64,000 nucleotides of DNA from Actinomyces wuliandei (lineage in GTDB: Bacteria > Actinomycetota > Actinomycetes > Actinomycetales > Actinomycetaceae): contig NZ_CP025227.1 of the NCBI RefSeq assembly GCF_004010955.1, positions 1,364,001 to 1,428,000 of the forward strand, given 5' to 3'. Below the pieces are notes generated by a model, which saw only the letters and a program-made list of their open reading frames with translations, was not told where the DNA came from and searched no databases. Below are positions 1 through 64,000 of the stretch, in pieces (positions within the stretch are counted from its first letter, which is position 1; the number at the start of each line of letters is the position of its first letter). The translations under genes were made by a program, and so were the position numbers.

Positions 1-2
1 CC

Positions 3-359
3 AACGAGGGCGTGGACCCCGTCTCGGAGGACTTCGACCCGTCCCTGTACGGCATGGCGGCTGAGTACGATGAGGACGGCAACTACAAGTACCCGGAGGG
101 CTTTGACCCGGAGACCAACGAGTGGCTCGAGGGGTACGAGGCCCAGCGCGAGGCCTGGGAGGCGGAGTACGCCGCTGCCCTGGCCCGCTGGGAGGCGCAC
201 AAGGCCCAGGTTGCCAGGGCGATGGAGGAGGAGCAGGACTCGGGCGCGGCTGCGGCGGCTGGCAGTACCTCTTACTCCTCGGCACCGTCCGAGGCCTCGG
301 GCACTCTCGCCTCTGACGAGGCCCTTGCCGCCCTGAGGGAGAAGCTGACCGGTAACTGA
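3..359 (+). CDS. rpsA: 30S ribosomal protein S1, C-terminal part (5' truncated by window edge)
   Basis: The gene is cut by the window edge and only about 118 C-terminal residues are visible. They form an acidic, aromatic-rich tail (DPSLYGMAAEYDEDGNY, then PEGFDPETNEW) followed by an alanine/glutamate-rich helix-like stretch and a low-complexity Ala/Ser end. From family knowledge, this Tyr/Asp-rich tail after the last S1 RNA-binding repeats is characteristic of actinobacterial ribosomal protein S1, which helps recruit mRNA to the 30S subunit. The position directly upstream of coaE and uvrB is the usual actinobacterial order and supports the call. No S1 OB-fold is in view, so the identification rests on the tail and the context. 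Confidence 0.85.
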   Translation, partial: NEGVDPVSEDFDPSLYGMAAEYDEDGNYKYPEGFDPETNEWLEGYEAQREAWEAEYAAALARWEAHKAQVARAMEEEQDSGAAAAAGSTSYSSAPSEASGTLASDEALAALREKLTGN

Positions 360-399
360 CAGCGACACCACGACGTTCTTGGCTGCTGCCGACAGGCGT

Positions 400-433
400 G
401 TGGGGGTCCCACCCGACCGGGTGGGACCCCCAC
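400..433 (+). terminator. Strong hairpin between rpsA and coaE
   Basis: A perfect 15-bp inverted repeat (400-414 and 419-433) with a 4-nt loop (GACC) begins 41 bases after the rpsA stop. There is no U-tract after it, so it fits the GC-rich, U-poor terminators common in high-GC actinobacteria, or a 3' stabilising stem. Because the stem is an exact palindrome, it would act in both directions. Confidence 0.6.
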
Positions 434-507
434 GTCGTGTGCCGCCTGGCTGCTGCTCATATCGGTTCGTAGCTGACCGAGAGCCCGGGGGAGGGCATCA
501 TGGGGCT

Positions 508-1137
508 ATGGCTCGTGGTACCCGTCGTCCTCCTCACCCCTCGGACAGAGCGCTGCGTGTCGGCCTGACCGGGGGGATCGGCACTGGCAAGTCCACGGTG
601 GCTGACCTCCTGGCCGAGCACGGTGCCACCGTGGTCGCCGCCGACGACATCGCCCGTGACGTCGTCGGGCCGGGGACCCCTGGCCTGGCAGCGGTCGTCG
701 AGGAGTTTGGCCAGGGTGTGCTCAAGGCCGACGGCACGCTGGACCGCTCTGCGCTGGGCAGCATCGTCTTTGCCGACGAGGGCAGTCGCGCCCGTCTGGA
801 GGAGGTCCTCCTGCCGCTCATCGCTGCCGAGGCCTGGGCCCGTCTGGAGGAGGTGCCTGCTGGCGAGGTGGCTGTCTATGACGTGCCCCTGCTGGTCGAG
901 GGACAGATGCAGGACATGTTCGACCTCGTGGTGGTGGTGGAGGCTGACCTGGACACGCGCCTGGAGCGACTGGCCGAGCGTGGACTGGGTGCTGAGCAGG
1001 CCATGGCCCGTATCGCCTCCCAGGCGACCGATGCCGAGCGACGAGCCGTGGCCGACGTGGTCCTGGTCAACTCTGGGACGCCGCAGGCCCTGGCACGCGA
1101 CGTCGCCTCCCTGTGGGAGGACCAGCTGGCCCCCTGA
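508..1137 (+). CDS. coaE: Dephospho-CoA kinase
   Basis: The predicted 209-residue protein phosphorylates the ribose 3'-OH of dephospho-CoA, the last step of coenzyme A synthesis in the cytoplasm. The N-terminal P-loop GGIGTGKST (residues 22-30) follows LRVGLT, the typical CoaE opening. The segment [17 protein letters not shown] matches the family's substrate-binding D-x-x-AR region, and [10 protein letters not shown] is the conserved lid-proximal motif. I chose the ATG at 508 because it gives a normal family length of about 200 residues; the longer open frame from 379 would run through the upstream hairpin. It sits between rpsA and uvrB on the same strand. I see no unusual features. Confidence 0.93.
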
Positions 1138-1158
1138 CCGGCTGTCGTGGCACTCGCG

Positions 1159-1171
1159 TAGCCTTGGGCGC
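1159..1171 (+). promoter_or_regulatory. Leaderless -10 box for uvrB
   Basis: TAGCCT at 1159-1164 lies 7 bases before the uvrB ATG at 1172 and no Shine-Dalgarno sequence is present. This spacing puts the transcript start at or next to the start codon, as in leaderless actinobacterial mRNAs. No LexA box was seen here. Confidence 0.5.
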
Positions 1172-3268
1172 ATGCGTCCTGTCACTGACCTGCACCGTGC
1201 CGTCAAGCCCTTTGAGGTCGTCAGCCCTTACAGCCCCAGCGGCGACCAGCCCACTGCCATCGCCGAGCTGGCCCGGCGTCTGGAGGCCGGTGAGAAGGAC
1301 ATCGTGCTGCTGGGAGCCACCGGTACTGGCAAGTCCGCGACGGCCGCCTGGCTGGTGGAGAAGGTCCAGCGCCCCACCCTCGTCCTAGAGCCCAACAAGA
1401 CCCTAGCGGCGCAGATGGCCGCCGAGTTCCGCGAGCTGCTGCCGAACAACGCGGTGGAGTACTTCGTCTCCTACTACGACTACTACCAGCCCGAGGCCTA
1501 CGTCCCCCAGACGGACACCTTCATCGAGAAGGACTCCTCCATCAACGACGAGGTTGAGCGCCTGCGCCACTCCGCCACCAACTCCCTGCTCACCCGGCGT
1601 GACGTCGTCGTCGTCTCCTCGGTGTCGTGCATCTACGGGCTGGGCACGCCCCAGGAGTACGTGGACCGTATGACGCCCCTTGCGGTGGGGGACCGGGTGG
1701 ACCGTGACGACCTGCTGCGCCGCTTCGTGTCCATGCAGTACACCCGCAACGACACGGACTTCACTCGTGGCACGTTCCGGGTCCGGGGCGACACGGTGGA
1801 GATCATCCCCATGTACGAGGAGCTGGCCATCCGCATCGAGCTGTTCGGGGACGAGATCGAGGCCCTGGCCACCCTGCACCCGGTCAGCGGTGACGTCATC
1901 GACACCACCGACCAGGTGTTTGTCTTCCCTGCCTCCCACTACGTCGCCGGGCCGGAGCGCATGGAGCAGGCGATCCAGGGTATCGAGGCGGAACTGGCTG
2001 GGCGCCTGGCCGAGCTCGAACGTGACGGCCGCCTCCTGGAGGCCCAGCGGCTGCGGATGCGCACCACCTACGACCTGGAGATGCTCCAGCAGATCGGGAC
2101 CTGCTCGGGGGTGGAGAACTACTCCCTGCACATTGACGGGCGCGAGGTGGGTACCCCGCCTAACACGCTGCTGGACTACTTCCCTGAGGACTTCCTGCTT
2201 GTCATCGACGAGTCCCACGTGACCGTCCCCCAGATCGGCGGCATGTTCGAGGGCGACGCCTCTCGCAAGCGCACGCTGGTCGACCACGGCTTCCGCCTGC
2301 CCTCCGCGCTGGACAACAGGCCTCTCACCTTTGACGAGTTCAGTGAGCGCATCGGGCAGACCGTCTACCTGTCGGCCACTCCCGGAGACTATGAGACGGA
2401 CCTGTCCGACGGTGTGGTCGAGCAGATCATCCGACCGACCGGCCTGGTCGACCCCAAGGTGGTGGTCAGGCCCACCCAGGGCCAGATCGACGACCTGCTG
2501 GAGCAGGTGCGTCAGCGCACCGAGCGGGACCAGCGGGTCCTGGTCACCACCCTGACCAAGCGGATGGCGGAGGACCTGACCACCTACCTGGCGGAGCGAG
2601 GGGTGCGGGTGGAGTACCTCCACTCTGACGTGGACACCCTGCGACGCGTCGAGCTGCTGCGCGAGCTGCGGCTAGGCAGTTTTGACGTCCTGGTAGGCAT
2701 CAACCTGCTGCGCGAGGGCCTGGATCTGCCGGAGGTCTCCCTGGTGTCCATCCTGGACGCGGACAAGGAGGGGTTTCTGCGCTCGACACGCTCCCTCATC
2801 CAGACCATCGGGCGGGCCGCCCGCAACGTCTCCGGCGAGGTCCACATGTACGCCGACCACATCACCCCCTCCATGGCTGAGGCCATTGAGGAGACGGAGA
2901 GGCGGCGGGTCAAGCAGCTGGCCTACAACACCGAGCACGGGATCGACCCCCAGCCCCTGCGCAAGCGGATTGCCGACGTCACTGACATGCTGGCGCGTGA
3001 GGACGTCGACACCGCCGAGCTTCTTGCCGGAGGGTACCGGGGCCACGAGGAGGCCCAGGTGCGCTCCCGCCGCAAGAAGGCGGCGGAGGCGACCGTGCGC
3101 GAGCGGCTGGCTGGCAGCGCCCAGGAGGACCTGGAGGGCCTGATCGCCGAGCTGACCGAGCAGATGCACGCCGCCGCGCAGGACCTCCACTTCGAGCTGG
3201 CAGCACGGCTGCGTGACGAGGTGCAGGACCTCAAGAAGGAGCTGCGGTCCATGCGCGCGGCGCAGTAG
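1172..3268 (+). CDS. uvrB: Excinuclease ABC subunit B
   Basis: The 698-residue protein is the DNA-damage-verifying helicase-like subunit of UvrABC nucleotide excision repair. It carries Walker A GATGTGKS (residues 48-55), the aromatic beta-hairpin region [17 protein letters not shown] used to probe the damaged strand, the DESH helicase box (about 346-349), the helicase motif [17 protein letters not shown], and a C-terminal UVR domain (about 656-690) that contacts UvrC. The length is normal. The ATG at 1172 is preferred because the protein begins [20 protein letters not shown], matching the family start, and the frame upstream of it overlaps coaE. uvrA (10.9 kb) and uvrC (41.9 kb) are also in this window. 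Confidence 0.97.
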
Positions 3269-3392
3269 CGCGTGCCAAGAGGTGGCAGGCGATTGCGGCC
3301 CGGTCCGGCAGCACTAGAAATAAATGCGCAACCTCGGAGCCATTCATCCTGGTATTCGTTGTCGCGATTCAATATTCATAAGCATGTTGGTG

Positions 3393-3421
3393 TTGCTTCC
3401 CCGCGTTTCTCTCCCTACAAT
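3393..3421 (+). promoter_or_regulatory. Sigma70-type promoter of the arginine transport/deiminase genes
   Basis: TTGCTT (3393-3398) and TACAAT (3416-3421) are separated by 17 bases, a good housekeeping promoter. They lie in a distinctly AT-rich pocket (3314-3425) in otherwise GC-rich DNA. The predicted start is near 3428, giving a leader of about 50 nt to the ATG at 3481. Two ATTCA-containing words (about 3342-3346 and 3374-3378) lie upstream and could be operator half-sites, but I cannot assign a regulator. Confidence 0.55.
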
Positions 3422-3480
3422 GATTTCTGCCACACGATTGTCGGGGCGAGGTCGAGACTCGCAGAGGAGTGAAAACGCGC

Positions 3481-4938
3481 ATGAGCCCACACGGTACGCA
3501 GGAGTCTTCTGCCACGGACAGCCGTTCCCCTGCCCAGAAGGTCCCCTTGACGGCGCTGACGGCGCTGGTCGTCGGGTCGATGATCGGGGGTGGGATCTTT
3601 GGCCTGCCTCAGCAGATGGCCAGTGCGGCCGCCCCGGGACCCCTTGTCATGGGCTGGGTCGTCACCGGGGTCGGCATGCTCATGCTCGCCTTCGTCTTCC
3701 AGCGCCTGGCGCTGAGCAGGCCGGACATTGACGCCGGGATCTACGGGTACGCCAGGGCCGGATTCGGCAACCTGGTGGGATTCTCCTCGGCGTGGGGGTA
3801 CTGGGTCTCGGCGTGGATCGGAAACGTCGGCTATCTGGTCCTCCTCATGGCGTCCCTCGGTGTCTTCCTTCCAGGTTTCGGGGATGGAAACACGGCGCAG
3901 GCCATTATTATTGCCTCTGTCGTTATGTGGCTGTTCCACGTGCTCATTCTGCGGGGAATACGTGAGGCATCGATCGTGAACGCGGTCGTAACGGTCGGCA
4001 AGGTCGTGCCCCTGGTCGTCTTTGTCGTCATCGGTGTGCTCGCCTTCCGGCTTGACGTCTTCACCCAGGACTTCTGGGGTGCCGCCGACCCCTCTCTGGG
4101 CTCAGTGCTGAGCCAGGTCCGGGGCATGATGCTGGTCACCGTGTGGGTGTTCATCGGCGTGGAGGGAGCCTCTGTCTTTTCTGAGCGCGCCCGCTCCCGC
4201 ACCGACGTGGGGCGGGCTACCATCCTCGGCTTCGTCTCCGTGCTGGCGCTTCTGCTGGCCATCAACATCTTGTCCTACGGGATCATGCCACGTACTGAGC
4301 TGGCCGCCCTGGCTGACCCCTCCCTGGCCGGGGTGCTGGAGGCGGCTGTCGGTCCCTGGGGCGCGCGGCTCATCGCTCTGGGCCTGGTCGTCTCCCTGGT
4401 CGGGGCGCTGCTGTCCTGGTTTCTCATGTGCGCCGAGATCGTCCGAGTCCCGGCCCAGGAGGGCCTCATGCCCAGGATCTTCGGCCGGGAGAGCAGCAAG
4501 GGCGTGCCTGCTGCCGCCCTGTGGCTGACCATGGGGCTGGTCCAGATCTTCCTGGTGTGGACCTACTTCAACGCCTCCACCTACACCACCCTTATTCTTC
4601 TGGCCTCCTCGCTCATCCTGCTGCCCTACCTGCTCTCCGCCCTGTACCAGGTCATGGTGGCGCTGCGGGCGAGGCGGGCCGGGAACGGAGCCTGGGGGGA
4701 CCTGCTCGTCGGGCTGGGCGGAACCCTGTACGGGGTGTGGCTCCTCTACGCCGCCGGCCCGGTCTACCTGTTGTACACCGCGATCTTCTACCTTGTCGGC
4801 CTGCCCTTCTTCGTCGTGGCGTGTCGTGAGCGCGGGGCACCTGTCCTGACCCGGACGGAACAGGCCCTGGTGGCCGTCCTGGTGGCGGCGTCAGCCTACG
4901 CGGTCTACGGCCTGGCTCACGGGACCCTGTCCCTGTGA
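3481..4938 (+). CDS. arcD: Arginine/ornithine antiporter, APC family (ArcD-type)
   Basis: The 485-residue, strongly hydrophobic protein has about 12 membrane segments and the APC-superfamily first helix with the signature VVGSMIGGGIFGLPQQM. The next segments (AGIYGYARAGFGNLVGFSSAWGYW, split here only by reading) match basic amino acid antiporters of the ArcD/LysI/YjdE group, which exchange arginine for ornithine or a related product at the inner membrane. Its neighbour 160 bases downstream is arginine deiminase, which strongly supports arginine as the substrate. I chose the ATG at 3481 over the GTG at 3469 because GAGGAG at 3464-3469 then serves as the ribosome binding site, 11 bases away. 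The exact counter-substrate (ornithine or citrulline) is not determined by the sequence. Confidence 0.85.
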   Translation: MSPHGTQESSATDSRSPAQKVPLTALTALVVGSMIGGGIFGLPQQMASAAAPGPLVMGWVVTGVGMLMLAFVFQRLALSRPDIDAGIYGYARAGFGNLVGFSSAWGYWVSAWIGNVGYLVLLMASLGVFLPGFGDGNTAQAIIIASVVMWLFHVLILRGIREASIVNAVVTVGKVVPLVVFVVIGVLAFRLDVFTQDFWGAADPSLGSVLSQVRGMMLVTVWVFIGVEGASVFSERARSRTDVGRATILGFVSVLALLLAINILSYGIMPRTELAALADPSLAGVLEAAVGPWGARLIALGLVVSLVGALLSWFLMCAEIVRVPAQEGLMPRIFGRESSKGVPAAALWLTMGLVQIFLVWTYFNASTYTTLILLASSLILLPYLLSALYQVMVALRARRAGNGAWGDLLVGLGGTLYGVWLLYAAGPVYLLYTAIFYLVGLPFFVVACRERGAPVLTRTEQALVAVLVAASAYAVYGLAHGTLSL

Positions 4939-5097
4939 GGTGCCTGTGAGTTGTTCGGGGAGCCGACCCTGGTGCCGGGGTACCGGGAGAGGACGCGCAG
5001 GTGCGCGGGCCTCTGAGCCACGGTTGCCGAGTCACGGTCTCGGGGGCGCAGGAAGACGCCACAGTTAGCCAACAGACAAGAACCGAGAGGGAGAATC

Positions 5098-6351
5098 ATG
5101 GCGACTGCTGCAACCACCGTCAGCCACGGCGTCTGGTCCGAGGTCGGTACGCTCAGACGCGTCATGGTGTGTCGACCGGGCCGTGCCCATGAGCACCTGA
5201 CCCCGACCAACTGCCACGACCTGCTTTTCGACGACGTCCTGGACGTGCCCAGGGCCCAGCGCGACCACGACCTGTTTGTCAGCCTCATGCGTGAGCGGCG
5301 CGTGGAGGTCCTGGAGCTGCACGACCTGCTTTCCGACGTGCTGAGCCTGCCCGAGGGGCGGGCCTTCGTACTGGACCGTAGGGTCAACCACGCTGCCATG
5401 GGGGTCGGGGTGGCTGAGGACCTGCGGGCCTGGATGGAGGAGATGCCCTCCAGCCAGCTTGCTGACCTGCTCATCGGGGGACTGGTCTCCGACCAGGTGC
5501 CCACCGACGTGTTTGGCACGTGCATCGCCCCTTACCACGTCAACAGCGACGACCCCGAGCTGCTCATCGCCCCCCTGCCCAACACCCTGTTCACGCGGGA
5601 CAACTCGGCGTGGATCTACGACGGCGTGGAGCTGTCCTCCATGTTCTGGGAGGCCCGACAGCGCGAGGTGCTCCTGCTGGCTGCGGTCTACAGGTTCCAC
5701 CCGCTGTTCGACTACACCTACCGAACCTGGCTGGACACGCTGGACGAGGACGCGGGGTACACCTTTATCGAGGGCGGCGACATCATGCCGGTGGGCAAGG
5801 GGGTCGTCCTGGTCGGGATGGGAGAGCGCTCCACCTTCCAAGCGGTCAGCCGGATCGCCAGCTCGCTGTTCCAGGCTGGCTCGGCGCAGCGTGTCATCGC
5901 TGCCCGCATGCCCAAGGAGCGCGCCGCCATGCACCTGGACACCGTGTTCACCCTGTGCTCTGAGGAGGTGGTCAACATCTACGAGCCCGTGGTCAGGGAG
6001 ATGGAGGTCTTCTCCCTGCGTCCTGACGAGTCGCAGCGCGGCGGCATCCGGGTCACCCACGACGGCGGGGACTTTGCGGGCACGGTCTCCCAGGCGCTGG
6101 GGGTCCGCCTGTGGCCGGTCACCTCTACCGCAGGCCGTTACGGCGCGGAGCGTGAGCAGTGGAACGATGGCAACAACGTCGTGGCCCTCTCCCCGGGCGT
6201 GGTGGTGGCCTACGACCGCAACTACTCCGTCAACGCCAGCCTGCGTGCCGCCGGCATTGAGGTCCTGGAGATCCCCTCCTCCGAGCTCGGTCGTGGACGC
6301 GGTGGCAGCCACTGCATGACCTGCCCTATTGACCGTGACCCGGCCTACTGA
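5098..6351 (+). CDS. arcA: Arginine deiminase
   Basis: The 417-residue enzyme hydrolyses L-arginine to L-citrulline and ammonia in the cytoplasm. It is full length (family about 400-420) and carries the guanidino-modifying fold motifs [25 protein letters not shown] (catalytic His) and [13 protein letters not shown]. The catalytic cysteine is near residue 406 in GGSHCMTCP, close to the C-terminus as expected. GAGAGGGAG just upstream is a plausible ribosome binding site. It follows the antiporter gene on the same strand. The remaining pathway genes, ornithine carbamoyltransferase (arcB) and carbamate kinase (arcC), are not in this window, so ATP formation from citrulline would need genes elsewhere. 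Ammonia release for acid tolerance is a possible role (inference). Confidence 0.96.
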
Positions 6352-6397
6352 CCCGTTGCCAGGAGGGGCCGGTGCCCTGTCAGGGCGCTTGGTGGGC

Positions 6398-6456
6398 AGG
6401 TGTCCTGAGCCGTCGGAGGTGCAGGAGAGGCTCAGTGGGTGGGGCGCAGGACACCT
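6398..6456 (+). terminator. Stem structure downstream of arcA
   Basis: Perfect 10-bp arms AGGTGTCCTG (6398-6407) and CAGGACACCT (6447-6456) enclose an inner TGAGCC/GGCTCA stem (6406-6411 with 6429-6434). It lies 46 bases after the arcA stop. No U-tract follows, so it is a candidate terminator or mRNA 3' structure rather than a certain one. Confidence 0.4.
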
Positions 6457-6518
6457 CGGCGTCACGCACCCCACACTTGTGACCCCACGGTGGCTGGTAC
6501 GGCGGGGGAGGCAGCCGC

Positions 6519-6524
6519 TAGACT
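6519..6524 (+). promoter_or_regulatory. -10 box for the terC operon
   Basis: TAGACT lies about 20 bases upstream of the first paired element of the riboswitch, so transcription would begin near 6531, just before the aptamer. I see no convincing -35 element at standard spacing. Confidence 0.45.
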
Positions 6525-6530
6525 GCGAGA

Positions 6531-6690
6531 AAGACCGTGCGGAGGGGAGTACTCCCGCTAACGGCGACGTCGTCACCACGGGCGACCGGGTCAGGTCCCG
6601 GCCCCGGCGTCGCAGGCCTCCGGGGCGTGCTGTCGCCTCGTGAGGCGGGAGGAGACCTCCGGTACCCGACTCGTACCGGAGGTGCATCCT
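6531..6690 (+). promoter_or_regulatory. yybP-ykoY-type (Mn2+) riboswitch with Shine-Dalgarno-sequestering hairpin
   Basis: The untranslated region before terC contains GGGGAGTA (6544-6551), the hallmark first loop of the yybP-ykoY aptamer, and a second conserved-type segment GGCGGGAGGAGACC ending near 6657. The closing stem pairs CGGAGG (6540-6545) with CCTCCG (6656-6661). The same CCTCCG also lies in a perfect 11-bp hairpin (6655-6665 with 6673-6683) that buries the terC ribosome binding site GGAGG (6678-6682). The two pairings exclude each other, so ligand binding that closes the aptamer would free the ribosome binding site: a translational ON switch. From family knowledge, these riboswitches sense Mn2+ and often precede TerC and P-type ATPases. 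No covariance search was possible here. Confidence 0.72.
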
Positions 6691-7812
6691 GTGGATGTCC
6701 ACGCCCTCGGGTGGCTGGCTCTGGGAGCCACCATCCTTGTCATGATCACGATCGACATCGTCGGTCACGTGCGTACCCCTCACGAGCCCACGATGAGGGA
6801 GGCCGCCTGGTGGTCGGTGGCCTACATCGCTATGGCCCTGGTCTTCGGGCTGGTGGTGTGGGCCGTGTGGGGAGGGGACTACGGCACGGAGTACTTTGCG
6901 GGCTACATCACCGAGAAGGCGCTCAGCATCGACAACCTCTTCGTCTTTGTCATCATGATCTCCTCCTTCCGGGTTCCTCGCAGGTACCAGCAGGAGGTGC
7001 TCCTGGCAGGTATCGTCATCGCGCTCGTGCTGCGCCTGGTGTTCATCCTGGCCGGGGCGGCCCTCATCGAGAACTTCTCCTGGGTGTTCTACTTCTTTGG
7101 CGCCTGGCTCCTGTGGACGGCCGTCTCCCAGGCTCGCGAGGGCGTGGAGGACCCGGAGGAGTCCTCGGCCACCGAGGAGTACCGACCCAGCGGGTTCGTG
7201 CGAGCCGTGGCCCGGGTAGTGCCCATGACCGACGGGTTCGTGGGTGGCAAGGTGCTCCACCGGCACGCCGGCCGGACCATGATCACCCCCATGATGCTGT
7301 GCATCATCGCTATCGGGACCGCCGACGTCATGTTCGCGGTGGACTCGATCCCTGCTATCTACTCCCTGACCAGGGAGCCCTACCTGGTCTTCGCCGCCAA
7401 CGCCTTCTCGCTCCTGGGCCTGCGCCAGCTCTACTTCCTCATCGACGGCCTCCTGGACCGCCTGGCCTACCTCCACTACGGCCTGGCTGCCATCCTGGGC
7501 TTCATTGGCCTCAAGCTGATCGTGCACGCGCTGCACACCAATGAGGTGCCTTTCATCAACGGCGGGCGAGAGGTGGACATCGTGCCTGAGCCCAGCATCC
7601 AGATGTCCCTGGGGGTCATCGTCGTCGCCGTCCTGGTCACTGTGGTCGCCTCCGCCGTCCGGTCTCGTACTGACTCCAGGCAGGTCCAGGCCACGACTTC
7701 CCCGACCCAGCAGGACAACCTGGACCACCCGCAGGCCTCGCGCCCCGCTGCCGTCCCAGCCAGCCCAGTGGAGGCGACCAGTCGCACCGAGAGCGCCAGG
7801 AGCGCGCAGTGA
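6691..7812 (+). CDS. TerC-family integral membrane protein (probable manganese exporter)
   Basis: The 373-residue protein has about seven to nine membrane helices and the TerC signature segments ITIDIVGH, LSIDNLFVFVIMISSF and FAVDSIPAIYSLT, whose membrane aspartates are the conserved metal-site residues. It ends in a hydrophilic cytoplasmic tail of about 60 residues rich in Thr, Ser and Pro. I start it at GTG 6691 rather than further upstream because GGAGG lies 8 bases before it and the protein then begins with the usual DVHALGWL; the upstream frame runs through the riboswitch. TerC/Alx proteins are implicated in Mn2+ efflux (family knowledge), which agrees with the riboswitch. It overlaps the next gene by 4 bases (GTGA), so the two are translationally coupled. 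Confidence 0.88.
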   Translation: MDVHALGWLALGATILVMITIDIVGHVRTPHEPTMREAAWWSVAYIAMALVFGLVVWAVWGGDYGTEYFAGYITEKALSIDNLFVFVIMISSFRVPRRYQQEVLLAGIVIALVLRLVFILAGAALIENFSWVFYFFGAWLLWTAVSQAREGVEDPEESSATEEYRPSGFVRAVARVVPMTDGFVGGKVLHRHAGRTMITPMMLCIIAIGTADVMFAVDSIPAIYSLTREPYLVFAANAFSLLGLRQLYFLIDGLLDRLAYLHYGLAAILGFIGLKLIVHALHTNEVPFINGGREVDIVPEPSIQMSLGVIVVAVLVTVVASAVRSRTDSRQVQATTSPTQQDNLDHPQASRPAAVPASPVEATSRTESARSAQ

Positions 7813-10448
7813 CTCCTACGGCTCCCGGGACTCCCGGGTCGGGAGCCTCCGCCACCACGGTGCACGACGACGTGTCGTCGGACCCCGGTGCGGGTGGTGG
7901 CTCCTCTGCCGTGACGGGAGCACAGGGGCTGAGCTCTGCTGAGGTCGCCGACAGGGTCAGCCGTGGCCTGACCAACGCCTACGAGGAGAAGACCTCCCGC
8001 AGCGTGGCCCAGATCCTGCGTGCCAACCTTCTCACCGTCTTCAACGCGATCCTGGGGGTGGCGCTGGTCCTGGTCCTCGTCTTCGGTCACTGGGCGGACG
8101 CCCTGTTCGGGATCGTGCTCCTGCTTAACACGAGCACCGGGACTGTCGCGGAGATCCGGGCCAAGCGCGCGCTGGACCGGCTCGCCGTGCTGGAGACCCC
8201 CCGCACGACGGTGGTGCGCGACGGTGAGCAGCAGGAGGTGGCCGTCGCGCAGGTCGTCCTCGACGACGTCGTTCGGCTGCGGGTGGGCGAGCAGGTCCCC
8301 GCAGACGGCACCGTGCTGTCCTGCGAGGGGCTGGAAGTCGATGACTCCATCCTTACCGGTGAGTCAGCTCCGGTGCACCCGGCCATCGGGGACCGGGTCA
8401 TGTCGGGGACCACGGTGACTGCCGGGACCGGCCTGTTCCGGGCCACGGCGGTGGGAGCTGATGCCTACGCCCACCGTCTGGCCCGCGAGGCGCGCCGGTA
8501 CTCCGTGGCTGTCAGCGAGCTCCAGGCGGGCACCAACCGGGTACTGGGGTGGATCTCCTGGGTGATCGTGCCTGTGGCCCTGCTGCTGGCGTGGTCCCAG
8601 CTGCGCGGGGAGGAGGGGGGTCTCGCCCACGCCGTGTCCTCCGGGTCCTGGCGCGCAGCAGTGGTCCCCGCGGTTGCGGGAGTGGTTGGCATGGTGCCCC
8701 AGGGCCTGGTGCTGCTGACCTCGGTGAACTTTGCCACCGCAGCCCTGGCCCTGGCCCGCCGCAGCGTCCTGGTCCAGGAGCTGCCAGCGGTGGAGGTCCT
8801 GGCCCGGGTCGACACCCTGTGCCTGGACAAGACTGGCACCATCACGACCGGGCGGATCCGCTTGGAGCAGGTCTACGACCTCCACGACTCCCACGACCTT
8901 GGCGCCCCCGGGTCTGGAGCGCATGATCCCGCTCCTGAGGTACTGGCGGTCCTGGCCCGGCTCAGTGGGGGAGAGGACCCCAACGCCAGCGCCACTGCCA
9001 TCAGTGAGGGCCTCAGCAGGCCAGACCTGCTGGGACCCGAGGGCCTGGAGACCGCGCGGGCGGTCCGTCCTGAGGCCCAGGTGCCCTTCTCCTCACGACG
9101 GAAGTGGTCGGCTCTGCGGGAGGAGGGGGCGACCTGGGTCCTAGGTGCTCCGGAGATCCTCCTGGACGCGGCTGAGGCGGATTCCCCGGGGCCGCTGGTG
9201 GAAGGCGCGCGCCAGCAGGTCCGTCAGGCGGCCGCGACAGGTGCCCGCGTGCTGGCCCTGGCCTCCAGCCCCCACCTGTGGGGCGACCAGTCCGGCGCGC
9301 CCGGTCAGGAGCCAGTGCTGCCTGCGGGCCTGTGCCCTCGTGCGCTGGTCGTCCTGTCGGAGGAGGTCCGCCCTGACGCCGCCCAGACCCTGGAGTACTT
9401 CCGCGACCAGGGCGTGGAGGTCAAGGTCATCTCCGGTGACAGCCCGGCCACGGTGGCCGCAGTGGCCCGCAGGGCCGGGGTGCAGGCACCTGGTGGGGGG
9501 GAGCTGGTGGCCGTGGACGCCCGGGACCTGCCAGAGGTGACGGGTGCCGGCCAGGACCCGGGTGCCCGGGACGGCCAGGACCCTCAGGACTCTGCGGAGG
9601 ACCTGGACCACCTGGCGCAGCTGGTGGAGCCGGTCAGCGTCCTGGGACGGGTGACTCCGGAGCAGAAGCGTTCCCTGGTGCGGGCACTGAGGGCGCGCGG
9701 GCACGTCGTGGCCATGACCGGTGACGGCGTCAACGACGCGCTGGCGCTAAAGGAGGCCGACCTGGGTATCGCCATGGGCAACGGAGCGCCAGCGACCAAG
9801 GCGGTGGCCCGTCTGGTGCTGCTGTCCGGGGAGTTCTCCGCGCTTCCAGGGGTCGTGGCCCAGGGGCGGCGAGTCATGGCAAACACTGAGCGCATCGCCT
9901 CCCTGTTCCTGGCCAAGACTGTCTACGCCTCCCTCATCGCGGTGGTGGTCTCCGCGCTGGCGATCTCCTATCCTTTCGCCCCCCGTCAGCTGACGATCGT
10001 CTCCTCGCTGACGATCGGGGTCCCTGCCTTCGTCCTGGCCCTGGCCCCAAGCAACCAGCGCTACCGGGCGGGCTTCCTGGGGCGAGTCCTCACCCTGGCG
10101 GTCCCGGCGGGACTGGTGGCAGGCACCATGACGCTGCTGACCTGGACCTGGTTGACGCTCACTGGTGCCCCTGAGGCCCAGGTAACCACCGGGGCGACGC
10201 TGGTACTGGTCGTCTCCGGGCTGTGGCTGCTGACGCTGACGGCCCGCCCGTTGCTGGGATGGCGGCTGGGACTGGTGCTCCTCATGGGGGTGGCGGCCGT
10301 CCTGGGGGTGGTCCTGCCTGCGGTACGGGCTTTCTTCCTCCTGAGCTGGCCCCAGCCGGGCGTGTGGTGGGTCATTGCAGCCATGGCGGGGCTTGCTGTG
10401 GGCGGTATTGAGGTGGTGTACCTGGTGCGTCAGCGGATGGTCCGCTGA
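7809..10448 (+). CDS. P-type cation-transporting ATPase (CtpE-like)
   Basis: The 879-residue membrane pump has the P-type ATPase motifs in order: TGES (actuator loop, ILTGESAPV), the phosphorylation site DKTGT at about D340, and MTGDGVNDALALKEADLGIAMG (written here only as a landmark; the key residues are TGDGVND). Two membrane helices precede the actuator domain, two lie between it and the P-domain, and about six follow. There is no N-terminal heavy-metal-binding domain or CPC motif, so copper/zinc pumps are unlikely. The nearest family I recognise is mycobacterial CtpE, described as a Ca2+ pump. Coupling to terC and the Mn-type riboswitch suggests Mn2+ as a substrate here (inference). Start GTG 7809, with AGGAG about 6 bases upstream. 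Confidence 0.85.
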   Translation: MTPTAPGTPGSGASATTVHDDVSSDPGAGGGSSAVTGAQGLSSAEVADRVSRGLTNAYEEKTSRSVAQILRANLLTVFNAILGVALVLVLVFGHWADALFGIVLLLNTSTGTVAEIRAKRALDRLAVLETPRTTVVRDGEQQEVAVAQVVLDDVVRLRVGEQVPADGTVLSCEGLEVDDSILTGESAPVHPAIGDRVMSGTTVTAGTGLFRATAVGADAYAHRLAREARRYSVAVSELQAGTNRVLGWISWVIVPVALLLAWSQLRGEEGGLAHAVSSGSWRAAVVPAVAGVVGMVPQGLVLLTSVNFATAALALARRSVLVQELPAVEVLARVDTLCLDKTGTITTGRIRLEQVYDLHDSHDLGAPGSGAHDPAPEVLAVLARLSGGEDPNASATAISEGLSRPDLLGPEGLETARAVRPEAQVPFSSRRKWSALREEGATWVLGAPEILLDAAEADSPGPLVEGARQQVRQAAATGARVLALASSPHLWGDQSGAPGQEPVLPAGLCPRALVVLSEEVRPDAAQTLEYFRDQGVEVKVISGDSPATVAAVARRAGVQAPGGGELVAVDARDLPEVTGAGQDPGARDGQDPQDSAEDLDHLAQLVEPVSVLGRVTPEQKRSLVRALRARGHVVAMTGDGVNDALALKEADLGIAMGNGAPATKAVARLVLLSGEFSALPGVVAQGRRVMANTERIASLFLAKTVYASLIAVVVSALAISYPFAPRQLTIVSSLTIGVPAFVLALAPSNQRYRAGFLGRVLTLAVPAGLVAGTMTLLTWTWLTLTGAPEAQVTTGATLVLVVSGLWLLTLTARPLLGWRLGLVLLMGVAAVLGVVLPAVRAFFLLSWPQPGVWWVIAAMAGLAVGGIEVVYLVRQRMVR

Positions 10449-10535
10449 GCCTGTCCCCGTGCCTGCCTGTCTCCCGTCGTGCCGCCCGGGGCCGACGTTC
10501 CTGGACAGCCCAGGCAATGGGCTCAGACGATGGGC

Positions 10536-10829
10536 CTAGGCGGTGGGGGAGAGCACCCCGATGACCGGGTTCCACTGGCGCGCGACGCGCTCGGCGATGA
10601 AGCCCGCCTGGTAGAAGGGGTCGTCCTCCAGGAGCGCGAGAGCGGCCTCCTCGTCCTGGGCACGCACGACAATGAGGGCGTCGTGGGTGCCCACGAAGGG
10701 ACCTGCCGCCAGGAGCCGGTCCTGGCTCGCCAGCTCGGCGTTGAAGGCGCGGTGGGACGGGCGCAGCTTGTCCATGGCCTCGTCCTGGTCGGTGACGTAG
10801 TGGTACTCGACGGCGAAGATCCTGCTCAT
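10536..10829 (-). CDS. YciI-family protein
   Basis: The 97-residue protein has the ferredoxin-like dimeric alpha/beta-barrel pattern of the YciI family: an opening beta strand (FAVEYHYV), a helix with the conserved RPSHRAF histidine, then [15 protein letters not shown] with the conserved Asp. The molecular role of the family is largely unknown; some members are linked to small-molecule turnover. It runs convergently with the P-type ATPase gene, 87 bases away, and divergently from uvrA. TAGCCT lies 6 bases before the ATG with no ribosome binding site, suggesting a leaderless transcript. Confidence 0.85.
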
Positions 10830-10835
10830 GGCACC

Positions 10836-10841
10836 AGGCTA
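10836..10841 (-). promoter_or_regulatory. Leaderless -10 box for the YciI-like gene
   Basis: Read on the minus strand this is TAGCCT, 6 bases upstream of the ATG at 10829. There is no Shine-Dalgarno sequence between them. Confidence 0.45.
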
Positions 10842-10886
10842 GACCTGCGGCCGCCGGCACGTGGCCAAGACCTCCCGCGCCGTGCT

Positions 10887-10900
10887 CGAACACGTGTTTG
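10887..10900 (+). promoter_or_regulatory. LexA (SOS) box of uvrA
   Basis: CGAACACGTGTTTG matches the Gram-positive/actinobacterial LexA consensus CGAAC-N4-GTTYG at every defined position. It overlaps the -35 hexamer of the uvrA promoter, the expected place for repression, so uvrA should be induced by DNA damage. Confidence 0.85.
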
Positions 10901-10925
10901 AGGACCGTGCTCGTCCTCCTAGACT
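10898..10925 (+). promoter_or_regulatory. uvrA promoter, leaderless
   Basis: TTGAGG (10898-10903) and TAGACT (10920-10925) are 16 bases apart. The start codon GTG at 10934 is 8 bases after the -10 box and has no ribosome binding site, so the mRNA probably starts at or just before the codon. Confidence 0.65.
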
Positions 10926-10933
10926 GCCGTCCC

Positions 10934-13780
10934 GTGAACGACTCTCTCATCGTCCGTGGAGCCCGGGCGCACAACCTCAGGGGCGTGGACCTCGACCTGC
11001 CCCGGGACCAGATGATCGTCTTCACCGGGCTGTCCGGGTCGGGCAAGTCCTCCCTGGCCTTCGACACGATCTTCGCTGAGGGGCAGCGCCGCTACGTGGA
11101 GTCCCTGTCCTCCTACGCCCGCCAGTTCCTGGGCCAGATGGACAAGCCTGACGTCGAGCTCATCGAGGGTCTGAGCCCGGCGGTGTCCATCGACCAGAAG
11201 TCCACCTCCCGCAACCCGCGCTCCACAGTGGGTACGGTCACCGAGGTCTACGACTACCTGCGTCTGCTCTACGCCCGGGCAGGCACCCAGCACTGCCCCG
11301 TCTGCGACGCCGTCATCTCCTCCCAGACCCCACAGCAGATCGTTGACCAGGTCCGCTCCCTGCCCGAGGGCACCCGCTTCCAGGTGCTGGCCCCCGTGGT
11401 GCGTGGGCGCAAGGGGGAGTACACCGAGCTGTTCGAGGAGCTGCGCGGGCGCGGATTCAACCGGGTCCGGGTGGACGGGGCCACGCAGCGGCTGGACTCC
11501 CCGCCGACTCTCAACAAGCGCCTCAAGCATGACATTGAGGTCATCGTGGACCGCCTGGTGGTGCGCGAGGGCATCCGCCAGCGCCTGACCGACTCGGTGG
11601 AGACCGCCCTGGCCCTGGCCGAGGGCCTGGTGATCATTGAGCGGGTAGACGCCGACGTGGACGACCCTACCCGGGAGCACCGCTACTCCGAGAAACGAGC
11701 CTGCCCCAACGAGCACCCTCTCCAGCTTGACGAGATGGAGCCGCGGACCTTCTCCTTCAACGCCCCCTACGGCGCCTGCCCGGAGTGCACGGGTATCGGC
11801 ACTCACCTGGAGGTGGACCCCGAGCTCGTCGTGCCCGACGAGGAGCTGACCCTGGCGCAGGGGGCCGTCGCCCCCTGGTCCAGCCACCAGAAGTACTTCA
11901 CCCGCCAGCTGGCCGCCCTGGGGGAGGACCTGGGCTTCGACGTTGACACCCCGTGGCGAGCGCTGCCGCAACGGGCCAGGGAGGCGATCCTGCGGGGCAA
12001 GGACTACGAGGTCAAGGTGCGCTACCGCAACCGCTGGGGCCGGGAGCGGGTCTACGCCACCGGCTTTGAGGGCGTTATGGACTATGTCATGCGCAAGCAC
12101 CAGGAAACCGAGTCGGACTGGTCCCGGGAGCGCTACCAGGGTTACATGCGGGAGGTCCCCTGCCCGGCCTGCCACGGCACCCGGCTCAAGGCGGAGGTGC
12201 TGGCGGTACGTGTAGGCGGGCTGTCCATCGCCGAGTTGTGCGACCTGCCTATCAGCGAGACCCGGGACTTCCTGGCCCACCTGGACCTGTCCGGCCAGGC
12301 CCGCCAGATCGCGGGCAGTGTGCTGAGCGAGATCGCCGCCCGCCTGGGGTTCCTGGTTGATGTCGGCCTGGAGTACCTTAGCCTGTCCCGAGGTGCAGCC
12401 ACCCTGTCCGGGGGCGAGGCGCAGAGGATCCGCCTGGCCACCCAGATCGGCTCGGGCCTGGTGGGTGTCCTCTACGTGCTGGACGAGCCCAGCATCGGGC
12501 TGCACCAGAGGGACAACGCCCGGCTCATCACCACCCTCCAGAAGCTGCGGGACCTGGGTAACACGCTCATTGTCGTGGAGCATGACGAGGACACCATCCG
12601 TGCCGCGGACTGGATCGTGGACATCGGACCCGGGGCGGGGGAGAACGGTGGGCAGGTCGTCCACTCCGGGCCGCTGAGCGCCCTGGTGGAGGCGGAGGGG
12701 TCGGTGACTGGTGACTACCTGGCGCGCCGCCGCCGCATTGAGGTCCCCCGGTCACGCCGCCCCCGCCGCAAGGGCCGGGAGGTCACTGTGGTAGGTGCCC
12801 GGGAGAACAACCTCAAGGACGTCACCGTCACCTTCCCCCTGGGGCTGCTTACCGCCGTGACCGGGGTGTCCGGGTCGGGCAAGTCCTCCCTGGTCAACTC
12901 TATTCTCTACCAGGTTCTGGCCAACCGTCTTAACCGGTCCCGGGGCGTGCCCGGACGGCACCGGACCGTGCGGGGGGTGGACAACCTGGACAAGGTGGTC
13001 CACGTCGACCAGTCGCCCATCGGGCGCACGCCGCGGTCCAACCCCGCGACCTACACCGGTGTGTGGGACCACATCCGCAAGATCTTCGCCTCGGTGCCGG
13101 AGTCCAAGGTGCGCGGTTACGGCCCGGGCCGCTTCTCCTTCAACGTCAAGGGCGGGCGCTGCGAGTCCTGCAAGGGTGACGGCACCCTGAAGATCGAGAT
13201 GAATTTCCTGCCGGACGTCTACGTGCCCTGCGAGGTCTGCCACGGTGCCCGCTACAACCGCGAGACCCTGGAGATCCGGTACAAGGACAAGACGGTGGCT
13301 GACGTGCTGGACATGACCATCCACCAGGCGGCGGACTTCTTCTCGGCTTCCGGCGTCATCTCCCGCCACCTGGACACCCTGGTGGAGGTGGGCCTGGGCT
13401 ACGTGCGTCTGGGCCAGGCGGCCACGACCCTCTCCGGTGGCGAGGCGCAGCGCGTCAAGCTGGCCACCGAGCTCCAGCGTCGCTCCACCGGGCGGACCGT
13501 CTACGTCCTGGACGAGCCCACCACCGGCCTGCACCTGGAGGACATCCGCAAGCTCCTGGGCGTGCTCCAGGGCCTGGTGGACAAGGGCAACACTGTGGTC
13601 GTCATTGAGCACAACCTGGACGTCATCGCTCACGCCGACTGGATTATTGACATGGGACCTGAGGGCGGCAAGGGTGGCGGCACGGTGGTGGCCACTGGAA
13701 CCCCGGAGCAGGTGGCTGGCAACGCCTCCTCCCACACCGGGCGGTTCCTCAACGAGGTCCTCCACGGGCAGCGTGTCTAG
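10934..13780 (+). CDS. uvrA: Excinuclease ABC subunit A
   Basis: The 948-residue protein is the damage-recognition ATPase of nucleotide excision repair. It shows the full tandem ABC layout: first Walker [10 protein letters not shown], a zinc-binding insertion (CPVC, then CPECTGIG and [12 protein letters not shown]), first signature [12 protein letters not shown] with Walker [11 protein letters not shown], second Walker [10 protein letters not shown], second zinc module ([18 protein letters not shown]), and second signature [12 protein letters not shown] with Walker [10 protein letters not shown]. Length is typical. The GTG at 10934 is chosen because the product begins [18 protein letters not shown], the usual UvrA start, and because the -10 box sits 8 bases away. 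It is probably under LexA control. Confidence 0.98.
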
Positions 13781-13865
13781 GCGGCATTATCGAGGCGGCG
13801 TCGCGATGGCGGGCGGAGCAGAAGATAACGGCGTCGTAGCTGTCGCGTGACCCCGCCGGGGCAGA

Positions 13866-13871
13866 TACCCT
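13866..13871 (+). promoter_or_regulatory. Leaderless -10 box for the UDP-glucose pyrophosphorylase gene
   Basis: TACCCT lies 6 bases before the ATG at 13878. There is no ribosome binding site in the intervening bases. Confidence 0.45.
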
Positions 13872-13877
13872 TCTGCT

Positions 13878-15254
13878 ATGAGCGAGAACGGACTCACCCT
13901 GGCCCAGGCCAAGATGCGCGACGCCGGCGTCGCGCAGCAGGCCATCGACGTCTTCAGCCACTACTACAGGACTCTTGAGGAGGGTGCCACCGGCCTGGTC
14001 CCGGAGGAGACCATTGAGCCCCTGACGGACATCAGCTCGATCAGCGACGTGGAGGTCAGCCCGGAGCAGGGCAGAGAGGCCCTGAGCCGTACCGTCATGA
14101 TCAAGCTCAACGGAGGCCTGGGGACCTCCATGGGGCTGGACCGGGCGAAGTCCCTGCTCCCCGTCCGGGGCGGAAAGACCTTCCTGGAGCTCATCGTGGA
14201 CCAGGTCCTGGCCGCCCGCAGACGCTATGGCGTGACCTTGCCGCTGGTCTTCATGAACTCCTTCCGCACCCGTGAGGACACTTTCGAGGCCCTGGAGTCC
14301 TGCCCTCCGGTCGCGGTGGAGGGGATCCCCCTGGACTTCCTGCAGAACCGTGAGCCCAAGCTGCGCGCCGACGACCTGAGCCCGGTGACCTGGGAGGCCG
14401 ACCCGGAGCTGGAGTGGTGCCCACCCGGGCACGGGGACATCTACACCGCCCTGACCGCATCCGGGGTCCTGGACGCCCTGCTGGAGCGGGGCTACCGCTA
14501 CGCCATGACCTCGAACTCGGACAACCTGGGGGCCGCCCCCTCAGCCCGCATCGCCGGGTGGTTCGCCGCCTCGGGAGCCGCCTACGCCCCGGAGATGTGC
14601 CGTCGCACGCCCGCCGACGTCAAGGGCGGGCACCTGGCGGTACGCAGGAGCGACGGGCGGATCATCCTGCGCGACACCGCCCAGACGCCTGCCGACCAGA
14701 TGCACTACTTCACCGACCAGTTCCGCCACCCCTTCTTCCACACCAACAACCTCTGGTTCGACCTGGAGGTGCTGCGCGACACCCTGCGCCAGCGCCAGGG
14801 GATCCTCGGGCTGCCGCTGATCAGGAACACCAAGACGGTTGACCCCTCCGACCCCGCCTCCACCCCGGTCATCCAGATGGAGACAGCCATGGGTGCGGCT
14901 GTGGAGGCCTTCGAGAAGGCGACGGCTGTGGAGGTGCCTCGCAGCAGGTTCCTCCCGGTCAAGACCACTAACGACCTGTTCCTACTGCGCTCCGACGTCT
15001 ACGAGGTTGACGAGGACGGCCTGCTGGTGCAGGTGCCGCAGGAGGCCTGCACGGTGGTGCTGGACCCCCGCTACTACAAGACCATCCGGGACTTTGAGGC
15101 CCGCTTCCCTGAGGGCGTCCCCTCCGTGCGCGGGGCGAGCTCGTTGACCGTGGAGGGCGACTGGACCTTTGGCGCTGGTGTGGTGGCGACCGGGGACGCC
15201 GTAGTGAGGGAGGAGGGTTCGCCGGGAACCGTTCCCGCTGGGACCCGGATCTGA
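13878..15254 (+). CDS. UTP--glucose-1-phosphate uridylyltransferase (UGP2-like)
   Basis: The 458-residue enzyme makes UDP-glucose from UTP and glucose 1-phosphate. It belongs to the eukaryote-type UDPGP family rather than the short bacterial GalU family. The nucleotide-binding loop is KLNGGLGTSMGLDRAKSLLP, followed by the substrate motifs FMNSFRT, WCPPGHGDIY and SNSDNLGA, and the sugar-binding segment FHTNNLWFDL. Bifidobacteria and Actinomyces commonly use this type (family knowledge). It lies 97 bases after uvrA on the same strand, with its own apparent leaderless promoter. It is the last chromosomal gene before the CRISPR array, whose distal end begins 187 bases downstream. Confidence 0.92.
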   Translation: MSENGLTLAQAKMRDAGVAQQAIDVFSHYYRTLEEGATGLVPEETIEPLTDISSISDVEVSPEQGREALSRTVMIKLNGGLGTSMGLDRAKSLLPVRGGKTFLELIVDQVLAARRRYGVTLPLVFMNSFRTREDTFEALESCPPVAVEGIPLDFLQNREPKLRADDLSPVTWEADPELEWCPPGHGDIYTALTASGVLDALLERGYRYAMTSNSDNLGAAPSARIAGWFAASGAAYAPEMCRRTPADVKGGHLAVRRSDGRIILRDTAQTPADQMHYFTDQFRHPFFHTNNLWFDLEVLRDTLRQRQGILGLPLIRNTKTVDPSDPASTPVIQMETAMGAAVEAFEKATAVEVPRSRFLPVKTTNDLFLLRSDVYEVDEDGLLVQVPQEACTVVLDPRYYKTIRDFEARFPEGVPSVRGASSLTVEGDWTFGAGVVATGDAVVREEGSPGTVPAGTRI

Positions 15255-15441
15255 GCGAGGCAGTTCTTGCAGCGTTCTCTGTCGTGACCTGCTGTCGAGG
15301 GTAGCGCCGCAGGGAGCCATGCAGCGCATCGCCCACGTAGCACGCAGGCTGCTGCCAGCCCGATAGTGGGTGGATGCCCACGGCTGACGGGTGCGCGTAG
15401 ACGCTCAGAGGCTGTTGTTCCTGCGCGCCATAAGGGCGCTT
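15255..15441. other. Gene-free spacer between UDPGP gene and CRISPR array
   Basis: I see no gene here. A small hairpin (GCGCC at 15425-15429 with GGCGC at 15435-15439) lies just before the degenerate array repeat. It could end array transcription, which runs leftward, but there is no U-tract. Confidence 0.4.
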
Positions 15442-15472
15442 GGTTCATTCCCTCGAGTATGAGGGGGAACAC
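15442..15472 (-). repeat. Degenerate terminal CRISPR repeat
   Basis: A 31-nt sequence beginning GGTTCATTCCC and ending GGGGGAACAC aligns with the 28-nt array repeat with substitutions and three inserted bases. It is followed by exactly 33 bases before the first perfect repeat. It marks the old, leader-distal end of the array. Confidence 0.8.
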
Positions 15473-15505
15473 CCCCCGTAGGGAGGGGGTGGCGGCGCCG
15501 CATCG

Positions 15506-18500
15506 GGCTCATCCCCGCGTATGCGGGGAACACAGGGCCGGGTCGAGACGTACCTACGGCAGCGGGGGCTCATCCCCGCGTATGCGGGGAACACCGGCCT
15601 CGTGGCGGGCCGAGGGTGAGGTAGGCGGGCTCATCCCCGCGTATGCGGGGAACACACGTCGCGGGTGGCGTCAACGACGTCGCGCTTGGGCTCATCCCCG
15701 CGTATGCGGGGAACACTTTCGATCTCCTTCTGACTGGTTCCTCGGGTCCGGCTCATCCCCGCGTATGCGGGGAACACTGGTTTCCCGCCAGGCAGGAGGT
15801 GTCTGAGGACGGCTCATCCCCGCGTATGCGGGGAACACTACCCCTCGGGGGCCGTGAGCCCCCGGGTTGAGGGCTCATCCCCGCGTATGCGGGGAACACG
15901 CCCCGGAGGGGGCGGGTACCCAGGGTCGTGCCGGCTCATCCCCGCGTATGCGGGGAACACGTGCGCCCCGTGGTGGTGTGGACCTCGTTTAGGGGCTCAT
16001 CCCCGCGTATGCGGGGAACACAGGAGGGCGGCGACGTCGTCGTAGGTCAGGCCCGGCTCATCCCCGCGTATGCGGGGAACACCTGAGGAACGTGGTGATG
16101 GTGGTCCACGCAGTGGGCTCATCCCCGCGTATGCGGGGAACACTCCAGGATCAGCCCAAGCGGCGGGCACAGCCGGGGCTCATCCCCGCGTATGCGGGGA
16201 ACACGTGACCGAGATTGCGCCCTCGCTCGGGTCGGCGGGCTCATCCCCGCGTATGCGGGGAACACACGCCGCCAACTCCGACAGACTTCAGGGCCGCCGG
16301 CTCATCCCCGCGTATGCGGGGAACACCCCCGGTGGGTCGTACCCGTGCTCCTGGGTCACGGCTCATCCCCGCGTATGCGGGGAACACCCGAGGGGGTGCG
16401 TGACCCGAAGCCTGGGGACCGGCTCATCCCCGCGTATGCGGGGAACACGAGGCCGACCGCCCCCACGACGCCGACCAGTACGGCTCATCCCCGCGTATGC
16501 GGGGAACACCAGAAGCACGCACCCCTGGCGACAGCACCCTTCGGCTCATCCCCGCGTATGCGGGGAACACCGCTGGACCTTCTCCGCCAGGTCGCTCCAG
16601 GCCGGCTCATCCCCGCGTATGCGGGGAACACCTGGCTGGCTCTGTAGGCAGAGTGGGCCAGCTGGGCTCATCCCCGCGTATGCGGGGAACACCATCTTGG
16701 TGGCCGTTTTTAAAACACGGCCATCGGCTCATCCCCGCGTATGCGGGGAACACAGCACCGGTCCGTGCTCGGGATCGCCGACGACGGGCTCATCCCCGCG
16801 TATGCGGGGAACACGGGGAGGCTGCTCCGCCATCTCCCGGATCGCCCGGCTCATCCCCGCGTATGCGGGGAACACCCGTGGCGGCGGCCTGCGCCTCCAC
16901 GGCGCTTGGGCTCATCCCCGCGTATGCGGGGAACACGCGGATCAGACTGGAGGGTGGTGTGTCGAGTAGGGCTCATCCCCGCGTATGCGGGGAACACGCC
17001 GCCCCGTCGGGCTTTTTCTCCCGTTCCTGGGGCTCATCCCCGCGTATGCGGGGAACACATCGCCCACGCGGTCGACAGGTACATGACCGTCTGGCTCATC
17101 CCCGCGTATGCGGGGAACACACGCCGATGAGTGACGGTGAGGACCTCACGCCGGGCTCATCCCCGCGTATGCGGGGAACACTCCTCGGTCTCCTGGCCCC
17201 GCGCGATGACGATGGGCTCATCCCCGCGTATGCGGGGAACACGGACATACTCACGGGAGCGGGCGATCCAGAGACGGCTCATCCCCGCGTATGCGGGGAA
17301 CACCTGGTCGCGATCGTTGCTGCGATCTGGGGGATTAGGCTCATCCCCGCGTATGCGGGGAACACGCGCCGGGGCAGGTGAGTACTGATGCCAGGGGCGG
17401 CTCATCCCCGCGTATGCGGGGAACACAGGCCAACGTCCGTGACACTTCCGAGGGCTTCGGGCTCATCCCCGCGTATGCGGGGAACACTCGGGGTTCTCCT
17501 GGTTCGCCCCCCAACCCCACGGCTCATCCCCGCGTATGCGGGGAACACAGGGCCAGGAAGGTCGCGACACCGAGGATCTGGGGCTCATCCCCGCGTATGC
17601 GGGGAACACGGTAGTGTCCATGGTGGTTCCTCTCTTTCCTTCGGCTCATCCCCGCGTATGCGGGGAACACCCTTTTCTTCTGGTTGGTGATTGCGGCTGT
17701 GAGGGCTCATCCCCGCGTATGCGGGGAACACTCGGCCTCTATCCTGGCCAGCTCGACGGCGGCCGGCTCATCCCCGCGTATGCGGGGAACACTACAGGGC
17801 GTAGTCCTCGTCGAGGGCCTCCTGGGGCTCATCCCCGCGTATGCGGGGAACACCACCCTGGCGGCCCGACGACATCTACCGGGCACGGCTCATCCCCGCG
17901 TATGCGGGGAACACCGACTATGGCGCGGGCCAGTGACGCTCTCAAGGGGCTCATCCCCGCGTATGCGGGGAACACACAGGGGAACAGGGGAACAGGGGAA
18001 CAGGGTTCGGCTCATCCCCGCGTATGCGGGGAACACCCGTCCACCTGGCGGCCGGGGACCAGCCGGTTTGGCTCATCCCCGCGTATGCGGGGAACACCGC
18101 GTCCTCGTTCTCTGTCAGTATGGTGATGCCGGCTCATCCCCGCGTATGCGGGGAACACAGCTTTGACGCGCAGGGGATGATCTGGGACGCGGGCTCATCC
18201 CCGCGTATGCGGGGAACACCGACCCCGACATCTGGGCGATGATCCTGAATGCGGCTCATCCCCGCGTATGCGGGGAACACTCAAGAAACACCTTGAACGA
18301 GTTAAGGCGCTGGGGCTCATCCCCGCGTATGCGGGGAACACGGAGCCGCAGAGGCCACCGGCCTCTCACCCGACGGCTCATCCCCGCGTATGCGGGGAAC
18401 ACTTGATGGCTGGGTGTGGGTAGGCCGCATTTGCCGGCTCATCCCCGCGTATGCGGGGAACACGACCCCGCCTCAAGGGCATTCAGGAGGTCAAGAGGCT

Positions 18501-21500
18501 CATCCCCGCGTATGCGGGGAACACTCCAGGGAGATGGACCGGTCGGTCGATGACCACGGCTCATCCCCGCGTATGCGGGGAACACGACTCCTCCCAGACA
18601 CGGTCGATCAGGGTGGTCGGCTCATCCCCGCGTATGCGGGGAACACACTACAACTCAGATGAGCCCTCCCCCCGGCTGCGGCTCATCCCCGCGTATGCGG
18701 GGAACACAGGCAGTCGAACGGAGCCCGGTTCCGATCGACGGGCTCATCCCCGCGTATGCGGGGAACACGCTGGGTCAGCGATCGCGCGTACCGGGGCGCA
18801 GGGCTCATCCCCGCGTATGCGGGGAACACGGTAACACGCTGGCAACGGCCTACATCCAACTGGGCTCATCCCCGCGTATGCGGGGAACACAACGCCAAGG
18901 CGTCCGGTAACCTCGGTAGCCTCGGCTCATCCCCGCGTATGCGGGGAACACGGTCCGAGTTCCAGCAGCGTGTAGATGAGATGGGGCTCATCCCCGCGTA
19001 TGCGGGGAACACCAGTTGGCCAACACGGGGGCACGTCTGACAAAAGGCTCATCCCCGCGTATGCGGGGAACACCCGTTCCACAGGTCGGAAAGGAACGTC
19101 GTGATGGGCTCATCCCCGCGTATGCGGGGAACACACGCGGGACAGGGCCGACAGCACGGTCGCCGTCGGCTCATCCCCGCGTATGCGGGGAACACTCATC
19201 GGCCTCCTCAGCCACACTGGCCGCCCAGGGCTCATCCCCGCGTATGCGGGGAACACGGACGAGACTGTATTCCAGCTGCTGGCAGCCGCGGCTCATCCCC
19301 GCGTATGCGGGGAACACGCCGGCTCCCACACGTCGGCCACCCCGTCACCGGGCTCATCCCCGCGTATGCGGGGAACACCTGCTCCACCAGCCGGAGGATC
19401 CCCCGGACCGCGGCTCATCCCCGCGTATGCGGGGAACACCCTCGGTGCCGTCCCAGTGCAGGCACCGGCCGGGGCTCATCCCCGCGTATGCGGGGAACAC
19501 GCCTGGCCACCCGTGAGGACGTCGAGCGGGCTCGGCTCATCCCCGCGTATGCGGGGAACACAAGCCACTCTACTTCTCTTAGCGGGTAGAGTGAGGCTCA
19601 TCCCCGCGTATGCGGGGAACACCTGTGCGTCCTGTCACTGGTAAGTGCTGCGGGGGGCTCATCCCCGCGTATGCGGGGAACACCTGCGCGTGGTGTCTCA
19701 TGCTGGCGTCACGGGGGGCTCATCCCCGCGTATGCGGGGAACACACGCATTTGCTCCGGGTGGTATCTGGGACGGTCGGCTCATCCCCGCGTATGCGGGG
19801 AACACCGTGGTCGCCTCGGAGACCCACACGACCGGGTCGGCTCATCCCCGCGTATGCGGGGAACACGCCATCCCAATGGCCATCCGCACGACACGCGGCG
19901 GCTCATCCCCGCGTATGCGGGGAACACCCGGCCGTCGAGGTGCCCGCTGGCAGGGGCCTGGGCTCATCCCCGCGTATGCGGGGAACACAAGGCGCCGAGG
20001 TCTGGAGGGGTGCGCCATGAGGGCTCATCCCCGCGTATGCGGGGAACACAGAGGATGCTCCTCACCCGGTTGGGGTCCCTCAGGCTCATCCCCGCGTATG
20101 CGGGGAACACGCCGCCGAGGCCCGCCACAACAGCGGGAGGCCCGGCTCATCCCCGCGTATGCGGGGAACACCGGGAGGCTGAGGACCAGGCGACGACGCC
20201 CTAGGGCTCATCCCCGCGTATGCGGGGAACACACCCAGTGACAAGCGCTGTCGCGTTCACAACACGGCTCATCCCCGCGTATGCGGGGAACACTCGCCTC
20301 ACAGTCCGAGTGGATCGACGTCGCCAGGCTCATCCCCGCGTATGCGGGGAACACCGCGGTTGACCCCGCATAGTCTGCGTCGCCCTCGGCTCATCCCCGC
20401 GTATGCGGGGAACACGCTGTCACCTCATGCCGGGTAGACACCCCGATGGGCTCATCCCCGCGTATGCGGGGAACACGGGACGCTCATGTCGGCGAAGGTG
20501 GCGTACTTCGGCTCATCCCCGCGTATGCGGGGAACACCTTCTACAGCCTCGGGGGCTCGTGACGCTCCAGGGCTCATCCCCGCGTATGCGGGGAACACGC
20601 AGCAGAAGGTCCCTCCATCCGGTCCCCTTAGGGCTCATCCCCGCGTATGCGGGGAACACTCGCCAGGTTCGTACAAGGCGTCAGGCATGTCGGGCTCATC
20701 CCCGCGTATGCGGGGAACACACGATGGAGTCGGCGCTCCAACTTCCCCGGAAGGGCTCATCCCCGCGTATGCGGGGAACACTCTCGGTAGACGCGTAAAA
20801 GAACCTCATGTCTCGGCTCATCCCCGCGTATGCGGGGAACACAAGGGGCCGACCAGCATGGGCCGGATCATCTCCGGCTCATCCCCGCGTATGCGGGGAA
20901 CACGCCACCTACACCCACCGCGAGGAGAGCCTGTCCGGCTCATCCCCGCGTATGCGGGGAACACTTATTGGCCTGGGCACGGTTATTGCAGCGAATCGGC
21001 TCATCCCCGCGTATGCGGGGAACACCTTCCAGCGCTGCTGTCTGACCACTTCTTGTACGGCTCATCCCCGCGTATGCGGGGAACACACCTCTTCCGTCTA
21101 ATAGAGCATTTTCTTCCCCGGCTCATCCCCGCGTATGCGGGGAACACCAGGACGTCTTCGCCGAGATAAAGAAGGCCTGCGGCTCATCCCCGCGTATGCG
21201 GGGAACACAGAATCACCGTCAAGGTCGAGACCGAGCGCGACGGCTCATCCCCGCGTATGCGGGGAACACCAGTTCTGCGTGCTCTAGTGGGGTCAGGTCC
21301 TTGGCTCATCCCCGCGTATGCGGGGAACACCGTTGGATCTTGGACGCCAGCAACCGGCACGCCGGCTCATCCCCGCGTATGCGGGGAACACCCTACGGAG
21401 CATGCTCCTCCACCGGTCAAACAGGGCTCATCCCCGCGTATGCGGGGAACACATGCCGATGAGCGAGAAGAGAATGGCATATTTGGGCTCATCCCCGCGT

Positions 21501-24500
21501 ATGCGGGGAACACCTTGAGGGCTCGCAGGGCTCTCCTGGCCTCTGCGGCTCATCCCCGCGTATGCGGGGAACACCCGAATCTGCTTATCACCAAGCCTCG
21601 CGTCCGGGGCTCATCCCCGCGTATGCGGGGAACACTCCTTCGCACTCCTGCTCTCGTACGTCGGCCTCGGCTCATCCCCGCGTATGCGGGGAACACTTGA
21701 TCGCAGACTCGAAGCCGGAGGCGGTGGCCTGGCTCATCCCCGCGTATGCGGGGAACACGGCGCGCTGCGAGCCGTGGAGCTCCGAGCGGGAGGCTCATCC
21801 CCGCGTATGCGGGGAACACCGTGGTACACCAGCAAGGCGTCCCCACGGATCCGGCTCATCCCCGCGTATGCGGGGAACACGTGCACCAGGCGGCGAGGGT
21901 GTCGACGGGGGTGGGCTCATCCCCGCGTATGCGGGGAACACGACGACGTACTGCCCCGCCTCGTCGGCTTGGAGGGCTCATCCCCGCGTATGCGGGGAAC
22001 ACATTTTCTCACTGTGCTCGTTGGGTGATGGCGCGGGCTCATCCCCGCGTATGCGGGGAACACACGGGCACCCCCTCGTGGTGGACGTCAAGGTACGGCT
22101 CATCCCCGCGTATGCGGGGAACACGTCCTGGTCCTAGTGACCCTGACCGTGACGGGGGGCTCATCCCCGCGTATGCGGGGAACACGGCCACACACTGAGT
22201 GTGTGGCGACATGCGGCACGGCTCATCCCCGCGTATGCGGGGAACACCGCCACGGAGACGCTGCGTGACCTGGTGGCAACGGCTCATCCCCGCGTATGCG
22301 GGGAACACGCCCCCACCGCTCCGCCGAAGACCTTGATCAGGGGCTCATCCCCGCGTATGCGGGGAACACGGCCCCGCACTGATTATCCCCCACCCCGGGG
22401 TCGGCTCATCCCCGCGTATGCGGGGAACACACCAGGACTACCTGCTCCCCGGTGGACACGCCAGGCTCATCCCCGCGTATGCGGGGAACACGAAATGACC
22501 GCCATCGAGTACACGAGCAACATCGGCTCATCCCCGCGTATGCGGGGAACACGCCCAGGGAGCACGCCCGGCGGCCACGACCCAGGGCTCATCCCCGCGT
22601 ATGCGGGGAACACGGTGAGAAGGTCGCCAACGACATCGGTGACGCCGGCTCATCCCCGCGTATGCGGGGAACACAGTTTGCCGGGGTCCCGTCGTCTGCG
22701 GTCGGCCGGCTCATCCCCGCGTATGCGGGGAACACAAGTCAGCACGAGATCGGCCGACGAGGTTCGAGGGCTCATCCCCGCGTATGCGGGGAACACGCCG
22801 GGTCCGTACTCCAACTCGACGCGGCCCGCGGCTCATCCCCGCGTATGCGGGGAACACTCCTCAGCAGCGGGGGTCTCCTCCTCGGGGTCCGGCTCATCCC
22901 CGCGTATGCGGGGAACACCGGTAGTCTCCCTGGTTCTGGTTCGCGGTCTTGGGCTCATCCCCGCGTATGCGGGGAACACGGCAAGGACTTCCCGAAGCGC
23001 GGGGACATCTCAGGCTCATCCCCGCGTATGCGGGGAACACGGGGTCTGTGCATCGGGGGTCTGTGAGGTCAGAGGCTCATCCCCGCGTATGCGGGGAACA
23101 CCTGGACTCCCTGGGGACTGGAGGGACGACCAGGGGCTCATCCCCGCGTATGCGGGGAACACGACTCCCACGGCGAGGTGACAGAGAAGGGGGCGGGCTC
23201 ATCCCCGCGTATGCGGGGAACACTGTCCTGACATAATCACTCCTGATCCTGGTTGGGGCTCATCCCCGCGTATGCGGGGAACACCGGCGACCAGGACTCC
23301 CCAGATCGCCTGAATTAGGCTCATCCCCGCGTATGCGGGGAACACACTCTCCCAGGCACAGCGGGATCTCCTATGGGCGGCTCATCCCCGCGTATGCGGG
23401 GAACACGGTTCTATCCTGATGTCTGAGACATCTGAGTTAGGCTCATCCCCGCGTATGCGGGGAACACCCCCCGGCACCAGCCCCCGCCGAGGACCCGGGG
23501 GGCTCATCCCCGCGTATGCGGGGAACACGGAAGAGCATCGCGAAGGCTATCCCTGGTAAAAGGCTCATCCCCGCGTATGCGGGGAACACTATCACGGGAG
23601 ATTTTGGTCGGGCTGGCGGGACGGCTCATCCCCGCGTATGCGGGGAACACGGGACATGGCTTGGTCTCATGAGACGCGGGCCGGGCTCATCCCCGCGTAT
23701 GCGGGGAACACGTCGAAATGTGCAGTTCGACACGGCGGTGGAGGGGCTCATCCCCGCGTATGCGGGGAACACGTGGCCGCCGAGGTGCTCAAGGCCATCG
23801 GAGAGGGCTCATCCCCGCGTATGCGGGGAACACTGGGAGTGGCGGGAAAAATGCCTACAGACTTTGGGCTCATCCCCGCGTATGCGGGGAACACTTTTCG
23901 GCTGCCTGGCTGCTATCGCAGGTGCGCGGCTCATCCCCGCGTATGCGGGGAACACGTGGGTTGCACATTGCTCATATGAGCAATATACGGCTCATCCCCG
24001 CGTATGCGGGGAACACACGTAGGGGCCGTTGGTGTCTACGTCTATGTTGGGCTCATCCCCGCGTATGCGGGGAACACTTCCAATACGGTCAAGCACCCAT
24101 GAGACAAACAGGCTCATCCCCGCGTATGCGGGGAACACACACTGAGGTCGTGTGGCAGCCCGACGACGCCGGGCTCATCCCCGCGTATGCGGGGAACACC
24201 CCGGGTACACGCCCGGCCGGGACGTGTACAACGGCTCATCCCCGCGTATGCGGGGAACACTCCTCCATGATCTGCCGCTCCCAGTCGGCCACAGGCTCAT
24301 CCCCGCGTATGCGGGGAACACCTGACCGAGGAGGGCGAGTCGGAGGTGTCCGTCGGCTCATCCCCGCGTATGCGGGGAACACCCATGGGCACCCCCTACG
24401 TGTGGGGAGGTGTCAGGCTCATCCCCGCGTATGCGGGGAACACAGATCGTGGAGCACGACGGTACCTTCGCCGGTAGGCTCATCCCCGCGTATGCGGGGA

Positions 24501-25664
24501 ACACTCCTCGCGAGGCTTCGCGACATCCTCGCGAGGCGGCTCATCCCCGCGTATGCGGGGAACACCGGCCTTGGAGGTCACTGGCTGTCCGGGGGTGGGG
24601 CTCATCCCCGCGTATGCGGGGAACACTGGACGTCCAGGGCGGGCTCGCCGAAGAAGACGTGGCTCATCCCCGCGTATGCGGGGAACACGTTGAGCCGCCT
24701 CCCAGACACGGTCGATCAGTGGGCTCATCCCCGCGTATGCGGGGAACACCAAAAGACCAAGCGCGACTTGCGTTTGACCCGGGGCTCATCCCCGCGTATG
24801 CGGGGAACACAGTGAGTACCTGGAGTACCGGCAGACCAAGTACGGCTCATCCCCGCGTATGCGGGGAACACGTCGGGTCGAGGGGCGACGGCGACCGGTG
24901 CAGGGGCTCATCCCCGCGTATGCGGGGAACACGGCCTGATACGCGTGGGCACGGGCCATGTTGGCGGCTCATCCCCGCGTATGCGGGGAACACGCGGTAA
25001 CCCTCGACCAGTTGTCCCCGTGCCTCGGCTCATCCCCGCGTATGCGGGGAACACTTCGTTGTACCCCCCATCAAGCCGGATGAGGTGGGCTCATCCCCGC
25101 GTATGCGGGGAACACGATCCGGCGACGGCTCCGCGTGACTTGGCGGCAGGCTCATCCCCGCGTATGCGGGGAACACTCAATCAGGCCCCTCGTCTTCCTC
25201 GGGGTCTGAGGCTCATCCCCGCGTATGCGGGGAACACTCCTGGGCGTAGTCCTCGTCGAGGGCCTCCTGGGGCTCATCCCCGCGTATGCGGGGAACACCT
25301 GTGCGTCCTGTCACTGGTAAGTGCTGCGGGGGGCTCATCCCCGCGTATGCGGGGAACACCCGTCCAGGAGCGCCTTGGTGACTGGGTAGGCGGGCTCATC
25401 CCCGCGTATGCGGGGAACACAGAGCATTCCGTGAGCGCTTTCTCGACCACACCGGCTCATCCCCGCGTATGCGGGGAACACAGGCGATGGCCCAGCAGTC
25501 CGCGAACACAATGCGGCTCATCCCCGCGTATGCGGGGAACACCGCTGGCGCGAGCTGCCCGACATGTACAGCCACGGCTCATCCCCGCGTATGCGGGGAA
25601 CACCTCCTCGTAGCCCACTCCCAGCACCGTCCTGGCGGCTCATCCCCGCGTATGCGGGGAACAC
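15506..25664 (-). CRISPR. Type I-E CRISPR array, 167 repeats and 166 spacers
   Basis: The 28-nt repeat begins GGCTCATCCCCGCG and ends GCGGGGAACAC on the plus strand; I read it as invariant in all 167 copies. Its core CCCCGC-GTAT-GCGGGG forms the I-E stem-loop cut by Cas6e. I counted 166 spacers, 161 of 33 nt and 5 of 34 nt, which accounts exactly for the span. The reverse complement begins GTGTTCCCCGC, the canonical I-E orientation, so crRNA is read on the minus strand from the cas2 side. The degenerate repeat at the left end agrees. Two spacers are exact copies, another pair differs at 2 of 33 bases, and a third pair overlaps with a 5-base offset. The repeat contains no stop codon in the plus frames, so long spurious open frames cross the array. 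Confidence 0.99.
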
Positions 25665-25814
25665 ACTTCTTGACCTGGGAGTTTAGCCTGGATCCAGCTC
25701 GTTCTGGTACGACTTGGCTGTGTCGGGGCGTGGTGCTGCCCACCGTGGGCGCCGAGAGCGCTGCTGGGCTCGGGCGGTGCTCCAGCCTGTGCGTCTCACC
25801 TGCCTCTTCTGCTG
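25665..25814 (-). promoter_or_regulatory. Presumed CRISPR leader
   Basis: The leader should lie between cas2 and the newest repeat, reading toward 25664. Only 18 bases separate the repeat from the cas2 stop codon, so the leader must lie inside the 3' part of the cas2 frame. The 20 bases next to the repeat (minus strand AAACTCCCAGGTCAAGAAGT) are less GC-rich than the rest. No AT-rich leader of the usual kind is present. Confidence 0.5.
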
Positions 25815-26084
25815 GACTGGCCTGCGGAGCAGCAGCACTCCGTCGCAGTCCACCGGTTCCCACTCGTGGTTGTGGGTCCGGTAGGCGAAGCCCTGTTCCG
25901 TGGCCGCGCTGAAGATCAGCAGAGCCCGACCGTCCTTGCACAGCGCCACAGTCCTTTCCCACAGCAAGTCACGCACGCGAGCACTCACCTGCCCAACGAA
26001 CACGCCGGGGCTGATCTCCAGCAGCCACTTGGTCAGGTCGCCTCGAAGTCCTGCCGGGCAGGCACTAAGGACTAAGGTCATCAT
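25683..26084 (-). CDS. cas2e: CRISPR-associated endonuclease Cas2, type I-E, with C-terminal extension
   Basis: Cas2 dimerises between Cas1 dimers to form the spacer integrase. The first 90 residues match Cas2e throughout: VLSACPAGLRGDLTKWLLEI, then GVFVGQVSARVRDLLWE, DGRALLIFSA and EWEPVDCDGVLLLRRP. The frame then runs on for about 43 residues rich in Arg, Gln, Pro and Ala with no recognisable domain, ending 18 bases from the first repeat. This is longer than the usual 90-115 residues, and the extension covers the DNA that should be the array leader. It is not a DnaQ-type exonuclease fusion. It overlaps cas1 by 4 bases (ATGA), so the two are translationally coupled. Confidence 0.93.
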   Translation of the reverse strand: MMTLVLSACPAGLRGDLTKWLLEISPGVFVGQVSARVRDLLWERTVALCKDGRALLIFSAATEQGFAYRTHNHEWEPVDCDGVLLLRRPVQQKRQVRRTGWSTARAQQRSRRPRWAAPRPDTAKSYQNELDPG

Positions 26085-27019
26085 TCCTGCTCGGCCTCCG
26101 CGTAGTTAACGCCACTGCTTACCGTGCCCAGTTCAGACCACAGCACCAGGTCGCCCATGTCCGGTGCCTCCAGGTCATCCACCTGCAGCAGGTCGCAGAC
26201 GTCTCTCACCATCCGTGGCAGGAGCCGCTCGCTCACCACCGCGTCACGGACCCGACGACGGGCAGCCGCTTCCGGGTCGTCTCCACCGGCTGCAACGGAT
26301 TCGAAGGCGGCAGGAATCGCGACCTCGGCCTTGTAGAGGTCGGCGACATCGTAGACGAAGGCTCTATCCGTACCCTGGTGGACGAAACCAAGGGAGGGGA
26401 CGCAGCCCAGGGACACCACGACGGCATGTGTCACCCCGTACAGGCAGGCGTTAGCGGATGTCAACGCCTTGTTGATCGGGTTACTGGCCTCGAAGTCCTC
26501 TACCTGGTAGTTACGGCGGTCCCACTCCACGCCGGTGCGCCGGGACAGGTCCCGGTACACTCTTTTCATCCTTGCCCCTTCCCGACCTCGCAGCTGGGAC
26601 ATGGTCAGCCTGCTGACGTCCTCGCCCTCGAACCTCATGCGGTACATGGCGCGCGCCACCTCTAGGCGGGAGCGCTGGTTGGTGACCAGTCGTGCCTGAG
26701 CCATCGCAATATGGGAAGACTTCGCTAAGGGTCTGCCGTGGGCGTAGTAGCGCACGCCCATCTCCCCGGTCCACACAGTTGTCACACCGGCGTCGCCGAG
26801 CAGGCGCATTGCCCCGTGGGTGACCCGGGTACCCGGGCCCAGCAGCAGCGCACCGAGCGTCGCCGCTGGGGCGTGCACCACGCCCTGCTGATCCGTGAGA
26901 GTCAGCGCGTTGTCGTCGCGGTGCACCGTGCAGTGCTCCGCGTACAGGAAGGACAACCGGTCCTCCACCCTGACCAGTTCCTTGCGCTCCGGGGGTGGAG
27001 CGCCTTTGGGTGCAGCCAC
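26081..27019 (-). CDS. cas1e: CRISPR-associated integrase Cas1, type I-E
   Basis: The 312-residue protein is the catalytic subunit of the Cas1-Cas2 integrase that inserts new spacers at the leader end. The N-terminal beta domain (RLSFLYAEHC, DQQGVVHAP, LLLGPGTRVTHGA) is followed by VTTVWTGEMGVRYYAHG, typical of the I-E subtype. The helical catalytic domain contains ALTSANACLYGVTHAVVVSLG with its conserved acidic and His residues nearby (GFVHQG, FVYDVADLYK). Length is normal for the subtype. It starts 4 bases after the cas6e stop and its stop overlaps the cas2 start, so it belongs to the same operon. The intact motifs suggest active adaptation, which agrees with the invariant repeats and re-acquired spacers. 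Confidence 0.96.
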   Translation of the reverse strand: MAAPKGAPPPERKELVRVEDRLSFLYAEHCTVHRDDNALTLTDQQGVVHAPAATLGALLLGPGTRVTHGAMRLLGDAGVTTVWTGEMGVRYYAHGRPLAKSSHIAMAQARLVTNQRSRLEVARAMYRMRFEGEDVSRLTMSQLRGREGARMKRVYRDLSRRTGVEWDRRNYQVEDFEASNPINKALTSANACLYGVTHAVVVSLGCVPSLGFVHQGTDRAFVYDVADLYKAEVAIPAAFESVAAGGDDPEAAARRRVRDAVVSERLLPRMVRDVCDLLQVDDLEAPDMGDLVLWSELGTVSSGVNYAEAEQE

Positions 27020-27023
27020 GGGG

Positions 27024-27728
27024 TCACACCCTTGAATGTGCCAGGGTCAGTAGTCCACAGCCGTAGGCCTTACCCCGCCCGATGCCGTTGACGAGTGCCG
27101 CGCGCAGTAGTCCCGCGTCCGTCACCCGCAGCACGCCGTCGAACTGTGCCTGGCGAAGAGTGACGCGCCCGTGCCTGCCATGCTTCGAGTCATAGCGACG
27201 GAAGCGCAGGTCCCTGCGTTCCGTAACGGCTACTTGGTGCACGACTACCTCATCATCCTCCTCGGAGGAGAACTCGGTGTCAGCGAGCACCTCGAAACCA
27301 TGCTGGGCACTCTTGCCCACCAGCCACTGTGTCTGCTGGGCGACAGTGACATGAGGCAGCACCTTGCCTCGCGGGCCCCGAGTATGAGGCTCGCTGTGTA
27401 CCGGGTTGGCGCGCAGCCGGAACTCCCACTCCTGACCCGCGCGCAGCCTGTCCAGCATCGGCTGGTAGTCCACCGACTGTGCTGGGCGTGTGACCCACCC
27501 CGCACGCTCTACCAGGTCGGTGGCATCTGGTGCCTCTGGTGACACGATGTACAGCAGGTGCGTATGCTCCGTGGAAGAGTCGAGCCGCCACAGCACCCGA
27601 CCCGTGTCAGTGTGGAGATCTGGCGGGAAGAGCGCTCTGACCGCTGCATGCATTGCCTGAGGGTCGAGCAGGAGTTCCCTTCCCCGCCTCTTACCGGGGT
27701 TAAGCAGAATTCGTGTGAAGGTTGTCAT
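27024..27728 (-). CDS. cas6e: CRISPR-associated endoribonuclease Cas6e
   Basis: The 234-residue RNase processes the array transcript by cutting at the 3' base of each repeat hairpin and remains bound to the crRNA 3' end in Cascade. It has the tandem ferredoxin-like layout, an N-terminal TRILLNPGKR strand with a following helix holding a candidate catalytic His (about residue 28, AMHAAVRALF), and the C-terminal glycine-rich loop GIGRGKAYGCGLLTL that contacts RNA. It overlaps cas5e by 4 bases. The array repeat has a good GC stem-loop, the expected substrate for this enzyme. Confidence 0.95.
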   Translation of the reverse strand: MTTFTRILLNPGKRRGRELLLDPQAMHAAVRALFPPDLHTDTGRVLWRLDSSTEHTHLLYIVSPEAPDATDLVERAGWVTRPAQSVDYQPMLDRLRAGQEWEFRLRANPVHSEPHTRGPRGKVLPHVTVAQQTQWLVGKSAQHGFEVLADTEFSSEEDDEVVVHQVAVTERRDLRFRRYDSKHGRHGRVTLRQAQFDGVLRVTDAGLLRAALVNGIGRGKAYGCGLLTLAHSRV

Positions 27729-28438
27729 GCGGACACCACCGCAGAGAAGAACGGGTCTGGTACTGCCGATCCTTCGGGATTACTGACGTCAACGGGATCT
27801 GCGGCGATGACGTCGCGCCATCCGTAGTCCCTGCGTGCCGGGTCGAAGCTCAGGGGGACGTCGCGACGGCGCGCGTAGGCCGCCTCCTGCTCACCGGGCA
27901 GCCTGTCCCGGAAGAGTGACAGGCTCATCCGCTGAGGCACGCCGCGACGGTAGTCCTGCGAGGCGTGCCAGGGCTCGGTACGCAAAACGGTGTCGACGTC
28001 GCCCTCACGTACACCAATGAGCAGATCCGGACCCGCCGGGCAGGAGCGCCGCCCCAGGAACAAGGGGAAGCGAGGGGATCGCAGGGCTTCCTCCAGTGCC
28101 TCAAGAAGAGGCGGTTCCCCGCCCACGGCGGCCACAAAAACCGCATCGGTGAGGTAGTAGCGACTCACCAGCGCCAGCGGGGTGGACTTGCCCTTCTGCC
28201 AGGCTGTCGAGGTCTGAAAGTCCTTGAGGACGCGTCCTGGCTGGTCCACGCGCACCCCGAAGGACAGGCGGGCCAGGTCCTCCACCGGGTCGGTACGTCG
28301 GCGTCCCTGGGCGGCGGCCAGCAGACCCAGCACCCCCGACTTGCCCGGATAGGGGCGCGTCTGCCGTACCGTGTAGCGACTGTCATCTCCCCAGGACTGT
28401 AGTGGGCCCCGTAGCAGTAGCAGCAGCGAGTGGGTCAT
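27725..28438 (-). CDS. cas5e: Cascade subunit Cas5e
   Basis: The 237-residue protein caps the crRNA 5' handle in the type I-E Cascade complex. It opens with LLLLLRGPLQSWGDDSRY and RPYPGKSGVLGLLAAAQGR, the conserved Cas5 RAMP start, and contains PHQR-like substrate residues further on (RLSFGVRVDQPG, YYLTDAVFVAAVGG). Length is typical. It overlaps cas7e and cas6e by 4 bases each (ATGA junctions), so the three are translationally coupled and likely made in fixed ratio. Confidence 0.95.
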   Translation of the reverse strand: MTHSLLLLLRGPLQSWGDDSRYTVRQTRPYPGKSGVLGLLAAAQGRRRTDPVEDLARLSFGVRVDQPGRVLKDFQTSTAWQKGKSTPLALVSRYYLTDAVFVAAVGGEPPLLEALEEALRSPRFPLFLGRRSCPAGPDLLIGVREGDVDTVLRTEPWHASQDYRRGVPQRMSLSLFRDRLPGEQEAAYARRRDVPLSFDPARRDYGWRDVIAADPVDVSNPEGSAVPDPFFSAVVSA

Positions 28439-29571
28439 GCCTGCTGCTCCTCGCTGAGCCTGTGACCAACGGCTGATGTCACCCGGTCCACGAGCTCTGA
28501 GAGCCTTACCCTCTCACCCAGCCCTTCCATCTCCTCTCCCAGGTCACCCAGGGACAGGACGAACGAGGCCAGAGGTGCCATCTCATAGACCTCGCTGACG
28601 GAGCGAGCCTCCTTGGCCAGTGCCCGGGCTGCTGCGCGCCGTCGGCTCGTGCCCTCGTCCCCGCGTACCGGGTTCTCGAAGGCGTTGACCAGGGACACGG
28701 GACGGTCGTCACGCACGGTGACGTACACCAGCTCGGGAAGGGTGTTATTGGCGAAGGTAGTGATTTTGCCTGTGGGCAGGGAGCGGATGAAGCTGCGTAG
28801 GAAGCTGCTCGCGGCCGTCAGTGTCGCCTCCGAGTCACCCCCGAGGTTCTCCCGCAGGGACGGCACGTCAATGGTGGCGAAGCGGTAGAGCGTAGAGGAC
28901 ATCATCTGGACCGTCCCGATCATCCCCGCGCCGGTCTCCTCACCGCCCCGCTGCACCTCATCGTCCACCGCGGTGAAGTAGTCGAACTCGGGCTCAGACT
29001 CGTGCACGCCGATGGCGTGAGCGACCTGGACGGCGGCGTCCACGTTGTAGTCCGGTGCGTCGGCCACCATCCGGCCGAACATGGCCACGTCGATGCTGTG
29101 GTACTGGTTGAGGATCTCCTTGGCCTGCTTCTTGGAGGGGGCCTTGCCCCCGTTGTCCAGGATGAAGCGGGCGGCCTGCTCCACCTGCCTGTCGGACAGG
29201 AACAGAAGATAACCGGTCTCTGGTGCGCGAGGCTCCTCGTCCTCACGCACCTTGGGGTCCACCGTCTTGATCCCAGCGGCCTTGAAGACGGCCTCAGCGG
29301 CCTTCAAGGCCGTCTCGCGGCTGTGGCCCTCATCCAGCTGGCACACGCGCTTGGCCACCAGGTCCACCACACGCTTGGAGCGGGTGCCCAGGTCCGCCTT
29401 GCTGAGGTAGGAGTCGAAGTCCTTGCGGATGGCCCGCTTCCAGGCCTGGGAGGACACGCGCTGCCGTACCGCTCCTCCAAAGACCGCAGACTTCGGGGCT
29501 CCGGTGTCATCACGGTTGATGTTGCTGGGCGGCAGGGACTGCAGGGCGTGGATATCAATGGTCAGGGCCAT
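28435..29571 (-). CDS. cas7e: Cascade backbone subunit Cas7e (CasC/Cse4)
   Basis: The 378-residue protein forms the six-copy backbone that holds the crRNA spacer in Cascade. The start MALTIDIHALQSLPPSNINRDD matches the family opening, followed by KSAVFGGAVRQRVSSQAWKRA (conserved RNA-contacting segment), DVAMFGRMVAD and the later AASSFLRSFI and PTGKITTFANNTLPELV segments. I use the ATG at 29571 because the product then begins with the conserved core; the ATG at 29592 would add seven residues not seen in the family and abuts AAAGG without spacing. It lies 35 bases after cas11 and overlaps cas5e by 4 bases. Confidence 0.95.
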   Translation of the reverse strand: MALTIDIHALQSLPPSNINRDDTGAPKSAVFGGAVRQRVSSQAWKRAIRKDFDSYLSKADLGTRSKRVVDLVAKRVCQLDEGHSRETALKAAEAVFKAAGIKTVDPKVREDEEPRAPETGYLLFLSDRQVEQAARFILDNGGKAPSKKQAKEILNQYHSIDVAMFGRMVADAPDYNVDAAVQVAHAIGVHESEPEFDYFTAVDDEVQRGGEETGAGMIGTVQMMSSTLYRFATIDVPSLRENLGGDSEATLTAASSFLRSFIRSLPTGKITTFANNTLPELVYVTVRDDRPVSLVNAFENPVRGDEGTSRRRAAARALAKEARSVSEVYEMAPLASFVLSLGDLGEEMEGLGERVRLSELVDRVTSAVGHRLSEEQQA

Positions 29572-29606
29572 AGCGGAAGTGCATCCTTTCACGGTAAGGG
29601 TGGTGA

Positions 29607-30296
29607 TCAGTTCTCGGTTGTGGTGGTGTTGGCAGTGCTGGTCTGCGACGATGTCGTGTAGTGGCCTGAGGCGAAGTCCCGGCCCCAGCGCAGCAGCACC
29701 CGGTTGTGGTCGGGAAGTTCCAGCAGGCGCAGGTCTACGGCCAGGCTCCCGTAGTCGGCTCCGATGTGCTCGGTGCGCAGCAAGGTGACCAGGCTCCGCA
29801 GGTGGTGCAGGCGAGTCACCGGGTTGCGGCAGAGTAGGACGGCGTCGAAACGGGGCTTGATGGAGCTCGAGTCCCGACGGGTGTCAAGCTGCCCGGCAGC
29901 CCGGGCCAGGCTCTGGCCGGGTACGTGCATGGGTGCGGTCTGGGACTGCATGTGCAGGGCGAACAGGCACAGCGCCGCAAAAGCGGCACTCTCATGGGGG
30001 CTGGCCTCATCGCCTCCGAGAAGGTCCTCATCCAGGTTGGGCAGGAGCTCCTCCAGCGCTGCCTGCCACACCAGGGGGTCGCTGTCGGCTGCCAGACCCG
30101 CTCGGCGCCGCAGCGTGGCCAGGGTCCGCCGGGCCTCGGCCTGCTTCTGCTGGGTGCGACGGCCCAGGTAGGCATCCTGCAGGTTTGATGCGGCTGCCGC
30201 GACGGCCGCCTCAAGCCGTTCTCCCTTTCCCCTGGGGCGTCGCGGAGAATCGGCTGGTGAGGTGGTGCTGTCTGCGAGGGCGGGTGCCTCAGTCAT
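29607..30296 (-). CDS. cas11e: Cascade small subunit Cas11e (CasB/Cse2)
   Basis: The 229-residue, mostly helical protein forms the Cascade belly that stabilises the target R-loop. Recognisable pieces are LATLRRRAGLAADSDPLVW, CLFALHMQSQ, LARAAGQLDTRRDSSSIKPR (split by reading) and LHHLRSLVTLLRTEHIGADY. I start at ATG 30296, which overlaps the cas8e stop by 8 bases; the open frame further upstream lies inside cas8e. Two tails look accessory: a Pro/Arg-rich N-terminal 30 residues and a Thr/Ser-rich C-terminus. Length is at the upper end of the family (about 160-230). Confidence 0.93.
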   Translation of the reverse strand: MTEAPALADSTTSPADSPRRPRGKGERLEAAVAAAASNLQDAYLGRRTQQKQAEARRTLATLRRRAGLAADSDPLVWQAALEELLPNLDEDLLGGDEASPHESAAFAALCLFALHMQSQTAPMHVPGQSLARAAGQLDTRRDSSSIKPRFDAVLLCRNPVTRLHHLRSLVTLLRTEHIGADYGSLAVDLRLLELPDHNRVLLRWGRDFASGHYTTSSQTSTANTTTTEN

Positions 30297-31968
30297 GTGT
30301 CTCCTTCTTGTCAGGCTTGTCAGGACTGGTGTGGGGAAGAACTGCGCGCAGGTCGTGCTGGAGGCGCTGGAAAGCGGTACCAGCGGAGATGATGCGCGAG
30401 GAGCCACCCTGGTCCACCACCCGGCCTGCCAGTGCCTTGGTGCCCGCGCCACTCAGACGCGTGGCTGCCATGTCCAGGATCTGGCGCTCGACCAGCCGGA
30501 ACCAGGCGGCGAGGGAGTCGTCGGGATCCTGGCTGTCAACAGTGACCAGCCATGAGCGGAAGGCAGGCTCCAAGGTGTCGAGCACGCTCGCGGCGGCCTC
30601 GGCCTGGTAGGTGTAGTCCCCGCCTGCGGCCACGAGGAGGTTGCCGACGTAACGGCCGTAGCGCACAGAGGCCTCCCGTGCCCCCCGGCCAGCGGAGAGG
30701 AGAACCTCCGTGAGTTGGGGACTGTGTGAGATCAGGACGGAGCAGGGCAGTTCCAGGAGGGTGCTCACAACGTGGGACACTGAGGCTGCCTGGGGCCCGT
30801 AGTGCACGGAGACGAGCTCGACGGTCAGGGGCTCCTCGGTGAGGAGGCCCTCGTTCCTCAGGTCGGTCAGGGCAGTGATGGTGGCCGGGGCCTTGGGGGG
30901 CTGAGCCCCCTTGGTCCGTCCGCCGCCCGGCAGGTCGACGACGACGCCCTCACGGACCAGCAGGGGCTCCAGGCTGCGCCACACGGTCTGTTCGGTGTCG
31001 TGGGGCCGGGGGTAGAAGACGGGGGTGCCTTTCTTGGACTTGTTGGCCGAGTACCGGTAGGGCGTCATGGGGTCAGCCAGGATGTTGGCTCCAGCCTCCG
31101 GGATCTTGTCCCCGTTGCTGACCAGGACGGAGGTGACGTGGCCATCCTCCACGAACAGCCGGAGCCGCCGCGACTGCCAGGTCAGTAGGTCGCAAGGGCC
31201 GGTGGGCACCGTGCTGGGACGCTCGGTGGCGTCATCGGGCTGGCGCTCCCACGCGGGAAGGTCGGCCGCCATGTCAGCGGACATCACCAGCCGTGCCGGG
31301 GTGTTGAGGACGAGCGTCTCACGCAGGCTCCGCCCGTGGATGACCACTCCGCCGGTCAGTCCCGTCCAGCCCTGGCCGATGGGATAACCTCTGCCTCCCT
31401 TGACCCTGGGGTCCCCCAGCGCTCCCGACTTGATGCCCGAGTAGTCATAGGCCTGCAGGTGCACCGCCCAGCGAGCCGCCTCAGCCAGGGTGAGGCTGTC
31501 CAGCCCGTGCCCGGCGCGCGTGGTGAAGTAGTCCTGCTCAGCCTCCGGGACGATCCTGCGCACCGGAAGCCGGGTGCTCTTGGCCGTGTCCAGGTCTGGT
31601 ACCTGCATGAAAGGGGTCTGCGGATGGAGCAGGTCGAAGCGCTCTGCGTGCCGCTCCAGGTACTCCAGCACCACCTCGTCCCTGGCTCCTGAGCGCGCCT
31701 GAGCGAAGGCCTCCTCCCACCAGTCGTCAAAGCGGTAGGGGTCGTGCACGTCGGCCAGGACCTTGTCCGTGCGGTGGGCGCGCCAGGTGACCGTCAGGAA
31801 CAGGCGCAGGACCGCGTAGTCCTGGGTGGGGGAGTCCCCGCGCACGCGCAGGGCGTGGTGCTCGCCGTCGAACAGTTCTCGAAGGGACAGCTCCTGGGAG
31901 GTGCCGTCGGACATGTCGCAGCGGATCCAGGGGTGGGACAGGAGCGAGAAGGAGGGGGAGAAAGCCAC
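30289..31968 (-). CDS. cas8e: Cascade large subunit Cas8e (CasA/Cse1)
   Basis: The 559-residue protein recognises the PAM and recruits Cas3. It starts with SFSLLSHPWIRC and has LSLRELFDGEHHALRVRGDSP (the conserved N-terminal helix-strand region), LLHPQTPFMQV, the loop segment GGVVIHGRSLRETLVLN and a C-terminal four-helix bundle. Length is normal (about 500-560). The GTG start at 31968 is supported by AGGAGG four bases upstream. It is the first gene of the Cascade operon, separated from cas3 by 73 bases, with cas11 overlapping its end. Confidence 0.95.
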   Translation of the reverse strand: MAFSPSFSLLSHPWIRCDMSDGTSQELSLRELFDGEHHALRVRGDSPTQDYAVLRLFLTVTWRAHRTDKVLADVHDPYRFDDWWEEAFAQARSGARDEVVLEYLERHAERFDLLHPQTPFMQVPDLDTAKSTRLPVRRIVPEAEQDYFTTRAGHGLDSLTLAEAARWAVHLQAYDYSGIKSGALGDPRVKGGRGYPIGQGWTGLTGGVVIHGRSLRETLVLNTPARLVMSADMAADLPAWERQPDDATERPSTVPTGPCDLLTWQSRRLRLFVEDGHVTSVLVSNGDKIPEAGANILADPMTPYRYSANKSKKGTPVFYPRPHDTEQTVWRSLEPLLVREGVVVDLPGGGRTKGAQPPKAPATITALTDLRNEGLLTEEPLTVELVSVHYGPQAASVSHVVSTLLELPCSVLISHSPQLTEVLLSAGRGAREASVRYGRYVGNLLVAAGGDYTYQAEAAASVLDTLEPAFRSWLVTVDSQDPDDSLAAWFRLVERQILDMAATRLSGAGTKALAGRVVDQGGSSRIISAGTAFQRLQHDLRAVLPHTSPDKPDKKETHD

Positions 31969-32041
31969 AGCGCCTCCTGGGCGTGATGAATATGATCATT
32001 TAGTGTTGAGCGTAACATGTACTGGTGACAGGCGTCCCTGC
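31969..32041 (-). promoter_or_regulatory. AT-richer gap between cas3 and cas8e, possible Cascade promoter
   Basis: This 73-base gap is clearly less GC-rich than its surroundings and contains the palindrome ATGATCAT (about 31991-31998) and CATATT on the minus strand. It may hold a separate promoter for the Cascade genes. The -35 element is not clear, so the assignment is tentative. Confidence 0.35.
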
Positions 32042-34936
32042 TCAAGTTCCTCTTTGCTCTTGGGTCTCCTGGAGGCCCAGCTCGCGCTCGTAGCGCAGGC
32101 GGCGCCCCGAGACCTCACAGGTCAGCTCGCTGTCGAGCCGCAGAGCCACCAGTCCGCGCAGCAGGCCGTTAGCAGCCCACCCGATGGGTGTGGCTTGCTC
32201 CAGAGCGTCGATCGTGGTGTCAAAAGTCCGCCTCAGGCACAGTGACCTGGGCAGGCGAACCGTCGAGCGCGCCAGCACTTGAGCCGTGGCCCACCCGGGA
32301 TCCTGGTCGTCAACCAGGGTCCGCAGCACACCACCGCGTACCAGCCACGGCAGGGGCGTGTAACCTCCCGGGCGGTCAACGATGACGACGGCCTCGATCG
32401 TCGGGTCGGAGTCGCGCACCTGGGCCAGTCCCGAGGCCTCCGAGCGGGCTGAGTCCGCGATGTCCCGGTCCTGGGCGGCAAAGAGGTTACAGAGCAGTTT
32501 CGCGTCGCCTGCCGGGGGGAAGACAAAGGTGGAGGCTCGGGACTCGGAACAGGTTCGGGCCTGCCTCTGGGCCACCACGGCCTCCTGCCACACCTCCTCC
32601 CACGCAGCAGGGACCGGGGGAGTGGGGGAGTAGGTGGTCTGCACCAGGTGGGGGACGTCGTCAGGGCGGGTCAGGACATCGCCGCCCAGGGGTCCCTTCA
32701 GCAAGGTGGCGTAGGTGGCCAGGAGAAGCGCCTCGTCGTAGACGGCCGTCGATGAGGAGTCGAAGAGGTCGTTGGCGCTGCTGAGCTGCGTGCCAGCGTC
32801 GGTCTGCGGGCCAGCCCCCACCAGGCCCCGTAGGATCATTCGGGGGCGGCGCAGCCCCTCTGGCCGGTCCCCCTCAGGGCGTGCGTGCCGGTGCAGGCGC
32901 CCCAGGCGCTGGAGGATGAGGTCCATCGGTGCGATATCGGTGATGAGCAGGTCGACGTCGATATCCAAGGACTGCTCGGCGACCTGGGTGGCTACCACCA
33001 CCCGGCGGGCTGGTCGGCCTGAGCCACGGTGGGCGCGAGGTCCCATCTCAGCCACCAGCTCCTTCTCCAGGCTCACCCTGTCCCCGGCGACGAAGCGTGC
33101 GTGCAGCAGCCTGACGTCCTCGCCCATCTCCGTGCGCAGGGCTGTGTAGGCGTCCTGCGCACGGGTAACCGTGTTGCACAGCACCAGGACGCAGCCGCCC
33201 TCCTTCTCTGTGCTCTCCAGGACCGTGCGCACCAGGGTGGGTACGTCGTCGGCGATGGTGGACACGGCAGCCTTGATGTCCGCAGGCCGTGGCGGTACTG
33301 CCAGCTCCCGTGAGCCCTGCCGACTGAGCGCCGTCACCAGTGGGTAGGCGCTGGAGAGCTCTCCCAACGGCCGCTGGGCGTGCAGGCCGCGCCCGTAGGC
33401 CTCCATCAGGGTCCGCTTGATCTGCACCGGCAGGGTCGCGGAGAGCAGGACCACCGAGGTCCCGTACTCTGCCAGCCACTCAATGGCCCGTGTCAGGTAG
33501 ACGTTCATGTAGGCGTCGTAGGCGTGCACCTCGTCGATGACCACAACCTTTCCTGCCAGGCCCAGGTGGCGCAGCATCGCGTGCTTGGCCTGCAGGGCCA
33601 TGAACAGGACCTGGTCCACGGTGGAGACCACCACTGTGGACAGGACTCCCTTCTTGCGTCCTGACATCCACTGTGAGGCCACCACCTGGCCGCGACCGGT
33701 GTCCTCACGGTGGTCGGCGGTCTCATCGTAGACCTGGGCGGTGCGCAGACGCTGGTAGTCCTCGTTGAGCGCGCTCCTGGAGTGGCCCAGGAACATGGAC
33801 AGCACCTCACCCAGGTCCTCTGAGGCGCTGGCCGCCCACTCCCGGGTACGGCGGAACAGGGAGTCCGAGGTGGACATGGTCGGAGCGGCCAGCAGCACGC
33901 CGCCAGCCGGGGCGCCTGAGGACCCCAGGACCTCTGCGGCCAGTAGCGCGGCCTCCGTCTTGCCCTCGCCGGTGGGTGCCTCCAGGATCAGCAGCGTCGG
34001 GCCCTCGGCCTCCTGGCAGGCCTGGGTGACCACCTGCTGGCACGGACGGGCTGAGGCGTCCTCGGGCCAGGAGAACCGGTGCCGCAAGAAGACGTCCAGG
34101 TCGCTCAGGTCTGGCGGCTCCGGCTCCCAGGGTGCGGTGAGGTCCACCGCCGCGCAGCCGTGCTCCACCCGCATCTCCTGGTCAGCAATGACCACCATGG
34201 GGAAGGTCTCGGCGTTGGATGCGATCCAGTCGCTCATGATGACCAGTCCGGTCGCCAGCATCTGTCCCGCAACCGGCACGGGGCGGCTCAGGCGCTCCAG
34301 GGCAGGCCCCGCCTGCGTGTACTCGGTGATGAAGGCCAACAGCTCGTCCCACACCTGGAGCCAGGACTCGTCGTAGGAGTCGAGCACCGCGCTGGCCGTC
34401 TTCTCCAGGTGCTGGCTCGGCGGCACGCCATGGTGGCATCCTGCCACTGCGGCCAGCGACCGTGCCACTCTCTTGCTCAGCCCCCGGGCGGTGAGCCACC
34501 TGTCAAGGATGACTTGACTGGCCACGGAGTGGGGCATCGGGGAGGACGCCTCCAGGGTGGAGGGCTGAGGATCCAGTCCCGCCTCACGGACCCGCTGGGC
34601 GAAGGCGGCATACTCCGGGCTGCCATCCAACTGGGACTGGAACTTTCTGCAGGCCTTGCCGATGTCGTGGGTGCCAGCGAGCCAGGAGATCAGGGTGCCC
34701 GCGTCCCTGGTGCTCAGGCCGCAGGCTCGGGTGCAGGACTCGCGCAGGGCGGAGGAGGTCCAGCGGTCCCACAGGCGGGTGGCCACGCCTGCCGAGTCGA
34801 GCATGTGCTGGGGCAGGCAGAGCCACCCGGTCTCGTCCCCGGACTTGGCCCACAAGGAGCGGGCGCTGGGGGACAGCGTCCCCAGAGGGGACGTGGCAGC
34901 AGGGGAACCAGGGTGGCGGGTAGGGCTGGCAGGCAT
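32042..34936 (-). CDS. cas3: CRISPR-associated helicase-nuclease Cas3, type I-E
   Basis: The 964-residue protein nicks and degrades the DNA bound by Cascade. The HD nuclease domain is N-terminal, with QH near residue 44 and THDIGK at about residues 89-94. The helicase domain has Walker A APTGEGKTEAAL (about residue 320), the DEVH box in VVIDEVHAYDAYM (about 468), the SAT motif VLLSATLP, and motif VI QRLGRLHRH. It ends in the Cas3 C-terminal domain. I start at ATG 34936 because AAGGA lies seven bases upstream; the frame continues upstream to 35014 but without better signals. All nuclease and helicase motifs appear intact, so interference should be functional. Confidence 0.95.
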   Translation of the reverse strand: MPASPTRHPGSPAATSPLGTLSPSARSLWAKSGDETGWLCLPQHMLDSAGVATRLWDRWTSSALRESCTRACGLSTRDAGTLISWLAGTHDIGKACRKFQSQLDGSPEYAAFAQRVREAGLDPQPSTLEASSPMPHSVASQVILDRWLTARGLSKRVARSLAAVAGCHHGVPPSQHLEKTASAVLDSYDESWLQVWDELLAFITEYTQAGPALERLSRPVPVAGQMLATGLVIMSDWIASNAETFPMVVIADQEMRVEHGCAAVDLTAPWEPEPPDLSDLDVFLRHRFSWPEDASARPCQQVVTQACQEAEGPTLLILEAPTGEGKTEAALLAAEVLGSSGAPAGGVLLAAPTMSTSDSLFRRTREWAASASEDLGEVLSMFLGHSRSALNEDYQRLRTAQVYDETADHREDTGRGQVVASQWMSGRKKGVLSTVVVSTVDQVLFMALQAKHAMLRHLGLAGKVVVIDEVHAYDAYMNVYLTRAIEWLAEYGTSVVLLSATLPVQIKRTLMEAYGRGLHAQRPLGELSSAYPLVTALSRQGSRELAVPPRPADIKAAVSTIADDVPTLVRTVLESTEKEGGCVLVLCNTVTRAQDAYTALRTEMGEDVRLLHARFVAGDRVSLEKELVAEMGPRAHRGSGRPARRVVVATQVAEQSLDIDVDLLITDIAPMDLILQRLGRLHRHARPEGDRPEGLRRPRMILRGLVGAGPQTDAGTQLSSANDLFDSSSTAVYDEALLLATYATLLKGPLGGDVLTRPDDVPHLVQTTYSPTPPVPAAWEEVWQEAVVAQRQARTCSESRASTFVFPPAGDAKLLCNLFAAQDRDIADSARSEASGLAQVRDSDPTIEAVVIVDRPGGYTPLPWLVRGGVLRTLVDDQDPGWATAQVLARSTVRLPRSLCLRRTFDTTIDALEQATPIGWAANGLLRGLVALRLDSELTCEVSGRRLRYERELGLQETQEQRGT

Positions 34937-35040
34937 GAGAAGTCCTTCGGTATCGGTGGTACCAAGGAGTCTTCCACGACCCACTGACATGAATGGCCAA
35001 TCCCTGACTGACACGGTCAGCGAGACTTGGCCCCGACCCG

Positions 35041-35069
35041 GCAGGGGGCCTGCCAGTAGCCGACTACTG
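35041..35069 (-). terminator. Two small hairpins between tRNA-Val(CAC) and cas3
   Basis: CAGTAG/CTACTG (35054-35059 with 35064-35069) and GGCAGG/CCTGCC (about 35040-35054) are adjacent inverted repeats just after the tRNA 3' end on the minus strand. They may end the tRNA transcript before cas3, though no U-tract follows. Confidence 0.35.
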
Positions 35070-35087
35070 ACAATAATCCTGGCTTCG

Positions 35088-35163
35088 TGGTGGGCGATAC
35101 TGGATTCGAACCAGTGACCTCCTCGGTGTGAACGAGGCGCTCTAACCCCTGAGCCAATCGCCC
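35088..35163 (-). tRNA. tRNA-Val (CAC)
   Basis: On the minus strand the acceptor stem GGGCGAT pairs with ATCGCCC, followed by A and an encoded CCA (35088-35090). The anticodon stem CCTCG/CGAGG encloses the loop TTCACAC with anticodon CAC, reading GTG valine codons. The T arm has GGTTCGAATCC. It is transcribed toward cas3. Confidence 0.95.
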
Positions 35164-35175
35164 TGCGCGGCGATA

Positions 35176-35204
35176 ACCATAGCCAGCCGGGGGCGCCAGG
35201 GCAA
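35176..35204 (-). promoter_or_regulatory. Promoter of tRNA-Val (CAC)
   Basis: On the minus strand TTGCCC (35204-35199) and TATGGT (35181-35176) are 17 bases apart, and the mature tRNA begins 12 bases after the -10 box. This is a good sigma70-type promoter. Confidence 0.65.
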
Positions 35205-35251
35205 GCTCGGTGCCCCCACAGTCTCGGTGAGGTGAATCACCAGCTGCTGGT

Positions 35252-35282
35252 TTGCTGCGGCCCACACCCTGGGTGCTATGGT
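35252..35282 (+). promoter_or_regulatory. Possible promoter of the Gly-Cys-Val tRNA group
   Basis: TTGCTG (35252-35257) is followed 16 bases later by TGCTAT (35274-35279), or 19 bases later by TATGGT (35277-35282). It lies about 80 bases upstream of tRNA-Gly and points toward the three plus-strand tRNAs. Confidence 0.45.
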
Positions 35283-35357
35283 TTCACCGCAGCCAGCGGT
35301 GTGGTCAGGTCCCACGGCAGAAGCGAGGCGGTGGGGCTGCGGCGCCGCAGGTACGCA

Positions 35358-35430
35358 CGCGGATGTGGCTCAGTTGGTAGAGCATCACCTTGCCAAGGTG
35401 AGGGTCGCGGGTTCGAGTCCCGTCATCCGC
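35358..35430 (+). tRNA. tRNA-Gly (GCC)
   Basis: The acceptor stem GCGGATG pairs with CATCCGC. The anticodon loop has GCC between CCTT and AAGG, decoding GGC/GGU glycine codons. The T arm reads GGGTTCGAGTCCC. CCA is not encoded. Confidence 0.96.
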
Positions 35431-35468
35431 TCGGAGGAGCCGGGAGCGGCCAGCCCCCTGCCTCTCAC

Positions 35469-35539
35469 GGTGGGTTGGCCGAGAGGTTAGGCACCGGCCT
35501 GCAAAGCCGTTGACACCGGTTCGAATCCGGTACCCACCT
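35469..35539 (+). tRNA. tRNA-Cys (GCA)
   Basis: The acceptor stem GGTGGGT pairs with ACCCACC. The anticodon loop CTGCAAA contains GCA. The T arm CCGGTTCGAATCCGG is perfect. At 71 nt it has the short D arm usual for bacterial tRNA-Cys. CCA is not encoded. Confidence 0.95.
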
Positions 35540-35540
35540 C

Positions 35541-35615
35541 GGGCGATTGGCGCAGCGGTAGCGCGCTTCCCTGACACGGAAGAGGTCACTGGTTCGAACC
35601 CAGTATCGCCCACCA
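35541..35615 (+). tRNA. tRNA-Val (GAC)
   Basis: The acceptor stem GGGCGAT pairs with ATCGCCC and is followed by A and an encoded CCA (35613-35615). The anticodon loop CTGACAC contains GAC, decoding GTC/GTT. It begins one base after tRNA-Cys, so the plus-strand tRNAs are probably cut from a single transcript. Its acceptor stem is identical to that of the minus-strand tRNA-Val(CAC). Confidence 0.95.
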
Positions 35616-35733
35616 GGCTCGGCGGGCTGGAGAGTGCGGCTAAGAACGGGCGGCGCTCCCACTAGGCGCGTGCCGCTGGCGGCCTGACCTGCGCAGACCG
35701 GCCACCGTCGGCCTGCCGTCTTGGCACACGCGC

Positions 35734-36588
35734 TCAGCCCAGCAGCCCCAGCCGCTCGAAGGCCTTGGCCAGGCCGTCTTCCTCGACGTCGTCAGTAACC
35801 AGGTCGGCAGCCGCCCTGACCTCTGCGGTGGCGTTGCCCATGGCCACACCGGTCCCGCAGTGATCGATCATGTCCAGGTCCACCGCAGCGTCACCGATGG
35901 CGACCGCGTCCTCCAGACTGGCGCCCAGGTGCTCCAGGAGTACGTCAGCGGCGTGCGCCTTGGAGACTCCGGCCACGCTGACGTCGCCGAAAAGGGCGTC
36001 GTGCCCGCGCCCGCCCCAGCTGCCGTGCCTGAGCCAGGGGAAGGTCTGGCGGGCGGCCTCCAGGTCCTGAGGCCCGGAGAGCAGGTAGCTGATCTTGTTG
36101 ACGTCGTCACGCACCAGCTCAGCGTTGTAGACGAAGTCCGGGAAGGCCTCCTCCACAGTCAGCGAGTCCGCGTCCGTACGCCCCCTGCCAGCGGCGTAGG
36201 CGCGCACGGCGGGCAGGGCGGCGTCGCGAAAGCCGGGGGAGGGAAACAGCCCCGAGTTCGTCTCCAGGTAGAACTCCAGGCCCCGACCTGACTGCCAGGC
36301 CACCAGGGCCTGGCAGTCCTGGCGGCTGAGGTGCTGGTGCAGGAGCACCTCCCCCTGGTGCTCCACGTAGGAGCCGTTGCCCCCGACCATCCCGTCAAAG
36401 CCGATGCCCCAGAGATAGTCTGGCATCTCCGCCCGTGACCGTCCCGTCGTGGGATAGACGCGATGACCCAGGCGGCGAGCGCGGCGTATAGCCTCTACCG
36501 CCGAGGAGGGCAGCTCGTTGGTGTAGGTGACCAGGGTGCCGTCAACGTCCACCAGGACGACACGGGGGCGGGGAGCGCCAGTGCTCAT
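35734..36588 (-). CDS. HAD-superfamily Cof-type phosphatase
   Basis: The 284-residue protein is a cytoplasmic haloacid dehalogenase-like hydrolase with a C2 cap, usually acting on sugar or nucleotide phosphates. Motif I is VVLVDVDGTLV near the N-terminus with the nucleophile and acid aspartates, motif II is in YPTTGRSRAEM, and motif IV is the late AIGDAAVDLDMI. I chose the ATG at 36588 because AGGAGG precedes it by a few bases and motif I then sits at the usual position; the upstream frame lacks these signals. The substrate cannot be told from sequence. It stands alone, convergent with the plus-strand tRNA group. Confidence 0.9.
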   Translation of the reverse strand: MSTGAPRPRVVLVDVDGTLVTYTNELPSSAVEAIRRARRLGHRVYPTTGRSRAEMPDYLWGIGFDGMVGGNGSYVEHQGEVLLHQHLSRQDCQALVAWQSGRGLEFYLETNSGLFPSPGFRDAALPAVRAYAAGRGRTDADSLTVEEAFPDFVYNAELVRDDVNKISYLLSGPQDLEAARQTFPWLRHGSWGGRGHDALFGDVSVAGVSKAHAADVLLEHLGASLEDAVAIGDAAVDLDMIDHCGTGVAMGNATAEVRAAADLVTDDVEEDGLAKAFERLGLLG

Positions 36589-36683
36589 GAGGCCTCCTGA
36601 CGTAGAGGGTGCGCTGGGCAGCACAGGTAGACAAGTAGCAAAGATGGCCGCAAATTACATCGCTGTGCAACAGAAGCAAAGCG

Positions 36684-37379
36684 TCAGGAGGGACGCGGCG
36701 CGCTCCCCTCCTGCCTGAAGAACGCGTCGATGGCGCCCAGGCCGGTGATGAAGCGCTCCCTGGCGTACTCCATGTGGTGGCCGGGTCCCACCTCGAAGCG
36801 GGTCTCGCAGCCGACCTCGCGCAAGATCCCCGCACAGGCCTCCATGTTGTCCTCCACGCAGTGCAGGATCTGCTCGGGCGCCTCGCGCTCCTGGCTGCCG
36901 ATGGACAGGAAGGCGAACTTTCCCGAGAGCTCCAGGGGCAGCGAGCGCAGGTGGTCGAGCCACCCCTCGTACCATACCGACGCCGACAGGCAGCCTGCCG
37001 CCTCAAAGGTGTCCGAGTGCACGAAGGCGTACATCGCGAACAGTCCGGCCAGCGAGTAGCCGCAGATGGCGCGTTGGGAAGGTGCCAGCCCAAAGCGGTC
37101 GTCCACAACGGGAAGGGCCATGTCAAGAAGCTCCGTGAGGGTCCTGCCCGCGTCCCCGGCAAAGTCGGGGTCTCCCGGGTACAGGCCCGGTGCAGGCCAG
37201 GGGGTGAGGCTGTCGTCCCACTCCTCGACCGGGATCGCCACGACAGTGGCGGCGAGGCCCGCGCACAGGTCATCGATCTCGAACGGGCGCCCGCTCATGT
37301 CGATGACGTAGATAACCGGGCCGGTCCTGCCGGCCGTACCCTCGTAGCAGACCGCGAGATCCGGCATCACATACTTCAT
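36684..37379 (-). CDS. Alpha/beta-hydrolase, enterochelin-esterase-like
   Basis: The 231-residue protein has an alpha/beta-hydrolase fold like the Fes/IroE and esterase D group. The nucleophile elbow is GYSLAG with Ser109, preceded by the strand AICGYS; the catalytic His is probably in GPGHHMEY (residues 201-202), and the acid is less certain. There is no signal peptide, so it acts in the cytoplasm. The ATG at 37379 is chosen because GGAG lies six bases upstream and it overlaps the stop of the GNAT gene by 4 bases, showing translational coupling. Its neighbour two genes upstream is an amino acid adenylation enzyme, so the substrate may be an ester or amide made by that group (inference). Confidence 0.8.
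36685..36713 (-). terminator. Hairpin at the end of the esterase gene
   Basis: CAGGAGGG (36685-36692) pairs with CCCTCCTG (36706-36713) across the last codons of the esterase gene. On the minus strand it is followed by a moderately T-rich stretch (CTTTGCTTCTGTT). It is a plausible terminator for the three-gene group. Confidence 0.45.
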
Positions 37380-37924
37380 ACCACGCTCCATGACGATATC
37401 CTCGACCCTGCCTGCGCAGGCAATCTGCCATTTTGCAGGTTCTGCCCTCCGTGCGGACCACCCTGCGTCAGGTGCATCATGCCGGGCATGTCGGTGAAAC
37501 CTGCCTCCTCGTAGAGGCGCCTGCCTGCCTCGGAGGTCTCAAGATACACCTTGTCCGCACCTCGTGCGCGGGCCTGCTGGACGAGCCAGCTGACGACCGC
37601 AGCCCCTACTCCGTGACCCTGGTAGGCGGGACGCGTGTACACGTTCATGAGGTAGGCGCACAGGCCGCTGGGATTATCGGGTGAGGGCATCTCTTTGGAC
37701 AGGCAGAGACCGCCGCACCCGACCGGATCGCCGTCCAGTCTGGCCAGGCAGGCGATGTGTCGTCCTGCGGGCAGCTCGCGCCGGTAGTAGGTGCGGTTGG
37801 CGGTCTCAAGGGAGGAGGTGTCGGCATCGGGTCTGATGCCGAAGACCTCACGCAGGACCTCCATACGCCACGCCACGAGCTCGTCGACACGGGCGGCCCC
37901 GACCTGCTCCACCTCAATCCTCAT
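37376..37924 (-). CDS. GNAT-family N-acetyltransferase
   Basis: The 182-residue protein has the GNAT fold: AARVDELVAWRMEVLREVFG (helix 1-2), the beta-bulge region LMNVYTRPAYQGHGVGAAVV with the acetyl-CoA pyrophosphate loop QGHGVG, and YLETSEAGRRLYEEAGF near the end. It would transfer an acyl group from CoA to an amine; the substrate is unknown. The C-terminal 30 residues are Gly/Gln-rich and look like an unstructured tail. It overlaps the esterase gene by 4 bases. It lies in the same reading frame as the adenylation gene upstream, separated only by one TGA and 21 sense codons. Confidence 0.88.
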   Translation of the reverse strand: MRIEVEQVGAARVDELVAWRMEVLREVFGIRPDADTSSLETANRTYYRRELPAGRHIACLARLDGDPVGCGGLCLSKEMPSPDNPSGLCAYLMNVYTRPAYQGHGVGAAVVSWLVQQARARGADKVYLETSEAGRRLYEEAGFTDMPGMMHLTQGGPHGGQNLQNGRLPAQAGSRISSWSVV

Positions 37925-37987
37925 AGTGCCTGCCTTACGGCTTCCTTCACTGCTTCCTTTGGCTTCCTTACGGCGTGATCCTTGCCG

Positions 37988-39469
37988 TCACCCTTCCTTC
38001 AGCACCACTGGCAGCGCGGCGTCGTCGGGCTTGCCGTTGCTGTTCAAGGGAATCTCACTCATGACGACAAAGAACTCGGGGACCATGAACGAGGTGAGCT
38101 TACGCACGAGGCGCTCACGCAGCTGGGAGAGCACAATGCCTTGGTGCCTCGGCGTCAGATAGGCGACTAGGTAGGAGAGCCTGTTCTCGTCGATGTGGGC
38201 ACGTACCACGGCGCGGCTGACGGCCTCGTCGGCCGACAGCACGTTCTCCACCTCCTCGCACTCGACCCGCTTCCCCTTGATCATGACCTGCGAGTCCTTG
38301 CGGTGCAGGAAGGCGATCTGGCCGTCCTCCAGCTCGACACCGAGGTCCCCGGTGCGGTACATGCGTGAGCCGTCGTCCTGCTCGACGAAGTTGCCCCCCT
38401 CCGGGCGGTCCGTGAGGTATCCGCGAGCCACGCCTGCGCCCGTAATGCATATCTCGCCCGTCTGACCCGGGGGGACAGGTCGCAGGAGGTCGTCAAGGAC
38501 CTGCACGCGGTAGCCCAGCACGGCCTTGCCTATCGGGTAGGTGTCATCTGCGAGAGGCTGCCCGGCGCTGGCGCAGTAGTACGTGGCGCAGCAGGTTGTC
38601 TCCGAGGGGCCGTAGGTGTTGTAGACCTCGGCGCTCCCGACCAGCTGGTCGCAGTAGCCCGCCCTGAGCACGTCTCCGCCGCTGACGTAGAGGCGCACGC
38701 CCTCGGGAACGCGCCTGGACGCGTTGATGTCAGCGATCAGGTAGGGGAAGCCGTCAACGATGGTCACGCCCATCTCGTCAACAAAGTCGAGCAGCGCCTG
38801 CAGGTCGTCACGCTCGGCGGAGGACGGGATGGCAAGCGTGGCACCGGTGAGCAGCGAGCCGAACACCTCCTCGACGAAGATGTCGAAGGAGCAGACCGAG
38901 TGCTGCAGCATCACGTCACCCGGCCCGATCCTCATCTCGTGCTCGAACGCCGCGACGTAGCCCAGCACGTTGCGGTTCTCCACGCACACGCCCTTGGGCG
39001 TGCCGGTGGTGCCCGAGGTGTACAGCACGTAGGCCAGGTCCTGCGCGGTACCGCTGCTTGTGGTGCCCGCTGGAGCCGACGTGGCGGAGTAGCCAGGCTC
39101 GACGTGGACACGTTCCGCCCCGAGAACTGTCTCGCGAAACAGGCTGTCGTACTCCCGCTGGGTCACCACGACATCCACGTCCGCCTCGGTGAGCATGAAG
39201 TGGATGCGCTCTACAGGGAAGGAGGGCTCTGCCGGGACGTAGGCTGCCCCCGTCCTCAGTACCGCGAGCATGGCCGCGACCATGGCCGGGCCGTGGTCCA
39301 TGACAATGCCGACGAATCGCGGGTCCTTCGGCAGCATGGCTGCGATTGAGGACGCCATGCGGTCAAGCCCGGCGTAGGTGATGCTCCTGCTCCGGGTGAT
39401 GACTGCCGGGGCGTCTGGCTGCAGTGCGACCTGCTGTGCAAAGCGCTCGTATATTGTCTGGCTGTCCAT
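37988..39469 (-). CDS. Stand-alone amino acid adenylation (NRPS A-domain-like) enzyme
   Basis: The 493-residue protein is an ANL-family AMP-forming ligase with A-domain core motifs: A3 TSGTTGTPKG (151-160), A4 around FDIFVEE (195-201), A5 NTYGPSETT (284-292), A7 YRTGDL (371-376), A8 with HRKDSQVMIKGKRVE, and A10 NSNGK with Lys480. No carrier-protein, condensation or thioesterase domain is attached, and none is seen nearby. By alignment with the GrsA pocket I read the ten specificity positions as D-I-E-D-Y-S-T-C-C-K. The Asp at the first position fits alpha-amino acids, and the two acidic residues could favour a basic side chain, but this is inference. DltA-like D-alanine ligase is an alternative; no other dlt genes are present. 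The ATG at 39469 has AGGAG 5-6 bases upstream. Confidence 0.85.
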   Translation of the reverse strand: MDSQTIYERFAQQVALQPDAPAVITRSRSITYAGLDRMASSIAAMLPKDPRFVGIVMDHGPAMVAAMLAVLRTGAAYVPAEPSFPVERIHFMLTEADVDVVVTQREYDSLFRETVLGAERVHVEPGYSATSAPAGTTSSGTAQDLAYVLYTSGTTGTPKGVCVENRNVLGYVAAFEHEMRIGPGDVMLQHSVCSFDIFVEEVFGSLLTGATLAIPSSAERDDLQALLDFVDEMGVTIVDGFPYLIADINASRRVPEGVRLYVSGGDVLRAGYCDQLVGSAEVYNTYGPSETTCCATYYCASAGQPLADDTYPIGKAVLGYRVQVLDDLLRPVPPGQTGEICITGAGVARGYLTDRPEGGNFVEQDDGSRMYRTGDLGVELEDGQIAFLHRKDSQVMIKGKRVECEEVENVLSADEAVSRAVVRAHIDENRLSYLVAYLTPRHQGIVLSQLRERLVRKLTSFMVPEFFVVMSEIPLNSNGKPDDAALPVVLKEG

Positions 39470-39510
39470 AGTAGCTCCTGTGAGCCGACGGCAAAAAGGC
39501 GCCTAAGCCT

Positions 39511-39522
39511 CGCTACGTAGCG
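39511..39522. promoter_or_regulatory. Perfect 12-bp palindrome upstream of the adenylation gene
   Basis: CGCTACGTAGCG lies about 40 bases upstream of the adenylation gene's start codon, within the only promoter-sized gap for the group. It could be an operator for a dimeric repressor, or a simple hairpin. Confidence 0.35.
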
Positions 39523-39571
39523 TATCACAGGGTGCTGCGGACATGTGACCCCGATGTCCGGGCACTGCCGT

Positions 39572-39605
39572 CCGGCAGCACCCTGCCGGGACCGGGGTGC
39601 CCCGG
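39572..39605 (-). terminator. Tandem hairpins after the alcohol dehydrogenase gene
   Basis: CCGGCAG/CTGCCGG (39572-39578 with 39583-39589) is followed directly by CCGGGG/CCCCGG (39592-39597 with 39600-39605). They lie 45 to 78 bases past the dehydrogenase stop codon on the minus strand and likely end its transcript. Confidence 0.5.
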
Positions 39606-39649
39606 CTCGGGTGGGTGAGAGACGCAGGGTGCCGGTCCTGCCCGCTGGC

Positions 39650-40690
39650 TCAGCCCTCGGTCTCCAGCACTGCCCGGGAGCGCAGCTGCCCTGCCTTGAG
39701 CAGCTCCAGCGCGCGTGGTGCCTGGGACATAGGGAAGCGCTCGACGACGGTGCGCACCTTGCCCTGGGCGGCGAGACTCAGCACGTTCTCCATCTGCGCC
39801 CGGTTGCCCAGCAGGGAGGTGCGCAGTGTCTGGGCGCGGTCGAACGGGTAGCCCCGCAGGGTGAGCGGGACCGCGCTGACAAGCGTGCCTCCCCACTTCA
39901 GGGTGCGCAGCGCCTGGGCGGTGACCGCCTCCGCAGGGGCAAAGAGCAGGACCGCGTCAGCGGTGTCCTCGACCTGGGCAAGAGCCTGCGGGTCGGTGGC
40001 CTCAACCGTGTGGGCGGCGCCCAGCTCGCGGGCCACGGCCAAGTGCTCTGCGCTGCGCCCGACAACTGTGACCTCGGCACCGGTGAGGGCCGCAAACTGT
40101 ACCGCCATGTGCCCCACACCGCCCGGGCCGAAGACGGCAACCCGGTCACCCGGGCCGAGGTCGAGCTTGTCCACCGCGCCGAAGGCGGTGATGCCGGGGC
40201 AGAACAGGGGCGCGGCCTCCACCATGTCCAGGGTCTCAGGCACGTGGTAGGTGTGCCGGGCGGTGGCGACCATGAGTTCGCCGTAGCCTCCGTCAACGTG
40301 CTCCCCGGTGATCCTGCGCTCGTGGCACAGCTGCTCGCGGCCAGTGGTGCAGAACTCGCACTCCTCGCAGGTGGACCACAGGGGCTGGACCCCCACCCGG
40401 TCCCCGAGCCTGAACCCCTCGACACCAGCCCCCATCTCGGCGACGTACCCGGTGACCTCGTGCCCGGGGACGATGGGACTGAGCGCGGGGACCCCGTTGC
40501 CGACCCAGTCACCCTCGATCATGTGGAGGTTGGAGCGGCACACGCCGCAGGCGGCCACCTTGATGAGGACCTGGCCAGGCCCGGGCCGGGGGCTGGGCGC
40601 CCGGCGCCAGCGCAGCGGGGCCTGCTCGATCGGAGCGGGGGTGTCCAGTTGCTGGGCGTACATGAGGGGCTCGCAGACATGAGAAGTCAT
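39650..40690 (-). CDS. Zinc-dependent alcohol dehydrogenase
   Basis: The 346-residue protein belongs to the medium-chain dehydrogenase/reductase family and should oxidise an alcohol or reduce an aldehyde with NAD(P). Catalytic zinc ligands are in VAACGVCRSN and PGHEVTG; the structural zinc site is CEECEFCTTGREQLCHE; the nucleotide-binding loop is FGPGGVGHMA. Length is normal. The ATG at 40690 is chosen because TAGCCT lies 7 bases upstream, giving a leaderless start; a GTG two codons earlier is only one base from that box. A LysR gene lies 105 bases upstream on the same strand and could regulate it (inference). Confidence 0.9.
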   Translation of the reverse strand: MTSHVCEPLMYAQQLDTPAPIEQAPLRWRRAPSPRPGPGQVLIKVAACGVCRSNLHMIEGDWVGNGVPALSPIVPGHEVTGYVAEMGAGVEGFRLGDRVGVQPLWSTCEECEFCTTGREQLCHERRITGEHVDGGYGELMVATARHTYHVPETLDMVEAAPLFCPGITAFGAVDKLDLGPGDRVAVFGPGGVGHMAVQFAALTGAEVTVVGRSAEHLAVARELGAAHTVEATDPQALAQVEDTADAVLLFAPAEAVTAQALRTLKWGGTLVSAVPLTLRGYPFDRAQTLRTSLLGNRAQMENVLSLAAQGKVRTVVERFPMSQAPRALELLKAGQLRSRAVLETEG

Positions 40691-40697
40691 AGCCACC

Positions 40698-40703
40698 AGG
40701 CTA
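40698..40703 (-). promoter_or_regulatory. Leaderless -10 box for the alcohol dehydrogenase
   Basis: Minus-strand TAGCCT ends 7 bases before the ATG at 40690. No ribosome binding site is present. Confidence 0.45.
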
Positions 40704-40795
40704 CGGACTAGGCCTGCGGGGAGCCAACAGCAGACTCCTCTGGGGCCAGGGAAGATTTCGTTGGCAGGGCTCGTAGGTGGCGGGGACGGCAGTGC

Positions 40796-41779
40796 CTACT
40801 CAGCGGTCACGAGGCCCTGCGGGCTGCGGTGCCGTCGCTGTCGGTTCAGTGCGTCCACAGTGTCGACGGTCCCTGTCATGCCAGTCGTACCAGCGGTATC
40901 AACCAGGAACATGGAGGCGAAGGCCCTCGCGGCTGCCCCGGCTCGGGGACTCAGGGCGAGGGCCGTCTCCCAGCAGGGCGTGGTGCCGGTCAGTGGCAGC
41001 GCCGCCAGCGAGGCCGCCTCGGGTTTGGCGGAGAAGGACCGGGGGACGACGGCGACCCCGAACCCGTACTCCACCAGCGACAGCAGCATGTGGACGTCGG
41101 TCACCTCTACCGTGGCACGCCGGGACACGCCCGCCTCGCTCAGGGCCTGGTCCAGGATGCTGCGGGCGGGCCAGGAGGGTGCGAAGTCGACGAGACGCTC
41201 GGGGCGCAGCGCCGCGAGCGTGACCGAGCTCTCGGAGGCGAGGGGGTGGCTCCTGGGGGCAAGAAGCACGAACGGCTCCTGCCGCAGGACGGTCACCTCC
41301 AGGTCCTGGGTGAGCCTGGCGCCGGGCTCCCCAGGGGCCCGGGCGATCAGTGCGGCCTCAAGCCTGCCTGAGTGCAGGTCTCGCAGGAGGCTGTCTGAGG
41401 GCGCCTGCTGGAAGAAGACCTCAATGTCCTCCTGCGGTGAGGTGAAGGCGGTCAGCACGTCGGCCAGGTTGACCAGGTCCCCCAGGCACTGCTCGGAACC
41501 CAGCCGCAGGGAGCGGGACGGTCCCAGGCCCATCAGCTCGCGCTTGGCGGCGGTGGCATCAGCAAGCATCCTGCGAGCGCGAGGGAGGAAGGCCTCGCCC
41601 GCAGCAGTCAGGCTGGCTCCGGACGCACTGCGGGTGAACAGGGTCGCGCCCAGCTCGCGCTCCAGCGCCCTGACCGAGGACGACAGCCCGGACTGGCTGA
41701 CAAAGCTCCTCCGCGCAGCCTGGGTGAAGGTCTGCTCCTCGACGACGGCCAGAAAGAACTCCAGCTGACGCACGTCCAC
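40796..41779 (-). CDS. LysR-family transcriptional regulator
   Basis: The 327-residue protein has an N-terminal winged helix-turn-helix (MDVRQLEFFLAVVEEQTFTQ, with AARRSFVSQSGLSSSVRALE as the recognition region) and a C-terminal LysR effector-binding domain with two alpha/beta lobes. The regulated genes and co-inducer are unknown. It is divergent from uvrC and tandem with the downstream alcohol dehydrogenase. The GTG at 41779 is supported by GGAGG six to seven bases upstream. The last 25 residues are Arg/His-rich and lie outside the family fold. Confidence 0.92.
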   Translation of the reverse strand: MDVRQLEFFLAVVEEQTFTQAARRSFVSQSGLSSSVRALERELGATLFTRSASGASLTAAGEAFLPRARRMLADATAAKRELMGLGPSRSLRLGSEQCLGDLVNLADVLTAFTSPQEDIEVFFQQAPSDSLLRDLHSGRLEAALIARAPGEPGARLTQDLEVTVLRQEPFVLLAPRSHPLASESSVTLAALRPERLVDFAPSWPARSILDQALSEAGVSRRATVEVTDVHMLLSLVEYGFGVAVVPRSFSAKPEAASLAALPLTGTTPCWETALALSPRAGAAARAFASMFLVDTAGTTGMTGTVDTVDALNRQRRHRSPQGLVTAE

Positions 41780-41902
41780 GGCCTGCCTCCTTCGGTTCCG
41801 CCCGGCCCGCTGCTGGGTGGGTCGTCGTCACGGCTCACCCGCACGGGCACCTCCTTGTCACACGATCCTAGACGCCGTGATCGTAGACGTCGTGGCGGGT
41901 CG

Positions 41903-41908
41903 TAGTCT
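41903..41908 (+). promoter_or_regulatory. Leaderless -10 box for uvrC
   Basis: TAGTCT lies 6 bases before the ATG at 41915, with no ribosome binding site between. No LexA box was found in the gap upstream. Confidence 0.5.
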
Positions 41909-41914
41909 TGAGCC

Positions 41915-44263
41915 ATGGCCGACCCCTCGACGTACCGACCCGCACCGGGTGAGGTCCCCACGTCCCCGGGTGTCTACCGGTTCCTTGACGGGGAGGGGCG
42001 GGTCATCTACGTGGGCAAGGCGAAGAACCTGCGTGCCCGCCTGTCCAGCTACTTCCAGGATGTCGCCGCCCTCCACCCGCGTACCCAGACGATGGTCACC
42101 ACCGCCTGCGCCGTGGAGTGGACGGTGGTGTCCACCGAGGTGGAGTCCCTGGCCCTGGAGTACTCCTGGATCAAGGAGCTCAACCCGCGCTTCAACGTCA
42201 TGTACAAGGACGACAAGTCCTACCCCTACCTGGCCGTCACCATGCAGGAGACCTACCCCCGGGTCCAGGTCATGCGCGGCGCCCGCAGGCGCGGGGCGCG
42301 CTACTTCGGTCCCTTCGTCGCGGTGTGGTCCATCCGTGAGACCGTGGACCAGCTGCTGCGCGTCTTCCCGGTGCGCTCCTGCTCCGCCGGGGTGTTCCGC
42401 CGCGCCCAGGCCTCTGGGCGCCCGTGCCTGCTGGGCTACATCGACAAGTGCTCGGCCCCCTGCGTGGGACGCGTCAGCGAGCGGGACCACCGCGCGCTTG
42501 CTGAGAACTTCTGCTCCTTCATGGCCGGGCGCACCGGACCCTACCTGCGTGAGGTCGAGTCCCAGATGAGGGCCGCCGCCGCCGCGCTGGACTTCGAGAA
42601 GGCCGCCCGTCTGCGCGACGACGCCGCCGCCCTGCGCAAGGTCGTCGAGACCAACGCCGTCGTGCTGCCCGACGCCACCGACGCCGATGTCTTCGCCCTG
42701 GCGCGCGACGAGCTGGAGGCCGCCGTCCAGGTCTTCCACGTGCGCGGGGGGCGGGTGCGCGGCCAGCGGGGCTGGGTCGTGGACCTGGTAGGCAGTCCCG
42801 AGGACTCCGAGCTGGTGGAGCGTCTCCTCCAGCAGGTCTACTCCGCGCTCCCGGACCCCGCTGACGACCGCCTGGAGGAGCCCGACGGCTCAGGAGGTCC
42901 TGAAGACCCTGAAGACGCTGAAGACACCGGCGGCAGCGGCGCCGGAGCCCCTGGTGCACCTCCCACCTCGGGACCTACCACCTCCGTGGGCCTCACGGGT
43001 ACCAGGTCACAGGACCCGAGATCGCGCGTACCTGCCCAGCCGTCCTCCTCGCGCCACCGTGGGGCTGCCGCCACCAGCGTCGATGACGTCGCCCACACCG
43101 CCACCACCGCAGTTCCCCGGGAGGTCCTGGTTCCGGTTATGCCGGTCAGTGCCAGCGCTGTCACCGCGTGGCTCTCCCAGCTGAGAGGTGCCCGGGTGGA
43201 CCTGCGCGTCCCACGCCGCGGGGACAAGGCAGCCCTTATGGAGACCGTGCGCCGCAACGCCGAGGAGTCTTTGCGCCTGCACAAGACCAGGCGGGCGGGG
43301 GACCTCACCCAGCGCTCCCAGGCGCTGGAGGAGCTGGCCCAGGCCCTGGACCTGCCCGAGGCCCCTCTGCGCATCGAGTGCTACGACGTCTCCCACACCC
43401 AGGGCAGCTACCAGGTGGGCTCTATGGTGGTCTTTGAGGACGGGGCCCCCCGCAAGTCCGACTATCGTCGCTTCACTGTGCGCGGCACCACCGGAGAGGG
43501 CGCCAGTGACGACACCGCCGCCATGGGCGAGGTGCTGACCAGGCGCTTCAAGCGCCTCCTCGCCGAGCGGGGTGCTGGGGACACCGGGGGCGCTGCCGCT
43601 CCCGGGCGCGACGTGGCCGGTGGCGGCAGGGGCTCGGAGGTCGGCACAGAGGGTGGGGACCTCACCCCGCGTGTCCTGGTCCCCGACGGCCGGGGCGGGC
43701 AGGTGGTCGCTCCTGTCGACGACGAGGGCGTACCCGTGGTCTCCGGTCCTGTGGACCCAGCGACGGGCCGCGCCAGGCGGTTCAGCTACCTGCCCGGCCT
43801 AGTGGTGGTTGACGGGGGCCTGCCCCAGGTCAGCGCCGCCCGGGCGGTGCTCGACGAGCTCGGTGTGGACGTGCCCCTGGTCGGCCTGGCCAAGCGTCTG
43901 GAGGAGGTCTGGGTCCCGGGGGAGGAGTTCCCCCTGGTGCTGCCGCGCGGCTCGGCCGCCCTGTACCTTCTCCAGCACCTGCGCGACGAGTCCCACCGCT
44001 TCGCCATCACCCACCACCGCAGGAGACGCTCGGCGGGGATGACACGATCGGTCCTGGACGGTGTCCCGGGGCTGGGGCCGACGCGTCAGGCCGCCCTGCT
44101 GCGCGAGCTCGGCTCCGTGGCTCAGATCCGCCAGGCCACGCCCGAGCGCCTCGCCCAGGTCAAGGGCATTGGGCCGGCCCTGGCCCAGGCTGTTCTTGCC
44201 CACCTCAAGGCCAGCAGCACCGCCGGGTCCCGGGACCAGGGGGAGAGGGGCCCCGGGGGCTGA
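41915..44263 (+). CDS. uvrC: Excinuclease ABC subunit C, with two low-complexity insertions
   Basis: The 782-residue protein makes both incisions in nucleotide excision repair. It has the N-terminal GIY-YIG nuclease ([20 protein letters not shown]), a UVR segment around [18 protein letters not shown] that pairs with UvrB, the RNase H-like endonuclease domain ([20 protein letters not shown], then [17 protein letters not shown]) and a C-terminal double helix-hairpin-helix ([31 protein letters not shown]). It is over 100 residues longer than usual because of an acidic Gly/Pro/Asp stretch near residues 325-395 and a second near 552-600 inside the endonuclease half. Both look like disordered linkers. 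No ribosome binding site is present and TAGTCT precedes the ATG. Confidence 0.97.
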
Positions 44264-44304
44264 GAGGGCTTGTGCTGGGCCGACTCCGTGGGCACACTCT
44301 GCTC

Positions 44305-45186
44305 GTGAGGATCCTGCGGGTGTTCAACAACAACGTCGTCCTGGCGCGTGATGAGCTGGGCCGTGAGACGGTGGTCACTGGACGGGGTGTCGGCTTCCAG
44401 GCCCGGCCCGGCCAGGAGGTCGACACCAGCAGGGTGGCCCGCCGCTTCGTCCCGGCACGCAACGCGGGCTCCGTGGGTGAGGTCATTGCTGACATCCCCC
44501 TGGACCGGATCACGCTCATTGAGGAGGTCCTCTCCCGTGCCACGCGCGAGCTGGGGGCCCCGGTCCCCTCCTCCACGGTCCTCGCCGTGGTGGACCACGT
44601 CAACCAGGCCATGGAGCGGGTGCAGCAGGGCCTGGTCATGGACTACCCCCTGCGGGCCGAGGTCGCCCACCTCCACCCCGAGGAGCTGCGCCTGGCCGAG
44701 CGGATGATTGACGAGCTCAACGCCGTCCAGGAGGTCCAGCTGCCTGCCGGTGAGGCGACGGCCCTGGCCCTGCACCTCTTCAACGCCGTCGTGGGCAGTC
44801 CCTCTGCGGAGCGGTCCTGGCAGCAGTCCCGCCTTATCGCCCAGATCTTCGACGTCCTCACGCGTGCCTACGGCCAGGACTTCGACCCGGAGTCCATCGA
44901 CGCCGCGCGGCTGGCAGCCCACCTGCGCTACTTCCTGACCCGCGTGCGCACCGGTGAGCAGGTGGCTGACGGCACCGCGCACGCGGTTGCCCGGGTACTG
45001 CGCGAGACCAGGCCTCGGGCCTACCAGGTAGCCCTGCGCATACGCGAGCTGCTGGAGCTGCGCCTGGGCGACCCCGTCTCCGCTGACGAGACGGCCTACC
45101 TGACCATGCACGTGGCCCGCCTGGAGGACGCGGCGGCCCAGGTGCGGCGCGCTGGTCCGCACACCCCGGGAGCAGCCCTGGACTGA
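44305..45186 (+). CDS. BglG/LicT-family transcription antiterminator
   Basis: The 293-residue protein is an RNA-binding antiterminator controlled by PTS phosphorylation. The N-terminal CAT domain reads VRILRVFNNNVVLA, as in LicT and BglG, and binds the RAT hairpin downstream. Two PRD domains follow, with candidate phosphorylated histidines in VVDHVNQAME and VAHLHPEEL (PRD1) and in the PRD2 helices ending LTMHVARLED. The GTG at 44305 is chosen because the product then begins with the conserved CAT sequence; the frame upstream adds an unrelated stretch. Its target lies 140 bases downstream in front of the beta-glucoside PTS gene. Confidence 0.93.
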   Translation: MRILRVFNNNVVLARDELGRETVVTGRGVGFQARPGQEVDTSRVARRFVPARNAGSVGEVIADIPLDRITLIEEVLSRATRELGAPVPSSTVLAVVDHVNQAMERVQQGLVMDYPLRAEVAHLHPEELRLAERMIDELNAVQEVQLPAGEATALALHLFNAVVGSPSAERSWQQSRLIAQIFDVLTRAYGQDFDPESIDAARLAAHLRYFLTRVRTGEQVADGTAHAVARVLRETRPRAYQVALRIRELLELRLGDPVSADETAYLTMHVARLEDAAAQVRRAGPHTPGAALD

Positions 45187-45325
45187 CGCCGCCCCGGCTC
45201 GACGGGACCACACAGAGCACCATAGCCCGGTGTAGAAATAGAACCGTGGTCTATACCATTACGAGACGACTGTGGGTGGCGGCCCCAGTACGGATAGCAT
45301 GATGGCGGACCGAGGCCGGTCCCAT

Positions 45326-45353
45326 GGATTGTGACCCGATAAGGGGCAAGACC
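45326..45353 (+). promoter_or_regulatory. RAT (ribonucleic antiterminator) site
   Basis: The 28-nt element starts GGATTGTGACCC and ends GGGGCAAGACC, matching the bgl/lic RAT consensus (GGATTGT and GGCAAAACC-like halves). Its last bases overlap the left arm of the terminator at 45349, so binding of the antiterminator excludes terminator folding. Confidence 0.88.
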
Positions 45354-45401
45354 TGAGGTGCCTGGGCGCTGTGCGCGCCACAGGGACCTCGGGTCTTTTT
45401 T
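45349..45401 (+). terminator. Regulated intrinsic terminator before the beta-glucoside PTS gene
   Basis: The 11-bp arms AGACCTGAGGT (45349-45359) and ACCTCGGGTCT (45386-45396) pair with one G-U wobble, and T-run TTTTTT follows at 45396-45401. This is the clearest U-tract terminator in the window. It lies 39 bases before the PTS start codon. Confidence 0.88.
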
Positions 45402-45439
45402 GTTCTCCGAGCGTGTCAGCCTGATCGAGGAGGATCTTG

Positions 45440-47350
45440 ATGGCCAAAACCGACTACGCGGCGCTTGCGCCGGACCTGCTCACCAAGGTGGGAGGGCAGG
45501 ACAACGTCCGCAGCCTGGCTCACTGCGCCACCCGCCTTCGCTTTGTCCTCAAGGACGAGTCCAAGGCGGACACCGAGGCCGTCAAGGCCACTGGCGGCGT
45601 GGTCACCGTCGTCCAGGCCGGGGGCCAGTACCAGGTCGTCATCGGCAACGACGTCCCCGAGGCCTACGCCGAGCTCATGAAGATCCTGGGTCCCATGGGA
45701 GAGGAGGAGGATGCCCCGGCGGAGAGGAGGAACCCGCTGGACGCCTTCATCTCCCTGGTGTCAGGGATCATCTCACCCATGCTGTGGACCCTGGCGGGCA
45801 CCGGGCTGTTCAAGGCCTTCCTCACCATGTTCACCACCCTGGGATGGCTGCAGGAGGAGACAGGCACCTACACGGTGCTCTACGCCGCCTCCGATGCCTT
45901 CATGAACTTCCTGCCCATGGTCCTGGCGGTGACGGCCGCCCGGCACTTCAAGGCCAACCAGTTCACCTCCATGGCGATCGCCGGGGCACTGGTCTACCCC
46001 AGCATCATCGCGCTCAACGAGGCGGGCGGCCCCCATGACTTCTTCGGCATCCCGCTGGTCATGATGAGCTACACCAGCTCGGTCATCCCCATCATCGTGG
46101 CCGTGTGGGTGCAGAGCCACCTGGAGCGGCTCTTCATGCGCTACATCCCTGGCGCCTTCCGCAACTTCATGACGCCGTGGCTCACGGTCCTCATCATGGT
46201 GCCGCTGACCCTGCTCACCATCGGCCCGGCCACGACCTACCTGGCTGACGGCATCGCCGCAGGCGTGCAGTGGCTCTTTGCCACTGTGCCGCTCCTGGGT
46301 GGGGCCATCATGGGAGGCCTGTGGCAGGTCTTCGTCATCTTCGGCCTGCACTGGGGCTTCGTCCCCCTCATGACCCAGGAGATCACCACCAACGGCTACT
46401 CCGTCATGACCGGCCCGCTCGTGGCCCCCGTCCTGGCTCAGGCCGCCGCCGGCCTGGCAGTCATGCTGCGCTCCAGGGACGCCAAGACCCGCGAGCTCGC
46501 CGGCCCCGCTGCCGTCTCCGGCTTCCTCGCCGGGGTCACCGAGCCGGTCATCTACGGCATCAACCTGCCCCGCAGACTGCCCCTCTACTTCGGCATCGTT
46601 GGCGGCGCCGTCGGTGGAGCCATTGGTGCGCTGGCCGGAGCCCGTACCACCTCCGCAGGCGTCTTCCCCTCCATCATCGGCCTGCCGGCCTGGGTAGACG
46701 AGACTCCTGACGTCCCGCTGTTCCTCGTCGGCGTCGTCGTGGCCGTCGTCATCGCCTTCGTCCTGACCTACTTCTTCGGGGTCAGCGACGACCCGGACCA
46801 GGCCGGCACTGAGGACGGTGCGGGGGACGGGGCAGCTGGTGCTGCCACGCCGCGCGCCGTGGACGTGGACGCCGCCGAGACCACCGGTGGCGTTGACGTC
46901 ATCGTGGCCGCTCCTGTGCCCGGCAGGGTCATCGCCCTGGAGGACGTCCCCGACCCGGTCTTCTCCTCCGGGGTCATGGGCAAGGGGGCGGGGATCGTCC
47001 CCGCCGACGGCTCCGTCGTGGCCCCTGTCGCCGGTGAGGTGGTGGCGACCACTGGCACCGGGCACGCCGTGGGCATCAGGACCGACGACGGCGTGGAGGT
47101 CCTCATCCACGTCGGCATCGACACCGTCAACATGAAGGGCGACGGGTTCGCCACCTCCGTCACCAAGGGACAGCGGGTGGTCGTGGGCCAGGAGCTGGTC
47201 CGTGTCGACCTCGCCAAGGTCGAGGCTGCGGGCTACTCCACCGTCACCGCCCTGCTCGTGACCAACACGGCCGCCCACAAGGAGGTCACCGCCTGCGTCG
47301 TCGGTGAGGAGGTGGGGGCCGGCGACCCCGTCGTCGTCGTGAGCAGGTAG
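45440..47350 (+). CDS. Beta-glucoside-specific PTS transporter, EIIBCA
   Basis: The 636-residue membrane protein imports and phosphorylates beta-glucosides using phosphate from HPr. Domain order is B-C-A. The EIIB phosphocysteine is C29 in LAHCATRLRF. The EIIC part has about ten membrane helices and the conserved GVTEPVIYGINLPRRLP loop. A charged, Gly/Ala-rich linker leads to EIIA, whose phosphohistidine is about H557 in VLIHVGIDTVN. The ATG at 45440 is chosen over an adjacent TTG because AGGAGG lies 7 bases upstream. Expression is controlled by the RAT/terminator switch and the upstream antiterminator gene. The exact sugar (cellobiose, salicin, arbutin or similar) is not determined. Confidence 0.95.
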   Translation: MAKTDYAALAPDLLTKVGGQDNVRSLAHCATRLRFVLKDESKADTEAVKATGGVVTVVQAGGQYQVVIGNDVPEAYAELMKILGPMGEEEDAPAERRNPLDAFISLVSGIISPMLWTLAGTGLFKAFLTMFTTLGWLQEETGTYTVLYAASDAFMNFLPMVLAVTAARHFKANQFTSMAIAGALVYPSIIALNEAGGPHDFFGIPLVMMSYTSSVIPIIVAVWVQSHLERLFMRYIPGAFRNFMTPWLTVLIMVPLTLLTIGPATTYLADGIAAGVQWLFATVPLLGGAIMGGLWQVFVIFGLHWGFVPLMTQEITTNGYSVMTGPLVAPVLAQAAAGLAVMLRSRDAKTRELAGPAAVSGFLAGVTEPVIYGINLPRRLPLYFGIVGGAVGGAIGALAGARTTSAGVFPSIIGLPAWVDETPDVPLFLVGVVVAVVIAFVLTYFFGVSDDPDQAGTEDGAGDGAAGAATPRAVDVDAAETTGGVDVIVAAPVPGRVIALEDVPDPVFSSGVMGKGAGIVPADGSVVAPVAGEVVATTGTGHAVGIRTDDGVEVLIHVGIDTVNMKGDGFATSVTKGQRVVVGQELVRVDLAKVEAAGYSTVTALLVTNTAAHKEVTACVVGEEVGAGDPVVVVSR

Positions 47351-47373
47351 CCCGGGTGGCCCAGGTAGTACGG

Positions 47374-47395
47374 GCGCACGACCCGAGGCGTGCGC
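47374..47395 (+). other. Hairpin between PTS and glucosidase genes
   Basis: GCGCACG (47374-47380) and CGTGCGC (47389-47395) form a perfect 7-bp stem with an 8-nt loop, 24 bases after the PTS stop. No U-tract follows. It may set relative levels of the two mRNAs. Confidence 0.35.
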
Positions 47396-47398
47396 TGA

Positions 47399-48943
<1,545 letters not shown>

Positions 48944-49019
48944 GACCGACTGCCTGAGGGCGTTGTCGGCGCCACGGCCGGACGCACCGCAGGTCCCGCC
49001 GGGGGACACCAAGGCGCGT

Positions 49020-49172
49020 CGGCAGGTACGGCACCGTGCCTGCCGGCTCTCGGCGGGTCCTGCGCGCGTGCGGGGGCACGTGCCCACAGTGGTGGTTGTG
49101 CTGTGGAGCCGCAGGTCATCCTCCTGTGCGGCCACGGCGTGGCTCCGGCTGCCCTCCGGGACGCAGCCGGAG
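49020..49172 (+). terminator. Two GC-rich hairpins downstream of the glucosidase gene
   Basis: The first has 12-bp arms with one G-U wobble (49020-49031 with 49034-49045). The second has perfect 10-bp arms (CTCCGGCTGC at 49143-49152, GCAGCCGGAG at 49163-49172). They fill the gene-free gap 48944-49214 and could end the bgl transcript; neither has a U-tract. No gene is apparent in this gap. Confidence 0.4.
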
Positions 49173-49214
49173 GGTTGCCCTCCGGTGGGCCTTGTGGCGT
49201 GCCATGCTTGAGCC

Positions 49215-50189
49215 ATGCGTGAACAGGAGCACCCACAGCCTGCCGAGCCCGCTCGCGACCCGCTGAGGGACACGGTTCCTGTGGAGATCCCCGCCATCGA
49301 CGACGCCACGCCTCCGGTGCCTCCTGCGGAGCGCCCCGAGATGATCATCGTCACCGGGATGTCAGGTGCCGGCCGCTCCCGGGCGGCCGACGCCCTGGAG
49401 GACCTGGACTGGTACGTGGTGGACAACCTCCCGCCCCAGCTGCTGCCCGCCCTGGCCGGGATGATGACCACCGTGGGCGCCGGGGTCCACCGGCTGGCTG
49501 CCGTGGTCGACGTGCGCAGCCGGGAGTTCTTCGCCCACTTCATGGAGTACCTGCGCCAGGTGCGCGGGGCGGGCACGGAGGTGCGGCTGATATTCCTGGA
49601 CGCCTCGGACGCGGCGCTGGTCAGGCGCTTCGAGTCCTCACGTCGACCTCACCCCCTCCAGGGCACCGCCTCCGTCCTGGAGGGGATCGAGCACGAGCGC
49701 ACCCTCCTGGCCGGGCTCAAGGGCATGGCCGACACCGTCATCGACACCTCGCGCTACTCCGTCCACGAGCTGGCCAGGCGGGTGCGTGAGCTCGTGGCCC
49801 GGGACTCCGACCTGGCCCTGCGCGTTCACGTCATGTCCTTCGGCTTCAAGTACGGGCTTCCGCTGGACGCCGACCACGTCGTGGACGTGCGTTTTATCCC
49901 TAACCCGTTCTGGGTCTCTGAGCTGCGCCACCTCACCGGGCGTGACGCGGCCGTGGCTGACTACGTCTTCGCTCAGGACGGCGCCGCCCCCTTCGTCGAC
50001 GGCTACGCGGACCTTCTGGCCTCGGCGCTGCCGCACTACGTTGACGAGCTCAAGCCGCACGTCACCGTCGCAGTAGGCTGTACCGGTGGGAAGCACCGCT
50101 CGGTGGCCTCCGCCGAACGCATAGGATCCAGGCTGCGACAAGCTGGCTTCGAGGTCGTCGTCCAGCACCGGGACCTGGGACGGGAGTGA
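49215..50189 (+). CDS. rapZ: RapZ/YvcJ-family nucleotide-binding protein
   Basis: The 324-residue protein is the actinobacterial member of the RapZ (YvcJ) family, a nucleotide-binding regulator that in E. coli controls glucosamine-6-phosphate synthase mRNA through RNase E. The P-loop is GMSGAGRS (residues 48-55), with Arg in place of the usual Lys as in the actinobacterial group, then DLDWYVVDNLPPQLLP. The C-terminal domain has SFGFKYGLPLDADHVVDVRF, PFWVSELRHLTG and GCTGGKHRSV. The N-terminal 40 residues are an acidic, Pro-rich extension. It begins the conserved rapZ-yvcK-whiA cluster, with yvcK seven bases downstream. CATGCT lies 6 bases before the ATG and no clear ribosome binding site is present. 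Confidence 0.94.
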   Translation: MREQEHPQPAEPARDPLRDTVPVEIPAIDDATPPVPPAERPEMIIVTGMSGAGRSRAADALEDLDWYVVDNLPPQLLPALAGMMTTVGAGVHRLAAVVDVRSREFFAHFMEYLRQVRGAGTEVRLIFLDASDAALVRRFESSRRPHPLQGTASVLEGIEHERTLLAGLKGMADTVIDTSRYSVHELARRVRELVARDSDLALRVHVMSFGFKYGLPLDADHVVDVRFIPNPFWVSELRHLTGRDAAVADYVFAQDGAAPFVDGYADLLASALPHYVDELKPHVTVAVGCTGGKHRSVASAERIGSRLRQAGFEVVVQHRDLGRE

Positions 50190-50196
50190 GGGCGCC

Positions 50197-51240
50197 ATGG
50201 GCACGACGATCGACACGGCCGGGTGGCCCCGCCGTGGTGAGGAGGGTCCCGGTGTCGTTGCCCTGGGAGGTGGGCATGGGTTGTCGGCCACGCTGAGGGC
50301 ACTGCGCCACCTCACCCACCGGCTGACGGCGGTGGTGACCGTGGCCGACGACGGAGGCTCATCGGGCCGCCTGCGCCAGGAGTTCGACTGCCTGCCTCCT
50401 GGGGACCTGCGCATGGCCCTGGCCTCCATGTGTGACGACTCCGAGTGGGGCCTGACGTGGCGCGACGTCCTCCAGCACCGTTTTCACGGTCAGGGTGAGT
50501 TGGACAACCACGCGCTGGGCAACCTCCTCATCCTGGCACTGTGGCAGCTTCTCGGGGACGACGTGGGCGGCCTGGAGTGGGTGGGCAGGCTGCTGTCCAT
50601 CAACGGCAGGGTGGTTCCCATGTCGTCCTCCCCGCTGGTGATCGAGGCGGACATCGTCAACGGGGACAGGCGGGAACGAGTCTCCGGGCAGGTGGCTGTG
50701 GCCTCGGCGCGCGGACGCATGGAGAACGTCTCCATCGTTCCCCAGGACGCCGACGCCCACCCTGCTGCGCTGGCGGCGATCGACGAGGCTGACTGGGTGG
50801 TCCTGGGACCGGGCTCCTGGTACACCTCCGTGCTGCCCCACCTCATCCTGCCCTCAATGCGTCAGGCCCTAGCCAGCACGCGTGCCAGCAAGGTCATTGT
50901 CCTCAACCTCTCCGCACAGCGCGGGGAGACTGACGGGATGACCAGCGCCGACCACCTGCGTGTCCTGGCGGACTACGCTCCTGAGGTGAGGGCTGACGTG
51001 GTCCTGGCCGACCCCTCGACCGTGGAGGACATTGACGACCTGGCCTCCGTGGCCTCATCCCTGGGGGCGACCCTGGTCCTGCGGCAGGTGCGTACCGGGG
51101 AGGCGCGCCTCCACCACGACCCCCTCCGGCTGGCAGCGGCCTTTCGTGACGCCTTCGAGGGCGCCATCGGGGACGTGGGAGACGCCGCCCGCTGGCGTCG
51201 CGACGGCACGTCCAGCCTCCTGGGCGACGGTACTGGGTAG
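50197..51240 (+). CDS. yvcK: YvcK-family protein (gluconeogenesis factor)
   Basis: The 347-residue protein belongs to the YvcK/CofD-like group (UPF0052), which in Gram-positives is needed for growth on gluconeogenic carbon sources and for cell-wall homeostasis, and binds UDP-sugars. It has ALGGGHGLSATLRALR near the N-terminus, then VVTVADDGGSSGRLRQ and GDLRMAL, the family's nucleotide-contact motifs, followed by GELDNHALGNLLI and VLGPGSWYTSVLPHL. Length is normal. It lies seven bases after rapZ and before whiA, the conserved order. Confidence 0.93.
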   Translation: MGTTIDTAGWPRRGEEGPGVVALGGGHGLSATLRALRHLTHRLTAVVTVADDGGSSGRLRQEFDCLPPGDLRMALASMCDDSEWGLTWRDVLQHRFHGQGELDNHALGNLLILALWQLLGDDVGGLEWVGRLLSINGRVVPMSSSPLVIEADIVNGDRRERVSGQVAVASARGRMENVSIVPQDADAHPAALAAIDEADWVVLGPGSWYTSVLPHLILPSMRQALASTRASKVIVLNLSAQRGETDGMTSADHLRVLADYAPEVRADVVLADPSTVEDIDDLASVASSLGATLVLRQVRTGEARLHHDPLRLAAAFRDAFEGAIGDVGDAARWRRDGTSSLLGDGTG

Positions 51241-51456
51241 TATCACAGCCCAGTTCCATAGTATCTTCTCTGGACCCGCAACCGACCCAGAGAACCTTCT
51301 TTTACACTCTTCTCGCACCTCACGTCACAACCGTCATATTCGTCATATGTCGTTGCACGTGGGTCCCCTGCGCACGCAGGCACGTACCCGGCCAGCTCCC
51401 TGCGCACCGCCGGGGACCCGTGCGACAACCTATCGCTAGCAGTCAGGAGCCTTCTC
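51241..51456 (+). promoter_or_regulatory. yvcK-whiA gap with weak terminator, promoter-like pocket and hairpin leader
   Basis: A hairpin (TCTCTGG 51267-51273 with CCAGAGA 51287-51293) is followed by a T-rich stretch and may end the rapZ-yvcK transcript. An AT-richer pocket has the direct repeat CGTCATAT at 51332-51339 and 51341-51348, where a whiA promoter could lie. A further stem (GGGTCCCC 51361-51368 with GGGGACCC 51412-51419) sits in what would be the whiA leader. Confidence 0.4.
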
Positions 51457-52437
51457 ATGTCGCTGACGGTCACCGTCAAGGACGAGCTCTCGCACGTCGT
51501 CGCCGAGAACACGGCGCAGAAACGCGCTGAGGTGTCAGCCATGCTGCGCTTCGCCGGGGGACTGCACATCGTCTCCCAGCGCCTCGTGGTGGAGGCGGAG
51601 CTCGACCACGGTGCCACGGTGCGTCGGCTCCACCGCCACCTCAGGGAGCTCTTCGGCATGGACGCGGAGGTCCTCGTGGTCCAGGGCGGCTCACTGCACC
51701 GGGGGTCACGCTACGTGTTGCGCGTAGCGGACCGGGGCAAGGACCTGGCCCGCCTGTCCGGCCTGGTGGACGAGCACGGCCGCCCGGTGCGCGGGATGCC
51801 GGTGGCCGTGGTCCAGGGCGGGCGCAACGCCGCTGCGGCAGCGTGGCGAGGGGCCTTCCTCGCCCGGGGGTCGTTGACCGAGCCCGGCCGCTCCTCCTCC
51901 CTGGAGGTCACCTGCCCCGGCTCAGAGGCTGCGCTGGCCCTGGTGGGGGCGGCCCGCCGCTTCGACGTGGCGGCCAAGGCCCGCGAGGTGCGTGGCGCCG
52001 ACCGGGTGGTCGTGCGTGACGGGGAGTCAATCGGCATCATCCTGGACCGGATGGGTGCCCCCGAGGCCAACAGGACCTGGTCCGAGCGACGCTCGCGCAG
52101 GGAGTCGCGAGGCACCGCTAACCGTCTGGCTAACTTCGACGATGCCAACCTGCGGCGCTCCGCCCGGGCCGCTGTCGCCTCCGGGGCACGTGTGGAGCGC
52201 GCCTTCGAGATCCTCGGTGACGACGTCCCGGCACACCTGCTTCAGGCCGGCAGGCTGCGCATGGAGCACAAGCAGGCCTCGCTGGAGGAGCTGGGGCACC
52301 TGTCCGATCCGCAGCTGACCAAGGACGCGGTGGCCGGCCGGATCCGCCGCCTGCTGGCGATGGCCGACAAGCGCGCCCACGACCTGGGGGTGCCCGACAC
52401 CGAGTCGGTCCTGACCCAGGACATGCTGGATCCCTGA
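51457..52437 (+). CDS. whiA: Sporulation/cell-division regulator WhiA
   Basis: The 326-residue DNA-binding protein has an N-terminal LAGLIDADG-like domain ([20 protein letters not shown] and RFAGGLHIV), a central segment with [19 protein letters not shown] typical of the second half of that domain, and a C-terminal helix-turn-helix ([20 protein letters not shown], then [14 protein letters not shown]). In Streptomyces it acts with WhiB on sporulation genes; in non-sporulating actinobacteria it affects division and DNA segregation. The ATG at 51457 gives the standard [14 protein letters not shown] start, with AGGAG 9-10 bases upstream. It stands at the end of the rapZ-yvcK-whiA group. Confidence 0.96.
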
Positions 52438-52609
52438 GCCGTCTGCGGGGCCTGGCCGGGTCTCGGGAGGGACCCTGGTCCTAGGAACGTGCCAAGAACA
52501 TGCTCGGCGCAGGTCACGGCCTGGTTGCCGCAGGCTGCCGCCCTTGTGCCTGTTCGCCCGTGGCGTGCCTGGTACCGGTGGAGGCTCGCCAGCGCGGTAG
52601 GGGTGTGGA

Positions 52610-52615
52610 TAGACT
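52610..52615 (+). promoter_or_regulatory. -10 box for gap
   Basis: TAGACT lies 122 bases before the gap start codon in the 300-base gap 52438-52737. I see no clear -35 element. The remainder of the gap has several GC-rich inverted segments but no gene. Confidence 0.4.
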
Positions 52616-52650
52616 CTGTGCTGCCGGGTTCTGACAGGTCTCCTCGCTGA

Positions 52651-53742
<1,092 letters not shown>

Positions 53743-53780
53743 CGGCACTCGCCGCGAGTACGAGCACGATGCTCCACTGA

Positions 53781-53820
53781 CTGCGCCCGTGCACGCGCAC
53801 CCTCGCGTGCACGGGCGCAG
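53781..53820 (+). terminator. Strong hairpin between gap and pgk
   Basis: A perfect 17-bp inverted repeat (53781-53797 with 53804-53820) has a 6-nt loop CACCCT. It begins 39 bases after the gap stop. There is no U-tract but the stem is very stable, so it probably ends or attenuates the transcript. Confidence 0.65.
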
Positions 53821-53892
53821 CCCCATTCCCGCCCCGTTCCTTCCAGCAAACCTTCTGGCAAATGACCGACTGATGAGAGGTTTCAACTTCCT

Positions 53893-55086
53893 ATGAAGAC
53901 CATCGAGTCCCTGGGTGACCTCGCGGGCAGGCGAGTCCTGGTCCGCTCCGACTTCAACGTCCCGCTGGACGCCGACAAGAACATCACTGACGACGGCAGG
54001 ATCCAGGCAGCCCTGCCGACCCTGCGGCGACTGCTCGACGCGGGGGCGAAGGTTGTCGTCGCCGCCCACCTGGGACGCCCTAAGGGGCAGGTCAACCCTG
54101 ACTTCTCCCTGGCACCCGTGGCGACCCGCCTGGCCGAGGTCACCGGCACGACGGTGACTCTTGCTGAGGACACCGTGGGGCCCTCCGCCAAGGCGGCTGT
54201 GGAGGCCCTGGGCGACGGCAAGATCGTCCTCCTGGAGAACGTGCGCTTCAGCGCCGCCGAGACCTCCAAGGACGACGCGGAGCGTGAGGCCTTTGCCGCC
54301 CAGCTCGCGGCTCTGGCCGACGTGTTCGTCTCCGACGGCTTCGGTGTGGTCCACCGCAAGCAGGCCTCCGTCTACGACGTCGCCAAGATTCTGCCCTCGG
54401 CCGCGGGCCTGCTGGTGGTCAAGGAGATCGAGGCCCTGGGGCGGGCCGTCAACAGCCCGCAGCGCCCCTACACCGTGGTCCTGGGCGGGTCCAAGGTCTC
54501 CGACAAGCTCGGAGTCATCGCCAACCTCCTGGGCAAGGCGGACCGCCTGGTCATCGGTGGTGGCATGGCCTACACCTTCCTGGCCGCGCAGGGCCACGGA
54601 GTGGGCACCTCCTTGCTGGAGAAGGACCAGATCGACACGGTCAAGGGCTACATCGACACCGCGGCCGAGCGCGGCGTCGAGCTGCTGCTGCCTGTTGACA
54701 CCGTGGTGGCCCCTGAGTTCGCTGCCGACGCGCCCGCCAGCGTCGTCGCCTCCGAGGCCATCCCAGCCGACCAGATGGGCCTGGACATCGGTCCGCAGAC
54801 ACGGGCCCGGTTCGCCGAGGCCATCGCCTCCTCCAGCACCGTGGTGTGGAACGGCCCTATGGGCGTGTTCGAGTTCGAGGCCTTCGCCGAGGGCACCAAG
54901 GCAGTGGCCCAGGCCATCAGCGGCTCCGAGGCGTTCTCGGTCATCGGTGGTGGCGACTCCGCGGCTGCGGTACGCACCCTGGGCTTTGACGAGTCCACCT
55001 TCTCCCACATCTCCACAGGTGGCGGAGCCTCCCTGGAGCTCCTGGAGGGCAAGACGCTGCCCGGCATCGCCGTCCTGGAGGACTGA
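53893..55086 (+). CDS. pgk: Phosphoglycerate kinase
   Basis: The 397-residue enzyme makes ATP from 1,3-bisphosphoglycerate in glycolysis. Signature segments are [13 protein letters not shown] near the N-terminus, [34 protein letters not shown], and the C-terminal [13 protein letters not shown] and [15 protein letters not shown] nucleotide-binding loops. The length is standard. The ATG at 53893 follows GAGAGG at about 13 bases. It is the middle gene of gap-pgk-tpiA. Confidence 0.97.
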
Positions 55087-55148
55087 GCGGCTGCCGGGCT
55101 GTCCTCCTCCCACACAACACGTAACTCAACACGACTGAAGGTGTCACA

Positions 55149-55928
55149 ATGAGCAACCGCACTCCTCTCATGGCGGGCAACTGGAAGATGAACCTGGACC
55201 ACCTGGAGGCCAACCACCTGGTCCAGGGCCTGGACATGGAGCTGAAGGACCGCGACCACGACTATGCCAGGTGCGAGGTCGTCGTCATCCCCCCGTTCAC
55301 CGACCTGCGCTCCGTCCAGACCGTGGTCGAGGCCGACAGCCTGGCGATCAGGTACGGCGCCCAGGACGTCTCCACCCACGACAACGGTGCCTACACTGGT
55401 GAGATCTCCACCTCCATGCTCTCCAGGCTCGGAGTGTCCTACGTGGTCATGGGCCACTCCGAGCGCCGGGAGTACCACGGCGAGTCCGACCAGCTCGTCG
55501 GTACCAAGGCCCGCAAGGTGCTTGACGCCGGCATGACTCCGATCCTGTGCTGCGGCGAGGCCCTGGCGGTACGCAAGGCGGGCACGCACGTGGACTTCGT
55601 CCTGGGGCAGATCCGTGCCGCCCTGGAGGGGTGGAGCGCCGAGGACGTCGCCAGGATCGTCATCGCCTACGAGCCCATCTGGGCCATCGGCACCGGAGAG
55701 ACCGCGACCGCCCAGGACGCCCAGGAGGTCTGCGGCGCCATCCGCCAGGCGTTGCGTGCCGACTACGGTGACGCCACAGCGGAGGCCACCCGCGTCCTGT
55801 ACGGCGGATCCGCCAAGCCTGACACCATCAAGGAGCTCATGGCCCAGGAGGACATTGACGGTGCTCTTGTGGGAGGCGCCTCCCTCAAGGCGGACTCCTT
55901 TGCCGCGATGGCCCACTTCTACGCCTGA
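55149..55928 (+). CDS. tpiA: Triosephosphate isomerase
   Basis: The 259-residue TIM barrel interconverts dihydroxyacetone phosphate and glyceraldehyde 3-phosphate. It begins with [13 protein letters not shown], has the electrophile His in [11 protein letters not shown] and the catalytic base Glu in [14 protein letters not shown] (loop 6 follows), and ends with [12 protein letters not shown] and [10 protein letters not shown]. It lies 62 bases after pgk. A very strong terminator stem follows at 55947-55993. Confidence 0.97.
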
Positions 55929-55946
55929 CCTCCTCCGGTACACCCG

Positions 55947-55993
55947 ACCGGTTGCCTGGGGCCGGCACGACGTGCCGGCCCCAGGCAACCGGT
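55947..55993 (+). terminator. Very strong terminator hairpin after tpiA
   Basis: Perfect 22-bp arms (55947-55968 with 55972-55993) enclose a 3-nt loop. It begins 18 bases after the tpiA stop codon. The lack of a U-tract is typical of this genome's terminators. It is the longest perfect inverted repeat in the window outside the array. Confidence 0.75.
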
Positions 55994-56105
55994 TAGTGGC
56001 ACCTCACACCCGGTAGCCTTCGGCAGCTCTCGGCGCCGGGTAGGCTTCAGCACAGGACCACGGGGCCTACAGCCCCATGACGAAGGGAACGTAGGGGAAC
56101 ACTGT

Positions 56106-56348
56106 ATGGACGCGCTACGTATTATTCTGCAGGTGCTGCTCGTGCTCTCAAGCTTCTTCCTCATCATGTCCATCCTCCTGCACAAGGGGAAGGGGGGAGG
56201 CCTGTCGGACATGTTCGGCGGTGGGATCTCCTCCTCTGCGGGCTCCTCCGGCGTGGCTGAGCGCAACCTCAACCGGATCACGGTGGCCGTGGCGCTGACC
56301 TGGGCGCTGACGATCGTGGGTCTTGGCCTCATCACCAGGATCTCCTGA
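56106..56348 (+). CDS. secG: Preprotein translocase subunit SecG
   Basis: The 80-residue membrane protein is an accessory of the SecYEG channel. It has two membrane helices (residues about 5-25 and 55-77) around a cytosolic loop with [14 protein letters not shown], the SecG signature. It starts with a good AT-rich leader and a GAAGGGAACG-type ribosome binding region. The gene follows tpiA as in most actinobacteria. Confidence 0.93.
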
Positions 56349-57342
56349 GGCTCGGCACTCCACGAGCCCCCGGAGTACCAGCAGTGACCCACGTGGCGAC
56401 GCCCTGGAGCGCGCGCTGCGTGGGTACCTCGCGCACCTGAGGGTTGAGCGCGGTCTGAGTCCTCACACGCTGTCGGCCTACGAGCGGGACTTGGCCCGCT
56501 ACACCCGCTACCTGCGCCACAGCGGCGTGCACGATCCTGCATCAGCCTCCCCCGAGCACGTCAGCGGCTTCCTGGAGGCCCTGCGCACAGGTGCTGACGG
56601 CGCGCACATCCTGGCTGTCTCCTCAGCCTCCCGGACTCTCACGGCGGTCCGTGGCTGGCACCGCTTCCTCCTGGAGGAGGGGGCAACGAGCGAGGACCCG
56701 GCCGCTGGCGTGCGACCTCCCCAGCTGGGGCGGCGTCTGCCCAAGGCGCTCAGCATCAAGGAGGTCGGTCGTCTCCTGGAGGCCGCTGGCAGCGGGGACA
56801 GCCCGGTCAGCCTGCGCGACCGGGCGCTGCTCGAGGTCCTCTATGCCACAGGGGCACGGATCTCCGAGGCCGTCGGGCTGGTCGTCGACGACCTGGACCC
56901 TGCCTCCGGCGTCCTGCGTCTGTTCGGAAAGGGCCGCAAGGAGCGGGTGGTGCCGGTGGGGGGGTACGCCTGGACGGCCCTGGAGGCCTACCTGGTGCGT
57001 GGCAGGCCGGTCCTGGTGGAGAAGGGCCGGGGAGTGCCGGAGGTGTTTCTCAACACGCTGGGCAGGCCCCTGAGCAGGCAGAGCGCGTGGGCCGTCCTGC
57101 AGGCCGCCGCCCGACGAGCAGGCCTGTCTGGCAGCCAGGCTGCGGCCGGGGAACGTCGCGTCTCCCCGCACACGCTGCGTCACTCCTTCGCCACGCACCT
57201 CCTGTCCGGGGGAGCGGATGTACGCGTGGTCCAGGAGATGCTGGGGCACGCCTCGGTGACGACGACCCAGGTCTACACCAAGGTCACGGTAGACCACCTG
57301 CGGGAGGTCTACGCGACCAGCCATCCCAGGGCGCGGGACTGA
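56323..57342 (+). CDS. xerD: Site-specific tyrosine recombinase XerD
   Basis: The 339-residue recombinase resolves chromosome dimers at dif with XerC. The N-terminal core-binding domain includes [20 protein letters not shown]. The catalytic residues are all present: Arg in [12 protein letters not shown], Lys in [11 protein letters not shown], His/Arg in [12 protein letters not shown], His in [11 protein letters not shown] and the nucleophile Tyr in VYTKV. No ATG or GTG lies in frame near the expected start, so the TTG at 56323 is the only option that covers the domain; it overlaps secG by 26 bases, and the start is uncertain. The downstream parA-scpA-scpB order favours XerD over XerC. Confidence 0.9.
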
Positions 57343-57448
57343 GCGCCCAGGGCACGAGGAGCCGGACTGGTCGTGGCCGGTCCATGGCTCAGTGACTGGG
57401 CGACGAGGCGTGTCCTGAGGGTGCGGGCGTCAGCACTGAGGTGTCGGC

Positions 57449-57454
57449 TAGTCT
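57449..57454 (+). promoter_or_regulatory. Leaderless -10 box for parA
   Basis: TAGTCT lies 7 bases before the GTG at 57462, with GGGAGAC between. It is this pairing that favours 57462 over the GTG at 57441. Confidence 0.5.
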
Positions 57455-57461
57455 GGGAGAC

Positions 57462-58361
57462 GTGAGCGACACCGACCAGTCCGGACTGTATGACCTGCCC
57501 ACCTCCGAGGAGCCTGAGGAGTCTGAAGAGGCTGAGGAGGGTGAGGGGAGAGTCTTTGCTGCTCCCGCGCCCCTGGTCTCCCACGGTCCTGCCCGTGTCG
57601 TGTCCATGTGCAACCAGAAGGGCGGTGTCGGCAAAACCACGACCACCATCAACCTGGGGGCTGCCCTGGCCGAGTACGGGCGCCGGGTGCTCATCGTGGA
57701 CTTCGACCCGCAGGGGGCTGCCTCAGCCGGCCTGGGTATCAGCGCCCACGAGCTGGAGTCCACCATCTACGACCACCTCGTGGCGGCGCACCCCGACGTG
57801 CGCGCGGTCATCCACCCCACCACGGTCCCGGGCCTGGATATTGTCCCGGCCAATATCGACCTGTCTGCGGCTGAGGTCCAGCTGGTCAACGAGGTGGCGC
57901 GCGAGCAGGCCCTCAAGAGGGTGCTTCGTCCCGTCCTGGACGACTACGACGTCGTGCTCGTGGACTGCCAGCCCTCCCTGGGGCTGCTCACCGTCAACGC
58001 GCTGACGGCCTCCCACGGGGTTATCATCCCCCTGGAGACCGAGTTCTTCGCGCTGCGCGGCGTCGCCCTCCTGGTGGAGACGGTGGAGCGGGTCAAGGAC
58101 CGCCTCAACGCCAGCCTCAAGATCGACGGCATCCTGGCGACCATGGTAGACACCCGGACGCTGCACTCCCGGGAGGTCCTAGAGCGCCTGGAGGAGGCCT
58201 TCGGGGACCTGCTCCTGGACACACGCATCCGGCGTACTGTCAAGTTTCCTGACGCGTCCGTGGCCAGTGAGCCGATCACGAGTTACGCCCCCTCCCACCC
58301 GGGTGCCAAGGCCTACCGTCGTCTTGCCCGCGAGGTCATCGCCCGCGGCGATGTCGCCTGA
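57462..58361 (+). CDS. ParA/Soj-family ATPase
   Basis: The 299-residue protein is a deviant Walker A ATPase related to ParA/Soj, acting in chromosome or protein positioning. It has CNQKGGVGKTTTTINLGAAL (deviant Walker A, KGGVGKTT), VLIVDFDPQGAASAGLG (A' motif) and VVLVDCQPSLGLLTVNAL (Walker B). The first 40 residues form an acidic Glu-rich extension. A true parB is not next to it; instead scpA and scpB follow, the usual actinobacterial arrangement, so it is a second ParA-like protein linked to condensin rather than the oriC ParA. scpA overlaps its end by 11 bases. Confidence 0.92.
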   Translation: MSDTDQSGLYDLPTSEEPEESEEAEEGEGRVFAAPAPLVSHGPARVVSMCNQKGGVGKTTTTINLGAALAEYGRRVLIVDFDPQGAASAGLGISAHELESTIYDHLVAAHPDVRAVIHPTTVPGLDIVPANIDLSAAEVQLVNEVAREQALKRVLRPVLDDYDVVLVDCQPSLGLLTVNALTASHGVIIPLETEFFALRGVALLVETVERVKDRLNASLKIDGILATMVDTRTLHSREVLERLEEAFGDLLLDTRIRRTVKFPDASVASEPITSYAPSHPGAKAYRRLAREVIARGDVA

Positions 58362-59232
58362 GTCCCTGGCGCCTGCCAGGGGCACCTCTGCCTCCCGCCA
58401 CCAGCCGGACGGTCCAGCCCCGGTCCATGAGGCCACCGGGGCGCAGACGGCTGATCGGCTGCCGGGATTCAGCGTCGCCCTGCCGCAGTTCGAAGGGCCT
58501 TTTGACCTGCTGCTCACCCTGATCGCCCGCAGGCGCCTGGACGTCACCGAGCTGGCCCTGGCTGAGGTCACTGACGACTTCATGGCCTACATGCGCTCCG
58601 ACGGGGACCTGGAGCACGCCTCCGAGTTCCTCGTGGTGGCTGCCACGCTGCTGGCCCTCAAGGCGCACCGGCTGCTGCCCCGGGAAGAGGACGAGGAGGA
58701 CCCTGACCTGGAGCTGCTGGAGTCCCGCGACCTCCTGTTCGCCAGGCTCCTGCAGTACCGGGCCTTCAAGGAGGCGGCGGGAGCCTTCCGGGAGCGGGCC
58801 GACGCCGCCTCGCGCAGCTATCCGCGCCTGGTCAGCCTGGACCCCCGCCTGGCCGCGCTGCTGCCCCCTCTGGCCACCACCGTGACACCTGAGGAGCTGG
58901 CCCGTGCCGCTGCCTCGGCCCTGAGCCGTCCCAGGGACCCGGGTGTCCAGACCCTCCACCTCCACGAGCGGGTCGCCGTGGGTGAGCAGGTAGGCCTTGT
59001 CGCTGAGCGGCTCAGGCGTCACGGTCGCCTGACCTTCACCGAGCTGACCCACGACACCGACAGGGTAGCCGTGGTCGTCGCCCGGTTCCTGGGGGTGCTC
59101 CTGCTGCACCGTCAGGGCAGTGCCGAGCTGGAGCAGACGGAGGCCATGGGTGAGATCACGGTAACCTGGTGCGCCGACCAGGAGGGGCAGGTCGGCATAG
59201 TAGAGGCTGACGTGGAGGGGGAGTTCTCATGA
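58351..59232 (+). CDS. scpA: Segregation and condensation protein A
   Basis: The 293-residue kleisin bridges the SMC heads of the condensin complex. The N-terminal motif is FEGPFDLLLTLIARRRLDVTEL; the centre has the acidic LVVAATLLALKAHRLLPREEDEED stretch, and the C-terminal winged helix includes FTELTHDTDRVAVVVARFLGVLLLHRQG. I use ATG 58351 because the conserved motif then lies near residue 50; about 45 N-terminal Ser/Ala/Pro residues look unstructured. It overlaps parA by 11 bases and scpB by 4, indicating coupled translation. Confidence 0.94.
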   Translation: MSPESLAPARGTSASRHQPDGPAPVHEATGAQTADRLPGFSVALPQFEGPFDLLLTLIARRRLDVTELALAEVTDDFMAYMRSDGDLEHASEFLVVAATLLALKAHRLLPREEDEEDPDLELLESRDLLFARLLQYRAFKEAAGAFRERADAASRSYPRLVSLDPRLAALLPPLATTVTPEELARAAASALSRPRDPGVQTLHLHERVAVGEQVGLVAERLRRHGRLTFTELTHDTDRVAVVVARFLGVLLLHRQGSAELEQTEAMGEITVTWCADQEGQVGIVEADVEGEFS

Positions 59233-59912
59233 CACAGGCTGAGGTGCGTGCTCACGTACCCGGTGACGGTGCCGGGGCAGCCGCGCTGGGCACACCGTCC
59301 CAGGTCGGGGTGCGTGGTGCCGTGGAGGCGGTGCTGGTTGTCGCCGACGAGCCGGTGACCACTGCTGCTCTGGCGCAGGCCCTTGACCTGGACGAGGAGG
59401 AGACCCGCGCGCTCCTGGAGGGGCTTGCTGCTGAGTACCGCGGGGAGGCGCCCGGCAGCCGTGAGCACGGCTTCGTCCTGCAGCAGGTGGGCGAAGGCTG
59501 GCGGCTGGCCTCTGGTACCCGCTACAGCGAGGTGGTGGAACGCTTCGTCGTCGGCAGCGCCACAGCCAGGCTGTCACAGGCCGCCCTGGAGACCCTGGCG
59601 GTCATCGCCTACCGTCAACCTGTCACCAGGAGCAGGATCGCTGCCGTCCGGGGAGTCAGCGTGGACGGGGTGGTACGGACCCTCCGTGCCCGCAGGCTCA
59701 TTGAGGAGGACGGCACCGAGTCCTCCGGGGCGGCCCTCTACCGTACCAGCGCAGAGTTCCTAGAGTACCTGGGTATCAGCTCCCTGGAGGAGCTGCCCGC
59801 GCTGGCCCCCTACCTCCCCGCTCAGGAGGACCTGGCAGACCTGGACGACGAGGTCACCGAGCTGACGAGTCCGGCAGGTACGCAGGAGGCAGGTAGACGT
59901 GCTGACCGGTGA
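59229..59912 (+). CDS. scpB: Segregation and condensation protein B
   Basis: The 227-residue partner of ScpA has two winged-helix domains: RGAVEAVLVVADEPVTTAAL and YSEVVERFVVG, followed by LSQAALETLAVIAYRQPVTRSRI with the conserved AYRQP and then GVVRTLRARRLIEEDG. It overlaps scpA by 4 bases (ATGA). Its C-terminus is acidic. The order scpA-scpB-rluB is standard in Gram-positives. Confidence 0.95.
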   Translation: MTQAEVRAHVPGDGAGAAALGTPSQVGVRGAVEAVLVVADEPVTTAALAQALDLDEEETRALLEGLAAEYRGEAPGSREHGFVLQQVGEGWRLASGTRYSEVVERFVVGSATARLSQAALETLAVIAYRQPVTRSRIAAVRGVSVDGVVRTLRARRLIEEDGTESSGAALYRTSAEFLEYLGISSLEELPALAPYLPAQEDLADLDDEVTELTSPAGTQEAGRRADR

Positions 59913-59962
59913 CGGGCGGGACGCCCGGTAACCTGGCAAGGAGGAGACAGAGAGGGGATGCA

Positions 59963-60931
59963 ATGGCGGACAGGCTGAGCAGTCCCGGGCTGGGGCCGGT
60001 AGGAGAGCTCGGGGCGGAGGAGTTCTACGACGACGATGACGTCGAGGACCTGGACGAGGGCGCTGGTGCCGAGGCCCTGGCAGCCTTCGACTCCGAGGCG
60101 GTCAGCGAGGACGAGGAGGCCCGGCTGCTCGCCCAGCAGGCGCGGGCCGCGCGCGGTGGGGCCGATGACCCGCACGTGGTCGGCGGGCAGCGCCTTCAGA
60201 AGGTCCTGGCCCACGCCGGGGTAGGCTCCCGCCGCGCCTGCGAGGCGGTGATCGCCGCCGGACGGGTCAGTGTCGGGGGGGTCGTCGTCACCGAGCCCGG
60301 CCTGCGGGTAGACCCGCTCAGCCAAGAGATCCGGGTGGACGGCTCCCGGGTGCTCACCGACCCGGGGCTGCTCACGCTCCTCCTCCACAAGCCCGCAGGC
60401 GTGGTCACCACTATGGAGGACCCGCAGGGACGGCCCACGGTCGCCCGCTACGCCCGCGACTACCTGGCCGACCACCCTGAGCTGTCCCCAGACACGCGTC
60501 TGGTCCACGTGGGGCGCCTGGACACCCAGACCGAGGGTCTTCTCCTGCTGTCCAACGACGGGGAGCTCTCCCACCGGCTCATGCACCCCCGCTTCGAGAT
60601 CGCCAAGACCTACGTGGCCGTTGTCGAGGGAGAGGTCGAGCGCTGGGTCCCGCGAAAGCTGAGGCGAGGTATCGAGCTCGACGACGGTCCCGTCCAGGCG
60701 GACCGGGTCACGGTCAAGGACACCAGTGCGCGGGGCTCGATCGTGGAGGTCACCCTCCACTGCGGACGCAACCGTGTCGTCAGGCGCATGCTGGACGCGG
60801 TAGGGCACCCGGTGACGCGGCTGGTGCGCACAAGGCTGGGACCGCTGGGCCTGGGCCGGCTTGCTCCCGGCCAGGTCAGGGCTCTGACGCAGGACGAGGT
60901 CGCGGCGCTCCAGCGCGAGGTCGGGCTGTGA
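59963..60931 (+). CDS. rluB: 23S rRNA pseudouridine synthase (RluB family)
   Basis: The 322-residue protein has an acidic N-terminal extension of about 70 residues, an S4 RNA-binding domain (QRLQKVLAHAGVGSRRACEAVI) and the RsuA/RluB-type catalytic domain with the active-site Asp in HVGRLDTQTEGLLLLSNDG. It converts a uridine in 23S rRNA (helix 89-90 region in homologs) to pseudouridine. I start at ATG 59963 because GAGAGGGG precedes it; the frame upstream overlaps the end of scpB only marginally. tyrA begins inside its stop codon (GTGA). Confidence 0.93.
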   Translation: MADRLSSPGLGPVGELGAEEFYDDDDVEDLDEGAGAEALAAFDSEAVSEDEEARLLAQQARAARGGADDPHVVGGQRLQKVLAHAGVGSRRACEAVIAAGRVSVGGVVVTEPGLRVDPLSQEIRVDGSRVLTDPGLLTLLLHKPAGVVTTMEDPQGRPTVARYARDYLADHPELSPDTRLVHVGRLDTQTEGLLLLSNDGELSHRLMHPRFEIAKTYVAVVEGEVERWVPRKLRRGIELDDGPVQADRVTVKDTSARGSIVEVTLHCGRNRVVRRMLDAVGHPVTRLVRTRLGPLGLGRLAPGQVRALTQDEVAALQREVGL

Positions 60932-62124
60932 GGGGGAAGCACGGGGGGCAGCCGGTGTCCACGGTGGGGCCCGTGCTCGTCGTGGGGACTGGGTTGCTGG
61001 GCACCTCCCTGGCCCTGGCGCTGACGTCGGCAGGGGTCGAGGTCCAGCTGGAGGACACCTCGCCGACCAGCCTGTCCCTGGCCCGGGACATGGGTGCAGG
61101 ACGGCCGCACCGGGAGGGAGACGCCGAGCCTCAGGTAGTGGTCGTGGCCACCCCGCCGGACGTGGCCGCCGACGTGGTGGTGCGCCAGCTGGGTGCCCAT
61201 CCCCAGGCCGTGGTCACGGACGTGGCCTCCGTCAAGGAGCGGGTCGCTGCTGAGGTTCGTGCCCGTGCCGACCAGGCGGCACGTCGGTACGTGGGCAGCC
61301 ACCCGATGGCCGGGCGGGAGCGCTCTGGGGCGGGCAGCGCTGACTCCGACCTCTTCGCCGGGAGGCCCTGGGTGGTCGTGGGGGAGGGGGCTGATCCCTC
61401 GGCCGAGCTGGTGGTGCGCGGCCTGGCAACTGATGTCGGAGCCACCCCGGTGCGCATGGGGGCGGCTGAGCACGACGTCGCGGTGGCGGCAGTATCTCAC
61501 CTCCCCCAGCTGGCTTCCTCCCTGGTGGCGGCCCGTCTGGAGAAGGTCAGCGAGTCCGCCCTGGCGCTGGCCGGGCAGGGGCTCCGGGACGTGACACGTG
61601 TGGCTGCCTCCGACCCGAGGCTGTGGTCAGCCATCGTCGTCGGCAACGCCGCCCCGGTGGCCGGGCTGCTACGCGAGCTGCGCGAGGACCTGAACCTGCT
61701 GCTGCGCGGTGTGGAGGCCGCTGTTGGCGAGCCTGGCAGCCCCGGCTGTCCCGACAGCTCTGGCTTCCCCAGCTGTCATGGCCACACGCTGCCGGGCGAC
61801 GCCTCCACGCTCGCTCCGGGGGCGGTCGGCGCTGTCAGCGACGTCATGACCCGAGGTGGTCGTGGCCGGGCACGTATTCCGGGCAAGCACGGAGGCGCCC
61901 CGCGGCGCTACCGTGAGGTCCAGGTGCTCGTGCCCGACTCCGTCGGCTCCCTGGGCAGGCTCTTTGCCGACATTGGCGAGGTTGGCGTCAATATTGAGGA
62001 CTTTGCCCTGGAGCACTCGGCGGGGCAGAGCGCGGGCCTGGCTGTTGTCTCGGTGCTGCCCGGCGCCGCACAGGGCCTGGAGGAGGCCCTGGACCAGCGG
62101 GGCTGGCGGGTGGTAGTCACGTAG
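60928..62124 (+). CDS. tyrA: Prephenate dehydrogenase with ACT domain
   Basis: The 398-residue enzyme makes 4-hydroxyphenylpyruvate, the tyrosine precursor, using NAD(P). The Rossmann start is VLVVGTGLLGTSLALALT; conserved residues include VTDVASVKE, GSHPMAGRERSG with the catalytic His, and VAAVSHLPQL. A Ser/Gly/Pro-rich linker (about residues 272-310) leads to a C-terminal ACT domain (VQVLVPDSVGSLGRLFADIG, then VNIEDFALEHS), the usual site of tyrosine feedback. It overlaps rluB by 4 bases. Confidence 0.94.
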   Translation: MRGKHGGQPVSTVGPVLVVGTGLLGTSLALALTSAGVEVQLEDTSPTSLSLARDMGAGRPHREGDAEPQVVVVATPPDVAADVVVRQLGAHPQAVVTDVASVKERVAAEVRARADQAARRYVGSHPMAGRERSGAGSADSDLFAGRPWVVVGEGADPSAELVVRGLATDVGATPVRMGAAEHDVAVAAVSHLPQLASSLVAARLEKVSESALALAGQGLRDVTRVAASDPRLWSAIVVGNAAPVAGLLRELREDLNLLLRGVEAAVGEPGSPGCPDSSGFPSCHGHTLPGDASTLAPGAVGAVSDVMTRGGRGRARIPGKHGGAPRRYREVQVLVPDSVGSLGRLFADIGEVGVNIEDFALEHSAGQSAGLAVVSVLPGAAQGLEEALDQRGWRVVVT

Positions 62125-62155
62125 GGACCGGCTCCCACAGCCCCGGGGCAGCAGG

Positions 62156-62211
62156 CGACAGAAATGTCATAGGACAGCAGGAAACATGGTTGTCCCATGA
62201 CGTTTCTGTCG
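62156..62211. repeat. 21-bp imperfect inverted repeat between tyrA and cmk-der
   Basis: The arms 62156-62176 and 62191-62211 match at 19 of 21 positions and enclose a 14-nt loop. There is no T-run. It fills the middle of a 200-base gene-free gap and is an unusually long structure. It could be a terminator for tyrA, an mRNA stabiliser or the remnant of a small mobile element. Confidence 0.6.
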
Positions 62212-62325
62212 TCCTGGGCGGGGCGGAGGCAGCCTGCCTGTGTGCTGCCTCATCCGGGCCGAGGCCACGCCGTGGCACCGCGATGTGGGACGCTTGCGCC
62301 TGTTGGCTGAACCTGGAGGAGCGCA

Positions 62326-64000
62326 ATGGGAATTGTCGTGGCCGTTGACGGGCCGAGCGGGTCAGGGAAGTCCTCAGTCTCCAGGGCGGTGGCTGCACGG
62401 CTAGGACTGGCCTACCTGGACACCGGTGCCATGTACCGGGCGGCCGCGTGGTGGTGCCAGCAGCAGGGCGCTGATCTTTCTGACAGCGCAGCGGCTGCCC
62501 GCACGGTGGCAACGATGCCGCTGGAGGTGGGGCTCGACCCGGATGCTCCCCGAGTGTTGTGCGATGGGACTGACATCACCCAGGAGATCCGCGAGCCTCG
62601 CATCTCCCAGGTGGTCTCCCAGGTGGCGACCAACCTGGGGGTCCGTGCGGCGCTAGCCGGGCTCCAGCGTGAGATCATCGCTGCGGAGCGGGCAGGGCTC
62701 GGCTCCTCCTTCTCCGGCGGGGCGGGAGTCGTGGCCGAGGGTCGCGACATCACCACGGTGATCGCCCCCGAGGCCGAGGTGCGCCTGCTGCTGACCGCCT
62801 CCGAGGAGGATCGCCTGGCCCGTCGCGCAGGCGACCTGGAGGCGGCGGGAAGGAAGGTCGATGAACCCGACCTGCGTGACCAGGTGGTACGCCGCGACCG
62901 CGACGACGCCACCGTGTCCCAGTTCCTCACCGCTGCCGAGGGGGTCACCCTGGTGGACACCTCCGGGCTCACCCTGGATGAGTCGGTCACCCGGGTCCTT
63001 GACCTGGTCGAGCAGGCGGTGAGCGAGGCAGCAGCGCCCCAGGTGGCTCGGCACTCCCAGGAGACCGCCCGTGCCCGGGCCATGCGCGAGGACCTGGAGG
63101 GCTACGATCTCAGCGAGGAAGACCGTGCTCTTCTCGACAGCGGGGAGAGGGCCTCCACGGAGGACCAGGTCGAGCCCGGCCTGCCGGTCCTAGCGGTTAT
63201 CGGGCGCCCCAACGTGGGCAAGTCCACCCTGGTGAACCGGGTCCTGGGCCGCCGCGTCGCCGTCGTCCAGGACACCCCGGGAGTCACCCGTGACCGGGTG
63301 TCCTACCCGGCGGAGTGGGCTGGACGCCGCTTTACTATCGTGGACACCGGCGGCTGGGAGGTGGACGTGGCAGGTCTGGAGGCCGCCGTGGCCACGCAGG
63401 CGGAGGTGGCGGTGCAGATGGCAGATGCCGTCCTGCTCGTCGTGGACGCCCGAGTAGGGATTACTGAGACCGACGCCAGGGTGGTCACCATGCTGCGTCG
63501 CAGCGGCAAGCCGGTCGTCCTGGTCGCAAACAAGGTTGACTCCTCCGCCCAGGAGGGTGACGCCGCCGCGCTGTGGGGGCTGGGACTGGGTGAGCCCTAC
63601 CCGGTCTCCGCGCTGCACGGGCGCGGTGCGGGCGAGGTACTGGACGCGGCTGTGGCCGTCCTGCCGGAGGTCTCCGCCGTCGCTGCGGCCCAGCCTGAGG
63701 AGGGGCTGCACCGTATCGCCCTGGTGGGACGGCCCAATGTAGGCAAGTCCTCCCTGCTCAACGCTATCGCAGGCTCCCAGAGAGTCGTGGTCAACGAGGT
63801 TGCGGGCACTACCCGTGACCCGGTGGACGAGGTCATTGAGCTGGACGGGCGGGCCTGGGTCCTGGTGGACACCGCCGGGATCCGGCGACGGGTGCGCCAG
63901 GCTCGGGGAGCGGACTATTACGCCGTCCTGCGCACCCAGGGAGCCATCGAGAAGGCGGAGGTGGCCGTGGTGCTCCTGGACGCCTCCGAGCCGGTCACCG
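62326..64000 (+). CDS. Bifunctional (d)CMP kinase / ribosome assembly GTPase Der (3' truncated by window edge)
   Basis: A single open frame of more than 558 codons joins two proteins. Residues 1 to about 240 are cytidylate kinase, with the P-loop [27 protein letters not shown] and the substrate motif [11 protein letters not shown]. After an acidic linker, two EngA/Der GTPase domains begin: G1 [12 protein letters not shown] with TPGVTRD and DTGGW in the first, then [20 protein letters not shown] and DTAGIRR in the second. The sequence stops at the window edge within the second domain. Fused cmk-der genes are known in Actinomycetaceae and Bifidobacteriaceae. The ATG at 62326 has GGAGGA five bases upstream. 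I checked the frame and found no stop across the junction. Confidence 0.95.

Follow-up and report, generated by a model that had tools for sequence, protein, structure and literature searches.

A type I-E CRISPR-Cas locus with a long array of identical repeats in Actinomyces wuliandei

The array and its cas genes

The window, a stretch of 64,000 nucleotides from the chromosome of Actinomyces wuliandei (contig NZ_CP025227.1, positions 1,364,001 to 1,428,000), carries a CRISPR array beside eight cas genes, all on the minus strand and in the order cas3-cas8e-cse2-cas7-cas5-cas6-cas1-cas2. The features are as follows, with G015 denoting a congener that carries a related locus.

15442..15472, minus strand: degenerate leader-distal terminal repeat, separated by 33 nt from the first repeat and with homology to the terminal repeat and trailer of G015
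15473..15505, minus strand: 33-nt spacer at the leader-distal end, flanked by the degenerate repeat and the first intact one
15506..25664, minus strand: CRISPR array, 167 identical 28-nt repeats and 166 spacers by exact scan; crRNA sense GTGTTCCCCGCATACGCGGGGATGAGCC on the minus strand
24627..24660, minus strand: spacer 150 (34 nt), its first 28 nt matching a host HerA-like gene, five mismatches in the rest, no AA flank
25604..25636, minus strand: spacer 166, the newest, a 33/33 match to a host FGGY-kinase gene, apparently inserted in reverse
25665..25829, minus strand: leader region, which shares sequence with the 3' part of the cas2 frame; putative limits set by the end of the Cas2 domain match
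25683..26084, minus strand: cas2e (TIGR01873), residues 1-86 of 133 matching solved Cas2
26081..27019, minus strand: cas1e (TIGR03638)
27024..27728, minus strand: cas6e (cse3; TIGR01907)
27725..28438, minus strand: cas5e (TIGR01868)
28435..29592, minus strand: cas7e (cse4; TIGR01869)
29607..30452, minus strand: cse2 open frame (TIGR02548), the match beginning at residue 94
30289..31968, minus strand: cas8e (cse1; TIGR02547), residues 4-549 of 559 matching 3wvo
32042..35014, minus strand: cas3, HD nuclease and helicase (TIGR01587 and TIGR01596), residues 53-981 of 990 matching 4q2c

An independent exact scan of the window recovered 167 exact copies of the 28-nt repeat GGCTCATCCCCGCGTATGCGGGGAACAC at 15506-25664, spaced by 61 nt in 161 cases and by 62 nt in five, and thus 166 spacers, 161 of 33 nt and 5 of 34 nt. 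These are the very counts of the initial annotation, which had named repeat variants or a different count as grounds for doubt; no ungapped near-copy with one to nine mismatches was found within 15001-26200. The degenerate terminal repeat that it had also proposed is present, backed by the homologous trailer of G015 (91.6% identity over 1480 bp), in which the terminal repeat is less decayed. This copy escaped the ungapped scan because it differs by insertions, and since it lies exactly 33 nt from the first intact repeat, the array would number 168 repeats and 167 spacers if it were counted. The dimensions are those of type I-E, in which a palindromic repeat of 28-29 nt alternates with spacers of 32-33 nt.

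The array was oriented by the I-E repeat sense and by the leader on the cas2 side. Read in the usual I-E sense, the repeat is GTGTTCCCCGCATACGCGGGGATGAGCC and lies on the minus strand, the strand of the cas genes. This places the leader at the right, next to cas2, and makes spacer 166 the newest (spacers are numbered from low to high coordinate). The leader is 84% identical to that of A. bowdenii and 90% identical to that of G015. The cas2 stop lies 18 bp from the first repeat on the cas2 side, and the leader therefore overlaps cas2. We considered whether this overlap is a peculiarity of the locus and rejected the idea: among 73 survey loci in which the distance from the cas2 stop to the first repeat was measured, it fell below 58 bp in 39, but only in L107 and L050, the A. 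bowdenii ortholog of the present locus, was it as short as 18 bp, and this distance is thus the short end of an ordinary range.

All eight frames tested matched I-E or Cas3-domain models above the curated cut-off, including each of the signature Cascade genes (cas8e and cse2 with cas7, cas5 and cas6e); Cas3 has both HD and helicase domains, and Cas1e and Cas2e adjoin the array. The type I-E assignment of the initial annotation is hence borne out. Its statement that the cas motifs are intact also agrees with these models and with the alignments to solved relatives, near full-length for Cas1, Cas3 and Cas8e, in which the HD, Walker A, DEVH and Cas1 active-site stretches are visible. The match to the full-length Cas3 model PRK09694 fell below its cut-off (322 of 569 bits). 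A truncated Cas8e, which the end of the TIGR02547 match at residue 341 would have implied, was ruled out by the 3wvo alignment. The true start of cse2 is probably later than that of its open frame. In several survey loci (e.g., L068, L087, L099, L115 and L119) the Cas2 frames span about 290-300 residues, as compared with 133 here, and presumably represent Cas2 fused to a DEDDh/DnaQ-like domain; a solved Cas2-DEDDh was among the structural matches found for Cas2. The closest named Cas1 among the best 80 of 330 Cas1e relatives was that of A. bowdenii DSM 15435 (96%), in keeping with the Actinomyces-like host suggested from the letters alone.

The survey of type I-E loci covered these best 80 of 330 Cas1e relatives with 10-kb flanks, and many of its arrays were clipped by the flank or by a contig end. 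At least 6 of the 80 loci showed 100 or more repeats, which agrees with the earlier remark that most I-E arrays are much shorter. Passages in PMC8047081 and PMC7145573 put most bacterial arrays below 50 spacers and the record at 587; the array of Haliangium ochraceum, with 587 spacers, is likewise very long and, compared by length alone, 3.5 times the present one. The repeat core, counted in 49 genus genomes, was found in 30, and the highest counts were 252, 215, 204 (this genome, 167 and 37), 193 and 150. The label "very long" thus held in that the array is longer than most, but not within the genus, where G034 has 214 repeats in one array, G033 has 182 in one array together with blocks of 52, 11 and 9, and A. 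bowdenii has 193, made up of 151, an insert of about 0.9 kb and 42 more (L050; L209, G003:C3:1-4500). The length is high, not extreme, and is not exceptional in the genus. The A. bowdenii insert, with inverted ends, is insertion sequence-like, and the repeats beyond it are uniform. The G033 arrays (L206, L207; C1:667-707 kb) are broken by repeat-free stretches of about 1.5 kb, perhaps also insertions.

The host chromosome holds a second type I-E system (C1:410574-422651; L003, L004), with genes from cas3 to cas1 and a cas2-like stretch, and with 39 repeats and 38 spacers. Its repeat, GTTGACCCCGCACGCGCGGGGATGATCC, is unlike that of the window array, and no spacers were alike between the two arrays at up to seven mismatches.

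Within the window array, 165 of the 166 spacers are distinct, the one duplicate being the pair 68 and 161. Between spacers 38 and 160 there are 2 mismatches in 33 positions, and 51 and 151 have a 22-nt run in common. Only three spacer pairs had 12 nt or more in common; codon-shuffled sets gave one to six such pairs and, as far as tested, no shared runs as long as those of the real spacers. The neighbouring and recent spacers 160 and 161 repeat the older 38 and 68, and the changes between 38 and 160 lie at the PAM-distal end, as if 160 came from a variant of the same target. Spacers bearing hairpins did not stand out as a special class, as inverted repeats were no commoner than in prophage regions (arm 7: 5 observed, 5.0 expected).

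Protospacers and the PAM

The joined spacers were searched against 43 genus genomes, and six candidates per genome were scored. The best genome-wide E-values were obtained for G015, at 6.8e-10 (spacer 108), 2.4e-9 (spacer 3) and 8.2e-9 (spacer 117). In a comparison set of 2.55 Mb of loci, some of them chosen for spacer matches and so favouring the real set, 14 of the 166 spacers had matches with up to five mismatches, as compared with none for one reversed and two codon-shuffled sets. Spacers 46, 133 and 159, whose matches lie inside the array of G015, and the repetitive spacer 41 were left out of the PAM count. Of the ten that remained, six (3, 11, 42, 108, 117 and 162) had AA directly 5' of the protospacer; the other four had GA (121), TA (165), GG or CG (150) and CG (166). 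All four foreign matches at zero to one mismatch (3, 108, 117 and 162) had AA directly 5', where AA-adjacent positions make up 1.4-1.7%. The search for a common PAM that the initial annotation had proposed as a check thus returned an AA-type PAM 5' of the protospacer, as in type I-E systems. At six to seven mismatches, spacer 143 had AA in five of five places and spacer 22 in one, and spacers 9, 40, 69, 71 and 146 were without it; matches as distant as these are uncertain.

Perfect protospacers, with AA directly 5', were found in a prophage and a conjugative element of a congener. The protospacer of spacer 117 lies in the tape-measure gene of the G015 prophage, that of spacer 3 in a gene for a TraG/TraD-type coupling protein, and that of spacer 108 in an unassigned frame beside this coupling-protein gene. 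The array was first described as a record of phage exposure; we found that it is a memory of foreign DNA that includes a prophage, but not of phage only, as the conjugative element holds two of the four best foreign matches. A portal gene of the G015-prophage family was absent from the host genome. A search of INPHARED with the array gave no convincing protospacer, only weak single hits (best E 0.04), and its multi-piece hits were taken to be repeat-driven. Scanning of IMG/VR gave three distant relatives of the G015 prophage tape measure and one relative of the coupling protein at 52%, and none of the prophage portal or endolysin. Spacer 9 of the second array matches a G015 prophage region that is also matched by spacers of the window array, with two mismatches and an AA flank.

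Streptomyces avermitilis, as described in parts of PMC4762764, likewise has an I-E gene set in a GC-rich actinomycete, an AA-type PAM and inverse insertions, and AAN is given as its effective I-E PAM in a section of the review PMC12231136. Natural acquisition in S. avermitilis showed AAG, whereas here, as judged from the sequence, spacer position 1 is G, C or T and rarely A (5/166).

Two spacers match the host itself. The newest, spacer 166, is identical at 33 of 33 positions to the present chromosome (one strain of the species), and this self match is flanked by CG upstream, i.e., no PAM, and by TT downstream. A missing upstream PAM with TT downstream is the mark of inverse insertion described in S. 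avermitilis (PMC4762764). From the two flanks, the piece in spacer 166 probably came from beside a proper AA and was then inserted in the reverse orientation; this is a single case, in which both flanks were inspected after the fact. Such a reversed spacer would leave the host uncut. Spacer 166 is one recent acquisition and says nothing of interference. Spacer 150 resembles the HerA-like gene in the genus, with neither AA upstream nor TT downstream in the places read.

Repeat uniformity and turnover of the array

The initial annotation took the uniformity of the repeats as a sign of active renewal. The turnover stood, on the comparison of sister species, but the argument from uniformity did not, since 19 of 54 parsed survey arrays (15 or more repeats each; A. 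bowdenii among the 19) had a single repeat form, as parsed with a 20-nt seed inside which variants would be missed. Uniform repeats are common and alone are no sign of activity; they follow from the copying of the leader-end repeat into new units. Renewal is better shown by the comparison of sister species, between which repeat differences have become fixed and spacers have been replaced.

In A. bowdenii DSM 15435 (L050; same DNA as G003:C3) the orthologous cas genes and leader are 80-84% identical at the nucleotide level, and the cas region 80-83%. Its array is also uniform, but its repeats, 193 of 193 counted, depart from the window repeat in the same way (three differences in the full 28 nt where read), the array is split by the insert, and no spacer like ours was found in the main block (150 spacers) or in the second block. 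One further terminal repeat copy is altered. In the G015 locus (L131), by comparison, the cas region is 92.8% identical and the window repeat occurs in 103 of 108 repeats, and yet only three spacers are near-identical to ours and their order is different. These are window spacers 46, 90 and 133, with 1, 6 and 3 mismatches, respectively; two more spacer pairs have 14 nt in common, on opposite strands. From their sequences, the similar spacers look like separate captures of related targets.

The array of G034 (L205, G034:C1:3068001-3083000) has cas1 and cas2 at the expected side. Counted from the leader, it opens with 162 repeats of a single form, and 45 of a second form follow; next come four repeats belonging to three rare forms, two more of the second form, one altered repeat and, last, one of the first form again. 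The two main forms are three loop bases apart, with no intermediate. Such long uniform runs are most simply read as the copying of the leader-end repeat into each later unit, with older units lost in time. The jump of three bases with no intermediate, and the return of the first form at the trailer, suggest that the switch may have come about by copying of another repeat and not by new mutations. As the last intact repeat at the trailer has the leader-side form, what happened in G034 was no simple one-way replacement.

We consider that the window very probably holds a complete chromosomal type I-E immune locus, long but ordinary, in which AA-adjacent 33-bp pieces are captured, insertion at the leader is accompanied by repeat copying, and interference would be by Cascade and Cas3. 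Cas1-Cas2 would take 33-bp pieces of phages and conjugative elements just 3' of AA; the pieces would be inserted at the cas2-side leader, with the leader-adjacent repeat copied each time, and Cascade with Cas3 would then destroy matching DNA. Uniformity would follow from the origin of every repeat as a copy of the one at the leader end, together with the loss of older units. The system is of a known kind, and since several genus members have long arrays, its length is ordinary too. The analysis shows the array anatomy, gene set, PAM and targets, as well as the replaced spacers and the fixed repeat differences between sister species, and we infer from the sequences that the array is active today.

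An alternative is that the array is a relic, frozen and gaining no new spacers, its repeats kept uniform by selection or gene conversion instead of turnover. Uniform repeats alone cannot tell the two apart, and the trailer repeat of G034 indicates that repeats can also change by other routes. Nevertheless, the cas genes look intact, the spacers of A. bowdenii are unlike ours and those of G015 give only three non-collinear near-matches, the newest spacer matches the present chromosome at 33 of 33 positions, and the pairs 68/161 and 38/160 suggest that one target was sampled more than once; we regard a frozen array as quite improbable. The identical unit of repeat, spacer and repeat that occurs twice, at spacers 68 and 161, might also be taken to mean that part of the array was inflated in assembly. 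The distinctness of all the other spacers, the assembly of the genome as one contig of 3.11 Mb, and the arrays of similar size with other spacers in congeners leave this with next to no probability.

The value of the array lies in what it and its relatives show on turnover and PAM. The 166 spacers, together with the complete genome and the comparable arrays of several sister species, open array turnover to quantitative testing: the rate of spacer replacement relative to that of genes, the spread of a repeat variant through an array, and the tolerance of spacers taken from the host, which here seems to rest on their reversed insertion.

Codon phase of the spacers

The GC content of the spacers has a period of three in register with the spacer start, which none of 2000 rotations reached. 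In GC-rich genes, AA is expected mainly at codon positions 1-2 of either strand, so that with an AA PAM the first base of a spacer would coincide with the wobble position. AA was the best of the 16 dinucleotides in accounting for the positional composition of the spacers, in three backgrounds. GC by codon phase, predicted from AA-adjacent windows of prophage regions that include some flanking host DNA, was 0.753/0.635/0.597, as compared with 0.738/0.633/0.592 observed; A as the first spacer base was rarer than the 11% of AA-adjacent sampling. The spacers thus keep to codon phase in the way required by AA sampling in GC-rich DNA, and alone predict an AA PAM. Phasing could also stem from selection for targets in a coding frame, e.g., for transcript targeting, and not from the PAM. 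In 95.8% of the spacers (a raw figure without a null) one of the two predicted frames is open, but AA-adjacent windows in the prophage regions of the genus give the observed amplitudes without further assumption, and we hold selection on the coding frame to be very improbable.

Codon phase was significant at 0.01 in 27 of 58 arrays tested; 26 of the 27 were among the 40 arrays with a spacer GC of 0.60 or more, 14 of which were not significant. Among the open-licence papers listed by a literature search, none dealt with a codon-phase effect in spacers. It appears fairly likely that I-E arrays of GC-rich hosts are written in codon phase, and that repeats are replaced array-wide, maybe by multi-base jumps at the leader end; such jumps (three loop bases at once in G034) are perhaps copied from another repeat. 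If this is true, spacers alone would reveal the PAM and the coding origin of targets with no protospacer match, and the phase could be used to read out the PAM of I-E systems in GC-rich bacteria with no known phages. The same register was found in 25 of the 27 significant arrays, and register 3 in the other two (L110 and L120), because a GGGGG run in the repeat had moved the anchor by one base; another analysis placed both in register 1.
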